DNA of 64,000 bases. Origin: Isoetes taiwanensis (lineage: Eukaryota; Streptophyta; Lycopodiopsida; Isoetales; Isoetaceae). Below the pieces are notes generated by a model. That model saw only the letters and a program-made list of their open reading frames with translations, did no database searches and was not told where the DNA came from. Numbering within the stretch: the first letter of the stretch is position 1; each line of letters begins with the position of its first letter. Below are positions 1 through 64,000 of this stretch, in pieces. The stretch is from NCBI GenBank assembly GCA_021234155.1, contig JAJEKV010000013.1:14485877-14549876 (forward strand). The letters are read 5' to 3'. A program made the position numbers and the translations under genes.

Positions 1-58
1 AATCCGCGGTAGCGATCGGATCTGGTGCCATATCGCAAATATCAAGGCCACTTGGCGA

Positions 59-1250
59 ATGAATGCAACTCCACCAATGGCCCGCCTCATTGTAAAAGAT
101 GCAACATGTGCAATCATGCCCGCGGAAGAGTGCACTCGCACTCATCCTACACCTTTCGCAACAAGATGGTTTATCAAGTGCAAACCACACCTCGGCACCA
201 ATCGCAATATCGGCCACCACCGCTGCGCGCAACCCAATCAACTCTATCGACGCGGGGAGCAACAAGCGGGGACCCAACACACCGTCCTCCTTTTGATCCT
301 TCAAAAGCTTCGGTGTTATCGCTGTCAAGAATGGGGTCATACCACCCGCGGCGTGTCCTCAACTTCCACAAGTTCAGGTGCGGCTTCACGGCACAAATCG
401 GACCACATCGGTCCGCCTCACGCGCTTACCAACTTCGGATTGCTAATGGCAAACAAGGGCGTCTGTTCTTGAGGAAGCCACCTCGTGGCGCCTCGGCAAT
501 CACGCCTATCAACCAGCTCCCGCCAATCAACCTCGGATGGATCAACAAGCACGGGAAGAAATTTTTGGGCTCTTAATCCTCGGTCCGACCATCAAATTGG
601 GTTGGTTTGGTTTCACGCCCGCACGTATGCCACGCCCCTTAACCATTATTCCTAATGGCACGCAACTTTGCCTTTGCTTTGTCGACACCATTCCTCATGG
701 CCGAAGCAAAAAGGTTCACTTTGCACCGACTTGGAGAAACTCATGTCGCATGTTATGCCTAAAGTTCGCCAAAGCATTTTGAACCTCATGCAAAGGCGCT
801 GAAGGCCGCCGACGTTGGCTAATGTTCATGCCACCACTAGAGCTCAACAAAGACAAGAAGCACCTTCCACGTCTCAACCTCCACGCCTCTCGGACATATC
901 CAAATATCATTTGCAGAGGTTGACCTACTCAAAAGAAGTTTGCTTCTTTACCACGCGACTCCCTTTTGTGGATCCGGCCGATCTTTTTTTCTCATGTCCC
1001 TCCGGAACTCCAAGAGGAGCTAGCCAAAATCAAAATTCCTTTAAGCTTGGCCACAATTTTGAAACTCTGTCCGCTCTCAAGGACCGATTACCACTCCCCG
1101 CCCCGTTTTGGTTGGGGCTGTTGCTACCTCTACTCCCACGGTACATGCCACGGTGGGCAATCAACAAGTCAATCATGTTCAAATTGGCGGAGGTAGCGCG
1201 GTCAATCTCATCACCGGATAAACTCCGCAAAACAAATGGGCATCAAACAA
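59..1250 (+). pseudogene. gag-like region of the gypsy fossil
   Basis: A zinc-knuckle-like segment (CYRCQEWGHTT) near 312-350 is typical of the nucleocapsid part of gag. The surrounding stretches are proline- and serine-rich and show no other recognisable domain. A short protease-like segment may follow at about 1250-1400. This is fossil sequence. The assignment rests mainly on the knuckle and on position upstream of pol. Confidence 0.5.
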
Positions 1251-2099
1251 CTCTATCGTGCCCCATATGACATCAAATTGGCCAATGGCCATATCACGAG
1301 ACCTCAAGGTGTCACGCCTCTTCTTCACATCAACATTGGTGATCTCAGATTCCCCTTGGAATTTGGTGTTTGGAAGGTGGAGAAGATCCGGTGATTATGA
1401 AATGTTGGTGTGAGACCTTTTCTCCGCCAGCCAAGAGTATCCATTCTTGGGCGACGGATGGGTTAGTCATCACGGATGGTCACCTCAATGCCACCATGGA
1501 CTTGGAAGCAGGCAAAATTATTTCCGTCGACAATCTTTGAACCCTCTCTCTCCGGACACCCAGGTCGGGGGCCCGAGGAATATCTATCAAGTTCGGGCTC
1601 CATCTGCGCGAGTGCGCCTCGTCCTCCTACCCGAATATGCTGATCCTTGGGGAGAAATGACTCTTGTCCGGGACCCGGGGTCGCTTTGCTTGACCCTTAC
1701 GGCTCCTTGCAATCGAATCAACGTGTTGATCACTTTTCAGATCTTTGAACCTCCTGCGGCTCTGTAGATGTACCGCATTTGTCATGCGGCAACCTGCGCT
1801 TGATGAAACTTCGGCAACCTCTCTTTTTCACCCTTGAGTGCCACGCATCTGTTATGCTTCAACCTCCCTGCTCACATTGTCCGGGGACACGGAAGTTATC
1901 CCCATATTCAGACTCACGAAGTCGAGATTGTGGGCGTAGGCAACAATCACCTGTCCGCATTGCGCACATCTTAGACACCATATCGTAACAGGGCCGTCAT
2001 GCTCTTTCAAAAGTTTAAACACATTTTAAGCCTAGAGCTCTGGAGATCTTGGGATCAACAAAACCTTTGGGGAACTCACCATTCCTACCAAGTCCGATG

Positions 2100-3360
2100 C
2101 ACGCCCAGCCTAGCAACGACAAGGACGGCTCAACCCCAATTACCGTGATCGCGTCAAGGCGGAAATTGACAAACTCCTTGCTGCAGGTTTGATCTATGAG
2201 GTCAAACATTCTGAATGGGTGAGCCCCATCGTCATTGCACTCAAACACAATGGTAAGATCCGCGTTTGCGTGGACTACCGAAAACTCAATCAGGCCACGG
2301 AGCGTGATCATTTTCCACTTCCCTTCACGCACCGGGTTCCGGAAGAGGTTCTTTGGACATGAGATGTACTCCTTCATGGATGGTTTTAGGGCTACAATCA
2401 GATCTCAATCAAAGAATCTGATCAACTCAAGACTACTTTCACCACCGGTAGGCACTTTTTGCCTACAAGGTGGTTCCTTTTGGCTTATCAAACTCTCCAT
2501 CCACGTTTCAACGCATCATGCTCTCAGTTTTTCATGATTTTATGAAGGAAAATCCCTTCTTACAAATTTTTCAAGATGACTTCTCTGCCTACAGTTCCAT
2601 GGCTGACCATTTGGATAAATTGGAACTCGTCTTTCAGAAATGTGATGAGTCCGGCATTAGTCTCAATCCGGAGAAATGCACCTTTTGTGTCACCTCAGGT
2701 GTTCTGTTAGGACACGTTGTCAGTAAAGCAGGTATCACCACAGATCCTGCCAAAATCAGTTGTGTGCTCAAAGCTCAAGCACCAGCCAATATCAAGGAGA
2801 CACGCTCTTTCCTGGGTAAGGTCAATTATTACTCCACCTTCATTCCTGGACTAGCAGCCATTGCAGATCCCATTCATAAACTCACGGGTGATGAATCCAC
2901 AGGCTTGAAATTCCCGGTAGGATCTTTCGCTTTCCAACGATTGAAGCTTTTGCTTACTCAGGCCCGGTTCTTGTTCCTCCTCAATGGGACAAGCCCTTTC
3001 ATGTTCATGTCGATGTCACCGGTGTTTGCTATTGAGCTGTTCTTTCTCAAGAATATGATCGCTAATCGATAAACCAAACCGTCGCCGGCCGAAAACTCAA
3101 TTCTGCTGAGCGCAACTATTCTGCCACAGAGCGTGAAGCTTTGGGTCTCATTTTCTGTGTCCAACGCTTCCGTCACTACCTTTTGGGCAGTCAGATCAAA
3201 TTCTTTGTTGACCACCAAGCACTCCTTTATTTGATCAACAAATCCACGCCCACGGGCCGCATTGCTCGTTGGGTCCTTCTTCTCCAAGAATTTGCCTCTT
3301 TTGAAATTGTTCACAAGGCCGGCCAAATCTCATGTTGTCCCGGATTATCTTTCACGCATC
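2100..3360 (+). pseudogene. reverse transcriptase and RNase H region of the gypsy fossil
   Basis: Ty3/gypsy RT signatures are visible: an RVCVDYRKLNQ-like palm entry near 2270, VPFGLSNSPSTFQR near 2470, a decayed FQDD-type active-site segment near 2570, and SFLGKVNYYSTFIP near 2800. These are followed by an RNase H portion with FVDHQALLYL near 3205. Order and spacing fit a gypsy pol. The copy is broken. Confidence 0.85.
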
Positions 3361-3559
3361 CACCACAGATGATCCCTCCACTTTGGAGTCTCGGGACGCC
3401 TTTCGACGCTCAACTCTTTTTAGTCACGGCAACACCACATTGGTTCCATGACTTTCAGCGATTACCTCCTCACAGCTCTTCCACGGAGGACATGACGCTC
3501 TCTAATGCCAAAGCGACAATCCCAGGTCGTCATCAATTTCTCCGCTGACGTCCGCGGAC

Positions 3560-4740
3560 TACACCATGGTTGCGGGACATCTTTACAAAAGGGTAAGGAT
3601 ACCATCCTTCGATTGGCCCGTGTTCTACCTCATGAAGTTCGGATATTGTCAGAAGCTCATCAAGGGCTAGGTGGTGGTCATTTTCATGGTGACACCCACA
3701 AGACGCCAAAATCCTTCTAGCTGGGTATTTTGGCCCACGCTCTTCAAAGACGCCACGCTTCACGCCCCCCGCGTGTGATGCTTGCCGGCGTGTGGGGCGA
3801 CCCGCGACGTGGACGCTCTTCCTTGGACGCCCGGTCGCCACGTCACTTCCCTTCAGCAAATGGGGAATGGATTTTGTGGGACCCATCGATCCTCCTCTGG
3901 CGGCACCCGCGTGCGCTACATTTCTGGTTCTCACCGACCACGCTACTAAATGGGCGGAAGCTTGCGCACTTCCGGACAACAACTGCGGCAAGCCACGGCC
4001 AAGGTCCTCTATCAACAAATTATCACATTAATTTGGCTGCCCCGGAGGCTGAGTCGGGTGATCGTGGTGTCCATTTTATCAATCATACCATCAAGGAGCC
4101 GACGGATTATCTCCGATACATCATCACAAGAGCACACCTTACTATCCTCAAGGCAATGGTTTGGCGAAAGCACCAACAAAACTCGGTCACAATTTCAAGA
4201 AAATTTGTGGACGCTTTCGCCTTGGCCCGGCAAAACAAGCTTCCCATCGTTCTTTTTACAATACTTGTTTCAAAATAGCTACAGTCACACCCCTTCAAAT
4301 TGGTTTATGGTCAAGAAGCTCTCATGCCGTTTGAATACATCCTTCCAACACTCCATTTTCAAGCAAGCACGCCCATAATCCGCCTTTCTTTGCACTCAAA
4401 GAAAGGGTCTATCAATTGGAGCAGTTGGATGAACTTGAAGGGATGCTTATATTCGTGTTCTTCATGGACAACGGTTGCAAAAATCTCTACATGACAAACG
4501 TCCGAAGACAAAAACATTCAAAGAAGGAGATTTGGTTCTTCTTTATGATTCTCGGTACAAAAATTTTCGGGTAAGCTTAAGTTTGATGGCTTGGCCCTTA
4601 TCAAATTGTTCATGTGGTTCAACCCGGCGTTTTCCGGTGGGCTGAGTTAGATGGAACTCCATTACCTACATCGGTTAATGGCTTTAAGCCTCAAAACATT
4701 TCATACCACAAAGCAAGTGAAAATCAACAAAGTCTGATTC
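3560..4740 (+). pseudogene. integrase region of the gypsy fossil
   Basis: A WGMDFVGPI-type start of the integrase catalytic core lies near 3860, followed by VLTDHATKWAEA near 3930. The downstream part resembles the integrase C-terminal segment, with a closing stretch near 4650-4730. It sits directly after RNase H, as expected in gypsy elements. The copy is broken. Confidence 0.75.
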
Positions 4741-4764
4741 AAGGCGCCAAACACAACAGATAGT

Positions 4765-6010
4765 GACTAAAAGCGGTGGCATATTATATTATAGGTGGAA
4801 ATTTTTACAAAATGTGGACCGCCTGACTATTTCGCTATGGGCCCGCCCTATATACAAAAAACGGGCTCGAGCCCTATCTACTAAAAACCTAAGAAGAAAA
4901 ACCCTCTACTCCGGGTTCGGAGCAGAGGTGATGCGGAGGAGGTGGTAGAGGTTCTGCTCAGGGTCCCAGCGAAGGTGCAGAACCACCTCCATCCCGTTGG
5001 TCTTCGGATCGGGATGTTCAGCCATCCCGGCACACCAGCCATCCATTCTCAGGCCACGATTGTGGCAGCGCCAGAGGTCCAGACAATCCATCTTGCAGGT
5101 AATCCACTCCTGACAGTTAGTGGGCATAGTGCAGTTCTCGTTCAAACCAGCAGCAGCCATGCTGAGCGCCATCGGATGTCTTCGCTTCACTCCCAGTTCG
5201 TCTTATATAGCCAACCGAGGAACTCCTTGTCGACGTGGACCAATAAAAAACTCGCCAACGTGTTTGCAATGCAAGGCTGTTTCTAAACTGAGAATCTTTT
5301 CTCCCGCCGCATATCTCGCCATGGTACCCTCTGACACATTCGTTTTAATGATATCCCACTTCGAGTTGCCAGCATTAAATGCCATTGCTTCTTTTCATAC
5401 CCGTCAAACATTAATATGTGTCCTTTGGCCACCTGTCACATCCGATCATTCTCTCACGTCTCATCTCCACCGTTCATTGCTTCTCCCTTTGTTGTTTGGG
5501 GACTTAGCCAAATTTTTGCCTCTCCATCGCCTCCTTGGCATCTTTTCGACATCGGCACCATCCATGGTCATTTGTTTAAGCCCTCATCATACCCCTTCGC
5601 CTCCATTTTGGCGCCCTAAACCTTTTCGACCCTCTGCCTTAGTCCTCCGTTCTTTGCCTTAGTCCTCCGCCTTTGAATCAACTGTTCTTTTTCGCCAAAT
5701 CTTTGCCATGGCTGCACCAAAATTTTCTACACTTCAAGCCTCTTTGCTCGAGGGAACCGGCTCTTTTTCGAAGTCGTATCTTTCTTAGCGCCCACTTTTC
5801 GGTGAAGCCCTTGTTGGCCGAATCGTGTGAAGTCGCGAGCGCCGAAACTTTCACGAATTCTCTCAAATGGAACTTAGGCTCCAAATCACGACCCGGTTGA
5901 AGCGGTTCATCGCTAACATCGTCAACGGCCGCATGGATACACCCACGATGGTCGATGGCACCACCATTTAAGCTGACTCAACACCTGATTTTCAGAGGTA
6001 TTCCATATTC
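4765..6010 (+). other. non-coding spacer inside the gypsy fossil
   Basis: I recognise no domain between the integrase end and the later ORF region. A TATATA-containing stretch lies near 4850 and the 5400-5680 part is rich in C and T. It probably belongs to the element's internal 3' region. Confidence 0.3.
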
Positions 6011-6012
6011 CT

Positions 6013-8500
6013 TTGCAAACCCCTTGTTTATCTTGGTCTGCCATACAGGATCTAGATGTCACTGAGTTTGGTGCACCTCCTTATCACGCCAATGTGCATC
6101 GCCTGACAAATATAGACAAACCCCATGAAACTTTTGTTAAGTTTCTGTGGCGAAAGTTCCTTGGGTATTCTATCAAGAACACCCATATCAATAAGCCTTT
6201 CTATAATATTGTGCTCACTGCTACGCACTCCAACCACCACATTGATTGGCCCCAATTGCTGTTCTACCGTCTTCTCCAAGAAGTGGACCGTCTTCGGGCT
6301 GCCACTTCTATTTCTGAAGTTTCTGTGGGAGGCCACCTTCAAGCCATTATCCGTCATTACTTTCCTCCCACACCTCCTCCTTCTCTAGTTTCCACTCAGC
6401 GGTCCCTTCCTCAGACTCACCAAGTCGGCACTTCACGCCCTTCTTCCTCTGGTCATGTCAAAATTCCGCACTCCCATGTCACTGTCTCCTCCTCCTCCGC
6501 TACAAAATCCAAGCATTCCAGTTCACACCATGTCTCACAAACATCATGAAACCGCAACAGCGCCGGGCTCCACCACCACAGCACCCTCGTCAGCTGTTGT
6601 ATCAGTATCAGCAGGATGCTCAAGCTGCTGTTCTAAAGTTACAAGAATCCCAAGAAACTCTTATGAATGGGGTTCACACGGCCCTGACGGCCTCAGATGC
6701 GGTTCATTTGTGACCTTCAAGCCGCGAATCGCACAAGTTCAAACTTTGGAAGCCCAACTTCAAGAAAAGCGGGGCTCTCTTACAGGGCCGCATAGATCTC
6801 AAAAGTGCGGGGATCAGACCAGCCTACTTGCGGATCAACAGCTCGGCTTCAATCCGAAATTCAGGACTTATTGGAGCAAAACAAGTCCAAAGACACCCTC
6901 ACGGGTGACAAGGAGAAAGATATTGCTAAGCTCGGCGCCTTGTACTCAGAGCTTTGTGACAATTACAAAGCACTCAAGTTCAACACCTTACAGGCGTGGC
7001 GGCTCAAATTGCCTCTTTGGCGGCTCAGCTCTCCCACGGACTTCTCGGCTCACATCCCTCCAAGATCGGCTTACGGAGGTTGAAGCGCGAGAAACTTGAT
7101 GACGCGGAGATTGCCGTCTGCCGACTCAATGCTCTGGGCAATCCTCCTCACGAGGTTAACACTTCACCGAAGCGGGTCCGTGACCGATCCATATACGGTA
7201 GAAAGAACCACGGGATCCGTGACCTCGAACAAGCGGCTACAAAGCCCGCTATTCGGTCTGGCGATGAGGCTCGAACCAAACCGGGCGGCTATATCACCAT
7301 CGTTAGCAACACGCCTTTTGTTGATTTCCCGGTTCCTTCACGCTATCCGGATTATGTGGATGCCCGCCGCCACGTCTTTCTTCCGGTGGCATGGGGCTGA
7401 TGGTCCCGTGGATATTCCATCTGCGACTTGCAGATTTTCTTGATTTGGCCAGAACTCTCTATTGAAGACAAAGGTGTCTGCTGTGCCCTTTTAGTCTTTG
7501 ATCTCATTCACTGCGAAGATCCGGATTTCATCACCTTCAGAGTTGTTTAGCCCATGGCTTACATTTTTCATGATTTCTATCTGAGTGATACACAGGAGAG
7601 ATTTCGGGATGGGCCACCACAGAACTATCAGGGTGACCCCACCCTTCAATGGTTGCTTGGGGATAACAACCCCTACCTGGCTGATCATGCTCAGACACAC
7701 GCTCTTCATCAAGAGTACATGCCTGAGCTTGCACATCATTTACCTCTCTGGCAAGCGGAAGTGCTGCAACAAATAAGGAAGTATCTGGGACATCCTGAGG
7801 ATCTTCCCTATGCACAAATTTATATGCAACACCTCGCCGGTTACAATCAATTACGTGCTCTTCTGGATAGCAAGACAGTCCCCACAGGCTGGGATAGCCC
7901 TCCTGTCAACTCTCAACTCTGCGCCTCATGCGGGATCGTTGGTGTAAAGCTCTTGATCCGGCCCTTGTCGGTGAATTAGGGGAGCGGGTTTCAAGAACCC
8001 AACCCCACGGGCATGGTTCCCTCTCCCTATGCTTTCTGGGTGTTCCTCCACGCCCCAGGTTCCTGACTTCTGATTGGCGTCTCCCCTTTTGGACAAAGGT
8101 CATGGATGGCCATGCTGGATGGACTCCACCTCAGATCTCGACGGATCTCCGGTGGGATCCCCGTTTTGTTCGCCGCTCCCATTGGGAGGAGGGTGCCACT
8201 CTTGATAACACCACGAATTGGATCTATATTGCTAATGAGCGTGGTTGGCAACGCCCTGCTGATGCGCTACATGGTCTTGACACCTTCTTGCAGAATGCCG
8301 CCACCTCACCAGATCCTTCAGTCCACCTTCAAGCAGGTTTTTGTGCTGCTCTAAAATGCATCTTGCTCAGCTCCTTAAATCGGCAGCGTCCATTTTTTTT
8401 TTGTCAGAATCCGAATGTCGGTGCCTTGGCCTCCGTGACTTTGCTCATGGAATGTCGGTTTGTTTCTTCCGACGCCCATCTTTGCCCTTGAAGACATGGT
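6013..8500 (+). pseudogene. extra 3' ORF region of the gypsy fossil (unknown product)
   Basis: Long protein-like stretches run in the same direction as pol. The first (from ~6013) contains HETFVKFLWRKFLGY. It is followed by a Ser/Pro/His-rich segment (~6360-6550), a helical, charged, coiled-coil-like segment (~6840-6980), and a stretch near 7550-7900 containing RKYLGHPEDLPYAQIYMQ. I cannot name the product. Its place between pol and the polypurine tract fits the additional ORFs known from Tat/Athila elements. It could instead be captured sequence. Confidence 0.45.
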
Positions 8501-8691
8501 GCGATCTCGTTTCTCATTGATGCAGATCCTGCCCTTGGCCTCAACACTCCTCCTGCTCTTCAAACACGCCAGGATCTCATTGGCCAGTACCATAATGGTG
8601 CCCGTCCTCATTCCCGGGAGGATCACTTTCAGACGGATGGCTTCCCGCCCTCAGAAACTCTTCCTCCTTTTCTTCACTCTGAGTGTCGTTT

Positions 8692-9240
8692 GGTGGGGGG
8701 GAGTGTTAGTCCCGTGCCTCTGGGGACAGGACTATTCATGCATCTGACGGACCAAGTCAAGCTCAGGATCCGCGAGGCATGTGCACGGGTCGGATCGTCC
8801 AAGGCCAATGAGAAGACCAAGCGGCGGACCACTTGATCAAAGCTGCGTCCCGTCAACAAAGGCGCCGCTCGGACAAGTGACGGCCTGTCACGCTCGGCGT
8901 CGGCGTCGGCGTGATTCTAGGCACTTCAAGAGGCACCGCCAACATTCCTGCAAATCAGGCCTCCTTCCAGGAGTCGGCACCGAGATCAGTCAGAGTGTCT
9001 ATATTGGGCCAAAGGCCATTGTACTATATATATGAGTAGAGCTAGCACATGAGTTTTTAGATGAGTTTTGAGTCTTGTCTCTCTTCAGTCTTCTCTCGAT
9101 TGTGAGAGCTCATGTATGTTCATCATTGATATCAAGGAAGCTTATCATTTTCCTCTCATTGTTCTCTTTGTTCTGTTTTCTTCTTCTTGTTCTTTTCTTG
9201 CAAATCCCGCGTGACATAGTCCCCCGGATTCTCCTGTTAG
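8692..9240 (+). repeat. polypurine tract and 3' LTR of the gypsy fossil
   Basis: TGGTGGGGGGAG immediately precedes TGTTAG at 8704. This is the usual arrangement of a polypurine primer followed by an LTR that starts with TG. A TATATATATGAG stretch near 9023 could be the LTR TATA box. The 3' end of the LTR is uncertain (roughly 9220-9260) because no second LTR is present for comparison. Confidence 0.6.
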
Positions 9241-9534
9241 ATCCAAGGGTCCTCACAGAGGGCTGTCTTGCAGGCGTTCCCGAACCCAGACCCCAAACAC
9301 CGAACCCTATTTTTTGCAGTTGCTGTGGCTGTGCATTCCTTAGAGATGGTGCAAAGCAAAGCTTTTGGAGGAGCATTTTTTGAGGCGATTTTTGGAGCGG
9401 ATCTACTTTGGGGGATATTCTAAGTGTAAAGCAAGCTTCATAAGGTATATGCACAAATCAACCAACTCATTTTTTGAATCTAAGCTTGTTTTTGAGTAGA
9501 TTTAGGGCTTTTTGTATTTGTTGTTTGTTCTTCC
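9241..9534. other. intergenic, nothing recognised
   Basis: Sequence between the LTR and the pyrimidine-rich tract. No coding signal or repeat family is seen. Confidence 0.4.
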
Positions 9535-9885
9535 AATTTTATCTCATTCTTCCAATTCCATCCCATTTCAATCCTCCTTCATACTTATTCTTCTATTCCC
9601 TTCCTCCTCCTCTTCTTCTTTTTCCATTCTTCCTCCAATCTTCCATTCTTGCATTCTTCTTCTTCCATTCTTCCATTCTTCTTTTTACTCTTCTTCTTCT
9701 TTGGATTCTTTCTCCTCCTCCATTCTTCTTCTTCTTTTTCTTATTTTTTTCTCCCCTCGAAGAAGGGGATGTCGTTGAAAGACGAGGCCCCTTCTTCTTA
9801 TTCTTCTTCTTAAATTTTTTTTCCCATCCAAGAAGAGAACGTCGTTGAAAGACGAGGCCTTTTTTTTTCTTTTTTCTTTTTTTTT
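9535..9885 (+). repeat. pyrimidine-rich (CTT/TTC) low-complexity tract
   Basis: Almost pure C/T sequence with TTC/CTT triplets, interrupted by two copies of a GTCGTTGAAAGACGAGG motif near 9770 and 9842. The long ORFs in it come from base bias, not coding. Confidence 0.8.
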
Positions 9886-11408
9886 ATGTGAATGTCCTTC
9901 AACGATGGTTTAAAGTTTTTGTTTTCTCTCACTTTATTTATGCCAATATTTTTTAAATGTATTGTTTTGCATGTACACTCCTAGCAAAATGCGTCGCTCT
10001 TGCAAAACAACTTTGGCACCTCGTACATATTCGAGGTAAGCATTAAAGTTTTCATACGCTAATAAATTTTCAATGCTTTATTTAGGTTACATAAAATTTG
10101 GGGAGATTTGGGCAAGGGCATGGTCGATTCCACTTTGAGTGAAGGGGACTACGTGTTCGGGATCCAAGGTCACTGTATTGGTCATTGTGGCTTATTTATG
10201 TGAACGTCCTTCAACGACGTTTTAAAGTTCTTTTTTCCTCTAATTTTATTTAAGCTAATATTTTCTAATCATTGAATGTATTGTTTTGCATATATACTCC
10301 TAACAAAATGCATTGCTCTTGCAAAACGACTTTGGCACCTCGTATATATTTCAGGTAAGCATTTAAGTTTTCATACACTAATAAATTTTTAATGCTTTAT
10401 TTAGGTTAAAGAAAATTTGGGGAGATTTGGGCAAGGGCATGGTCGACTCCACCTTGAGTGGAAGGGACTAGGTGTCCTGCATCCAAGCTTACCGTATTGA
10501 TCATTGTGACTTATTTACAATTTGTATTTCAATAATTAATTTTGAAATCTATTTTCTCAATAACTACTATATTCCATGAAATAATTTGGATTCGATAATA
10601 ATTTTTGATACTTAATTCTAGTTTTTTGGAATTTCTTATGATGAATGTGAATTCTTTGTATTTTTTCAATAGTCAATTGAATTTCTTATGATTATTTGAT
10701 TTTTTTATACTTAATATTAAGTTTTTTCTTATGATAAATGCATTTTGTTTTTGATTTTTTCAATGAAGGAATTTTTTATGATTAATTTAAATTTATAGTA
10801 TTATTTCTATATTTGTTTATTGATTATCAATCTTTTTTCCATACGTATTCATATTAACATGTATTATTTTTTCTAAATTATGTCACTTTTTTTCTATTTT
10901 TTTATAATTTTTAAATATATTGTACGTCGTTTAACGACGTTGCTAACATGTCCTGCACGTGCATGTGCCACGTAGACAGTCGATGTCTATGTGGCAATTA
11001 AACCCCCCCCCCCTTTTTTAATAAAGGTGACATCGTTGAACGATGTTACACGCGGACATGACGTAGGTGCCACGATGGTGGCGCTTAGTTTAGCATTGGC
11101 ATACGTGTGGCACTGCCACGTATGCAACGTCGTCTAATGACATTGACAGCGTGGCGTCATGCTGGTGTCTACATGGCGCGGTGAGCACCTACCGCGCTGG
11201 CATAGCTGACGCCACATGTACGTGAAGTCGTTAAACGACGACTTTTGGACGTTTAACGACGATGCAATTGCGATGAGTATATCGACGACTGAACCTCGTT
11301 TAAGAACGTTTTGACGTTGTTATAGACGTAGTTTAACGACATCGTGTCATCGTTCATCGATGTTTCAATGACGTTCAGACGTCACTATGGAAGAATGATT
11401 TTGTAGTG
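9760..11408. mobile_element. CACTA-like (EnSpm/CMC) DNA transposon terminus, non-autonomous or truncated
   Basis: The right end reads, on the minus strand, CACTACAAAATCATTC, starting at 11408. CACTA is the diagnostic terminus of this superfamily. The inner 500 bp hold many CGTCGTT/AACGACG motifs in both orientations (near 10925, 11030, 11128, 11224, 11250, 11330), as in CACTA subterminal repeats. Related motifs at 9770 and 9842 suggest the element extends left to at least there. No matching left CACTA end and no transposase were found, so the left border is a guess. Confidence 0.6.
9885..10510 (+). repeat. ~310-bp tandem duplication inside the CACTA-like element
   Basis: Two adjacent copies begin with TATGTGAAYGTCCTTCAACGA (about 9887 and 10196) and run through a GGGGAGATTTGGGCAAGGGC block near 10100 and 10415. 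They are similar but not identical. Neither contains an ORF. Confidence 0.8.
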
Positions 11409-12110
11409 TAAGCTATTCTGCAAATAAAGTCAAATATTAGGACCTCCACGACCAATCAGCCTCTTAGATCTCCGCAATCTAGATCTCTATAACCTTAAGC
11501 AAGAATGCTTTTAACAAGGTTGCATTTGAAATGGGAGTGTTGCACAACTCCCGTTTCAAAGATTCCCTCAAAAAAATATGGCATGCTCCTAGAAGTGAAC
11601 TTTTTGGCCGAGGTAAAGGATTTCCTTAGGTTAAATTTTTCTTTTTTTACGTTTTGGCTTCTCAGCAGGTGTACACGTTTCTTTTGTGTAATATCACAGC
11701 TGAAAAGAGCAAAATTTATAGTTGACTATACAATCCATGAAATGAAGACTTCAGAAACATCTTAGTTTAAAAAAATTAATAACCGTAGCATTAATATGAA
11801 TTTTGAATACATCAATTTTGAAGGAGAAGTTAATGTTAACACTAGAATGCTACAGACAACAAGTATAACTTCGAAACCATAATATTCTTGATTGTTTCCT
11901 TTTCTGTCACTTGTTAGCTGAAAAGAGCAAAATTAACAGTTGACTGTGTAATCTAGACAAGCAAGACCTAAAAAATACCAAAATATGATAGGAATAAATA
12001 ATAATAATAATAAATTAAATTTTCAATATCGGTTTTAGAAGATACGTTAATGATAATGTTAAAAATGTTTCACACAACGAGTCAAAGATCAACATCATAA
12101 TCTTCCTCAT
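11409..12110. repeat. AT-rich spacer with a hairpin and a diverged duplication
   Basis: A ~36-bp inverted repeat at 11525-11560 has arms TTTGAAATGGGAG and CTCCCGTTTCAAA. A diverged direct duplication starts with GCTGAAAAGAGCAAAATT near 11700 and 11918. No gene is seen. The arm CTCCCGTTTCAA recurs exactly at 17589-17600, beyond the DUF7869 gene. Confidence 0.5.
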
Positions 12111-12138
12111 TGTGTGTGCTTGTAGTTGCAATATTCTC

Positions 12139-13306
12139 CTAAACCGTTTTCTCTAGCTCAGGTGACTTAACATGCACTTTAGAAGTGTTGTCTTCAGTTT
12201 CCACTACTAGAGCCACTTCCTTCAACTCTGCAAAAGTGATCTCATCCTCTATGGAGCTAGTAAAAGGCGGCTGTATTTCTGATGATGTCATTTTGGTGAA
12301 ATCCGATGAGGACTTGGCACCTAACTCTTGATTATCGTCTGGTAAATTAGGTAATGCAACCAATCTCATCTTAATGAAGTTCACAGCCTCCTTATCTATA
12401 TCCACTGCCACACAGTTGCAGCCCTTCTTAAGTGCATAGGCTATGGTAGTACCAGAGCCCGAGAAAGCATCAAGTATCCATCTCCTTGACGTGAAAACAT
12501 GTCAATAAGATGGTTGATTAGCTTCTGGGGCTTCTGATAGTGATTGACGATTCTACCCTGCGCATTTGGATCCTTCAGCTTCTGCAACACTGCTAGAAAC
12601 TCTAAGACATTGGAGAAGTCAGAGCAGCCAGTAGTGTTGAAGTGCTCCATTGTCCTTTTGCCGTCAAAGCTCCAGTAGGCAACATGAAGGTATTCTACCT
12701 TGCTTAACAACCAGGGGCCTCAAGCATAGTAATTTATGTTTGTTTTGTACCTTTGAAAGAAAAGTGTAGTTAGCAATCTAGCAACTAGAAAAGAAGTTTA
12801 CTATTCCAGAATAGCAACGGAAAGAAGTTGTATTCCAGAATAAAGACTCACCAAACTAAATTCTCATAGCCTGCTTGAGCAGGGGATCCGATATGATTTT
12901 TTAAGCTAGCTTCGACCATCCCTGCTTGCATACTGGAGTGGAACACCACCAACCACCAGTGTTTAGCCGTTGTTATCTGCTTCAGACCATCTATGAAACT
13001 ATTGAACTCAGAGTTCCTGAAAAGTAGGTCGTCATAATGGTTGTCCTTGATTTTAAATCCGTAAGGTATGTCCGCAATAACTAGGGTAAAATTCTGCGGC
13101 TTGATAGTTCCCACCAACTTAGTGCAGTCGCCTTGAACGATTGAAAAAAGATTGTCTTGATCAAACAAGGTGAACTTCTCATAGTCGGAGGGTTCAAGCG
13201 CTAACTGTCTCCTATCAGCTAAGGTCCGTTCTTCCTGTGCAAGCTTCAAAAGATGCATAAAACCTTCTGGAAGGTCTTTGTTTTTCTTCTTGTTTTGCAC
13301 ATGCAA
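12139..13306 (-). pseudogene. N6/N4-type DNA methyltransferase domain exons
   Basis: IVQGDCTKLV and LVIADIPYGF (~13150-13050) correspond to the gD...l and catalytic D/S/N-P-P-Y motif. ILDAFSGSGTT and CVAVDIDKEAVNFI (~12480-12370) correspond to the S-adenosylmethionine-binding motif I and the following acidic strand. The motif order, catalytic before SAM-binding, fits the PF01555 class. An Asp at the first catalytic position is commoner in adenine-N6 enzymes, but specificity cannot be read from this. The second position is Ile instead of Pro. Confidence 0.7.
12802..12842. promoter_or_regulatory. two TATTCCAGAATA sites in a methyltransferase intron
   Basis: TATTCCAGAATA occurs at 12802-12813 and 12831-12842, inside the intron after the catalytic-motif exon. 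It equals the core of the 28-bp palindromes at 15464-15575. Confidence 0.5.
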
Positions 13307-13523
13307 TTGAAATTAGTTTTTTGATAAATAGTTGAAGGAAAAACGAAGGTCACAAAGTAAAAAATATACACAGCCTTCAAAATTGAGAGCATATTGTATA
13401 ATACGCTCATCTGAAGTGGCCACCGGGTAGAGCTCCTTGCATCTTTCCCACGTTTGCACATTCAATTGCTCCATCAAGCATGTCTGGCATGCAATGACGT
13501 TCTTTTGGCTGTTTAAACAAACG

Positions 13524-13593
13524 TATTCCGAAATACAGTTGAGTTAGAAGATTCACAAAAATCAAGCAGAAGGCAGTAACGTATTCCAGAATA
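13524..13593. promoter_or_regulatory. two TATTCC-GAATA sites in the next intron
   Basis: TATTCCGAAATA at 13524-13535 and TATTCCAGAATA at 13582-13593 lie between the linker exon and the preceding exon. They are one base and zero bases from the intronic consensus. Confidence 0.45.
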
Positions 13594-13826
13594 CACTAAA
13601 CTTACTTGCGCAATTCCTTGGACTCTCTTCCACGGTGAACTCCTTATCAACAACCATCTGGAGCAGCCTTTCAAGAATGGCGGTGTCGGTAAAGCCCTGC
13701 AGCTCCCTCCAAACTGTAATTGTCATTTCTTTTTTTGGCACGTCCGTGCCTTTTTTCTTTTCAGAGGCTTTTCCTTTGCTTTTAAATTCTCCGCGCTCAA
13801 ATGCAGTAAATATTTCACAATACACT

Positions 13827-13902
13827 GCATCCCGGAATACACAATACTAAGTTTCCATGCAGAAAAAACAGAATACTTGAGAGCGAGAGCTATTCCAGAA
13901 TA
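13827..13902. promoter_or_regulatory. one full and one partial TATTCC-GAATA site next to the ParB exon
   Basis: A full TATTCCAGAATA is at 13891-13902 and a partial ATCCCGGAATAC at 13829-13840, both in the intron just downstream of the ParB-like exon. Confidence 0.4.
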
Positions 13903-13915
13903 CAAACGTTCTTAC

Positions 13916-14555
13916 CCTGCCATCCTTGAAGGCAAGTTGAAACCAATTGTCGTGGCTAATCAAAGAGTGCCTCTTATTAGCTTCATCATATTTGAGGCAG
14001 CACGCAATTGCGCACGATTCCTTCAGCTCTAGATATGGCACAGGTTTTTTGAGGTCATCACCATATTTTTCTTTAAAAATTAAGTACTCTCTGTGCATAA
14101 ACCTTATTTTGTCAACAAAACTCATCTTGAGTTTGTAGTCGTTATCGGTGTTGTGTGTATTGGCCAATATCTTTGCCTCTTCGTCAGCCAGGCCGCAATA
14201 CACAGCACAGAGAACAAAGAGGTATCTCGGATTTTGTTTTTCTTTAAACAGTTGCATGCATGCCTTAAAGCTATAGTTCCCACCCAACACATAGTGTGTG
14301 TACTGATCAGCACACTCTTTGTCATAATCTGCCAGGTCCATGCACTGGCTCCTGTCAACAAGCACTACTATTGGAGCAACATGGGCATTTGGATTTATCC
14401 GGGCCTTCAAGTTTCTGACATGATCAGCATAGATTTTTCTTACTTGAAGTGGCCTTTCTCCAGTCTCATCTTTTGGTGGCAGTTTCATACAGGTGACAGG
14501 AAGATAAATAACACCTTGCACGTATTTGTGCTGGTTTATTTCTTCCATTCTCTCT
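13916..14555 (-). pseudogene. ParB/sulfiredoxin-like domain exon
   Basis: Segments in ParB order: a helix ending HVRNLKARI, then APIVVLVD (box I-like), then YVLGGNYSFKACMQL at the place of the GxRR-xxA box II, then AVYCGLADEEAKILAN, like the conserved lsdeEa..lA..eN helix. The classic GERR arginines are replaced by GGNYSFKA, so CTP hydrolysis as in chromosomal ParB is doubtful. The fold suits DNA binding or nuclease-like ParB relatives. The exon ends at a good donor at 13915/13914. Confidence 0.65.
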
Positions 14556-14574
14556 GCAGTTTTGTCAAAAAAAA

Positions 14575-15283
14575 AAAAAAATCTTTTATGGCCACCCTTG
14601 GGGCCTTTCCTTTTTTCTTTCTCTTCCTAATTGATTCTTCAGGTGCGTCCTCCACTGTAAGCTGCACGGTTTTCCTTTTCTTTGACTCCTTTGCAGCCAC
14701 AGTTTGTCTTTGCTTTTTTGGTGGTGGTGGTGCTTCCTGTTCAGATTCCTCGGACTCAGCGTCATCGTCCTTACCACCAGATTCACTACTACCATCTCCT
14801 TGTCCTTCTTCTTCATCTTCAGAAGCACTGTAGTCTAGTGCTTCACTTTTGCTACTGGAAACCCTAGTCAGTGTAGTGGACAACGCTTGCTTGTTCATGT
14901 AATGGGCACAGTACTTGTACAGGCATTGAGGCTGCACTTTGACAAGCTTGAAGCATGCTTCATCGACGACGATAAAGCCGTGTGATGTTCGGAAGGACAG
15001 TCTTGGCTGTTGCTTGAACTGCCCAACAACAGGTTCCACGGTCTGTATAAAGCCCATGCACTCAAACTCTGTGTCATCACGCCTTTTTTGGCCCGGGCTA
15101 CGACAAACATACAAGAAAGTAATGTTGCTGTACTTTTCTGCAAAACCTCGTGTAACAAACCACTGCGTTTGGAAGTTTTCGTAAATCTTTGGCGCAGCAG
15201 TCTCCTGTCCTTGTTCAACTGCAGGTTTTCTGCTTGTGATCTTGATAGTTCTCTTTGGCTTGGGGATACTTTGTTCTTGCCTG
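14575..15283 (-). pseudogene. N-terminal exon: unknown domain plus acidic/basic low-complexity tail
   Basis: The frame opens directly after a TTTTGCAG acceptor and stays open for over 230 codons. The front ~115 residues look globular (IYENFQTQWFVTRGFAEKY, then LYVCRSPGQKRRDD). A run of acidic residues with Ser and Gly follows, then PPPPKKQ and clusters such as SKKRK and RKRKKK, which are candidate nuclear localisation signals. The globular part matches nothing I know. Confidence 0.6.
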
Positions 15284-15336
15284 CAAAAGTACAGTTGTTA
15301 ACAACAATAGAACTAGCTAAAAGAAACAGAACACTG

Positions 15337-15348
15337 TATTCCAGAATA
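15337..15348. promoter_or_regulatory. TATTCCAGAATA site upstream of the first recognised exon
   Basis: A full copy of the palindrome core, ~55 bp upstream of the acceptor of the N-terminal exon and 116 bp from the three-palindrome array. Confidence 0.45.
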
Positions 15349-15463
15349 AAAAGACAAACATCTGGTATTAAAACATACAAAAAATAGTCTGTTTGAGCTA
15401 AAAGAAAGGCTAATTATGCTCTAAATTTACGGTTTTATTAATGAAAAAAGAGCTCTCATAAGG

Positions 15464-15575
15464 CCAAAGTGTGTTCCGAAATACACTTTGGCTACTACCA
15501 AAAGGCCAAAGTGTATTCCCGAATACACTTTCGCCTTTAGCGTTCAGCCAAAGTGTATTCCGGAATACACTTTGG
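15464..15575. repeat. three 28-bp palindromes at 42-bp spacing between divergent genes
   Basis: The third copy (15548-15575) is a perfect palindrome: CCAAAGTGTATTCC followed by its exact reverse complement. Copies at 15464-15491 and 15506-15533 differ by a few bases. Start-to-start distance is 42 bp in both intervals, four helical turns, so all sites face the same side of the DNA. The array lies between the minus-strand ParB-methyltransferase gene and the plus-strand DUF7869 gene. This is a layout expected of protein-binding sites (operator-, parS- or transposase-site-like). Function is inference. Confidence 0.75.
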
Positions 15576-15668
15576 CCTCTACCAGGACATAGGTCAAAAA
15601 AAGTAAGTTCAAGTTCTTCATTCTCGTACTTGCATCATATAATTGTTTTGACCTGCTTTCTTCAACAG

Positions 15669-17240
15669 ATATTGTGCAACAGAAGCTTGCTAGACACCGT
15701 GACCAACAAGGAGCTGAGAGAAGGAAGCTTGCTAAGCATAGGAAAAAATCTCTTGAGCGTCCACTTGAGTACATGTCTGTTGTGATTGATGGAATGGATC
15801 AAAAAAAGACAACTCTCCCTCATTTCTTGAATATTCCAAAAGATGTGCCAGAAGAATGCTTTTTCAAAGTCCACCTTGTAGGAGTCGTGGTCTTCACTGG
15901 GAGTCTAAAGTGCAAAGTCTTCTTGATATATCCTAATTTGCATGGTGATCCGAACCTCACAATTACAATTCTTGACAAGGTTCTTCGTGAGCAACAGCAG
16001 TTACCACCAGTGCTCTACCTGCAACTTGACAACACTACCAGGGAGAACAAAAATCAAACACTCTTTGCTTATTGTGCCATGCTAGTGGGGCTAGAGATTT
16101 TCAGAAAAATAAAGCTCGGATTCGTATTGGTAGGGTATACACACGATCAAATAGACCAGATGTTCAGCAGGTTTTCGGTAGGAAAAAGGCTTTTTGTCTT
16201 CCCATTTTGATTCAAATTATTGAAGACTAGTGGTTGAGTTTCTAAAGGAGACTGCCGACTTTAGGGAATTTATTTTCTCTCAACGTGCAAACAGAGAACA
16301 CGCTGTGAACAAGCTAAATGATATTACATTTCAACATCACATCAAGTTCTACTTGAAGAATAGAGAGATTTTTTTGCAGGGAAAGAAGTACACTACAACT
16401 AAAGAGTGGAGTCTAGTAGAGGAATTGCGCTTCCTTAAATCTATTCCAGACACTTGTTTGATGGAACGTGCTGAGCAACTTCCTTTAAAAAATCCAAAAG
16501 TGTCAAGGCAGCAGAAAAGTACCCCAGTTACTTCCTTGAAATCCATAGAAAATGGAATTTCCATAGGTTTGAAGTACTTCACTGAAGAAGACCAAATGTA
16601 GTGGAGAGGCTTCTTTCTAGAACAAAAGACTGTGATTCAGAACCTAGCTCTGAGGCTTTTGAGTGGCCTAATGCTTTCCACCAACCACAGGACCAAGTAG
16701 GTCCAAGCAATGCTGCAATAGCAGCTGCAATACAGGAAGATGAGGATCGAGTCATGTACCTCGGACCAAGACGCAAGAATGAGCCTGCAGGTAATTTCTC
16801 AGAAATTACCAAAGGTATTTTGATTGCTCTTCCAACTGAGGAGGATGAAAAAGAGAGACCTTTTTGGATAGCCAAAGTACTTGACACAATCAAAGAGGAA
16901 GGGTTGGTGACTAAACTCAAGATTCATTGGCTTGCTACACGTTCAGAAAATGCTTTTGAAGGTAGGTATGAGCTAGAAATGAGAAGTCAAGGAAAGGGCA
17001 AAAAGGCCAAAAAAGTCGGATGTAGGGATGACTAGACTTAGACAAGTGAGTATTCTGTGCTATGATTTCAAATTGAAATCAGACAATCGTTTACGCCAGA
17101 GAACAATCAACTTGCTTAGGAAGGCTTGTAACTACGAAGAAGAAGATGAAGAAGAGGTTGGGAATGCTTCACCCTCTATTGATAGTGACGAGGGAGATAA
17201 CTCAAACACTTCCTCAAGTGACAGTGAAAGAAGTGACTGA
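15669..17240 (+). pseudogene. DUF7869-family gene, probable transposase, decayed
   Basis: The first visible exon opens after a CTTCAACAG acceptor at 15668 and carries the family's hallmarks: VVIDGMDQ (~15785), a PNLHGDPNLTITILDKVL block (~15935), LQLDNTTRENKN (~16020) and a THDQIDQMFSRFS segment (~16140). Later pieces (16230-16600, 16601-17035, 17028-17240) hold PFWIAKVLD and IHWLATRSENAFEG, a C-terminal module usual in these proteins, and an acidic Ser-rich end. The family is multicopy in seed-free plants and invertebrates. Its spaced Asp/Asn/His residues suggest an RNase H-like transposase, but that is inference. A donor GTAAGT at 15603 suggests an upstream exon, yet the usual N-terminal half is missing. 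About three frame changes or stops break this copy. Confidence 0.7.
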
Positions 17241-17660
17241 CGAAACGAGCATGAAGATGTCTTGGATCCCTCTCTTATCACTCCTCACACTTTTGCACAT
17301 AACTGAGTCTTAGGAAAAAAGAAGTAAAATTTGAATGTGAATATGAAGATTTTATTTTCAATTTTGAAAATACTATTCAATTTTCGGTTAAAATTTATGT
17401 TCTCTTAAATTAGAGGTTTGCTCTAAAAAGATAATTTAGGCAAATTATAATTGCTAAAAAAGGTGTCACTTTGACATAGTTAATTCTCTATTTGAAGAAA
17501 AAAATTAGTGCTTTTGGGGGGTCAAAATACACTTTTATGCCCCCTTTTTTTCACCTCATTTCACCTCATTTTAGCCATATTTCGTTTGCTCCCGTTTCAA
17601 TGATTTGCTCCTGTTTTAAATGCAATCTTGTTTTTTGCGGTTTTCGTATTCAGGCCAGGA
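17241..17660. other. 3' flank of the DUF7869 gene with possible element end
   Basis: AT-rich flank. CAAAATACACTTTTATG at 17523-17539 contains a half-site (AATACACTTT) of the palindromes, between runs of G and C that could pair. CTCCCGTTTCAA at 17589-17600 equals a hairpin arm at 11548-11559 and is the near reverse complement of 11526-11537, making these positions candidate ends of one mobile unit. Confidence 0.3.
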
Positions 17661-18847
17661 AGTCGTTATAGGCTTAGATTATCAAAACAGGCTTTCAGAG
17701 TTTGTACAAGGATATATTAGGTACTTCAGCTATCATGACAAAGCAAAGCTCAGTTTAAGTTTGATTTGATCAGGAATATAACAAGTATTATTTATTTCCA
17801 CGACAAGCTAGCATTGATACTTCCAATTGCTCTGCTTCTGATTCCCACAGAACTCAATCCTCTGCATGCATTATTTTTTACTGTTGCTCCATTCTTGCTT
17901 ATAGCAACTGCTTTGGTCTTGCTAGCAGCAAATGTCGCCATGTCCACCTGAGCTTTGTTAACTGCTTCTCAATGATTTATTGTTGTCAAATTGCCAATGT
18001 AAAACGCAAAGCATTCATCTCATTTCCCTTTGTACTTTCACAAGATTAGCCATATTGAACAAAAGCACTCATGTTTCATAATCTAGGATTTTCTATCATC
18101 ACTTCCTCTGAACATAATGTCCATCGCTATCATTCTTTCAACATAACTACAACAATCTTGATGCCAAAGATCTGTTGTATATTCATCTCTCTAACCAGAA
18201 GTACTAATATGTCATAACTACTACTTCTAAATTCTTTGTAAACTCTGTGGCAACAGCGGTCTCCCACATTTTTAGTTGTCCACAAATCAATGAGTTTTGG
18301 ACTTGCCTCGATAATTATTTTAGGAAAAAGGGTTACAATATTGGAAACTGGGCAAACCCTGCAAATTTTCTCAAAGGCTCCCATAAGTTTCTTAATACCA
18401 TTCAGCAAACTGCTTAGGTTTGTTTGAAAGTACAGAAATAGAGTCACTTATTCAGATAAAAGAGTTGACAATAACTGGATAAAGGTTTTTTTTCAAATTG
18501 AAGTCTCTAAAATAACTATGGCTCATAAGAACAAATGTTTAGATAAATCTGATAGAAGTTTGTTTGCCATTGGAACCTTTGTAGGAGGCTTTAATATTTT
18601 CATATGCCATAAACTTCCAGTGTTTGAGTTTGGTATTGGGAAAGGTATTTCAGGTAAAGGTTGGGACTAAGATTCTTGCTGCGTATTGTATGTCAAACCG
18701 TATAATTTGGCATGTTTGAGGAGCTTGTTTCCATTTAGTAGTCTAATTTCTAATTCTGATATGTTTGCAAGTTTATTGTTGCCATGGTTGGCGAATTTTC
18801 ATTCTAAATTGTAGGGCATGGATAGCAGATGCGGCAGAGCAGAGCAG
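17661..18847. other. AT-rich intergenic, nothing recognised
   Basis: Only short ORFs with no recognisable protein on either strand. No repeat family is seen. Confidence 0.5.
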
Positions 18848-18982
18848 GGGCAGGCATCGTTTCTAACAGGTTGAAATAGAGCAAGGGCAAGGCATCATTT
18901 CCGCAAGAAGGTTCAAACAGAAAAAGGATGTAAGGGCGAGGCATCATTTCCGCAAGCAGGTTCAAATATAAAAAGGATGCAG
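18848..18982 (+). repeat. short minisatellite, three ~37-49-bp units
   Basis: Units share GGGC-AGGCATCATTTCCGCAAG-AGGTTC and start near 18848, 18885 and 18934. The last two are nearly identical with a 49-bp period. A TATAAAAGG lies downstream at 19025 with no recognised gene after it. Confidence 0.7.
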
Positions 18983-20129
18983 ATGGGATTAGGGGGAGCT
19001 GGTTGGAGAAGGAGTGATGCATTGTATAAAAGGAGGTGAATTTGGTTGTTTGTGTGTCCAAAGCGTGTTGTATGTTTGAATTGCATTCGTTGGAGGAGCT
19101 GGACAGTAGGCTATAGTTTGGAATGGGGAGCCCACTTCCAACTTGATTTCGGTGAATTTGAGTTTATCCCTGCCGCATCTTGTCATGAAGCACACGGGTT
19201 TTCAGCAATTTCATGTTCATAGGCTCTGGTGAGGTCTATTTGGCCTGGAGGTTTGAATCCTCTAGCCCTGATGGCATCTCTGATTCCGGCAGCAGTTCTG
19301 CGCAGGCATTTGGGTTAACCATTGGTTTCTTGGCCTTTTTTTCGATGGCAATGTACAGAGATTTTAATATGAATATGATGGTGATGTGCAAAGGTTCCGA
19401 ATTTAATAAATGGTGAAATTACATATTGGCATGTTTGAAAGTGACCTTAGAAAGTGACAAAGCATTTTTTTGGCAAAAAGATGTTAGTCGTTGATTTGGC
19501 ATCATGTTCGGGATATGCTGAAGATCAATGGCTCATATTCAATCCTAAGAACAAAACCCATAAACATACCCATCAAATGCTACTTACTGATGACCACTTT
19601 GTTAATGCTGATTGTTCTAAACTTGAGGACGAATTGTATGCCGGTCCTTCAAGGCCTCTCGGCCTCGGAAGCAGCATTGAAAATTTTCAACCCATGAGGA
19701 TGACTGGATAGCATTGCCACCGCCCTTACAAACATGAAACCATACATGTTAAATGGCTACCAATCTTTCATACTGGACCACTTCTTTTTTGCTATGAGAG
19801 GATGGTGATAAAGGTTCAATTTTTATGGTTCATGAACATGTTCTACCGCAACAAAGCCGAATATGATGCCATGATCTTCTTTTCCAGCACATCTCCTCTG
19901 TAATTCTTGCATTTCTCCCGGATTGGATTGAGATAGACTAATAGTTAGATCCAGTAACTACAAATCTTATTGGAGGAGGAGGTCGCTTCGGATTTATTTC
20001 TATTACCAGATGTACATTAGCAAGTTTTTTTTCTTTGTGCAGGACTACATGGTGAGTGCATATGGCTTGTGATTTACATTCGCCCTATGAAACAATTTTT
20101 CTTGTACATAATGTTACTATAGCAACGAC
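18983..20129. other. intergenic, no gene recognised
   Basis: Short ORFs only (for example 19213-19416 and 19454-19711 on the plus strand). None has a recognisable domain or splice pattern. Confidence 0.45.
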
Positions 20130-20240
20130 CCAATTTTGTAGAGGTAGAGAGTAATGCATAACAATAGGATCAAGACACCAGATCCAATTTTATAGAGGTA
20201 AAGAGAAATGCATAACAGTAGATTCAAGACACCGATGTCC
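20130..20240 (+). repeat. 54-bp direct tandem duplication
   Basis: CAATTTTRTAGAGGTARAGAG...AATGCATAACARTAG...TCAAGACACC is present twice, back to back (about 20130-20183 and 20184-20238). Confidence 0.75.
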
Positions 20241-23174
20241 AGGATAGGTTTGATTACTTTTGTACAGAGCTCAGGTCGATCCCTATATATGATTTGCATA
20301 TATGAGGTGGGTTGCTTTAAAAAAACCTACTCTCATTTACTATGTATTTAACCTATGATAAGTAAAAATCCCTTATTTTCCTCCAAAAAAAAATGTAGGA
20401 GGCAGCCCGCTGGGGGAGGGGAGGGGAATCTTTGATTACATTCAGAGATTTTGAATTCCATTGATAATCCCATTGCCCATAGTTCCCGGACGAATTGATA
20501 CGATTTATAGTAATTGTGATATTTATAAGTTCTCATAGTAGTAGTTCAATACAAGAACAAGTGAAGATCAATAGCAATATGGATCATATTTCAAACAAAC
20601 TGATAGGGCCGCACAATTAACCACCCAGCTGGATCCGCTAGGCTTTCCCAAATTCAATGGCTACAAATCACTAACTCTAGTGACCAGCTTTCCAGATTAC
20701 TCCATATAGTCTCTGTTTAAGGTAAAATACAACTCGTGTTTAGAATCTTTGCTCCATCCCAAGAAAAAGACCTGTGGATAGAATAGAACTCATGTCCGTA
20801 CATGCCTTTAGCCAAATTCATGATCTGCCTCCCAAATCTGACGTTCACTTAGCCTTAAGGCAAAATCGATGAATCATGTTTACCAATAATTTTCCTTCTT
20901 CTACTATGCCACTATCAAGCCTAGCCATAACTTTCTCTATTTTCCCCATCCGCAGGTTTGTGTCTTCCTTTAGTCGGAAAGTTGGAATAGCTTCTCGTCA
21001 GAATCCTGCTACAGTAACTTTTGGTTGCCATGCTATAGTGATAGTTGGACGAGCCGTACGTTTCTAGATCAGACATCCGGTCCATGATTTGCTGCCTTTT
21101 GGGTGCTGCAGGCCCCCCTTTATGTAGTCTTTCCTAAAAGGCATCCAATGGCTTACCTTTTCTAAATAAGAGACATCCAATAATTGGCATAAAATTGCCC
21201 TTAATAATAAATACCCTTGACCTTTTTTTGGGTTATCGTTGCTTCATGACCCCATTCTTCTACCAAATACCTCAACTCCTAATAATAATATTAATTATAC
21301 AAGGTCCTTTAATAACCATAGATATTTTCTAATGGTTATACATGTTATCATATGCCCCTTTTATATATACACTTGGGAAAGCATTAAGGGTAACATTTAC
21401 ATAATATCTACCGTAATTTGTTAAACCCATTCGTTGTGGACCACTCCCGTACTTGCTCCATATCAATAAAAGCAATTTTAACAACAATTGTAACCATCGC
21501 AGTTATAATCATTAATTTTATAACATTATGTGATGCAATTCTAGGTCATTCAACAACTTGTACTCTCAGAATAATGCTATCTATCTTTAATTCAAGAAAG
21601 TAAGCATAGCTATTATCGTTCTTGGATCCGTGCAATCTTGGTTGTCGAGGAATACTTTTGCATCTGTTGAATTGTGTTCTTCGTGCTTTTCCGCCTTTAT
21701 TAAATAAAGGATGTAGGATAAGCTTTGCTTCAAATGAAAAGCCTTCTGAAAGTAACTAAAACTTGCTAAAAAGGGAGTCGAGCTTCACAAGCCAAGATCG
21801 CCCAAAATTGACATCCGACGGATCTCTGGATACCCTACACAAATATCAACAAAAGCAACTAAGGGACCTGGAGGGTATTCAATGATTCAATGTCCTGATA
21901 TATGGGATGTCATGTTCAACGGTTTAATAAGTAATGTTAATAATATTTATATATAATAAGCTATGCATGGATTTAAAAAAAAAAAAGGGCCCCTTCACCT
22001 AGGAGTTGTTTTGTAAAAGATGAATGCCACTGTAAGTAAGATGATGCATTGGAACTACTTAGAAAATGGATCGTGGAATATAAAACATCATTTTTCTTTG
22101 TAGAAGAATGCGGAATGCCACCATTCATACTATCTATCAATCATATTAAGAATAATAATGGATGTATAGAATCATATTATAATAAAATGAATGTATAGAC
22201 CCATCGACATATGATCATGTGCCCAAGGCTACAAAGCAAGCCACCACTAGTTGTGGCTTCCTATTCCCTTATTACTCAAACTCAACCAAATCTTGGAATC
22301 GAGTATTGGAACTTGCCCAATGTATTCGACCAGGAATGTTGAGCCAGCAAATCCTAGAAACAAAAAAAAGGTGATGCAAATGTTACTACATGATTGATTA
22401 TAGAAATCCAAAAGGCCCTATGCAATTTACTCAAGTTCATGCCTTTTTCATCTCATGTATGCTGCCCGTGGCCAAAAAAGCATGCAGTCATGAACCCAAA
22501 AGGGGGAGGGGGGCAAAAGGAAAGGAATAATATGGCTAAAAAGGATCTTTTCATGCAAAAGCATATTAATGTAAACTTGAGATTCACTAGATGTGAAGTG
22601 GTCTCATATGCAAAAGCAAGTGGATGGAAACCTGAGATTGATCGGGAGAAGGTGCCTATCATGCATTGACTGGTAAAGAAGTGCTATACATGAATGAGCA
22701 TAGACATGCATGTCCAAACCAAAGGTTAGGAGGGCAAAATAACTAGAAATACAAAGCACGCTCTATAAATACTACTAGTATGTATGCTTACTGCAAAACT
22801 TAACAAACTCAATTAAATATAACAAAAATAATCACGGGATCAAAATTGCTTTGCTTGGTACAAATTCACCAACCAACCGAGTTCAGGCCTAAGAACATAG
22901 CAAGTAAGCTTTCTTTGGTTCTACCAATTCCAAGGTTCCTAATAGAGCAACTGTTCTATCTTCTCTGGGCAATTTAACAAAATTAAAAGAATGGCTTTGG
23001 ATCTGAAACTAGAATGAGAATGGTTCGGATTCCTGTTTTATTTTAACTTAATATTTTAATATTAATGTCTCAATATGTCAATAGTCTAATGCCCCTTTTC
23101 CATACCTTGCCTTTATGTTCACATCAAGTCTCTCGAGCCGCTCCCCCAAGTTTGTGCCATAACAATTCCTTCCC
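20241..23174. other. AT-rich intergenic, nothing recognised
   Basis: No gene, LINE or LTR signature. Short A-runs (for example near 21970 and 22365) could be old retroposon tails but have no identifiable body. Confidence 0.45.
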
Positions 23175-23311
23175 TTCTCAAGCCTGATCGACCTCGATCA
23201 TCTGCCTTGCGAGAATAACCCCTTTAAAGATAGAATCGAACTCGATCATCTGTCTTAAAGATCTTCATCCCTTCTCAAAGACTGATCGAACTCGATCATC
23301 TGTCTTGAGAA
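23175..23311. repeat. three tandem hairpin-forming units, ~48-bp spacing
   Basis: Each unit is an imperfect inverted repeat centred on ATCGAACTCGAT with outer arms such as TTCTCAAAGAC and GTCTTGAGAA: 23175-23215, 23223-23260 and 23272-23311. A degenerate fourth may lie at 23371-23410. No coding role is seen. Confidence 0.65.
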
Positions 23312-23439
23312 GTAACCATTTCCTGAAGCTAGTCACTTGATTAATCGCTTTGAAAGTTTTTCCACCTCTTCTCTAAGGCTGGTACGCTTATCATCTATCC
23401 ATGAGAGATATTCCTAAAAGTATACTTAGGATCTGGCTA

Positions 23440-24390
23440 TTGTGCTGCAGTCACAATAACATTCTTTTTTAGAGTCTTATTTAGAGTATTATTACACTTA
23501 TTTAGCGTTTTGGTGGAGCCTGTTCTTCGATACATGATTGAAATCTGGGGCCCGGTAATGTCCCTTGCTATCTGGAATGACTTAGAGTAGGTGCAGAACG
23601 CCTTCTTAGCATAGGCATTGGAAGTGAAATCCATAGTCCCATATCAAATTCTACTGCAAGAGATAGGTTTCTTGCCTTTACAGAGAGTTGTCCTTGATCG
23701 CCACATTGTCTACTTCAAGAAGATGGTCGCTATGGACGATATTCATCTCCCCAAGCTGCCACTCCGTGGTGATGGGGCCGCAATGCCTCATGGCCTGCTG
23801 GAAGGAAAAGAAGGTTAAGTGGCTAGCCAGATAGAATGTGTAAGAGCACAGGCGCATACAGCTGCAAACAAAAGAAGATAGTCATAGTTTGAGGCAGTGT
23901 CTTGACACTTGCTTCCTCAAAAAACTTTGGGATGCCAGCACCCTTGAGCAAGTCAAGACAATACATTATCATCACCAATAAATGAGATAGGCAGATGGAT
24001 TGGAGAGTCATCCCAAAACAAGTTCTGAGAGTGCTGCAAAGTGGGAGCTGTTGAAGGGCTGTCCCACATATGATCACATCAGGACACGTTATGCGAGTTG
24101 GTTAGGCCCAACCAGCCGTTGCATGTGATTTTGAGCATGTCTTGAAGAGGTAATGGATAGGTGTGCCCAACTATGTCCTCAAACACTGTGTTAACAGGTG
24201 GCACAATATTCCACTATTGCCAGCATTCCTATTATACGATGGTTTTTTTACTCAAAACCCTTCGAGACATGGGTTTTTAAATCCAAACAGTGATATGTCT
24301 GCTGCACTCCCTTTTTTGGGTCCAATAGGCCGCTTGGTCTTCATGGACGATAAAAATCATTCAATTCAATTAAATAACCTCCTAATATCT
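23440..24390 (+). mobile_element. 5'-truncated LINE (same group as the 25-36 kb copies)
   Basis: The plus frame near 23500-23810 contains VPYQILLQEIGFLPLQR and LDRHIVYFKKMV. These match the minus-strand LINE at 34.7-36.4 kb nearly residue for residue (VPYQILLQETGFLPLQR). The 3' end near 24320-24375 (GGGTCC-ATAGGCCG-TTGGTCT-...-GGACGATAAAAA, then ATTCAATTCAATT) matches that copy's 3' terminus and pentanucleotide tail. Only the distal RT/C-terminal part of ORF2 and the 3' UTR remain, with stops in frame. Confidence 0.75.
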
Positions 24391-25159
24391 TTCCTCAAAC
24401 GAAACCATTTGAAAACATTTTCACATCAAACACCTAAAGTCCCATTGACCTTATAAATCGCAAAACGCCTAAACTCTTAGGTTGCTCCATGCATCCATAA
24501 AAGTAAGAAGGTTTCCTAACATTAAATTTTTGCAAGACAATCTCATGTCTTGCAAACCTCATCAAACAAAATCTAACCAAATTGGTACACTTATGCCATT
24601 ATTTGAACAAAAAATGTTGAGTTAATCCATCATCTAACATAGTTCATCACAATGACCTATGTTCATTCTCCACTTCTAGCATAGGTTCAACGCTTTTTTT
24701 AAACTCAATAATTCAAGGTAGTCTTTCTCAACCTAAGAATATTCAAGCAACAACCGAATGTCATAATTTTAAGACGTTTTGCTAAACGTGTCTTTAAATT
24801 AACTTTCTTCCAATGATATCTTTTGCAATGAAATTATTGCAATTAAATCATTACTAATTCATCTCAATGGTTTATTCCTTCTCCTGAAGAAAGAAAAAAC
24901 TCTCCATGCATTCTAGGCTTTTCTGCAATGATACGCAATCAGTCATTACATTTGCTCTTGCAAACGCCTGCAATAATGACATTATCATCCTTCATCTTGG
25001 AGGTTCTCGACAAGTGAGAGGACATAACTCATGCATCATTACATTGATATGTACAAATTTATAGATGTATAATTTCTCAATGTTAATCCTCAGCAATGAT
25101 TTGGCTTGTTGGGCTCTCCTTCTTGTATCGAATCCCATAGATCTTTTTGATATCTGTAG
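24391..25159. other. AT-rich intergenic, nothing recognised
   Basis: No coding or repeat signal beyond AT richness. It may include the 5' UTR of the following LINE. Confidence 0.45.
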
Positions 25160-26256
25160 ATGATAAAATTCAGTTCTCCTCTCTTGGGTGCTAATAGGGC
25201 GACAAGAAAGGGAGACCTAAAGGAAAAGAACAGGGAACAGTATGGGAACAACAAAACGTCAAGCTCGGGAGGAGATAGGTCAAAAGGGAAAAAGGTGAAA
25301 TCCGATGACGACAGATCAACAAAAGATAGCCGGAAACATGGCAAAAGGTATTTCAATGCAGAAGACAGCCGAAAACATGGCAAAGGGGATTTCGATGATG
25401 GAAAAGGGGATTCCGGTAATGATAGGGTTGTAAAAGATAAGGGGCCTGCGAAGTATTGCAAAGACCTCGAGAATGATGGCAAATCGATTTCAGAAGCTGA
25501 CAGCATGGAAACCGATGCTGAACCCTCTGATGGAGATGATGGAGATGATGGCGGAAAGTATGAGATCAATGTTTAGAGACTTCAAGAAAGTGTTCGTGCA
25601 GGAATTCATGGGTTCGGTTATGCAAGAGATGATCAAAGAGGTAAGAAGTTCTTTAACCATTGATTTTCAATTAGCATTGGAGCAAGTTAAATAGGAAAAT
25701 GCCATGGCTTTGCAAAAACTGAGAGGGGAAATTGAGGCAATCAAATCTGAAATTCAGGAGTACCCAGTTGTGAGAGATATAAGGAGGAAGATTCAGCGAT
25801 AATGGAGTTGTCGCATAAGCTTGCAGGTTATATAGAGGAGCAAGATAGAAAGAACCAGGCTTAATCTGAGGTTGGTTGGTCTGCCAGAAAGCAATCAGGA
25901 AAAAACAAGATCTGTAGTGACACATTTTCTTCAAGATAAACTAAAAATTGATGATATCGGCATAGTGGATGCATTCAAAGTTGGAAAACAAGCAGATTGG
26001 ACCAGGCACTAAACTAAAAATTGGTGATATTGGCATAGTGGATGCATTCAAAGTTGGAAAACAAGTAGATTGGACCAGGCACATCATAATTAGGTTCCGA
26101 GACAAGGATTGCAGGTGGAATGTACTAAGGAATAGGGCTGCTCTTAAAGGAAGGAAGGAAGGAAGGAAGGAAGTATATTTTTACGTCGCACCACAAAGGC
26201 AGCGTCACGAAGGACATGCGACCACAAGTACAAAAAAGAGAAAGCATCTGGATTAA
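25160..26256 (+). pseudogene. LINE ORF1 (nucleic-acid-binding protein), decayed
   Basis: A Lys/Asp/Ser-rich disordered front (25160-25576) is followed in another frame by a helical coiled-coil segment (FRDFKKVFVQEF, ~25570-25760). Next comes an ORF1p-like core (LVGLPESNQEKTRSVVTHFL, ~25870-25935) and HIIIRFRDKDCRWNVLRNRAAL (~26080-26145). A 73-bp tandem duplication and a GGAA repeat disrupt it. The layout recalls L1/Tx1-type ORF1 proteins. Confidence 0.65.
25938..26083 (+). repeat. 73-bp tandem duplication within LINE ORF1
   Basis: CTAAAAATTG-TGATAT-GGCATAGTGGATG... through TTGGACCAGGCAC occurs twice, with starts at 25941 and 26014. The 73-bp period is not a multiple of three, so it shifts the frame. 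Confidence 0.85.
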
Positions 26257-26389
26257 TGAAGACTTGACCAAGGAGTAGCTTATTGCCAGAAAGGATGAAA
26301 TTTAGAAATTTAAAGAAGCAAAAAGTCAGAATCAGAAGTTTTCCTGGAAGAGAGGAAAGGTGGTTATTGGTAGCTAGGTAAGCGAGGCC

Positions 26390-27180
26390 ATCACGATTGG
26401 AGTGTGGAACATCAACATGCTAACGGATTCAAAAGTAAGTAGCATGTCTGAAGTTCTCAAATGCTTAGATCCGATCGTATTTGTGGATACCTGGAAGCAT
26501 GAGCAATTTGCACTGCCTGACATACCAGGTTTTGGTAATGAGATAGGGACAAGCTATAGAGGTAATGGTGGAATTGTGTGCTTTGTTCGAGAGCAATTTG
26601 GTCATTTGGTTAAAGAGATACAAGTCAGCAGTACCAAATAGTATCTTTGGGTTGAAATAATGGGATATAGGAAGGTGTATTTGGCAAGTTGTTACTATCC
26701 CCCGATACACAAGAAAGCTTATGACAAAGACGATACTGATAGGGCAGATTCTTTATTCCAGCTAGAGCAAGATATAGTCAAATTTGCAGGCAGTGGTGAT
26801 ATAATACTGGTGGGAGATTTTAATGGCAGAACAGCAAATAGGCACGCATCAGTATTAAATCAGGATGGGGACCCCATGTGGATGGAAGAGATGGATGCTG
26901 AGGAATTGAAATTAGCAAGATGGGCAAGAAAATCAGATGATAAGGCATACACCACGCACATGGGCAAATTGCTGCTGGACATGTGCAGTTGATTGGATTT
27001 GAGAATACTTAATGGGTTGCACAGATTTTCAGGATTAGGGAAGTGTACATGCAGAGGGAAAAATGTTGTGGATTACATCATAGGAGGGGAAGGGGTCTCA
27101 CAGAGAATTAGGCAGTTAAAAGTGTGGGAGCAGCAGCCGAAATCAGATCATGCCCCAATAACATTTCATTTGGAGGTCGG
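26390..27180 (+). pseudogene. LINE ORF2 AP-endonuclease domain, decayed
   Basis: GVWNINMLTD (~26400), IILVGDFNGRT (~26800-26832) and SDHAPITF (~27145) match the N-terminal, Asp/Asn and terminal His motifs of LINE AP endonucleases that nick the target DNA. Two in-frame stops split the domain. Confidence 0.8.
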
Positions 27181-27599
27181 TAATATGCCTAGTTCTGTCA
27201 AGAACAACCATCAGCAGAATTATGTGAAGGTGACCGGAAAAAAGAAGATCTATATAAAACAATATGTGAGGCAGGGATGTCAAGGTTGGAGGGTATGGTG
27301 AAAGTGGCGGATATGGATATCACACAACTTCTCCTTGATGCAACAGAAAAAAGTTTCACACATAAACGAAAAGCAAAGGGGCTGCCATGTAACAGGTTGT
27401 AAAGTCAAGCATAGAGAATGCAATGCGACAAAGGAAGCAGGGGACAAAAAGCTAAAATAGAAGGAGTATGTCGCTCTCATTCGCAAGAAAAAGAGGCAAT
27501 TTCTACAGGAGAGCCAAGTAAGACACATGTATGATTTGATACGAGAACCCAAAAGTTTCTAGAATTGAATGATTATAATGAAAATCGCAGATATTCCAA

Positions 27600-29247
27600 A
27601 TTTGGGTAGGCTGGTTTCAGACAAAAACACTCCACTGTTGATCACTTGGTCACTCTCAGGGTTGCAATGGATGCAGTAAAGGGTAAGAAACAACCTCTCT
27701 ATCTTGCGTTTATTGATTTTAGTAAAGCATTTGGTATGGTTCCTAGAGAATGCATGTTGGAGAGAATGAGAGATTAAATATTCCAGTGGAGTAAGAGATG
27801 CTACCAGACTGATATATGAAAAGGTGCTGGTAGAATTATCCTTTCCCTTAGAGAATGTATGTGATGATGTGATAGCGAGTAATGTGGGTGTCAAACAGGG
27901 CTGCCCTTTATCTCCCACGTTGTTTGGGTTGTTTATTGATGGTTTAGAAGAATGGATTATGGAGCAGGATGGGTCAGGCACTTCTATTGCAGGGTATGTG
28001 CTTGCCCTCTTGTTGTATGCAGACGATGTAGTACTTATCTCGAAGCAACCAGCAAGGCTCCAAAGAGCACCTTGATACGTTAGCTGATATTTCTAACTCT
28101 ATGTGCATGAAAGTGAATCTATATAAATCTAAAATCATGGTCGTGGGTTCCAGAAAGAATCGTGACTTCTATTATAAAGGGGAAAAGATGGACTCTACTG
28201 GCACATATAAATATTTGGGGTTAGTGCTTGATAAGAATTTCAGGTGGAATAAGTACATTGAGCAGAGAACAAATGGCGGCCTTAAGTCACTTTATGCTAT
28301 GCAGAGGAGTTGTGGAAAAGCATATATTCTGAATATGAGTATCAAGAAGATGCTTTACAAGTCTTGTCCAATCAGTGGTTTTGTATAGTTTCCAGGTGTG
28401 GGGTCCCGGGTTGCCGGCATGTCTGTGGAGTCAATTGGAGAAAATCCAGAAGAGATTCCTGTGTACAGAACTTGGGATGAAGACCCAAACCCCATATGAG
28501 ATGATGTTGGCAGAGTGTGGTATGATTCCTTTGGAAGGCGAAGCTCTTATCCAGACATTGATATGTATGAAGAAAGTTAAGGCTTTAAACGACAGTAGAC
28601 TGCCTTACTTAGGAATGAAGGAAAGTGAATCAAATGGTTGGTATAAGAACATTAGGGAATGGCTGCTGAAATGGAATATGAAAATTAAAGATTGTCTGCC
28701 TAAGGAGATAAGGTAATGGGTGATTGTAGGAATCCGTGCGGTACTTTGGATAAATCCGAAAATGAAGATGGAAGCATATTGCAATCACATGAATCCTATG
28801 TTACATGAGGTATATTACTTGAAGAGCGACATATCCATCTTAAAACATAAGGAGATCTCGCGCATGCATCTGAGCTCTCATCGTTTAAGTATAGAAGAAG
28901 GAAGATGGAGGAATATACCGAGGGAAAAACGAGTCTGCAAGGTCTGTGGCCAGGATGAGGTCGAGGATGAGGTGCATGCCCTTCTTTTATGTCCAACATA
29001 TGAGGTATTGAGACGAAGATATGGAATCCAAGGCACATTGGTAGATCTGTTTAGCCTACCACTCTCCACTATTGGTAATTTTATCATAGATGTATTGAAA
29101 ATTATAAGAACTTGTATTGCTAGTATTGATGCACTTTTACAAAATGATACAAATGAGATAGAGATGATTGAGAAGACAGATGATGCTTCCAATTGTGAAA
29201 GCTCATTAGAGGATTGGTTTGATGTAGAGGACAATCTGAACGTCTGA
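27600..29247 (+). pseudogene. LINE ORF2 reverse transcriptase and C-terminal region, decayed
   Basis: AGFRQKHSTVDHL, FIDFSKAF (~27715), GVKQGCPLSPTLFGLFIDGLE (~27890) and YADDVVLIS (~28015) are RT motifs. YADD is the catalytic box. The C-terminal ORF at 28720-29247 carries CKVCGQDEVEDEVHALLLC, a zinc-binding CCHC motif. Frame changes occur within it. Confidence 0.85.
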
Positions 29248-29278
29248 TAGGCCTGATGGTCTCAGTAGGCGTAATAAC

Positions 29279-29355
29279 AAACATTTCATTTCATTTCATT
29301 TCATTTCATTTCATCTCTCTCTCCCTCCCTTCCTCCGTCCCTCTCTCTCTCTGAT
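29279..29355 (+). repeat. LINE 3' tail (CATTT)n followed by (TC)n/CCCT tract
   Basis: Six or seven units of CATTT/ATTTC end the LINE at 29316. A CT-rich run follows to 29352. Pentanucleotide tails instead of poly(A) recur in this LINE group at 24378 and 34683. Confidence 0.8.
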
Positions 29356-30006
29356 GGTCTCATAGACATTGTTATTATAGAATAGGAATCGGGGGGAGGT
29401 CTTAGTATTGGCATATGGAATATTAATAGATTAATTGTTGATAAAGTGATAACAATACAGGAAACTCTTGCTGGGATAGATATAATTTGCTCTACTGAGG
29501 CCAAAGAAAATGAGCTATATGCTCTCCCTGATATACCGAGTTTTGATTGACTTATTCAGTGAAAAATAAAAGATTCAGAAACATGGATAACAGAAATGGT
29601 GGGCTTGCTTGTTATGTCAGACCACGATGTAAAGATCTTGTAAAAGGTGTCAGAACATATTAAAATGGATAATACATGTGGATTGAGATATGCGGATCAA
29701 TGGCCGTATATTATTTAGCTATCTGCTACTTTGCTCCCAGGAATAAGAAGGCTTATATAGAAACTGACGCTTGTCGAGACGATTTGTTCTTTTCATTAGA
29801 ATAGGATATACTATATTTTCAAAACAAAGGTGACGTAATTCTATCAGGAGACTTGAATAGTAGAACAGGAGATAGACAAGCACCGATGTACACAAATTTG
29901 AAGGATCCCCTTTGGCTGGAACAAATGGACAGAGATGATTTGATGGCTGACAGATGGGACAGACAATCCTCAGATAGCATAGTTACGAAATCGGGTAGAC
30001 AATTGC

Positions 30007-31508
30007 TGTGACGTTCCACGTATGTATACGCCCTTTTGGGTATAAATACATGACACGTCACTATGAATAATTAATGCACATCATTAATTATTAAGGTGGA
30101 AACCTAACCCTAAACCCTAATTCGAATTTAGGGCTTAACCTGATATTAAAAAGGCCTAAATTAATTAGGGATAACTAATCTAGAGCTGCCACCTGGCCCA
30201 AATTAATTGGGCAAGGTAGACCTGCCAATTGGGGCGTCCACTCCAATTTGCCCCAAATCGATTTGGGGCAAATTGGTGGAGGAGGAGCTGCTGCTCACCT
30301 TGGGTTCCAGCCAGAAGGATGGAGAACCAGAGAGATAGCTATGATACCGGTTAGTTTTAGCGTAGCTTGTATGCTTCTGACCCTTGTTTGAGTAGATGGA
30401 TGATTAGATTCTATTCTATGATCTACTTATGATGATGATGATGGATGTTTGTATCTGATTCTGTTTTCTCTTTCTGTTCCTCCTGTGTTCTATTGGATTA
30501 AGAGGGGTAGAGACCTAAAGGCTATCTAGATTTAGTGATGCTCCTAGCTAAAACCCCTTAAATCCCATTAAATACGGCCTGCGCACAAGATCCCACCTGG
30601 CTGGGAATGCTATGACGTGATTCAGCACCAGATAACGAGTATGATGGTGAATCAGGGGTGGGGTCTCGCCTAGCGCGGCTACGGGACTCCTACAGTGTGT
30701 TAGGCTTATAGCCGGTCACGGAGAGGGACGGGTATGGGTCTGACACTTCTTGGGTCGCAGGTGTCGAGCCAATATAATTGGGCGCCCTGGGCTCGAACGG
30801 GCAGGTGAGCTGGCCTTTAGATTTAGGGGAGTAAGTCGGGTACGAACGCGGGGGTCACTAAGGAGGGCACGCGTTCTCTAGCACACCCAGGGATCCGTCA
30901 TACTCGGGGAGGGGACGCCACTCCGACCTGCCTCATTGGACCGGGGAGATGTAACCTGGAGTAGTCCCATAGGGTGATTCCATGGGATTGCGTCTCCGAA
31001 AGGCTACAATCATGCCATAGCATGTTCTAGCCTATCTGCAAAGTGTGCACAGGAGGGGCGGATGGAGTGGACTACCCTAGCTATTGTTCTATGCCAGCCA
31101 ACGCCATTGTTATGATTCCGTCTGTTGTTATCTGGAGGCCTTGACTGTCAGTTGATTCCCATGAGTCTGAGCCGGGGTAGAGCTCTTATTTATGATGCAT
31201 TTCCTTTGTTATGTTGGTATTCTGTTGTATTCGTATTGATGATGATGGGCCACCCTTCGCGGTGGTATATTATTTATTTGTATTGTCGCCAGGTGCTAAC
31301 ATGTATGTACGCTTCCGCTATATAGGATTCCCATAGAAGGCTTGGGACGAATGACACCTCCGTGTCCTTCACCCAGACACTTGCCCATCACAAGTGGTCC
31401 GAGTCAGACGGAGGGCCTTTCTATGGTGTAGTCGTCGCCATGGAAGAGGGGATTTCCCGTATTTATATGATGGGAGGATCGTATAGATTTGGGGAGCGAG
31501 TACTGTAG
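30007..31508 (+). mobile_element. solo-LTR-like insertion (LTR retrotransposon fossil) inside the LINE
   Basis: It begins TGTGACGTTCC, the inverted complement of the GGAGCATCACA end of a related, inverted copy at 54691-55680. The two share long blocks, for example GGGGAGATGTAACCTGGAGTAGTC near 30950. An AACCCTAAACCCTAA telobox-like motif lies at 30107. No pol sequence accompanies it, so it behaves as a solo LTR. No convincing target-site duplication was found. It is younger than its host LINE. Confidence 0.65.
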
Positions 31509-32104
31509 ATTATATGATTATGGCGGACAGCACCATGGATCATGTGGTCGATTTCCAAATTGGTGAAGAACAATTGGAATCAGATCACTGCCCATGCACT
31601 GCTCACACTCCACGCTAATCATACAAATCTGAAGCCGAACTCACACACATGCTAGGGATATCACATGAGGGTCAGCTTGCACAGTTGCTATCGGGCTAAT
31701 ATAGAATCTGAGCCACAATCTATTACTCGGGCTGCAGACATATCCACATCTAGTCAACAATTCAGTGCTTTATTATTAGATCTCGCTAAAGAGGTTTTTA
31801 CCTCAAAATGTGTTGTGAAAGGATTGCCATGTAGATAATGGTATGATCATACATGCAGAGATGCTAAGCGGATATGGCAGAACAGTCAGGGACCTCTTAA
31901 AGACCAATGTAAAAAAGCTTATAGAAAAATAGTGAGGCAGAAAAAAGGACAATTCATCTATTCAAGACAGGAAGAGCTTTGCCAAAAATACATATCAGAA
32001 CCAAAAAGCTTTTGGAGCATGCGTCAGAAAGTTCGCCAGAGTGAGTTTCCTCTCACATCTGACATCTTATGAAAACATGTACATGATCATACCATCACCC
32101 AGCA

Positions 32105-34049
32105 ATGTTGAATACAATAGAGCATAACATAAGGTCAGATCTCGTGGTCACTACAGAGGAAGTGTTAGAAGGCATCAACCGCTTAGCACAAGGAAAAGCA
32201 AAGGACATCCAAGGATTATGTACCGAGCATCTTAAATGGGCAGGACAGAAAGTGTGTCCTATCCTGGTAGATCTGTTTACAAGGGCTCTTGCGCAGGAAT
32301 TTCCCATAGCAGCCAGTCGAGTAGTACCAATCCATAAAGGTGGATCTACCAGTGACGCCAATAACTACAGAATTATTTTAGTTCGTAGTTTGTTGCCAAA
32401 ACGTCTTGCATCTATTCTGAAAACTAAAACCAGTACCTGGGCTGAGACCAATAACAAGAGGGCTAAATCGCAAGCTGGTTTTAGGACTGGACGCTCTACA
32501 TTAGATCAGCTATTGGTGCTAAAAACAATTCTAGATACAGTGAAGGGGACAAAAAAACCAGCATATGTTGCCTTTGTTGATTTTAAAAAGGCCTTTGATA
32601 AAGTGCCTAGATTTCAACTATGGGATAGAATGGATAAGCTCAATATACCGAAACCGTCACAAGAAGCAGTACAGGTACTATATGAAAAAGTGCTGGTGCA
32701 GCTATCTTTTCCGTTGTCACTAGACAATCCAGAATACATTGATAGTAACAATGGAGTCAAGCAAGGCTCTGTTTGGACTATTCATTGATGGCATTGAAAA
32801 ATGGTTACATGACAATTGTCCAGAAGGCACAGTGCTTCATGGTTTTGTAGTGCAGTTGCTAATATATGCGGATGATGTAGTCATCTTTGCTCGTTCTGTG
32901 GTTTCAATGCAGCGGCATTTAGATGGGCTTGCTCGCTTTTGCGGCGCTACTGGGATGGAAGTAAATCTGAAGAAAACAAATATTATGACAATAGGAGCAC
33001 TCGAACAGGAATGTTCTTTCAGATACAAAAATAATTTGGTAAGTCCTTGTGATTCCTATAAACATCTAGGGCTGATCTTTCATAGAAATCACAGATGGAA
33101 TATTTGCATTGCCCAGAGGATTGATGGCAGCCACAAGGCTCTTTATGCCATGCAAAGTTTGTGTAGAGAACCACACTATGGTCATGAAAAATTAAATAAA
33201 GGTTGTTTGAATCATTGGTACAAAGTGTAGTCCTATATGGCAGTGAGGTTTGGGGGGCTAGTATCTCACAAGGTTTATAGGAGGATGTTGAATAAGATTT
33301 TAAAGAAATTTATAAGGCTTGAGTTGGGGATTAAAGCCCAAATACCTTACCCGATGATGTTGACTAAGTGCAGGCTATTACCTTTGGAGGGAGAAGCCAT
33401 GATAAGATGTATATGATTCCAAAAAAAAAAAATGCTTCAAATGGACGACACCCGGCTCCCCTACAAGGCTCTTTTAGCCAGCAGAGATAGGAGATGGTTC
33501 CAAGATGTCATTAGCTGGCTTGGGAAATGGGATATCCAATGGGAAGAGGCAATCTTGATGGAGACAAACCTAAGACAATGTGTCTATGATAAGGTCCAGA
33601 GGAAGATGTGGTTGCAGCCTAAGACAAAGATGATCCTCTATAGACAACATATGAATCCTTGGAAGATAACATCTCAATCAAGAAAAGACATGCGTTGGGC
33701 AGAATTCATCTTAGTTCACATCTCAATTAGGTGTGGAAACCGGAAGATGGAGTCACATCATCCCTAGATCTGGAAGATATTGCAAGATGTGGTGAAGAGC
33801 AGGTGGAAGACGAAGAGCACAAATTACTTAGATGTGGGGCCTATTATTTATTGCGAGCTCAGCATGGCATTCAAGCTGAAAATCTTCAGACCTTTTTCTC
33901 CATGGAGGGAGAGAATTGAACTTCTACAGTCCAAAGAAATTTGTTTCAAAAGATTGAATAGTCTTCTTGAAGAAGATGATATATTGAGTGAGAGTGACGA
34001 GCAAGATGAGGATGCTGAGACTCATTTGCTCTTTTATGATTGTGTTTGA
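32105..34049 (+). pseudogene. LINE ORF2 reverse transcriptase and C-terminal region (second copy)
   Basis: It holds the thumb/palm entry PIHKGGSTSDANNYRII (~32330), SQAGFRTGRSTLDQLLVL (~32467), FVDFKKAFDKVP (~32573), GVKQG then LFGLFIDGIEKW across a frame change (~32755-32805), and YADDVVIFA (~32860). The C-terminal part ends at 34049 with an acidic tail. This copy keeps the RT front half that is missing at 27.4-27.6 kb. Confidence 0.85.
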
Positions 34050-34189
34050 CTTTGGAATGTCTTTTAGGCTTTTTAGGCCGCCCAAAGATTTAGTATACTT
34101 CACTTCTTTCTCTAATAAGGAACACTTATGATACTTCTTGTTTTTTAAAGAAACGCTTCCAAAATATGATGAGGATGTGATTGGCGGGA

Positions 34190-34300
34190 TGGACGGATGG
34201 ACAGATGGACAAACATGTTTTTTTTAACATCCACAGAGACTAAATTGGCCATGGGACCCAAAAAACAACAGGAGCAGGGAAGCCCAAAAGTACAAAAAGG
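34190..34300 (-). mobile_element. inverted 3'-end fragment of the same LINE group
   Basis: AACATCCACAGAGACTAAATTGGCCATGGGACCCA parallels, with mismatches, the minus-strand 3' end at 34732-34770 (ATCGTCCACTGAGACCAAT...GGGACCCA). It is preceded by GATG/GGAC repeats. Only the terminal ~80-100 bp are present. Confidence 0.5.
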
Positions 34301-34682
34301 CCATAATGCTAATGGTAATGGTAATTTTGTGCTACTTAAATTATCTAGACATAGTCAATCCAAGGATTGGAAGGCCATTGATCTAGAATGGTTGTTGTGC
34401 CTCATGGAGATATTCATGACAAGCTCGACTGCAAGTGCTTGTCGCATGAAGTTATTTTTTTTTATGTGAAATTGTACTCTCTTAAGACATCTAATAAATT
34501 TGATGATCTCCAGGGACAAAATTTGTGACAATACCTAATGGAACACCTAACATACTTTGGGCTTGGTAACATGCCCTCTTTAAGACATTAAAACACAATT
34601 CAACTAGATTTCAGCTTCAATAAAAGCATACATATGCTCAATGAAAATAATAGATGATGATGGGTTGTATATGAACCAATGG

Positions 34683-36420
34683 ATCATAGAATAGAATAGA
34701 ATAGAATAGAATAGAATAGAATAGTTTTTTTATCGTCCACTGAGACCAATCGGCCTATGGGACCCAGAAGGAGCGCAGCAAACTTATTACTGTCCGGGTT
34801 AAAAAACCCCCGCCCCGAAGGGTTTTTGAGGGAAAAACCGTGGCAGTAATAAGAATGCTGTCAAACTGTACAAGTATACATCATCATGAAATAAATGTGT
34901 ATGTACATGTCAAGTGCGTGCCCGAGGACATAGCTGATCTCGCATGTCCATGACCTCCTGAAGGTATGATCCTAGCATCCGCATGACGGATGCCGTGCTC
35001 AATGTCACATGTAGCTGCCGGCGGGCGACCAACTCAAAGATAGCGCGTCCGGATTTGATCATATGCCGGGCAACTTTGAAGGGTATGAGATTCATCCTCA
35101 TGACTCCCATTTGGCGGCATTGACGAGCACGTCACGCGGGCTCACCAATCCATCCGGCTCGTCTCAATTCCGAAGATGATGTGCCCCCCGCGAATGGAGG
35201 CAATGAGTCTCCGCGTCTTTTCATGGGCAAGTGGGTGCGCAGTAGCATTGTGGGCCTCGTTCCAATGTGGGATTTATGTGGCGCCGGTAGTGTCTTTGTC
35301 TTTGACTGCTCAAGGGCGGCGGCATCCCAAAGCTTGCTGATGAAGCAAGCGCCAAGATATTGCCTCAAGCTATGGCGACCGCCTCTGTTTGCACATGTAT
35401 GCACCCGTGCTCCCGCACATTCCATCTAGCCATCCATTGAGCTCTCTTTTCCCTCCAAAGAGGCCTTGAGGCATTGTGGCCCCATTGCCATGATATAAGC
35501 TAGTTTTGGGAGACGAGCATCGTCCATGTTGACCACCTTCTCAAAATAGACAATGTGGCGATCAAGGGCCGCCCTCTGAAGAGGCAAGAATCCTGTTTCC
35601 TGCAGTAGAATTTGATATGGGACTGTGGACTTCACCCCCTAGTGCTCGTACCAAGAAGGCTTTCTCGCAGACTGCCCAAGTCATTCCAAGTAGCGAGGGA
35701 TACTACTGGGCCCCATACTTCAACCGTGATAAAAGGACAAAGTTCCACTAAGACTTTGAACAGGTATGACTGATGGGTCCAATCATACAACTCCGCTCTA
35801 TGACTATTGTTTTGCATTGCATATAGTGCTTTCCAGCCCGCAGTAACTTCAGTAGCCCGTATGGATGTGTCCCAAAGGCATAGTAGACGGAAACTCCACT
35901 CCCAAATATTTGTATGTGGATGCTACTTCCACATTACGCCCTCGAAACGGAAGGAGGGGATCCTACCGTCGCGTGAAGATGATATGAAAACCACCTTAGT
36001 CTTGGACAAGTTGACGCCAAGATATCGGGCCGCTTGACAAAATGTGTCCAGGGCATCGAGATGTCGTTGCATGTCTGCTGGTGTGTAAGCTAGGAGGTCC
36101 ACATCATCAGCATATATTAACTGCTTGATGATCTGGTAGAGAAGGTGAGCCCCGTCGCCCCCATTATCAGCAAGCCAGCTCTCCAATTGATCAATGTAAA
36201 GCCCAAACAATGTTGGGGAGAGAGGGCATCCCTGGCGAACCCCGATACTACCATCAAATGGTTGGCTTGTCGGCTGCAACCGACCCGAGCATCTTTCATA
36301 AAGCCTGTACACTGCATTCTGCAAATCTACCGGAACCCCCAGCTGTCGCAATCTTGCCCATAGTTTTTCCCGAGGCACAGTGTCGAATGCCTTTGCAAAA
36401 TCCACATAAGAAATCATTAA
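34683..36420 (-). mobile_element. 5'-truncated LINE, minus strand
   Basis: RT motifs on the minus strand: VDFAKAFDTVPREKLW (~36400), GVRQGCPLSPTLFGLYIDQLE (~36240) and LIYADDVDLLAY (~36110), followed by the C-terminal region with VPYQILLQETGFLPLQR (~35620). The 3' end at 34731 runs into a (TATTC)n tail, read as (GAATA)n at 34683-34725 on the plus strand. The copy starts abruptly in RT at ~36420, typical of 5' truncation. The main RT frame (36417-35923) is open for 164 codons, so this copy is younger than its neighbours, though later parts are broken. Confidence 0.85.
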
Positions 36421-37009
36421 TATTAACTCAAGTAGTTATTGGAAAATGAAGAAGTTAGTGATTTTCAATAAGAGTATGATGGCCAACTTGTGCTAAATGG
36501 AAAGGCGAGTACGTATTACCCCAAAAATGGCACGGGAAATACGACATGGAGTATATATATATGATAAAATGGAAATGTGAATTGCCACATGTGCTCTAAT
36601 TGGCTATAGGTTGAATTACATGGATAGGTATTGAGCTCACCACACCATGCCTCACTCTCTCACCAACATCATATTTCACTCCACAAAATTGTCAGCACAA
36701 CTAATCTTCACATTTAAACAGGTCAACTCCATGCCCCCTTGCTCTATTCCATACCCCCTTCTAAAAACGTTTTTCTACTCTATATTCTATTTTAAAAGTT
36801 CCATACTTTATCTTCTCCTTATCTGCGATTATAGAAGTACACAATTCAAATTCCACACTCCCTCTTCTCCTTATCCACGAGTGTAGAAGTATACAATTCT
36901 ATTTACTATCGCAAGATGGCAATGACCGGTAAACGCGTGATTATAGTTTGACCATTGGGCGAGTTGGGTGTAATAGAGGGGGTAAGGGGCAAGGTTAAAT
37001 GTATTTAGA
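36421..37009. other. AT-rich intergenic, nothing recognised
   Basis: No coding or transposon signal. A near-repeat CTTCTCCTTATC-GCGA/CACGA...TATAGAAGTACACAATTC occurs near 36810-36850 and 36870-36900. Confidence 0.45.
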
Positions 37010-37014
37010 ATTTC

Positions 37015-37180
37015 ATTGGTCCAAAAACACGTGGCAAGATAAAGAATCCAAGCAGGTGGGAAATAATATCCGGTTCTTCTCGGTTGTTCTGGAATCTAGT
37101 TCTTGAAACTTCTGGAAGGTTCTCAAAACTTCTGGAAGATCGAACAAACTTCTTTGTTGCTCTAGTTCGTCTTTTAATAT
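37015..37180 (+). promoter_or_regulatory. heat-shock-type promoter: HSE array, G-box, CCAAT box
   Basis: From 37100 to 37137 the 5-bp units read TTC-GAA-TTC-GAA-TTC-AAA-TTC-GAA, eight phased heat-shock-element units with one mismatch. A further TTCTGGAA is at 37087. Upstream are CACGTGG at 37028 and an ATTGG (CCAAT) at 37015. Downstream is a TTTTAATATCAAA TATA-like stretch near 37172. Order and spacing suit a promoter read to the right. No heat-shock gene follows; a LINE lies at 37546. It may be an orphaned promoter or belong to a heat-responsive element. Confidence 0.6.
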
Positions 37181-37545
37181 CAAAAGAGTCTTGCGCTGCA
37201 ACAACGTATCTGTTGGCTGGTCGAAACCTTCCTTGCGATAACAAAAATGTTCTATTATATCGGATCGGCTAGGAGGAAATATTCATCGTGCTTCTGGTGG
37301 ATGTTAGGCTCTTGGCAAACTATACTACTCTACTTGACATGGTATGGAGGATTTGATGACACCAAATTTGACTGTTTTTGTGTGAGCCAAGTGCATCGGC
37401 TTTTTTTTCCATCTTTTATATTGTCCCACATCTGTCTGTTTGACTGTCTCTTTAACTATCTATATCATTTTTCATATTTTGTGAACATGCATTTGCTGCA
37501 TGTAGTTTTTAACATCATTGTGTTGGCATCTTTGCTCACAATTGG

Positions 37546-39840
37546 TTTTTTTTTTTTTTTTTTTTTTTTTTTGAAGAACGTGTTTTACTTCATATTATAC
37601 ACTCAAAATATTACAAAGTACTTCCAGAAGTAAGAAATGTCCCTTAAGCATCAATCACTTTTAGATGATCACTCCATATTGGAATTTTAATACGATCAGG
37701 CCAATTGGAGATCTGAAAGCAATTATACAACTTCTTACGAATTTCTTGAAGCACCACCTGAGAAGAAATACGCTGATCATAAAAGACCTTTCTTCGCCTT
37801 CGTTTCCATACACTCCATATTAGCCAAGACTTTGCCATGTGAAATGCAATCCTTTTAGAAGCAGTCCACTGATTTGGATAAATACCCAAAAGAAAGTGCT
37901 GACCATCCAAAGATACTCCAAAAAGAGAATGCAGCCAGGACCTAAGACTACTCAGCTCTGCGCGCAAATATAAACAGTGCTCCAATGTTTCAATGCACCG
38001 CTCACACATTGGGAAAAGTGGGCTTACTCTCGGCTTAAAGCGATGAACCATCTCATTAACTCTCAAAGAGCGATGAATCACCTGCCAAAGTAGAACATTT
38101 ACCTTTGGAGGATTATATTTAGACCAAACAAGGTTCCAGATGGATTGCCATTGAGAAGGCAAAGTCTGTAAGTGCCATTTTCGAGAAGGTGATAAAGTAT
38201 TTGAGGAGGTAAGCAATCTGTAGCATGAACTTACTAGCTTCTTGCCTTCTTTAATACCTTGAACAAAGTTCCAGCATCTCTTGTTACCCACCTTCTTAAT
38301 TAGAGGAAGAGCACTTGCTACATAAGCCCATATACTGATATCTTTATCCAACAACCCATATGTCTCCTGAAACCATTGCCAAGGAGCAATGTCAATACCA
38401 AAATACCACAATAGAAATAATACCTGCTCTCCTCCACCTCGCTTGGGAATGCGCATGCATAAATTCTACAACTGGGTGTAGTTGTCCATGAGTATACAAA
38501 GGCAACCACAGAAAGGGGGAAGATGCCTGGAGACAAGCTTCCCAATCAAATGTAATCACCTGTTGGACTACCTTCCAGGCCCGAAGCAAGTCTTTCAGTA
38601 CTGGAGAGGCATGTGAAGAAGCTTTCAATGGATATAACAATGCCCAAGGGAGCTTAATTCTCACACCTCGCTTATGAAAAACCATACACTTCTTTACTGA
38701 TTGTTTAAGTAACTTCATACCTGGTGATGCACAATCATCTTTCAACAAACTGAACAATAGCTTAGAAGCTAAGACCTTATCCTGTAAAGAAAGATCCAAC
38801 ATACCAAGTCCTCCTTGTTGTTTAAACAACATACATTTCTGCCACGCCACCTTCACAGTGCCTCCTTGATCGGTACACCAGACAAAATCTCTTACAATCT
38901 TTTTTATCTCTGCAAACTTAGAAGCTGGAGCCAATAGAACTGAAACCAAATAAATATGCGTATTGTTCAATACTGACTTAGCTACTTGAATTCTACCTGC
39001 CAAGGATAACTTTGAACCTCTTCACCAAATCAGTTACCTTTGTAAATTTAAGATAATTTCATCCCATGCTTCATTCATGTCAATATCTAAACCAAAGGGG
39101 ACTCCTAGAAGCTTTGTCTTTGCAGATGGTACAACAACCTTCCAAGCATACTCAAATAAAAAATGCGGAACTGCTTCCTTCCCCACCCATAAAGCACTAC
39201 ACTTCGCCCAATTAAGGAGACAGCCAGATGCAATTGAAAATATATCCAAAATCTTTTTGATTATCTGCACATTATTCTCTTCACCATCCACTAGCAAGAA
39301 GGTATCGTCTGCAAACTGATTAACCAAAACCTGTTCACCTTCCTCCAATAATAATCCCTTTACCAAACCATCCTTTTCAGCCTCATGCAATAGTTGCAAA
39401 AGTCCTTCTGCCACTATAGTAAACAAAAAAGGAGCTAAAGGGCAACCTTGCCTTATTCCACGTTCAATTGGAAATAGCACCAATGGTTCTCCATGATACA
39501 GTACTACCCCCTTAGTAGAAATCAACATTTTTTGCATCATAGATCCGAAACCAGACCCAAATCCCAATTTCAAAAGCATGGCATCCAAAAAAGTCCACTT
39601 CACACTATCATAAGCTTAGCAAAATCCAATTTTAAATATAGAAGATTTTGACCTGAACATTGGGCCCAATGAACTCCTTCATATGCTGCCACTATATTAT
39701 GGAAAATTTGCCGACCTGGAAGAAAGCCTGACTGAGCCGCATCTATTCTCAATCCCAAAACCTGTTTAAGTCTTTCTGCATAGTTGGTATTTTTTGTTGA
39801 AACAAGTAGTTTATGAGTGTCCACAGAGATGGAAAATGAA
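37546..39840 (-). mobile_element. 5'-truncated L1-type LINE with zf-RVT and poly(A), minus strand
   Basis: The poly(A) tail is the T27 run at 37546-37572, preceded on the minus strand by a CTTC end. Minus-strand RT motifs: QSGFLPGRQIFHNIVAA (~39730), GIRQGCPLAPFLFTIVAEGLL (~39450) and VNQFADDTFLLVDG (~39320). IQVAKSVLNN and WLVSC-like segments follow, then a zf-RVT domain with PPKVNVLLWQVIHRSL (~38110) and CERCIETLEHCLYL (~37990), ending at 37644. This is the standard plant L1 ORF2 C terminus. RT starts partway through and there are frame changes at ~39600, ~39010 and ~38400. No target-site duplication was found. Confidence 0.9.
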
Positions 39841-40353
39841 GGATGTTCATAATAAGCCCTTGCATAGATGAAGGCCGAGCGTTCAAAAATTTGCGCATAA
39901 AGTTAAACTCAAACTTGCATGCAAATTTTTTCTTTGAGCAGTACCAATTTCTAGAAATCTGTTACTTGCACTCTATCATGTGGGTGACATGAAAATGTTA
40001 CGTAATCATTTGCGAAAGGTGTAGTTTGTTTATTTATTTATGTTTATCAAAACATATTTTTGCAAAGAACCAAGTTTTCTTGAAGGCATCGCAAATTAAA
40101 GTAGGGTAAAACTAGGATCATGCCATTTGATAGAGACTTTGATGCAGGCATGCTTTTTACTACAATATGTTGAGTTTCACATTTTGAAAAGAGGACATCA
40201 AGAAGCAAAAAAGGAATATTTTAAACTCATGCAAAGAATTGTTATAGGGTCGTAGTACTCAGTGTTTTCACCTAAGTAACACTAGGGCCATCACCATCAA
40301 AGGGTACCAAGGGTGGAGGGAATTGCACGTATCTGAGCATGAAGCAATGGCTT
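39841..40353. other. intergenic, nothing recognised
   Basis: AT-rich, only short ORFs. Confidence 0.45.
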
Positions 40354-40532
40354 AAAAAGTATTCTAAGGGGAGGATTATGAAATTAAAAAAAAAACCAAA
40401 ACAATAACAAATTATGCCATTTGTAGCGCTTTTAGAGAGTTCTTAGGGTTTGACCTTAAGAAGTATCCTAAGGGGAGGATTATGAAATGAAAAAAAAAAA
40501 CCAAAACAATAACAAAATTATGCCATGTAGCA
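40354..40532 (+). repeat. 104-bp tandem duplication
   Basis: AAGTAT-CTAAGGGGAGGATTATGAAA, then an A-run and CCAAAACAATAACAAA, occurs at 40357 and again at 40461. Non-coding. Confidence 0.85.
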
Positions 40533-41359
40533 TGGACCTACCAAAAACATTGAGATGCTTCTCGCTCAAGGTCAAATCAAAGAATGCAAACCAAACCACC
40601 CATAACAATTGCAGGGGTCAACTTATAAGGGTAGACCCATATTTTGAGTTGCCCTTTTTTTAAGAAGGCTAAATATCAGCCTTTTTTATTTTATAGAGCA
40701 ATGTTAACTGCCCTTATTTACTGCAAAACTCATTATAAAACAACATTTGTCTATGAAATCACACACTTATAGAAAACAAAGTAATTTTCGTTTCAAAAAA
40801 ACATAGCAGTTTATATGTCTATAAACATATCATAGTCAGAATACAAAGAGAATATAAACCCTAATTGAGATTTCAAGCTATAAAATTTGTTGATCGGACA
40901 ATACAAAATGGAAGATTGCAATAAAGAACTGGCAAGAATAGAAAGAAATGCATTAAAACAAACAAAATACAAAGGAATGCAAGAAATTGGAAGCAAGCAC
41001 TGAACTGCTAGGTTTTTCATATGAATCAAATGCCATGCACGATGCACTGGCAAAGCAACAAAATTTGATTTGAAAATGCATGCCGATGAGTCTAATTCTT
41101 GAATTTTTTATCCCTGTCTGGTGATTTTGATCACTCTGGGGATTCCGATCACCGAGAGTGATGCATCATGCATGTCGTTGTTGAAGAAAGTAGTAGGTAG
41201 AAGGAACTTCCCATCTGCCCGCCGCAAAAAACGAATGTTGCCTTTTGTTTTCCAATTTCTTTTCTTTTCTTTTTTTTTTTTTTTCTTTTGCTTTTCAAAA
41301 ATTAGATTTTAAATTTCTTACTTTTTTACAATAATATATATAGGATAATGATATACATT
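40533..41359. other. AT-rich intergenic, nothing recognised
   Basis: No gene recognised. A T-rich run lies at 41263-41288. Confidence 0.45.
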
Positions 41360-41372
41360 TTGATTATTGATG

Positions 41373-43446
41373 TTTTTTTTTTTTTTTTGAAGGCAAGGAT
41401 CTGTATTATATTCAAAGCATTAGAGGTAATTTGAGATCTCCTTTTGTCCCCATAAGAATCCTCCAATAGAATGAGTACTCTACATCAAACTGCAATTAAT
41501 GCAGCATTAACAACTTCATTGCTGTCGTTTTTTCCCTATAACTTTTGATCTACTCATGAAAATGCTGCGGCGTTTGTTGCATTAGATGCAGAATGAAAAG
41601 ATCTTTCAAGTGATATATGGTTATGATGTATTTCAATACAAGCCATATGTGTTAACCTTAAAAAATATGGTTTTTTGCTCTTTTCTTATATATTTACATC
41701 CCAAAAGATGTAACAATGGGTTGTCATTAGAAAGATCTTGAGGAGACGAATCCATTGCCACAAATAGTGTTCGAATCGGAGTTTTTGATCAAAATTTATA
41801 GTAGAAAAATGACACTGCAAAAGTTAGTTAGAACTGCATTAATTACTGCAGCCACATAATACTGGAATGAAATACATTGCAGCTCTTCTCTTATTGGACA
41901 GTTTAAAAAGCTGATGTGGCTTTTTAAGCATCCCTTAATGGGACAAAATGAGATCTCAAATTACCTCTAATGGATAAATATTTTACATACATACAGTTGA
42001 GTCCAGAGCTACTACCACTTCTCTAATCCATGAGTAGTAGTCTAGACTCTGGGCCAGTACTATTAGCACAACTCTCAACTTCTTCTCCGTAGGATACTAC
42101 AGGAGAGAAGGACTAAATTCCTAGACCCAGAATGATACAAGTAGGGCCAGTTACTAAACAAGAACAACCCGGCCTCTTCTCCAATTGGGTACTATGGGAG
42201 CAAAGCTCTTGTCTTTCCACATGCCCCAAAAGCATCATTGCTTCAAAAATGTGGCCCTCAGATAGAAACGAAGAAACCAGACCTGAGACTGCAAGCAGCA
42301 GGAAAGGAACAAGCCAAGTGCATTGATCTGCCACCAAGCTAGAAATCAGGATCCTCTTTATGCTCCACCACCAGAAGATAGTAATGACACGGTCCGTGTG
42401 TGCTCACGGGTACTATAGGAAGCGCCCCACAAAGATGAGGCATTCACCTTCTTCTCCGCGAAGCAAACCAAACCAAATGGCACCACCGGGCTAGAATCCC
42501 TGTAGACATGCCGGTCCATCCGCATCTAGTCATGCAGTCTTGTCTTCCCGCAAGACCAAGACAATAACATTTCTAGGGTCTCCGCCCACTAGAAGTCATT
42601 AGCACAAGAAGCGCCCCATTCATGCTAACTAACAATGCACAAGCCACCCCTTGGCGGGAAAGGGGAGCCGCGGCCCCTGCTAATCGTTAGGCACAAAGAA
42701 CCACAACGTCTTCAATACATTTGCAAAGAAAATGGTGAAGTGCTTTCCTACGTCCACGGCACGGTTCTTGCAAACAATAACACCGGCAATAAGAAAGATT
42801 ACAAACTTCGGTACTAAGGCTGCCCGGCATCATCTTCTTCTTCTTTGCCATAATACTACGGGAGAGGCCAAAGCAACTCTTTTCAATTCAATCGACTAGC
42901 CTTAAAGAACTCATCCAATGTATATTCTAGCGGAGACTCTACTCAAATTTCGCGCCCTTCTTCTTACAACAATAAGTACTATAGAGGTGCTTTCATTCTT
43001 TTCCTGAAAATCTGTACCCCTTCTCACAACCAGCACTAGGAGCTTACAAGAAACAGACCTGCGTCCAGAAGGTAGAGCTCTTCATTCAAACCTGACACAA
43101 CTAACCTGAGGCACTACTCCCATAGCCGGAAACCTTGTGGAATATGCATAAACAAGAAGCAGAAAAACCAAGAATACTAGCCTTGCCAAGAACACAGCAG
43201 ACACTGATTTCTAGGGAAGAAAGCTTTCCTGGTTAGATGCCTAGAAGGGATCGGAAGAGTGGAACCGGTGCCTTTCGAATGGATCATGGCTGACCCGGTC
43301 CCCAAATCCGCACTTATCCCAACCGGCCCTCCAGCGTTTGGTTTGGCTTAACGACCAAGATTTAAAGCGGGGCTGACCATAGCGATCCCCCCTGCGCCTT
43401 GCCAAGAACTCCGGCGCCATCGCCGGCCCGTTATCGGCCCCCAACC
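41373..43446 (-). mobile_element. retroelement with poly(A) tail and 15-bp target-site duplication, minus strand
   Basis: TTGATTATTGATGTT occurs at 41360-41374 and 43447-43461, flanking the unit exactly. The T16 run at 41373-41388 is the poly(A) tail on the minus strand and is preceded there by CCTTC. Without the embedded MITE (41419-41971) the body is ~1.5 kb. It is GC-richer at its 5' end (right side) and has no long ORF, only 67 codons at 43241-43444. It looks like a non-autonomous retroposon or a 5'-truncated LINE lacking ORF2. TACTATRGGAG-like motifs recur at about 42100, 42190, 42410, 42850 and 42980. Confidence 0.8.
41419..41971. mobile_element. MITE-like element with ~32-bp terminal inverted repeats
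   Basis: Both ends read inward ATTAGAGGTAATTTGAGATC, then TC, one mismatch, and TTTTGTCCC (41419-41450 and the reverse complement of 41940-41971). It is 553 bp, AT-rich and without coding potential. It lies inside the 41373-43446 retroelement near its 3' end, so it inserted later. A 2-bp AT repeat may be the target duplication, depending on where the termini are set. The superfamily is unassigned. Confidence 0.75.
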
Positions 43447-43464
43447 TTGATTATTGATGTTAAT

Positions 43465-44050
43465 AGAATTTTACGGCTTCTTTAAATCCTTGCCCTTATT
43501 TTAAAAGTTGCTTAATTTTTTTGCACTTAAAAGAGCATTTTTTGTATGCCACCCTTTTCCCCTTTTCTTGATGCGTTTTTTCCCTTCCTTTTCCCTCTCT
43601 TTTTTTTTTTCCCTTTTCTTATGCCATTTGTCCCTTCCTTTTTCCTCTTTCCTCAACGCCTCTCTTTTTCCCCCTTTTCCCACCTTTTTTCAATCTTTCC
43701 CTCTTCCCTTTTTTTTTTCGTGCCCTTTCAATTTACCTTTTCCACTTTCTTCTCTTCCTCCTTCCCTCGTGCCCTTTTCACAGGTTCTCTTTCCCATTTT
43801 CGTTTTCCATGTCTTTTTCTCTTCTTTTATCCCCATCCATTTCCCTTTTCCTTTTACCCTTTTCCCTTTTCCCCATGCCTTTTTGCCCTTCACATTCTCC
43901 CTTTCCACTTCCCTTTTCCTTTTCCCCCTTTTCATTTACCCTTTCCCCTTAAGAGATCGAAGCATGACCAATCACGGCGGTGGTAAGTCGTGCAATAAAT
44001 CTCGACCTTCGGATACATCCAGATGATCTCGGCCATTCAAATTGGGGCTC
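43465..44050 (+). repeat. pyrimidine-rich (CCCTTTT-type) low-complexity tract
   Basis: From about 43540 to 43955 the plus strand is nearly all C and T with CCCTTTTCC-like words. The overlapping ORFs of 146-172 codons are Phe/Pro/Ser-rich products of this bias, not genes. Confidence 0.75.
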
Positions 44051-45255
44051 GATGCACTACACACTTACGGTATAACATTATAATATAAGATAATTTTTCT
44101 TCCCTTCTTTTGCAAGGGAAGAGACCTATTTAAGGGTGTGCAGGCCATGAAAGTTAATCACTGTCAAATTGCCAAACAACTAAAGCACGGGGAAGAGAAA
44201 TGTTCGCGCTGCCGCGATAAATTTCTTGCACAGTTAAGTTCAACTGCATTCAATTGAATTTTCCATCAAAAGCAAGACCTTTTGGCTTATATTGCATTTT
44301 TTTCAAAATCATTTTTTTTTTTTTAATCTAACTTCTCAAATGTTCGTTCTCGAACAAACTCTTCTCTCAAGAGTTAAGTTGGTTTCCAACAACTGTCGCC
44401 TAGGTTTTGGACAATGCCTTCTTGGTATTCGCGAAGCAGATACTCCCTATTCAAGGGTTTATTGCGATTAACAATAACTTTCATTTTTTAACACGAAGCA
44501 GATTGTTTTCGCAAAATTTAAACCTTCAAAAGTATATCCTTGGTGCAATATGATTACAAAAGGAAGTAAGCTACCAGGAGTTTTTGGTCCTGGCCCCTCC
44601 AAACGGGAATTCATATATTTCTTCAGAGAATAATCCTTCTCATGGAGTATTAAACAAGCATTTGAAAAGTGTCCTGTGCAGACACAACTAAAATACAACA
44701 AAAACAAGAAAAAAACACAACATTCATAAGCAAGGAACAACACAAACATTAGGCAACAGATTTGTGCCACAGTTGTAAGGTATGCAAATAAGAAAAAAAT
44801 TGGCTGCTTAAAAGAACACGTTACCATATTTGCCACACCCTAATTGCCAAGAACACCAACATCAGTCAACAGACTTGTGCATGGCTGTAAGATATGTAAC
44901 CATAGACTTCGTTGCTCAGAAAATCAAGCTAGCATATTTGCTACAGCCAAAGCTTCTGAAGAAACAGAAGAGAAGCCCGCACAATGCATGCTAATTCAGA
45001 TTGATATTGATCATGTCCTCGATGTGCACAAGGTTTTACTATATGTACACACCATTCCTTAGACATATTTATAGCTTGGTGATATTTCCAGGTTGCCTTG
45101 GAAGGGTACAATGTAACAGGTTCATCCCGTTTTGCAAAGGGTTTCTTTTTTATTTGATCTATCTAACGTCCCTTTCCTCGAATTACACCATTCTCCTATA
45201 AGAAACCACTGTTTAAAATAAAAACTCAACAATAGATAACCAATAGTAATATGAC
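44051..45255. other. probable intron/3' region of the small membrane-protein gene
   Basis: No definite exon. A minus-strand frame (44468-44836) is open, but its front is a hydrophobic AT-rich run. A third exon of the gene at 45256-45643 should lie here, but I could not place it. Confidence 0.35.
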
Positions 45256-45643
45256 CTGAGGATTTGGTATACGCTTGACTTTATTTACTTCAAGAAAAGG
45301 ATCATTTTCTCTCAAATAAGCAGCTCTTGCCTGTCGAATGGAATCACTTTTGCAGCTAATCAAGATATGTTGAAAATCTTAAACATTCTAAGTGTGGATT
45401 AAAACAACATACATAAACTTGGTTACAAAAGCTATGTAAGTATACAGACTGGCATGATTAGCGTGTTACGTTGTTGATAATAAAAGACTTAGAAGGATCA
45501 TAGACAGATAGAAAGCTGGAAAAAGACAGTAAGCTTACCTCGAGCTCTTTTTGTTTCTCCTGCTCAGGCTTAATCCAAAAAAAGTAGGCCAGTGTTCCGG
45601 CGACAGCCCAGAAAGCCAAATTGCGCGTACCCCTTAGACCCAT
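45256..45643 (-). CDS. small single-pass membrane protein gene, two exons seen
   Basis: Exon 1 (45643-45539) starts at GCCATGGG, a good plant start context, and encodes 35 residues: MGLRGTRN, a hydrophobic helix LAFWAVAGTLAYFFWI, then KPEQEKQKELE. It ends at a GTAAGC donor. Exon 2 (45330-45256) follows a GACAG acceptor in the same phase and adds 25 residues (ARAAYLRENDPFLEVNKVKR...), ending at CAG/GTCATA. The last exon was not found, so the C terminus is open. The short N terminus, one membrane helix and a charged tail resemble small mitochondrial inner-membrane proteins of plants, but I cannot name it. The frame appears intact and the upstream region (45.7-46.0 kb) could be its promoter. Confidence 0.6.
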
Positions 45644-47430
45644 GGCTGTTACGACAAAAGATGCAGCATTTTTTATGGCGGAGTGTGGACCTAGCCATCT
45701 CTGTTGCAACCCTAACATATCTTATATGATCCAACAATGGTATGGATGTGGCTGCCAAATTTACGCGATTGCATTTTTCTCCTTTTTCCGGTTGCCCTAA
45801 ATCGCAAACCCGCGGATTCCAGAACAAATGGTGGAAATTCCTAGTTTTTTGGGTTGCCCGTTTCGTGGAGGGTGGATAGAAGTCCTTGATTTTCATTCGA
45901 ATATAATATCCCATAAAATATTTTAAATAGGCGGTTGCGATTGTCTGGAATTAGTTTGGAATTAGTTTGGGTATACTTTGACAGCAGAGATTTGTTTGGG
46001 ATATTTTTGACGATAGATATTGTGTTAGGTTTTCTTTGGTAGGTAAGTGGAAGGTGAATAGCTATGCAAACCCCTTCGGAAATGACAGTGGCATGGGCGA
46101 GGGCAGTGGCATCGGGAGGGGCGTCTATAATCGGTGGAGGATCACAAGTTGCAAGCTTTTTTTTTTTTCAAGTTTTCAAAAGGCCCTCCGCCCGGAGCCT
46201 AAGATCCTAGGATTGCAATGTAGCTGCCCTAATGGGGAGCTTAGGTTTTGCGGGGAAGGTTGCATGCCTTGATTATGTCCTTCATTACTAACAAAAGAGG
46301 CAGAATTTATGGAAGACTTTGCATCTGGTACTATTATCATATTTTTGAAATGTTATTTTGGTTTTCCTGCTTGGTTCATCATAAATGCATTTAATTCGCT
46401 TAATGAATAACTTAATTGCGTATTATTAATCACCAAATTCCGGACGTCTCCAATGCATTCGGGGTACCTCCACCAATTTGTTCTTGACCGCATTTTGAGG
46501 GATCTCTTTTATGAAGGTCTAAAAGTACAGGTAATATTAATAAAGTATGTTACGTCTTGCTTTGCATATAAATTTTCTTTAGAGACTTTTTGCTTTATGG
46601 TTCTTAAACCATGGAAATAGCCTTTTGTTTGTGTAAATTGATTAGCAGATCCATATCAAAGAGCAAACAGACAATTAGTCGAATGGATGAGGTATGGAGC
46701 ATTGGTATATCTGGTGGAAATAGGGATTTGTAGTTTGATTCCTTAGAAAACAATGCAACAAACATGGGGATAGAAATAGTGGGAATTGTTAAGCTGATTG
46801 AGGATTTCGAGGCAAAACTTCTTGCATGGTAACCTGCTTGTATATGTTCTGCCTCATGGACGTGAGATTTAAATGTATAACCTTGAAATATTATAGCAAC
46901 CTCGCGGATCTTTTTTGGTCCTGCATCTGGGCCTTTGGCTTCATTCTCATGACGTATGAAATTGTTCCATTACGTGCACATGATCAGCTAAGCTGTCCAT
47001 ATCCTGATTGTGGAGGTACCAATGGGGTATGTAAAGGCATTGATGAGTGGCAATCCTAATCAATGTAAATTAGGATTGAAAACATCTAGCATGTACATAG
47101 TCAGAGCTTGATTTTTTGTATGAGGTAAGTATGCTGCAAGTTAAGATCAGGAGGAGGAAACAAGGTTAAAGTGTGTCTAAGGAAGTTAATGGAAAGCAGT
47201 ACAAAATAAAAAACAGAAGTGAAACGTGCTGGCATAAACCAAGGTCATCTATTACTATAAAGTACTTTAAAAGGATAGTTTCTATAAAATGATGCTGCTG
47301 ATGGAAGGAAAGAATGTTGCCATGCACATTCATAGTCTTTATAGCATTCTTAATGTTCTAACAGACTATGTGATTTTTGAAAATGCAAGTGGTGTTCTTA
47401 CATCAAGCAATAAAGGGCACAAATATGCCA
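45644..47430. other. upstream region between divergent host genes; possible Rab3GAP 5' exons
   Basis: The plus frame at about 46432-46530 (SGYLHQFVLDRILRDLFYEG, ending at CAG/GTAATA) is exon-like but not recognised. Another open stretch at 46960-47050 is Cys-rich (CPYPDCGGTNGVC). These could be decayed upstream exons of the following gene. Confidence 0.3.
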
Positions 47431-48725
47431 ACAAGCTTAAGGGAGCACCATTAGATTCACTCTTTGGGCGATTCTGCCTCCATGCATTATGGTTTGGGAA
47501 CTGCAATATTTCTGGTAAGTGGCCTAAGCAGTGCCAGTATTTAATAGTTCTTTTTTAAGTTTAATATTTTTGTGTTTCCTCTGTCTAGGTATTTCGGTAC
47601 GTGGTGTGGGAAGAAACACAGCCGTTGCGAAGATGTCAAAGAGGAGATCCTATGGATTTTAATGCATGCTTAATTTACCAGAAGTTGCAGCTGGTATGAG
47701 GACTTTCTTTAAACCCATTGCTGTAAGACTGTTATCTTCAAATTGTTGGTTGACTAAAGACTCAGATTGAGGAATTTCGGTTTTATGATTAGTCAATAAA
47801 GCCACCCAAAATTTTCGTTGTTGAGCTTCTGATATTTATCTTTTTTGGTGTTATTGGTACCAGCTTGCAGGATGCATCAAGCAAAAGTCTACGCAAAGGC
47901 TCACCAAGAACAATCAAAGTGGTGACAAGTCTTATGGATATACCTTTGTGGCAGCGAGTCAGCAAGATCGTCTGTATTCTCTGAAAGCCAGGTTGAACAA
48001 GATACATGCATAGTGCAGGATTAGAAGAGGATATTTGTGTAGTATGTGGTTGGTTGCAAAATGACAGGAAAACTTACCTGCAATAGCGACTTCTTCTATA
48101 GAAAAAGATGAAAATGTTGCACGATATTGAGGATGAGAACTCTACTTGCGCAACCTTGGAAGATGCCAATGGGTAATGATTTCACATATGAGAGTCATGT
48201 TTTATTTGTACGTGTCTCTATGTGATGTTCCTTTTCTCACTTAATGAATGTCGACTGCTAAGGAACTCTTCCTTAGCGGTTTTCTATAGCTATCGGTTCT
48301 TAAAAATTTCCCTTTGAAGGTTTTGTTCAATATTTCAGTTTTCAACCACCTCAGTTTGCATTGCCAGTATGTTGGTTTATGTTACTTAACAGTGGCATAT
48401 CATGTTCCATATTCCCATTCATTTAGGCTGCTTAAATGGTACATGTTGTTTTACACTAATGGACTGTATCAGTTAGATTCATCACTTTGAGGAATGAATG
48501 GCAGGGAGAACAAAATTGATAGTAAACGAAGAGGCTCAGCTGGGCCTGCTTGAAAATTGCGATTGTTCAAATTAGGACACAGACTGCATGCACCTCTCAC
48601 ACAGGTATCATTATCATCTGCAAAGTGACTGGCACAGGTGTTGGTCATTCTCATTCTGACGTTTATTTTATTCCCTGTCACCTACTGTTATGACTGAAGA
48701 TATGCTACAAGAACCAGAGCAAGTC
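47431..48725 (+). pseudogene. Rab3 GTPase-activating protein catalytic subunit, decayed partial copy
   Basis: Five exon-like blocks match the plant Rab3GAP catalytic subunit in order: SLFGRFCLHALWFGNCNIS to 47514; VVWEETQPLRR...FNACLIYQKLQL at 47589-47693; a Lys-rich block starting LAGCIKQK at 47864-48013; KRRGSAG...HRLHAPLTQ to 48604; and VMTEDMLQEPEQ near 48690. The plant family has CLHALTFGNCNI, WCWEESQPLP, QKLQMLAICIEKK, GSAG...MHAPFTQ and MTEDMHEERLQ there (from memory). Splice signals are kept (CTG/GTAAGT, GTCTAG/G). An in-frame stop lies in the fourth block, the third ends in a stop, and the segment between the first and second is shortened, so the copy is probably non-functional. In cells the complex acts on Rab GTPases in membrane traffic and autophagy. 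Confidence 0.7.
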
Positions 48726-49265
48726 CTTTCTTTTGTAGACAATTCACCAAGTGTAATATTTGGTTGGAACTTCGTTACTTTGTTGTTTATCCTTTGCTAG
48801 GTCATTAATATTGCACATGGGTATCCTAATAGGGTAAAGTGGCTAGGCATATGATTTAAGATTTTCTCCCCCCTTCTTTTTCTTTTCTTTTCTTTTTTTT
48901 TTTCGACAAGGAGACCGTAACTTCTTTTGCCCATCTGATTTCGGACATTTAAGAATAAGAATGTCCCCATAAGAAAATCAAATCGATCCATGGGATGAGC
49001 ACACTACATCTACAATTGTCAAAGTCTTATACTTTGTAAATAAACATTTTCAAAACAGTCATATGACACCTTGATCATAAGAATTCCAAACTCCACTCGA
49101 GCACTTCTCAATACCACCAACCAATGGCACTTTGATTTTCCTTAAGCATCCTTATGAATTAATTATAAAGACTTCAAGACATTCCTAGAGACTAATGTTA
49201 ATGGACTAACGTACATGACGACATACTCTACTTATTGCTAAGCATAAGAAAATGCTAGTTATATA
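48726..49265. other. intergenic with CT/T-rich tract
   Basis: A TTTTCTTTTCTTTTTTTTTTTTCGA tract lies near 48878-48905. Otherwise nothing is recognised. Confidence 0.4.
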
Positions 49266-49460
49266 TCAAACAAACATGTTCCATCATATTTTGAAATGTT
49301 GTAGGCCACTGTTCAAGGACAATTGCTAAACCTTCCTAATACACTATCGATTAGGAAAATATGTTGATAGAAATCAAACAAACATGTTCCATCATATTTT
49401 GAAATGTTGTAGGCCACTGTTCAAGAACAATTGCTAAACCTTACTAATACACTATCGATT
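49266..49460 (+). repeat. 108-bp tandem duplication
   Basis: ATCAAACAAACATGTTCC...GAAATGTTGTAGGCCACTG...ACACTATCGATT occurs at 49265 and again at 49373 with few differences. Non-coding. Confidence 0.85.
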
Positions 49461-49681
49461 TTTTCTAGAGCCAAGCCTCTCGAAGTTTACATAGCTCATC
49501 TTGTTGCCAAGTTAACCGTACTGACAAGATGTCCTCATTGCTGTAGACACCAGACATGGGGCATACTAAATGCAAATACTCTACTGAATGGGAGAAGCTT
49601 AAATACAATTGAACCAAATGGCTTCCAAAGAACCCACACTTTATAACACATAGAGCTACAACGTCAATAAAAGTTAGAATA

Positions 49682-51226
49682 AAGTTAAAAATGTGGGTGA
49701 TCAAAATGTTGCGCCCTAACTAGAGTGGCCGTAACACGCCCGGACCATAACAAGAATATCACGGAGACTTGCTCATTTGGAAGAAGCGACTTATTTACAT
49801 CTTCCCAAAACCGGCACAAATGGTAGGGTGCTCTCTCTTCTTTTCGATTACGCTGGCACATGAGGAGGACTGACACAGGGGGGTATGGCGCTATCTCGGC
49901 TTTTGTATCTTTCTTGCATCAAGTTTTGATCTGGTTTGAGATTATTTCAAGCATTTGCTCTGTGTTTTTTGGGTTTAGATAGAGCTATGCTAGCAGATAG
50001 CTTGAGCTCCATAGATTTTGGATCAAAATCTTATCTTTATGCTGATGCTAGGGCACATGGATAGTTATTTAGGAAACTGCAGATTTATTTAGGCATTGGA
50101 GATGGCTTAAGCTTTGATTTTTATTGCACTCATGCAATGAGGGCACACTCAACGTGGTAAAGGTGCACTCACTGCGGTCTTGAGTCATAGTTTTGATCAT
50201 TTCCTTGGGCATTAAGTAAATGGCAATCTTTGTTTATGTGCATTTTCCCCTACTCTATCCCATTTGGAGAGGGAGATATGAGTGTCTAGGCAAAGGCGAG
50301 AGAAGAGGGTTGATGATGGCGAGGATTAGAGGGGCGGGAGACCTATGATCTTGTGTACATTTACCGTAGCTCTTGTTTGGTTTGATATGGGCAGTTATAG
50401 CTCTTTGGGGTTGCAGTATCTTGCTTGAAGTAAATCTGTGGTGATGCCTTCTAGGAATGCTAAACGCACCCTCTTGTAGTACATGTGGTTGCAGGTAATA
50501 TGTGTTTTTTCTTCCTCAACTTGTTCATGGAAAGATGCCACATCCATAGTAGATCTGTGACAGGGAAGAGGTTGAGGTGGATGTTGAAGTGGAGTGATGG
50601 GAACTTTGTGTTGGAAGTACACTCTTGGAGCACCACTCATAGTATCCTCTCTATGGGAAGACGGAGATCAGTTCTCCTTAGTACACATGTTAATTTCTGC
50701 TGAAATACTTCGAGTTGTGCTTCAGGGTGGTTGAGATATACTCATGGAAGGGGATTACACCTTCTATAGTACTAGAGATAGGAGAAGACGGGGGAATTTT
50801 GAGAGTGCATTTCTTGCGCAGGGTCTTCAGGCTGAAAAATCTGTGGTTCTAGACATATCTTTCGGGCGTGTGCTTCATGGTTTGGAGCTTCATTTATAGT
50901 AGGGCTCTGCTGATGCAACAAACTTTCCATAGTATCTGCAATGGATGGAAGAGGGCCATGCCCCCTAGTACTGAATGAGAAGAGTGGAGAGATACAGATT
51001 TTCCTGTTACTATATAGAAGGATTGAGGATGCGTTAACAGAGTACAGAGACATCATTATATATTGACGTTTAGGCTGATATCTGTCTTGTTTTTTTGAAT
51101 TAATTTTTTCTATCTGGTGACCATGTGCTTATTACACTTCCTATCTGGCCTATTGCGGAGCCCACAAGAAGGTCGTGTACCATTTTATACTAATCAAAAA
51201 ATTTCTTACCCTCAAAAAAAAAAAAA
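49682..51226 (+). mobile_element. retroelement with poly(A) tail and 13-bp target-site duplication
   Basis: AAAAGTTAGAATA is present at 49669-49681 and again at 51223-51235, immediately after the A-run at 51214-51226. The ~1.54-kb body ends CCCTC-poly(A). No ORF longer than about 95 codons and no RT are seen. Scattered CTATAGTA/TAGTATC words (50640-50960) resemble the inverted words in the 41373-43446 element. It is probably a non-autonomous retroposon or a retrotransposed non-coding transcript. Confidence 0.75.
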
Positions 51227-51235
51227 GTTAGAATA

Positions 51236-52576
51236 TAGGAAAATAACCGCCCTATTCCAGCAAACGTAGATGTGGAAGGAGAAATACAAAACGCAAGTCA
51301 GACACCCTCATAGCTCCCTATGATATGTGGGTTAAAAGATATAAGGAAACTTGAACGCATATTTGTAACCTTAGAAGATAGATTGTTATATCATACGACA
51401 CATAATAGTGGCTTAGAAGACAACAAGAGGATTAAAGAATATTTGAAGGATTAAATTATTTGATTACTTTACAAAATAATAGTCTACAATTGATGAGCAA
51501 TGTTGCAAATAACAAGCAACACCCTTCAACAATCAGGGTGAAGGAGACCAAAGATGGGAGGCGTCCGGGCTTTGCAATTGGTGACACCTCATCAATTATT
51601 GTGGTATCGGCTTGAGCGGCGACCAGCAGGCCTATATTCTACCTTAAGGAAATAAGGCATTCCTTCGCATCACTAATCTTTGCACAAAACATTGCAAGAG
51701 CCTTTACAATTCTAATTCTAAGATAAATTGAAAGTAAATTGCTTATTAACACTTGAATACTCCCTGGAGCAATCAAGTGAGACAAATCAAGCTAATGTTC
51801 TATAAATAACAAATATTCATGCCGATAACTAGAGTTTTGATTATATCGAATTCTAGTCTTTATCTCCCTTAGCATGCAGAATCACACCCCGCACCTGGAG
51901 CTCTTGCAAGAGTCTGGCATGGCTGTTGGGCGTGGCATCAGTCGCCTCCGGGCTTCTTCAGATCGGAGTAGTGTTTTTTTTTTCAGGTCTTCATCATTGC
52001 TAAGTACGTTACTGGAGGTAATGGTCGAAGCTAACAGTCGATGTTGAATCCTTTACTGCAAGTGTTGAATCCCTTTCTTTTTCTTTTATTTACAGGCGAC
52101 TTACCCCACTCCGGGAAGCTCTGCGAAGGTTTGGATTGAGGCCAGGGCGCGGCATGAGTCGCCCTATGCTTACTCTCTGCCTTCTTTGTAACTTTGTGCA
52201 GATTTGCCATTTTATGCTCTTAAATACATGTTCGATCTAAGCTTCTTATGTTTTGGCTTCTAATATTAGCTTCAAACTATAGCTTCTACCTTTTATTACA
52301 GATCCAAAATCCATAACTATGAAAGGGTAAGAATTTCGGTTAGTTTCTGAGCTATAATGATTTGGCCTTATCTGCTTCCTAAATACAGCTTCAGGTCATC
52401 TTTGTACAGGTTCGACCCTTCTTTTTGCTTTCTAAATAGAGCTAAGATCAAACTTCATGCAGATTCCACTTGTTACTTGGTTTCGTCTTGTTTGCTATCT
52501 ATGGCCTTCAACTTTTTCCAGTTCGACCCGATTCATCTTATTTGCGAATTATGGACTCCAATATTTTACAGTTTGG
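51236..52576. other. intergenic, no gene recognised
   Basis: Two GC-richer patches (51880-51970 and 52100-52170) share CGGCATCAGTCGCC/CGGCATGAGTCGCC-like words. No open exon could be named. Confidence 0.4.
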
Positions 52577-52618
52577 TTTGCTTAGGCTTTTTTTTTTTTT
52601 TTTTTTTTGCTTAGGCTT
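52577..52618 (-). repeat. T-tract flanked by a 13-bp direct repeat
   Basis: TTTGCTTAGGCTT at 52577-52589 and again at 52606-52618 flanks a pure T-run. This is the footprint expected if a poly(A) tail with almost no body was retroposed. Confidence 0.65.
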
Positions 52619-52689
52619 GTTAAGTATAGTTTCTAAGCTTTTTCAATTTCGGATCTGCTATACTATTAACATGCCTTCACTCTGATCTA

Positions 52690-52800
52690 TTGCTGTAGAT
52701 AAATTCAATAATACAGATCTCAGATTATAAGAGCTCAGATGTTATGTACTATTGTAGATAAATTCCATATCTACAGATCTCACATTAGGATGTTACGTAC
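52690..52800 (+). repeat. ~55-bp diverged tandem duplication
   Basis: TGTAGATAAATTC...ACAGATCTCA-ATTA...GATGTTA-GTACTAT occurs twice (about 52693 and 52755). Confidence 0.6.
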
Positions 52801-53351
52801 TATAATGTTGTTACAAGATATTGCATATAGGGGTTAACTACATCTTTATTCTGGATATTGCATATCATTTATTATACCATTGTTTTGATTATTTCATACT
52901 ACAACCGAATATTATATTTAGACGTTGTACCTTGAATCTAAAATTGAAATTATTACACATACACACGACCCACACACGATTTCTTATATTCACATTATTA
53001 ATCACAACATCACTACGCTTACTCTATAGTATTATATTATCCATATATTATTATTGAAAATATATCTATAAGTATACTAGCATGTTTAGTAGCAATTAAC
53101 ATGTCTACTAACAATTAGAAACCAGTTTTTTAGGAATCTCTAGCTAGTCAGAAGTACCCCAATATCTTTTCTCTTCGTATTCTTTTTTCGAAATTCTTAT
53201 TCTTCGGTATAACAGTGACTCATTTTGCATGGATAGTGCAGAGATTTGACTCTTTCAAACAACTGACACAACTTTGCCTCAACTGCTTCTTGGCAGATCC
53301 TCAGTATCATAGAGGTAACCCTATACTCGTCGCAAATTCTTGCATAATTTC
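52801..53351. other. AT-rich intergenic, nothing recognised
   Basis: No coding signal. The ORFs are AT-rich and hydrophobic. Confidence 0.45.
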
Positions 53352-54080
53352 TCACACTAGCCTTTCAAACGGGGCTCTTCGAATCAAGAGGTTAACACAT
53401 TGTTGAAAATGCCTAATTTCTCTTAGGGCCCTGGAATGCTTCGAGTTTGGTCCATGCTTTTCCGGTTTCTTTGGCTCTTCAGGTCGAGGTGGGGGCTTCC
53501 AAATATCTGCTGGGGAGTTGCCCCCTTTTAGAAATCTGGGGATCTTCAACGTGCTATACCAATAATTATAGGCTATTCATTGTTTTATGCATGCACAGTA
53601 ATCTTGCAACTTCCTCTGGTATTCTCGATCCTTCTGGAGGCTTAATGATCTCTCTCCTGCTCTATACTTCTTATCTGATTTCTCATGGGTGGACATTGTA
53701 AGGTGGTGGTGGTGGTGCCATAGCTTGCTTCGGGAGATTTTATTATGTTCGCTCCAGATTTCTTGATCACGAATTACTAGATTCAAGTTACCATACCTAT
53801 CAAGGCGGCATTTAGATTCTCTCCCGTGAAACGGTCTCGTCTTGTTCTTCCAATTCCTCTGCAGCCATGTGTGTTACTTTCCACTTACCCTGTCGTACTT
53901 CCCTCATTTTTCGCGATTCTGGGTCCTCTCCTTGCTGCGATTCTTCTTGTTCTTGTGATTCTGATTGCTTCTCTTCTGACAATGACTCGGCGTAATCCAT
54001 TAGTACAATTGTCTCATCTCCCTGTGAACTTCGTTCCTCGGATGAATCTTCGTTTCTCGAATCTCGGACGCTTCTCAGGG
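53352..54080 (-). CDS. unrecognised minus-strand coding segments (acidic/charged protein)
   Basis: Three open stretches read like protein. At ~54075-53812 a Glu/Gln/Ser-rich segment contains MDYAESLSEEKQSESQEQ and GKWKVTHMAAEELEEQDE. At 53786-53577 a charged segment contains KSDKKYRAGERSLSLQKDREY. At 53549-53352 a Pro/Lys-rich segment contains IPRFLKGGNSPADIWKPPPR. They lie in different frames and may be exons of one gene, or remains of a mobile-element ORF. No domain is recognised and no intact start was found. Confidence 0.35.
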
Positions 54081-54602
54081 TAAATCTGCTTGCCTATGCT
54101 TACATGCCGAACACCTTCACGAGCTTTGTATTTCCTGGATGTGGCTTTAGTGCGTGCCATATTAAACTGCTCTGGAGTTGGACAGAAATTCTTAGAGGTC
54201 TCCTTTTTGAAAAAAAAAGTAATTCAAAACGGGTTTAAGGAGCAAACTAAGGTAAATTAATTGTGGCCAAATTAGGGTATTTATGGGGATATTTATGGTT
54301 ATTTATTCCAATCACCTTTATTTATAATGACTCTAAACATATTAAAATTCTAAAATTTCCAATGGTCCCTGGGTTATTGATTGTGGATTTGCACCACATT
54401 CCACTGGGGAGTCTATTTTGGCCAATTCTTTGTCCTAGTGGAATATTGGCTTCATGCACAATTTTTCATCCAAATTTACTAGAATTCATGGATTCTATTA
54501 CTCTGATTTTCCATGAAATTATTTTAACTTATTTTTAATGACGGCCTTACCGTGAAATTCTTTTACCACTTTTTGAGGTTCAATATTGGGATTTGCATCC
54601 CC
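54081..54602. other. intergenic, nothing recognised
   Basis: AT-rich, one unrecognised 91-codon ORF (54263-54538). Confidence 0.4.
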
Positions 54603-54613
54603 AACTTTTTACT

Positions 54614-56857
54614 AGGCCAGTTAGTTTTCTATCATAGGGTGATAGCCAGTGCTGGATCTTGGTCAGCCAAGATCATTGCTCGGATACCATTGTGATGCTC
54701 CTTGCGCTCGATAGCCTGCCGTATACATCGAAGGACCTTCCCCATTCAACGGCTACCCGTCGTATGGGCCCTCCATCTAACTCGAGTCTAGGACTTGGAG
54801 GCGTCATTCCATCTCGTCCTCTAGGTCCTTATATCAGCGGAAGCAATATACAACATAAGCACTAATAACAATGTAATAACACTACCTCGAAGGGTAGTCA
54901 ATATCCATACCATCATAACATGTACAAGGGGTCCTACCCGGGGGTTCGGACTCAAGGGGGAGTCGACTGACAGCTGGGGTTCCAGATAGATTAGACTGAA
55001 TTTTGGCAGAGACTTGGGTTGGCAATAGACAATGGCTAGGGTTGACCATTCCATCATCTCACGCTGTGTGTACTTCTGAGATAGGCTAAATCAGGCTCTG
55101 TGTAATTTGCCAGAGACGTCATCCCATGTTATCACCCAACGTGACTACTCCAAGTTGCATCTCCCTGGTCCGATGAGGTAGGAGGGGTTATATCTCCTCC
55201 TCCCAAAGCGCAGTGGCCCCATGGGCAGCTAGAGGATCATGGCGACACATGTCCGTACCAACTGAACTCCCCAGAACAAGAGCGGGCTCACACGCGCAGC
55301 TCTTGAGAGTCGGTGATACCATTGACCGGGAAGTGTTAGACTCATACTTTCGGCCCATGAAGTGGCCAGAGCTATAAGCCTAGCCAGCTATGGGTCCCCG
55401 GTAGCCATGCTCAGCGGGGACCTCCCTCCACTTTGCCCGACCCCCGTTATGTGGTGCTCGGGATTACTCCATAGTCTCGGTAGCCATGTGGGCTCTATCG
55501 CGGCGGTCGTGCATAATAATGGAAACTAATGGGTCTAAACTAGGAACATCATTGCTAATGGCTATTAAGTCTCTATCCCTTTCCAATACACAAGAGGTGC
55601 ACTATCGTCAACCACATCATATCAACATAATACATGAGAATAATGACTAATCCTAATTACATAGGTGCGAATGAATCTTGGCGAGGTGGGTGGCGGCGTG
55701 GCCGGCTGCTAGAGGCGATTCGGGAGGCAGGGAGCCACCTCTGCCCTCCATTTCCGGCACTACCTCTGCTCTCTTGATCGTTTCAAAGTTGAATCCAGTT
55801 GCTAACAGGGAATCGACCACTTTGGCGGAGGAAATTCTGGAGTTTCTTGGTGTCAGGATTTTGAAGCAGTATAGGCGGTTCTTCCTAGATTTGCTAGTAA
55901 GCCACTAATGTGGCCTTTTTGCTCTTCTGCTCTTCGTGGCAGTATGTTTCTTGTCCGGGCTCTGGATTGGATTCTTTGAATCTTGATCTTTTTCTAAGGC
56001 AAAAACGCATTGAAATGGCGTGGATGCCTATAAGATGGAGTAATAACGCAGGCAGATCTATCAAGTGATACAGCTTCAGTTTCCTGCAATCTTACATTCT
56101 ATTCATCCAGGTTCTTTCCCATTTGGCCATTTCCTTTTCCTACTCCTTCTTTCTAGCAGAAGGGTCCAGATTGTACATTGGATGGTCAGATAGATTCTAG
56201 ATTCTTTCCTTGGCAGTGTATTCATGTGGGTCTTGATACCTTGCTGGATTTTGGTTTGAAAGTGTAAAGGAAACAGGATGTATATGACTAGCAAAGGTTT
56301 AAAATCTTTTAGCTTTTCGGTTCCTATCTCAAATCTTGATATGCTTGAGTAGTTCTTTGATTTCGATGTGCTTTGGCTTTTATGCCAAAAACTCTCAAGT
56401 ACTGCTATGCTTGGGAGATTTCTCATTCTTGATTGGCTTTGGTATCTTATTCCAAGAACCTCATAACCTTCACAAGTACTGATATGCTTGGTTGGTTATG
56501 CTCAAATACTGCTATGTTTGAGCGAGAGCTTCTTGAGATTCTTACTTCTTGCTACACCTTTACAAAAATATGGAGCTTTACATTTTTCTTGCCTATTTTC
56601 GATTATTACTGGGACTTATGTGGTTACATTGATTGATATGAATCGCCGAGGGGGCCTTCGGGGCTTGTCCTCGATATCATCATGTATTATTTGGTTTACC
56701 ATGTGGGAAGACTCATGAGATCTACAGGTGTATCAGCTTCAAGATCAATTCATAATAAGTTTTTTGTTAGTAGAGAATGATGATGTTGAGATTACTCCTA
56801 TAGTAATCAAACATTGTTCTTTTTTATCCATCGTACCTTCAAAAAAAAAAAAAAAAA
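54614..56857 (+). mobile_element. poly(A) retroelement with possible 11-bp target-site duplication
   Basis: An A17 run at 56841-56857 follows CCTTC, the 3' end shared with other retroinsertions here. AACTTTTTACT directly after the tail (56856-56866) recurs at 54603-54613. If that is the target duplication, the unit spans 2.2 kb and encloses the inverted LTR. Otherwise it starts near 55670, where a GC-rich stretch (GGTGGGTGGCGGCGTGGCC) begins. It has no RT. AAGTACTGCTATGCTTGGG-like words repeat near 56396, 56470 and 56500. Confidence 0.55.
54691..55680 (-). mobile_element. inverted partial LTR of the family seen at 30 kb (fossil)
   Basis: On the minus strand it ends GGAGCATCACA and is followed by ATGGTATCCGAGC (54690-54678), close to the TGGTATCAGAGC primer site used by plant LTR elements that prime with initiator-tRNA-Met. 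It aligns block by block with 30290-31508, so only the distal part of the LTR is present here. No pol is seen next to it. The left side keeps a few dozen bases of internal region. Confidence 0.65.
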
Positions 56858-56866
56858 CTTTTTACT

Positions 56867-58054
56867 CTGTACAAACAGACTTTATTACCTTTAAATGAAC
56901 CTATACAAGAACATTTTCAAGGTACAATTAGCAGCCCTAAACTAAATCAGGTGATATTTAATTTAGGCCTTAATAGGGCTACAAGATCCAATATATGTAC
57001 TACTGGAAAAACCAGAAAACATTCTCTATTCTTATAATCTTGTTCATAAATAATTTTCAAAATTCGGATAACAGAGCTTAAATATACTATAAATGAATCA
57101 TTATCAAGGGAAAATTTAACCAATCCAAGATTGTATCAAACAAAACTCCTAAGTAAAATACAAATGTAGATTTCTGATTTTTCCTTGATAACAACTTTAT
57201 CTATCTTTGTAGACTTATCCAAATCGAAAAGAATGGGAGAAAACAAGCATAAGAGCAAGAAATCCGTTAATCTGCATCCAACCATGCCAAAGTTAGCAAT
57301 AGACTTGGTAACTAGACAAGGGATGACAGGTAAGCTACAGATTTCTTGGGTTCATCACCCTTCACTTAACTTGTAATCAAATATAAGTTAAAAAATCATT
57401 TGAAATATGACAATTAATACATGCTTTACCATTGCATGTATGTTATTGATCATAAACAGATAATTACCACTCAACAATCATGTTAATAGCAAGGGAGATC
57501 AAACCCTATTATGATGTCTGCTCCATAATTATGAAGAAAACTTTATATCCCAGCAATGTATACATGAACTAACTCATTACTAGGAACCCAAGTTATAGTA
57601 AGAAAAACAAATGCAGAATGCAACTCATTTTTATAACCTCAGCTCGAGGCCATATCCTAAAGTTACATTTACTTGTAAATTCATTACCAAGAGGAGTTAA
57701 AATTATGAGTGAGCCATAAGCACAATAAACCATATAACAACTAAATTTGTAATAAAAAGCTATCCGCCTATGCTACTTATTAGATCATCTAAAAAATACT
57801 CAACAATTTTTCAGATCTGAACAGCTTAACAAATCTGTTAACCCTCTCATTATGACATATTATTCATATCATTTGCCAATAATATCTCAAAACCAAGCGA
57901 TAAATGCCAAACCCATTTTATCAAGCACTTCTCCTATGCAAATTTTTAAGGATAAGCTTTAATCACAATATTAACCTATTTGTCAAACCTGGTTTGCTTG
58001 AGGCTGCCTATCAGCCTGTTGTGACAGATCCGAAATCTTTGCTAGCAAGCCACA
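56867..58054. other. AT-rich intergenic, nothing recognised
   Basis: Only short ORFs. No recognised element. Confidence 0.45.
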
Positions 58055-58351
58055 ATGGATCTTGTCTCCACCATCCAGGGTGTAACCAGCAGGATCATGG
58101 ACCAAGCCTTCCACATTACCAATGTTTCCAACTCATTCATTGATCATACCATTAACTTTAGGCAGGGAATTACACACATGATCTACACCAATCCCAGCGG
58201 CTGCGGCTTACTACTGGATCTGCACAGAATCCCCTATGGATGGAATCACCAGCTTGTTTTGTGGAATGAAAAGGTCTTGGCCTTTTTAGTAGCTTTGGAT
58301 TTCTCCTCCTCTAACCTTTTCCTTGTTGCCATGTTGGATCACCCTTCTTAG
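58055..58351 (+). CDS. unrecognised 98-codon ORF
   Basis: An ATG-started frame with protein-like composition (MDLVSTIQGVTSRIMDQ near the front, GCGLLLDLHRIPYGWNHQLV near the middle). No domain or homologue is recognised, no splice context was established, and a stop lies a few codons upstream in frame. It may be a remnant of a mobile-element ORF or a chance frame. Confidence 0.25.
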   Translation: MDLVSTIQGVTSRIMDQAFHITNVSNSFIDHTINFRQGITHMIYTNPSGCGLLLDLHRIPYGWNHQLVLWNEKVLAFLVALDFSSSNLFLVAMLDHPS

Positions 58352-58894
58352 GCCCATATCAAACATCAAGATACCAACCACATTGAACAGCGAGGCAAGA
58401 TCATAGGCCTTACAGGGGAACACAAAGACCCTATAAAAACAATTTCACCGCCATTTTCAACTAACACTCACAGGTCCCGGATCTGCAGAATTTGTTCTAA
58501 ATTTGCATGTCGGGCTCATACACGGAGTCGGGCAACTCATTTCGATTACCGCGGTTGTCAAACAATTTCGTTAACTTCTTTTGCCATACCAGGAGTTCAC
58601 TATCCAGAGCATTTTTAAGTAACCCTAATTTCCTATTAGGTTTTTAAGCCTTAGGATTTAATTTATACTAGTTATGGTCCCGGCGTTCTTGCGCTTTTAA
58701 TAACAATGTGAAGAGGTGGTTGTTTCATCGTTGGCTAGAATAAACAATGCGATTTGGAGGGGGCGACGGTAATATAGAGCAAACCTTCTAAATTCATAGA
58801 TAAAGATACAAACCCATTGAAAAAATATGACTTTGAATATGACTTTGACATTAGATATTGTTCCATATATATATTATACATTGTGTTTGTACTT

Positions 58895-59170
58895 TCATCA
58901 AGCCTTTCTATCTCTTAAAGGTTTTATGGACATCAACTTGGATAATGTTCAAGCCTTTCTATCTCTAAAGTTCATGGACATCAACGTTGGATAATGTTCA
59001 AGCCTTTCTATCTCTAAAGTTTATGGACATCAATATATTATACATTATCTTCATTGGAATTGGCCTTTTATTTCTTTGTTTCTACTTTCATCCGGCCTTT
59101 CCATCTCTAAAGGCTTATGGACATCAAGTTTGATCATGTTGAAGCATTTACGGCTCTAAAGATTATGGGC
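58895..59170 (+). repeat. ~50-bp minisatellite, five diverging units
   Basis: The unit CAAGCCTTTCTATCTCTAAAG-TTATGGACATCAA is repeated at about 58899, 58950 and 59000, and more diverged at 59086 and 59140. The first three have a 50-51-bp period. Confidence 0.8.
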
Positions 59171-59251
59171 ATCAAATTGCAGAACGTTCAATTATGAATA
59201 TTCTTCATTAGCTTGATACTTTTACCAAAATAAAGAATGGTTAGATAAGCC

Positions 59252-59255
<4 letters not shown>

Positions 59256-59290
<35 letters not shown>

Positions 59291-59800
59291 AAGGACGTCA
59301 AGCTTTATTCACCAACTAGAAACCAGAGCAACATAAATGCAAAGACAGGATTATAACCCCAGTGGACAAACCGATCCAACTGAGCACTTTTGCTGCAGCA
59401 TTTGTTACAATGTTTTAGGTGAATTGTTGTAATCAAGAGCTGGAAAAAAAAAATCATAGTGCCCACCTTGTATCAGGTATACAGTAAACATCGACCGTTA
59501 GCGAGTTCCCATTTAGAAACACATCAACGATAGACCCATTAAATTAATATACAATATAAGGGCGGAAAATGATGGGATGCACAATGATGCAATGAAAATC
59601 GTTGCATGAATGGCATTGCTAACTGTAAGTCGCATGCCAAACAATATATGAAAAAAAAAAGTTTGTCCAGGCATTGGGCTCATGTTATTGCTAATTGTGG
59701 AGGTTGATTTTCCATGGTGGACGGAACATATATGTTCTTTACTTGACTCTAAACATATCATAGACATAAGATATCATTTACCCTGACTGATCTGCTTGAA
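59256..59800 (-). mobile_element. 3' end of a minus-strand poly(A) retroelement
   Basis: A T34 run at 59256-59289 is the tail. On the minus strand it is preceded by GGTGAATAAAGCTTGACGTCCTTC, which includes an AATAAA signal and the shared CCTTC-poly(A) end. The body extends right by an unknown length. No RT and no target duplication were found. Confidence 0.55.
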
Positions 59801-60521
59801 AATAAGAATCCTACCATAGATATTTTGATCTGTCATCACGATCAAAAGACTTAACAACTTAACCTACTCAGATTTAAGTCGGAAAGAGCCAATCAAAATC
59901 GAGAACCACGTCAACTGACGTTGGGCATGCTCTTACTGAAGCCTATTGACTGAAAAGCTTGAGTTTTAACGTGAATGTGTGTTGTAGGTGTCATGGATTA
60001 AAATATAATCTGCAAGTAGCAATGCAAGTTATGATCGAACATAATTAACATCAGATTCATTTGTAAGATCAGTTGTCAGAGCTCGTTATCTAATTATTAA
60101 TGTCAATGATGTGATAAATGTCTATGCTAGGAAAAGATAGCATCTGGAAATGATCATGTTTAAAAAGCTCAAGCGTGAATGGGATATAGAGTGTTTTATA
60201 CAATTTGATGTGTTAAACATATGGAATATTTGAGATATTCTGATATGCTATGACCTTTATTGAAGGAGGGTTGTATTGAGTTGTCTATTGAGGCAAGATC
60301 ACAACCTGCAGTATAGTTCAAACTATCTCTAGAAGCGAAGTAAATAGGTCGATATAGAGCGCAAAGTTGTTTTAATAAAGCTTGTCAATGACTTTATGTC
60401 CTTGATGAAGTAAAGGAAAAGTGCAAAGGGATAAATTTGAAAAGCGAGAAAAAGCGAGAAGAAGAAATGGGCCTTAATATTAAAAGCCATTTTTTGACTG
60501 AAGGAATGGTTTTGAGTTAGG
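59801..60521. other. intergenic, nothing recognised
   Basis: No gene or repeat recognised. Confidence 0.4.
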
Positions 60522-60770
60522 TCTGACCCGGATGTTGTTGGGGATGCATATGAAGCACAAAGAGCTCCCGGAACTTCCCCTATAGATGGCAATAAGCTTC
60601 CTGGAATTAGAATCAGGAAAATTATGTCCTTAGGAGGGCACAAACATTTTGTTGATGCAAACTGGCAAATACTATACCGTGAAGGATCTGTAGAGCATAA
60701 GCTCGGACTGGTACATGGAAGCGCGAAGATGAAATATCTTGTATTCAGTAAGGGCCTGAAGATACATTGA
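60522..60770 (+). CDS. open exon-like segment, unrecognised
   Basis: Directly after a TTTTGAGTTAG acceptor-like site the frame stays open for 82 codons to a TGA. It has a balanced, protein-like composition (DPDVVGDAYEAQRAPG, GIRIRKIMSLGGHKHFVDAN, LGLVHGSAKMKYLVFSKGL). In AT-rich DNA this is unlikely by chance and would suit a terminal exon. I do not recognise the protein, and no upstream exon was identified. Confidence 0.35.
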   Translation, partial: SDPDVVGDAYEAQRAPGTSPIDGNKLPGIRIRKIMSLGGHKHFVDANWQILYREGSVEHKLGLVHGSAKMKYLVFSKGLKIH

Positions 60771-60984
60771 TCTACAATAGTAATTAAACCATTTGGTTAA
60801 TGTACTGGAAAAAGTAAGACAGCATGGAATACATAAAATAGTCATGGTGGAATGAAGCAGGAAAAAATGATTGCTATGTTGAACTGCGAGATTGCAATTA
60901 GTGGAATGTATCACCTCTGAGAGATGCTATAATCAGGGCTCATGTTAGAGAAATGCAGGGACACCAATAATAGCATAAAAAAAA

Positions 60985-63193
60985 CTTAGATAATAGAGAG
61001 CAATGCAGAATATAGAGATTGTAGAAGCACCTATTTGCAGAAACTAAAGCGGTCAATAAAATTTAACATGCTACTAGAACTATCGGAACACACACCAAGA
61101 GTCCAACATATATTAGTAAGAGCTACAGCAGATGCTGTACTTCTGCATTACATAAAGATCTACCAGCATTATTTATTGGTACTCTAAACCTCAATGGAGC
61201 TTGGAGTACTCCAGTTTTGTAATCATGGTCAATAGAATTGATGCAGCGGCTTAGGGGTTACATTTACTTAATCAAAATAAAGATTTGGTAGCATACCAAA
61301 TTACGAACCTTCAACACAACATGTTGATTGAATAGCTTGTTATAAGAGAATGGAAGTCCTCGCCTAACATGCGAGTATCGACAAATCCAAGAAAAGAATT
61401 TGTAAGCACTGAAATGAGCATGCAAAATAGATTACATTCTTGTGATGCCAATACTGGCAGATAAACAATGTCATTGGTCAAGTGTAAGACTACCTGCATG
61501 ACATTCCAGGACATCATAAACGTCAATACACTGCTAAACCAAGATCACCTGCATCTACAACTATCTACAGCTGCTTGCCATCTCATTATATTGTATTGCC
61601 GCATTATAAAACCGAGATAATGCTTTTCTGCGTATAGATAGGCTAAAGTTGCATAAAAATTGGCTTTACTTCGTATGCTGTCTTTGTACCCACTCCAAAA
61701 AGCCATTGCACATTTCCAAAATAGTCTCCAAATATGTATCTAGTAACCATTCTTAACCAATGTATATGAGAGCCGAACATAAGGTTTGTTGCAAAAGTAC
61801 CCGACTCATAACTTACACATTGCATACATTTAAGCATTTAGAACATACATGCAATCATGATTAGAATATAAGAAACTTAATAGACACTGCAGTGCAATTG
61901 TTATCCAAATGTTCACATGCAGTTATAAAAGCTGGAAGCCTGGCAATCTGTCAAATGTACACCAAATACACAAAGTATGGAACTCAACTTTGTTTTACAT
62001 CAATCTGTATTTAGCATATATTCTCACCTTTGCTCTCTCTATATCAACTATTGAAAATAATAAGAAGAATTCAAAGGTACAAATAACTTAGAGAATATAG
62101 AGCAATGCAGAATATAGAGATTGTAGAAGCACCTATTTGCAGAAACTAAAGCGGTCAATAAAATTTAACATGCTACTGGAACTATCGGAACACACACCAA
62201 GAGTCCAACATATATTACTAAGAGCTACAACAGATGTTGTACTTCAGAATTACATAAAGATCTACCAGCATTATTTATTGGTACTCTACCTCAATGAAGC
62301 TTGGAGTACTCCAGTTTACTAATATAATGATGGTCAATAGAATTGATGCAGCGGCTTAGGGTTACATTTACTTAATCAAAACAAAGATTTGGTAGCATAC
62401 CAAATTACGAACCTTTCAACATAACATATTGATTGAATAGCTTGTTATAAGAGAATGGAGAGTCCTCGCCTGACTTGTTTGAGTATCCTGATAAAACCAG
62501 TAAAGAATTTGTAAGCATTGAAATGAGCATGCAAAATAGATTACATTCTTGTGATGCCAGTATTGGCAGATAAACAACGTCATTGGTCAAGTGTAAGATT
62601 ACCTGCATGACATTCCAGGACATTATAAACATCAATACACTGCTAAACCAAGATCACCTGCATCTACAGCTATCTACAACTGCTTGCCATCTCATTATAT
62701 TGTGTTGCTTGTGGTATAAAACCCGAGATAATGCTTTTAGCGTTATAGATAGGCTAAAGTTGCATAAAAATTGTGCTTTACCATTATCTTTGTCTTTGTA
62801 CCCACTCCAAAAAGCCATTGCACATTTCCAAAATAGTCTCCGAATATGTATCTAGTAACCATTCTTAACCAATGTATATGAGACAGAACATAAGGTTTGA
62901 CTGCAAGAAGTACCGACTCTGCAACTTACACATTGCATACATTTAAGCATTTAGAACATATATGCAATCATTATTAGAATATAAGAAACTTAATAGACAC
63001 TGCAGTGCAATTGTTATCCAAATGTTCACATGCAGTTATGAAAGCTGGAAGCCTGGCAATCTGTCAAATGTACACCAAACACACAAAGTATGGAACTCAA
63101 CTTTGTTTTACATCAATCTGTATTTAGCATATATTCTCACCTTTGCTCTCTCTATATCAACTATTGAAAAGAGGAATTCAAGGGTACAAATAA
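60985..63193. repeat. ~1.1-kb direct tandem duplication
   Basis: The block starting ACTTAGA-AATA-AGAGCAATGCAG at about 60985 and 62087 is repeated head to tail with a period of 1,102 bp. Copies are highly similar over their whole length (for example CTAAAGCGGTCAATAAAATTTAACATG at 61047 and 62149), with a few short indels. There is no ORF longer than 90 codons. It may be intron or intergenic sequence duplicated by unequal crossing-over. Confidence 0.9.
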
Positions 63194-63784
63194 GGAACTG
63201 CACCTTAATTCTCGTAAGAACACCAGACATAATCGTCAGATAAAAGCGCCCTAAAACTGTTAAAGAGCCAAATGTTGCTTGGAAAAAAGTATTAACACTC
63301 CTTAAACTATAAGAACAGAAATAATCTTCCCTAGCAAGGAACATGTTTTTGTCCCTTCATGAAATGGGTACATATTACAGAAAATGACAAATAATTTCAA
63401 CAATAAGCTCCTGCTTTATATGTCAAATACTCTAAATCTGTTGCAGAGTGGAGAAAAAGGTCCATGTTCTAGCTGATCAAATGGTTAAAGAAATACATTC
63501 ACAGTTTTACCTTGAACAGCAGCTTCGATGGTTTAAGAAATGTGCTGTGAGTTCCAACTGAGTTAAAAACCATAAACATAGAACATCCATCTATAAATAA
63601 ATAAAAGCAGCAAAGGCATCAAGCCTAAGAAGATATTACTACCTACCACAATCTGAGAAGACATCAAACAAACCAAACCTAGATGTATCCTTTCAGAACA
63701 GAAGAACAATCAAAGATTTAACATGGAGTGCTCTAAAAATGGGTCTAAAATGCAAGAAGACTTCAAAATTTGGATTTACACCTA
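63194..63784. other. AT-rich intergenic, nothing recognised
   Basis: No gene recognised. Confidence 0.4.
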
Positions 63785-64000
63785 CTATGGTGGAAGCCAG
63801 CAAAACATCTTACATATAGTTGTATCGGAGTCTACAACAATAGATTCATGTCGTGAGAATGCAACAGGTACCATCCGACACTGACAGAGAAGGCCGATGC
63901 AAAAGGAATCCTCCGACGATATCCTCATGCCACCGAGATGCATGCAGATTTGCTCGGCATCATGCACTATGCCTCTCGATAGGGCAAAGTGGAAATCCAA
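63785..64000 (-). CDS. partial ORF running off the right edge, unrecognised
   Basis: The minus-strand frame is open from the window edge for 71 codons (HFALSRGIVHDAEQICMH, GMRISSEDSFCIGLLCQC) to a TAG at 63785. It is GC-richer than its surroundings. No domain is recognised. It could be an exon whose start lies outside the window. Confidence 0.3.
   Translation of the reverse strand: MDFHFALSRGIVHDAEQICMHLGGMRISSEDSFCIGLLCQCRMVPVAFSRHESIVVDSDTTICKMFCWLPP

Follow-up and report, generated by a model that had tools for sequence, protein, structure and literature searches.

Within the window, a 64,000-nucleotide stretch of DNA from the lycophyte Isoetes taiwanensis, positions 11513-17632 hold a decayed DNA transposon whose two genes are arranged head-to-head. 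One gene carries a DUF7869 domain and probably encodes the transposase. The other joins a ParB-like region to a DNA methyltransferase, and that the transposon bears it as an accessory gene is close to certain. What would a transposon do with such a protein? The explanation that we judge best overall, and toward which we lean, is that the accessory protein of intact copies binds and methylates the element that encodes it, with anti-silencing or regulation as the most likely benefit.

The transposon and its relatives

The features of the window copy are collected in Table 1. Taken alone, the inverted repeat is unremarkable, as its local score of 17 lies inside the shuffle range (maximum of 19 in 40 shuffles). 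The head of the terminal repeat occurs once per strand in the window, at 11513 and 17632, by a pattern composed after both had been seen. The subterminal TTCAAAGATTCCC block is found at a similar offset in the left end of relatives, though equal scores are also found elsewhere. Both genes are damaged. The DUF7869 remnant begins opposite residue 303 of an 873-amino-acid (aa) relative, so that its first ~300 residues are missing. In the divergent ParB-like/methyltransferase gene, reading of the translations reveals a run of 15 T's near 14575 that shifts the frame, a frame change near 12480-12500, and mismatched frames at the junction of exons 3 and 4. This copy of the gene cannot function, a point absent from the original prediction. 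Searches of the window with Rfam (gathering scores) and a tRNA scan gave no hits, and the DUF7869 family was not found in one phage record (L001) or 14 control genomes.

TABLE 1 Features of the transposon copy, in window positions
Feature	Position	Strand	Basis or remark
Whole transposon copy, 6,120 bp	11513..17632	.	Both genes broken; inverted ends, TTTT on both sides, same genes in the same order as relatives
Left 4-bp target-site duplication, TTTT	11509..11512	.	Low complexity, weak alone
Left terminal inverted repeat	11513..11537	+	Head like AACACG(A/T)TTGCG of relatives
Subterminal TTCAAAGATTCCC	11555-11567	+	After left terminal inverted repeat
ParB-like/N6-N4 DNA methyltransferase gene	12139..15280	-	Broken; 5' exon not found
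Methyltransferase SAM-binding motif, FSGSGTT	12445-12465	-	Read in translation; profile search
In-frame TGA stop	12720-12722	-	Translation of window gene
Two shorter palindromes (12801, 12830)	12801..12843	.	Intron
Methyltransferase motif IV, ADIPYG	13058-13075	-	ADIPYGF also in relatives
Two shorter palindromes (13523, 13581)	13523..13594	.	Intron
Two shorter palindromes (13827, 13890)	13827..13903	.	In or at intron edge; acceptor position provisional
ParB-like region	14078..14512	-	Motif order and sub-threshold profile support
YVLGGNYSFKACMQL	14249-14293	-	Read in translation
APIVVLVD motif	14354-14377	-	Read in translation
N-terminal region, acidic and Lys/Arg-rich tracts	14580..15280	-	Translation; counterpart in one frame with ParB-like region in L009, L011
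One shorter palindrome	15336..15349	.	Upstream of first exon seen
Array of three ~32-bp palindromes at 42-bp spacing; one is perfect	15461..15578	.	Between the two genes; place as in arrays of relatives
DUF7869 gene remnant	15670..17240	+	PF25273, E 3.7e-37; frame breaks
Right terminal inverted repeat	17608..17632	-	21/25 positions equal left arm
Right 4-bp target-site duplication, TTTT	17633..17636	.	Matches left copy

Relatives of the element were found on contigs of a cyanobacterial MAG, which is probably contaminated with DNA of the fern Azolla. The parts of PMC6786969 and PMC5901025 consulted connect read set ERR2144891 to no Azolla sample. On contig L009, the element spans 391-8114 (7,724 bp), with inverted ends and AACA on both sides. 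It interrupts a retrotransposon pol gene, and its excision in silico restores a 360-aa frame with integrase domains in the right part; a Pfam search of the left flank of this empty site gave no match. The marks of a cut-and-paste transposon, namely, terminal inverted repeats, a target duplication, and an empty site, are therefore all present, although a matching duplication is absent in L046 and L051 (two of the three two-ended copies). The original prediction was that the gene had been carried by, or domesticated with, a mobile element. Carriage holds up, on the inverted ends, the 4-bp duplication, and the empty site in L009. Domestication does not: a domesticated host gene was rejected, and the gene is instead a decayed accessory of a cut-and-paste transposon.

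Could the two genes simply be chance neighbors, from two unrelated elements or genes, with the ParB-like and methyltransferase regions themselves being separate genes? The window copy, with its frame breaks and with both genes lacking 5' exons, would allow this. However, the head-to-head order and orientation are identical on all five related contigs bearing both genes, and the relatives have common ends and an empty site. In L009 and L011, both of which were read through, the N-terminal, ParB-like, and middle regions share one open frame that is followed by the methyltransferase exons. A chance arrangement is thus very improbable and was rejected, and the earlier claim of a single eukaryotic gene with introns, borne by a mobile element, is supported by these sequences. 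The ParB-like region sits in an uninterrupted frame of 562 to 594 aa in six of the seven copies measured, the other being L051 (278 aa). Among copies, the ParB-like exon is 85 to 92% identical with a dN of 0.059 to 0.129, while all 21 pairs have a dS that is undefined or >2, indicating that synonymous sites are mostly saturated.

The two halves of the accessory protein

All four motifs quoted in the original prediction (APIVVLVD, YVLGGNYSFKACMQL, ADIPYG, and FSGSGTT) are there, on the minus strand and in the order claimed. The methyltransferase half is readily recognized. In profile searches, PF01555, which has a curated cutoff of 26.7 bits, matches the last window piece alone (E 3.4e-7, 30.9 bits) and the exon translations joined by X at the breaks (E 4.7e-14, 53.3 bits), bearing out the domain that had been predicted; the cutoff is also exceeded in six related contigs. 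The nearest PDB entries by sequence are MboIIA, CcrM, and RsrI. The exon with motif IV alone finds nothing better than E 0.86. In beta-class enzymes, motif IV reads [DNS]PP[YFW] and lies ahead of the SAM motif FxGxGTT. The window has the same order, but motif IV reads DIPY rather than DPPY; ADIPYGF is found in all eight related contigs with a methyltransferase match. A tblastn search of phages with the methyltransferase returned weak matches (21 to 47% identity among the matches listed), mostly annotated as DNA methyltransferases, and four phage neighborhoods around such matches contained no ParB annotation. Among PHROGs, the last window piece found methyltransferases, and no window piece found anything named ParB. 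By family, the gene product is classed as a beta-class N6-adenine/N4-cytosine DNA methyltransferase.

The ParB-like half is more elusive. The ParB profile expected to recognize it, PF02195, gives no match to the window pieces, to the joined exons, or in a further search. The sole NCBIfam match for the window piece is TIGR03764, a ParB family, at E 0.014, and all ParB support is below every curated cutoff. In hhalign comparisons with a profile that leaves out the decayed L054, the broad ParB set gives an alignment of 111 columns, whose score is reached by 0 of 100 column shuffles. With narrower ParB sets, shuffles reach the score in 1 of 100 (mixed) and 14 of 100 (chromosomal ParBs) cases. A profile built from the relatives only does no better than shuffles, versus a score of 22.3 for the window alone. 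A PDB search by sequence with the ParB-like alignment had a best E of only 0.42. AlphaFold2 models of the exon alone (pLDDT 37.6) or with four relatives (41.6) are uninformative, and Foldseek of these models against the PDB found nothing at E 0.001 or better. By tblastn, the ParB exon had no match in phages, and neither it, the DUF7869 exon, nor a methyltransferase exon found a relative in IMG/VR.

Might the region, then, be some other DNA- or protein-binding module that mimics the ParB motif order without the ParB fold? The silence of PF02195, the weakness of the best profile matches, and the poor structure models all speak for this. Nevertheless, the ParB landmarks occur in order, no shuffle equals the broad profile, and an Ectocarpus protein of the same layout has independently been called ParB-like (PMC12477816). 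We regard a different fold as improbable and continue to treat the region as ParB-like.

Palindrome arrays and a possible self-marking function

Palindromes resembling GTATTCCNGAATAC (up to 2 mismatches) occur 10 times in the 64 kb, and all 10 fall at 12801-15568; in 50 mononucleotide shuffles of 5 kb, the mean was 0.08. The window has an intergenic array, as do 9 of the 10 relatives clearly reaching that place; L051 has none. Distances between palindromes tend to fall close to multiples of 10.4 bp (R 0.78 over 24 per-copy values, with one 127-bp spacing in L050 omitted), a value obtained in 0 of 5,000 uniform draws. No core sequence is common to the window and the relatives, whose introns, unlike those of the window, are free of palindromes. 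Among the relatives, the core is recognizable despite the mostly saturated synonymous sites, and the palindrome sequence differs where the ParB-like region does, at about 40% identity between window and relatives.

What binds the palindromes? They are candidate sites of the ParB-like/methyltransferase protein itself, a reading that we consider probable. A competing idea is that they serve the DUF7869 protein, as transposase, or host factors as binding sites or enhancers, while the ParB-like/methyltransferase protein acts elsewhere, such as at the element ends. Transposases commonly bind repeated internal sites, and the array sits in an upstream region common to both genes. Yet the arrays are central rather than subterminal, the window sites spread through the introns of the methyltransferase gene with none in the DUF7869 part, and palindromic symmetry suits a ParB-type dimer. 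This alternative seems unlikely.

If the accessory protein is indeed the binder, its ParB-like region would recognize each palindrome as a dimer site, with the sites lying on the same side of the DNA helix. Binding would load the methyltransferase onto the element's own DNA at the promoters and also, for the lineage of the window copy, along introns, where it could methylate adenine or N4-cytosine. That intact copies methylate the element is reasonably likely. Such methylation would most likely mark the element, regulate its two promoters, and keep it expressed despite host silencing, as VANC does for VANDAL; by this analogy, a purpose in anti-silencing or self-regulation is conceivable, though we would not quite bet on it. 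Dam methylation sets the timing of IS10/Tn10 transposition, and methylation might likewise time transposition here instead of opposing silencing. A DNA methyltransferase gene retained beside a presumed transposase, with both genes under strong constraint, would suit that role, but no motif common to the element ends and the palindromes was noticed, and we think timing improbable beside the anti-silencing reading.

A bolder speculation, which we offer only tentatively, is that a bacterial partition-type module and a methyltransferase became a self-marking system of land-plant transposons. Helically phased palindromes would be bound in the shared promoter (in some lineages, in introns too), 6mA or 4mC would be written only on the protein's own element, and silencing would be escaped, with coevolution of protein and palindrome restricting the mark to its own family. 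If true, a transposon would be making an enzymatic DNA mark other than 5mC in the nucleus of a land plant. A transposon-borne adenine/N4-cytosine methyltransferase in land plants could also explain or confound 6mA reports. The candidate palindrome site of these elements opens self-binding and modification to direct tests, through binding assays and native long-read sequencing.

Comparison with known systems

Sola elements have a 4-bp target-site duplication, a trait that those of land plants, including Azolla, share with the element described here. Sola1 is listed for Physcomitrella (PMC9033089), and SOLA elements are reported to be more numerous in Azolla than in Salvinia (PMC6786969); an accessory gene, present here, goes unmentioned in the sections of both papers cited.

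The closest counterpart is the Ectocarpus transposon Sola1-1_Ec32, for which a ParB-methyltransferase accessory gene is already published (PMC12477816). There as here, a ParB-like region and an N4C/N6A methyltransferase form one accessory protein, opposite the transposase and inside a DNA transposon; here the ParB part is assigned by similarity and the transposase by presumption, both as read from DNA. The likeness is one of layout. The brown algal element is 21.5 kb with a 1,104-aa protein (PMC12477816), and those here are 6 to 8 kb. The transposase is Sola1 in Ectocarpus and is recognized only as DUF7869 here. Similar fusions in green and red algae are cited in the same paper, together with the proposal that such proteins in algae serve transposons in the binding and modification of their own DNA (PMC12477816). 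The literature searched yielded no land-plant report of such an accessory gene, but the fusion is not new to eukaryotic transposons. The portions of PMC12477816 cited name no binding site for the algal proteins, and no word beginning "palindrom" appears in its main text. The elements described here offer a candidate site for ParB-methyltransferase proteins, namely, an array of palindromes whose location is conserved.

Four bacterial ParB-methyltransferase fusions (L086, L089, L092, and L093) share with the plant-type gene the order of ParB region, DPPY position, target region, HPTxK, and FxGSG, which makes the predicted horizontal origin from phage or bacteria plausible. They are single frames of 433 to 512 aa with a PF02195 match and DPPY, whereas the plant-type gene has DIPY, a longer N terminus, and introns.

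VANC of the Arabidopsis VANDAL elements offers the functional parallel. Its motif repeats lie in introns and upstream regions and coevolve with the protein (PMC5735166). Like the protein proposed here, whose specificity we infer, VANC is transposon encoded and sequence specific (PMC5735166, PMC10398659). According to the parts of these papers drawn on, VANC is not a methyltransferase, and its motifs are 8- to 9-mers in the same orientation, compared with palindromes here. Anti-silencing is demonstrated for VANC (PMC5735166, PMC10398659) and only supposed for the ParB-like/methyltransferase element.

The genes of the window element

The motifs from which a ParB–methyltransferase fusion had been predicted are all present, on the minus strand of the window. 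The methyltransferase half of that prediction is borne out: PF01555 is matched by the gene's final piece (profile search, E = 3.4e-7) and, with exon translations joined by X at the breaks, at E = 4.7e-14. In the PDB, its sequence matches MboIIA, CcrM, and RsrI; motif IV lines up with the CcrM motif, with DIPY instead of DPPY. This copy is broken, as is the divergent DUF7869 gene, whose N terminus is missing, since the remnant starts at what is residue 303 in an 873-aa relative. Across the window and seven relatives, 16 D, E, or H positions never vary, including those of IDGMDQ, QLDN, and HDxID; they suggest a putative DDE/D-type transposase.

Is the ParB-like region a ParB domain? The predicted PF02195 domain did not materialize in the profile search of this region. 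DUF6551 is matched weakly by three of five members (best, 0.021), the only NCBIfam match of the window region is TIGR03764 ParB (0.014), and a PHROG named ParB-like partition protein matches one relative (0.062). Aligned with its relatives, the region keeps in order what we assume to be the ParB landmarks. Compared by hhalign with a broad set of 30 ParB proteins, it gives an E value of 0.0048 over 111 columns, with a reported probability of only 7%, and 0 of 100 shuffles reach the score; 1 of 100 does so with a mixed set of 8 ParBs, four of them seen as methyltransferase fusions, and 14 of 100 with 16 mostly chromosomal ParBs. Against the broad set, the window alone scores 22.3 and a relatives-only profile 13.4, which is shuffle level. 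Structure models of the region yielded no usable fold. Because PF02195 is silent, profile scores are mixed, and the models failed, the label is kept at “ParB-like,” which, judged by sequence, the region probably is.

Features of the window and of related copies (array sites are core sites with at most 2 mismatches)
Feature	Source	Position or count	Strand	Remarks
ParB-like/methyltransferase gene	window	15280 to 12139	minus	~5 introns; exon structure read from sequence
Frame shift at T-15 run	window	near 14575	minus	same gene
TGA stop	window	12720-12722	minus	same gene
Frame change	window	near 12490	minus	same gene
Frame mismatch	window	exon 3/4 junction	minus	same gene
DUF7869 (PF25273) remnant	window	from 15670	plus	E 3.7e-37
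Reverse transcriptase remnants	window	2452-3545, 32087-33227, 35926-36435, 37647-39615		one with RNase H, one with zf-RVT
Element	L009	391-8114		7,724 bp; inverted ends, AACA both sides
Array sites	relatives' loci	L046 2, L047 5, L048 4, L052 10, L053 15, L006 4, L007 3		
Array sites	L050	7		3 of them within 1 mismatch
Array sites	L005	3		each with 2 mismatches

Relatives and the ends of the element

A DUF7869 exon scan of GTDB contigs confirmed seven loci, all within one MAG (G001, uncultured Trichormus sp.). Trichormus azollae (Nostoc azollae) is, according to PMC6786969, a cyanobacterium living in the fern Azolla. As the genes carry introns and a retrotransposon integrase sits on one contig, these contigs are probably Azolla DNA binned with its symbiont. 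Apparently eukaryotic (probably Azolla) transposon contigs in this MAG are C142, C204, C259, C294, C299, C326, C358, C425, C433, C437, C447, and C473; such eukaryotic-looking contigs within a cyanobacterial MAG of GTDB could mislead gene searches. Within the MAG, the window methyltransferase has 14 matches, the ParB-like region has 10, and DUF7869 has 8 (open frames of 873 to 924 aa in seven, 529 aa in one), and six related contigs (C142, C204, C259, C294, C358, and C433) pass the PF01555 cutoff. All five contigs with both genes (L046, L047, L051, L052, and L053) have the head-to-head order of the window. The N-terminal, ParB-like, and middle regions share a single open frame in contigs L009 (584 aa) and L011 (594 aa).

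The common element ends came from copy-to-copy comparison among relatives. In L009, the contig of locus L047, excision of the element plus one AACA restores a 360-aa frame. Integrase domains (PF17921, 1.8e-23; rve, 6e-10) lie in its right part; its left part, with no Pfam match, probably represents the tail of a Ty3-type RNase H region. L046 and L051 have both ends, with no matching target-site duplication in their flanks. The best inverted pair in the window between the flanks searched (11513-11537/17608-17632) scores 17, inside the range of 40 shuffles (mean, 14.8; maximum, 19). It is counted as the ends because its head matches that of the relatives' terminal inverted repeats and occurs once per strand in 64 kb (by a pattern written after seeing both ends), subterminal TTCAAAGATTCCC recurs at a similar offset in relatives, and TTTT flanks the element on both sides.

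The element's 3' end is in tandem duplicate at L053:6023-7580 (775 bp, 91% identical); complex repeats, both direct and inverted, fill 4.6 kb (L046:10952-15592) starting just past the left end of that copy; and repeated GTCGTTTAACGAC-type inverted repeats directly left of the window element (10925-11380) look like another small element.

Constraint and palindrome arrays

How strictly have the genes been kept? Copies were chosen by the strings GGSHSAE, IDGMDQ, and ADIPYGF, and those without them go uncounted. Among relatives, the ParB-like exon shows 85 to 92% identity (7 copies, 278 shared codons), with dN of 0.059 to 0.129 and dS above 2 in 2 of 21 pairs and undefined in 19. DUF7869 (7 copies, 862 codons) is 57 to 86% identical, with dN of 0.078 to 0.375, dS of 0.66 to 2.65 in 13 of 21 pairs, and dN/dS of 0.068 to 0.128. 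The methyltransferase motif IV exon (8 copies, 69 codons) is 74 to 90% identical, dS being defined in 1 of 28 pairs (1.64). The accessory protein has thus been conserved no less strictly than the presumed transposase.

Ten window sites match GTATTCCNGAATAC with up to 2 mismatches, and every one falls within 12801-15568; in 50 mononucleotide shuffles of the 5-kb region, the mean count is 0.08 and the highest is 1. Three of the sites form the cores of longer palindromes between the genes, 42 bp apart; another six are inside introns or at their edges, and the last (15336) is upstream of the first exon seen. The relatives' palindromes at the same intergenic place have a different core, TCGATRC-NNN-GYATCGA, and form arrays in nine of the ten relatives clearly reaching it (9 of 11 counting L054). 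L051 has no array there and one weak site inside its ParB-like region; decayed L054, which has none, may reach the place, its homology ending at position 588; L049, which stops before reaching it, was left out. When palindromes of any sequence are sought (arms of at least 11), arrays appear in L046, L047, L048, L052, L053, L005, L006, L007, and the window and none in L050; a few palindromes also turn up elsewhere in L046, L048, L051, L053, and L054, and the window has a single further one, at 10981. The mostly saturated or undefined dS among copies suggests that the palindrome core, common to 8 of 9 arrays, has outlasted most neutral similarity. These palindromes are proposed as the accessory protein's own binding sites; a rival reading is that they serve the DUF7869 protein.

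The 45 array spacings below 75 bp gather around 31, 41, 51, and 62. Their phase (R = 0.78 at 10.3 to 10.4 bp; 24 per-copy distinct values) is reached by 0 of 5,000 uniform draws, the values being nonindependent, since the copies share ancestry and arrays expand through duplication, and the shorter window intron spacings (29, 58, and 63) being excluded.

The palindrome center is CG or CC in the three intergenic window copies and CA in five of the seven others; the CA centers may be decayed methylated CpG. At 12745-13920, a palindrome starts ~10 to 12 bases past the splice donor in two or three of the broken gene's introns; L009 and L011 have an open frame where the window has the intron that follows the ParB-like exon. 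These introns may derive from the palindromes or have spread along with them, the position of the exon 3 acceptor being provisional.

Known systems and a possible mechanism

Bacterial ParB-methyltransferase fusions have the same region order as the window gene. A comparable fusion in a eukaryotic transposon is published for Sola1 of the brown alga Ectocarpus, with green and red algal cases cited there (PMC12477816). Among the open-license papers searched, no land-plant or fern case was recognized and no mention of DUF7869 was found. What kind of element is this? Since SOLA elements are reportedly more numerous in Azolla than in Salvinia (PMC6786969) and a listing for Physcomitrella includes Sola1 (PMC9033089), it could by analogy be Sola1. 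A 6mA survey (PMC12695648) argues that land plants lost the AMT1 pathway of adenine methylation; AMT1 and the methyltransferase here belong to different families.

We infer, by analogy, that the element is equipped for self-recognition: the putative specificity would come from the ParB-like region, and the methyltransferase would write a predicted mark on the element. Methylation might instead time transposition. The self-recognition reading has a counterpart in VANDAL transposons, whose VANC proteins, as PMC5735166 and PMC10398659 describe, bind short motifs that are repeated in introns and upstream regions and that coevolve with the VANC protein. The motif layout is the same in kind as that of the element here.
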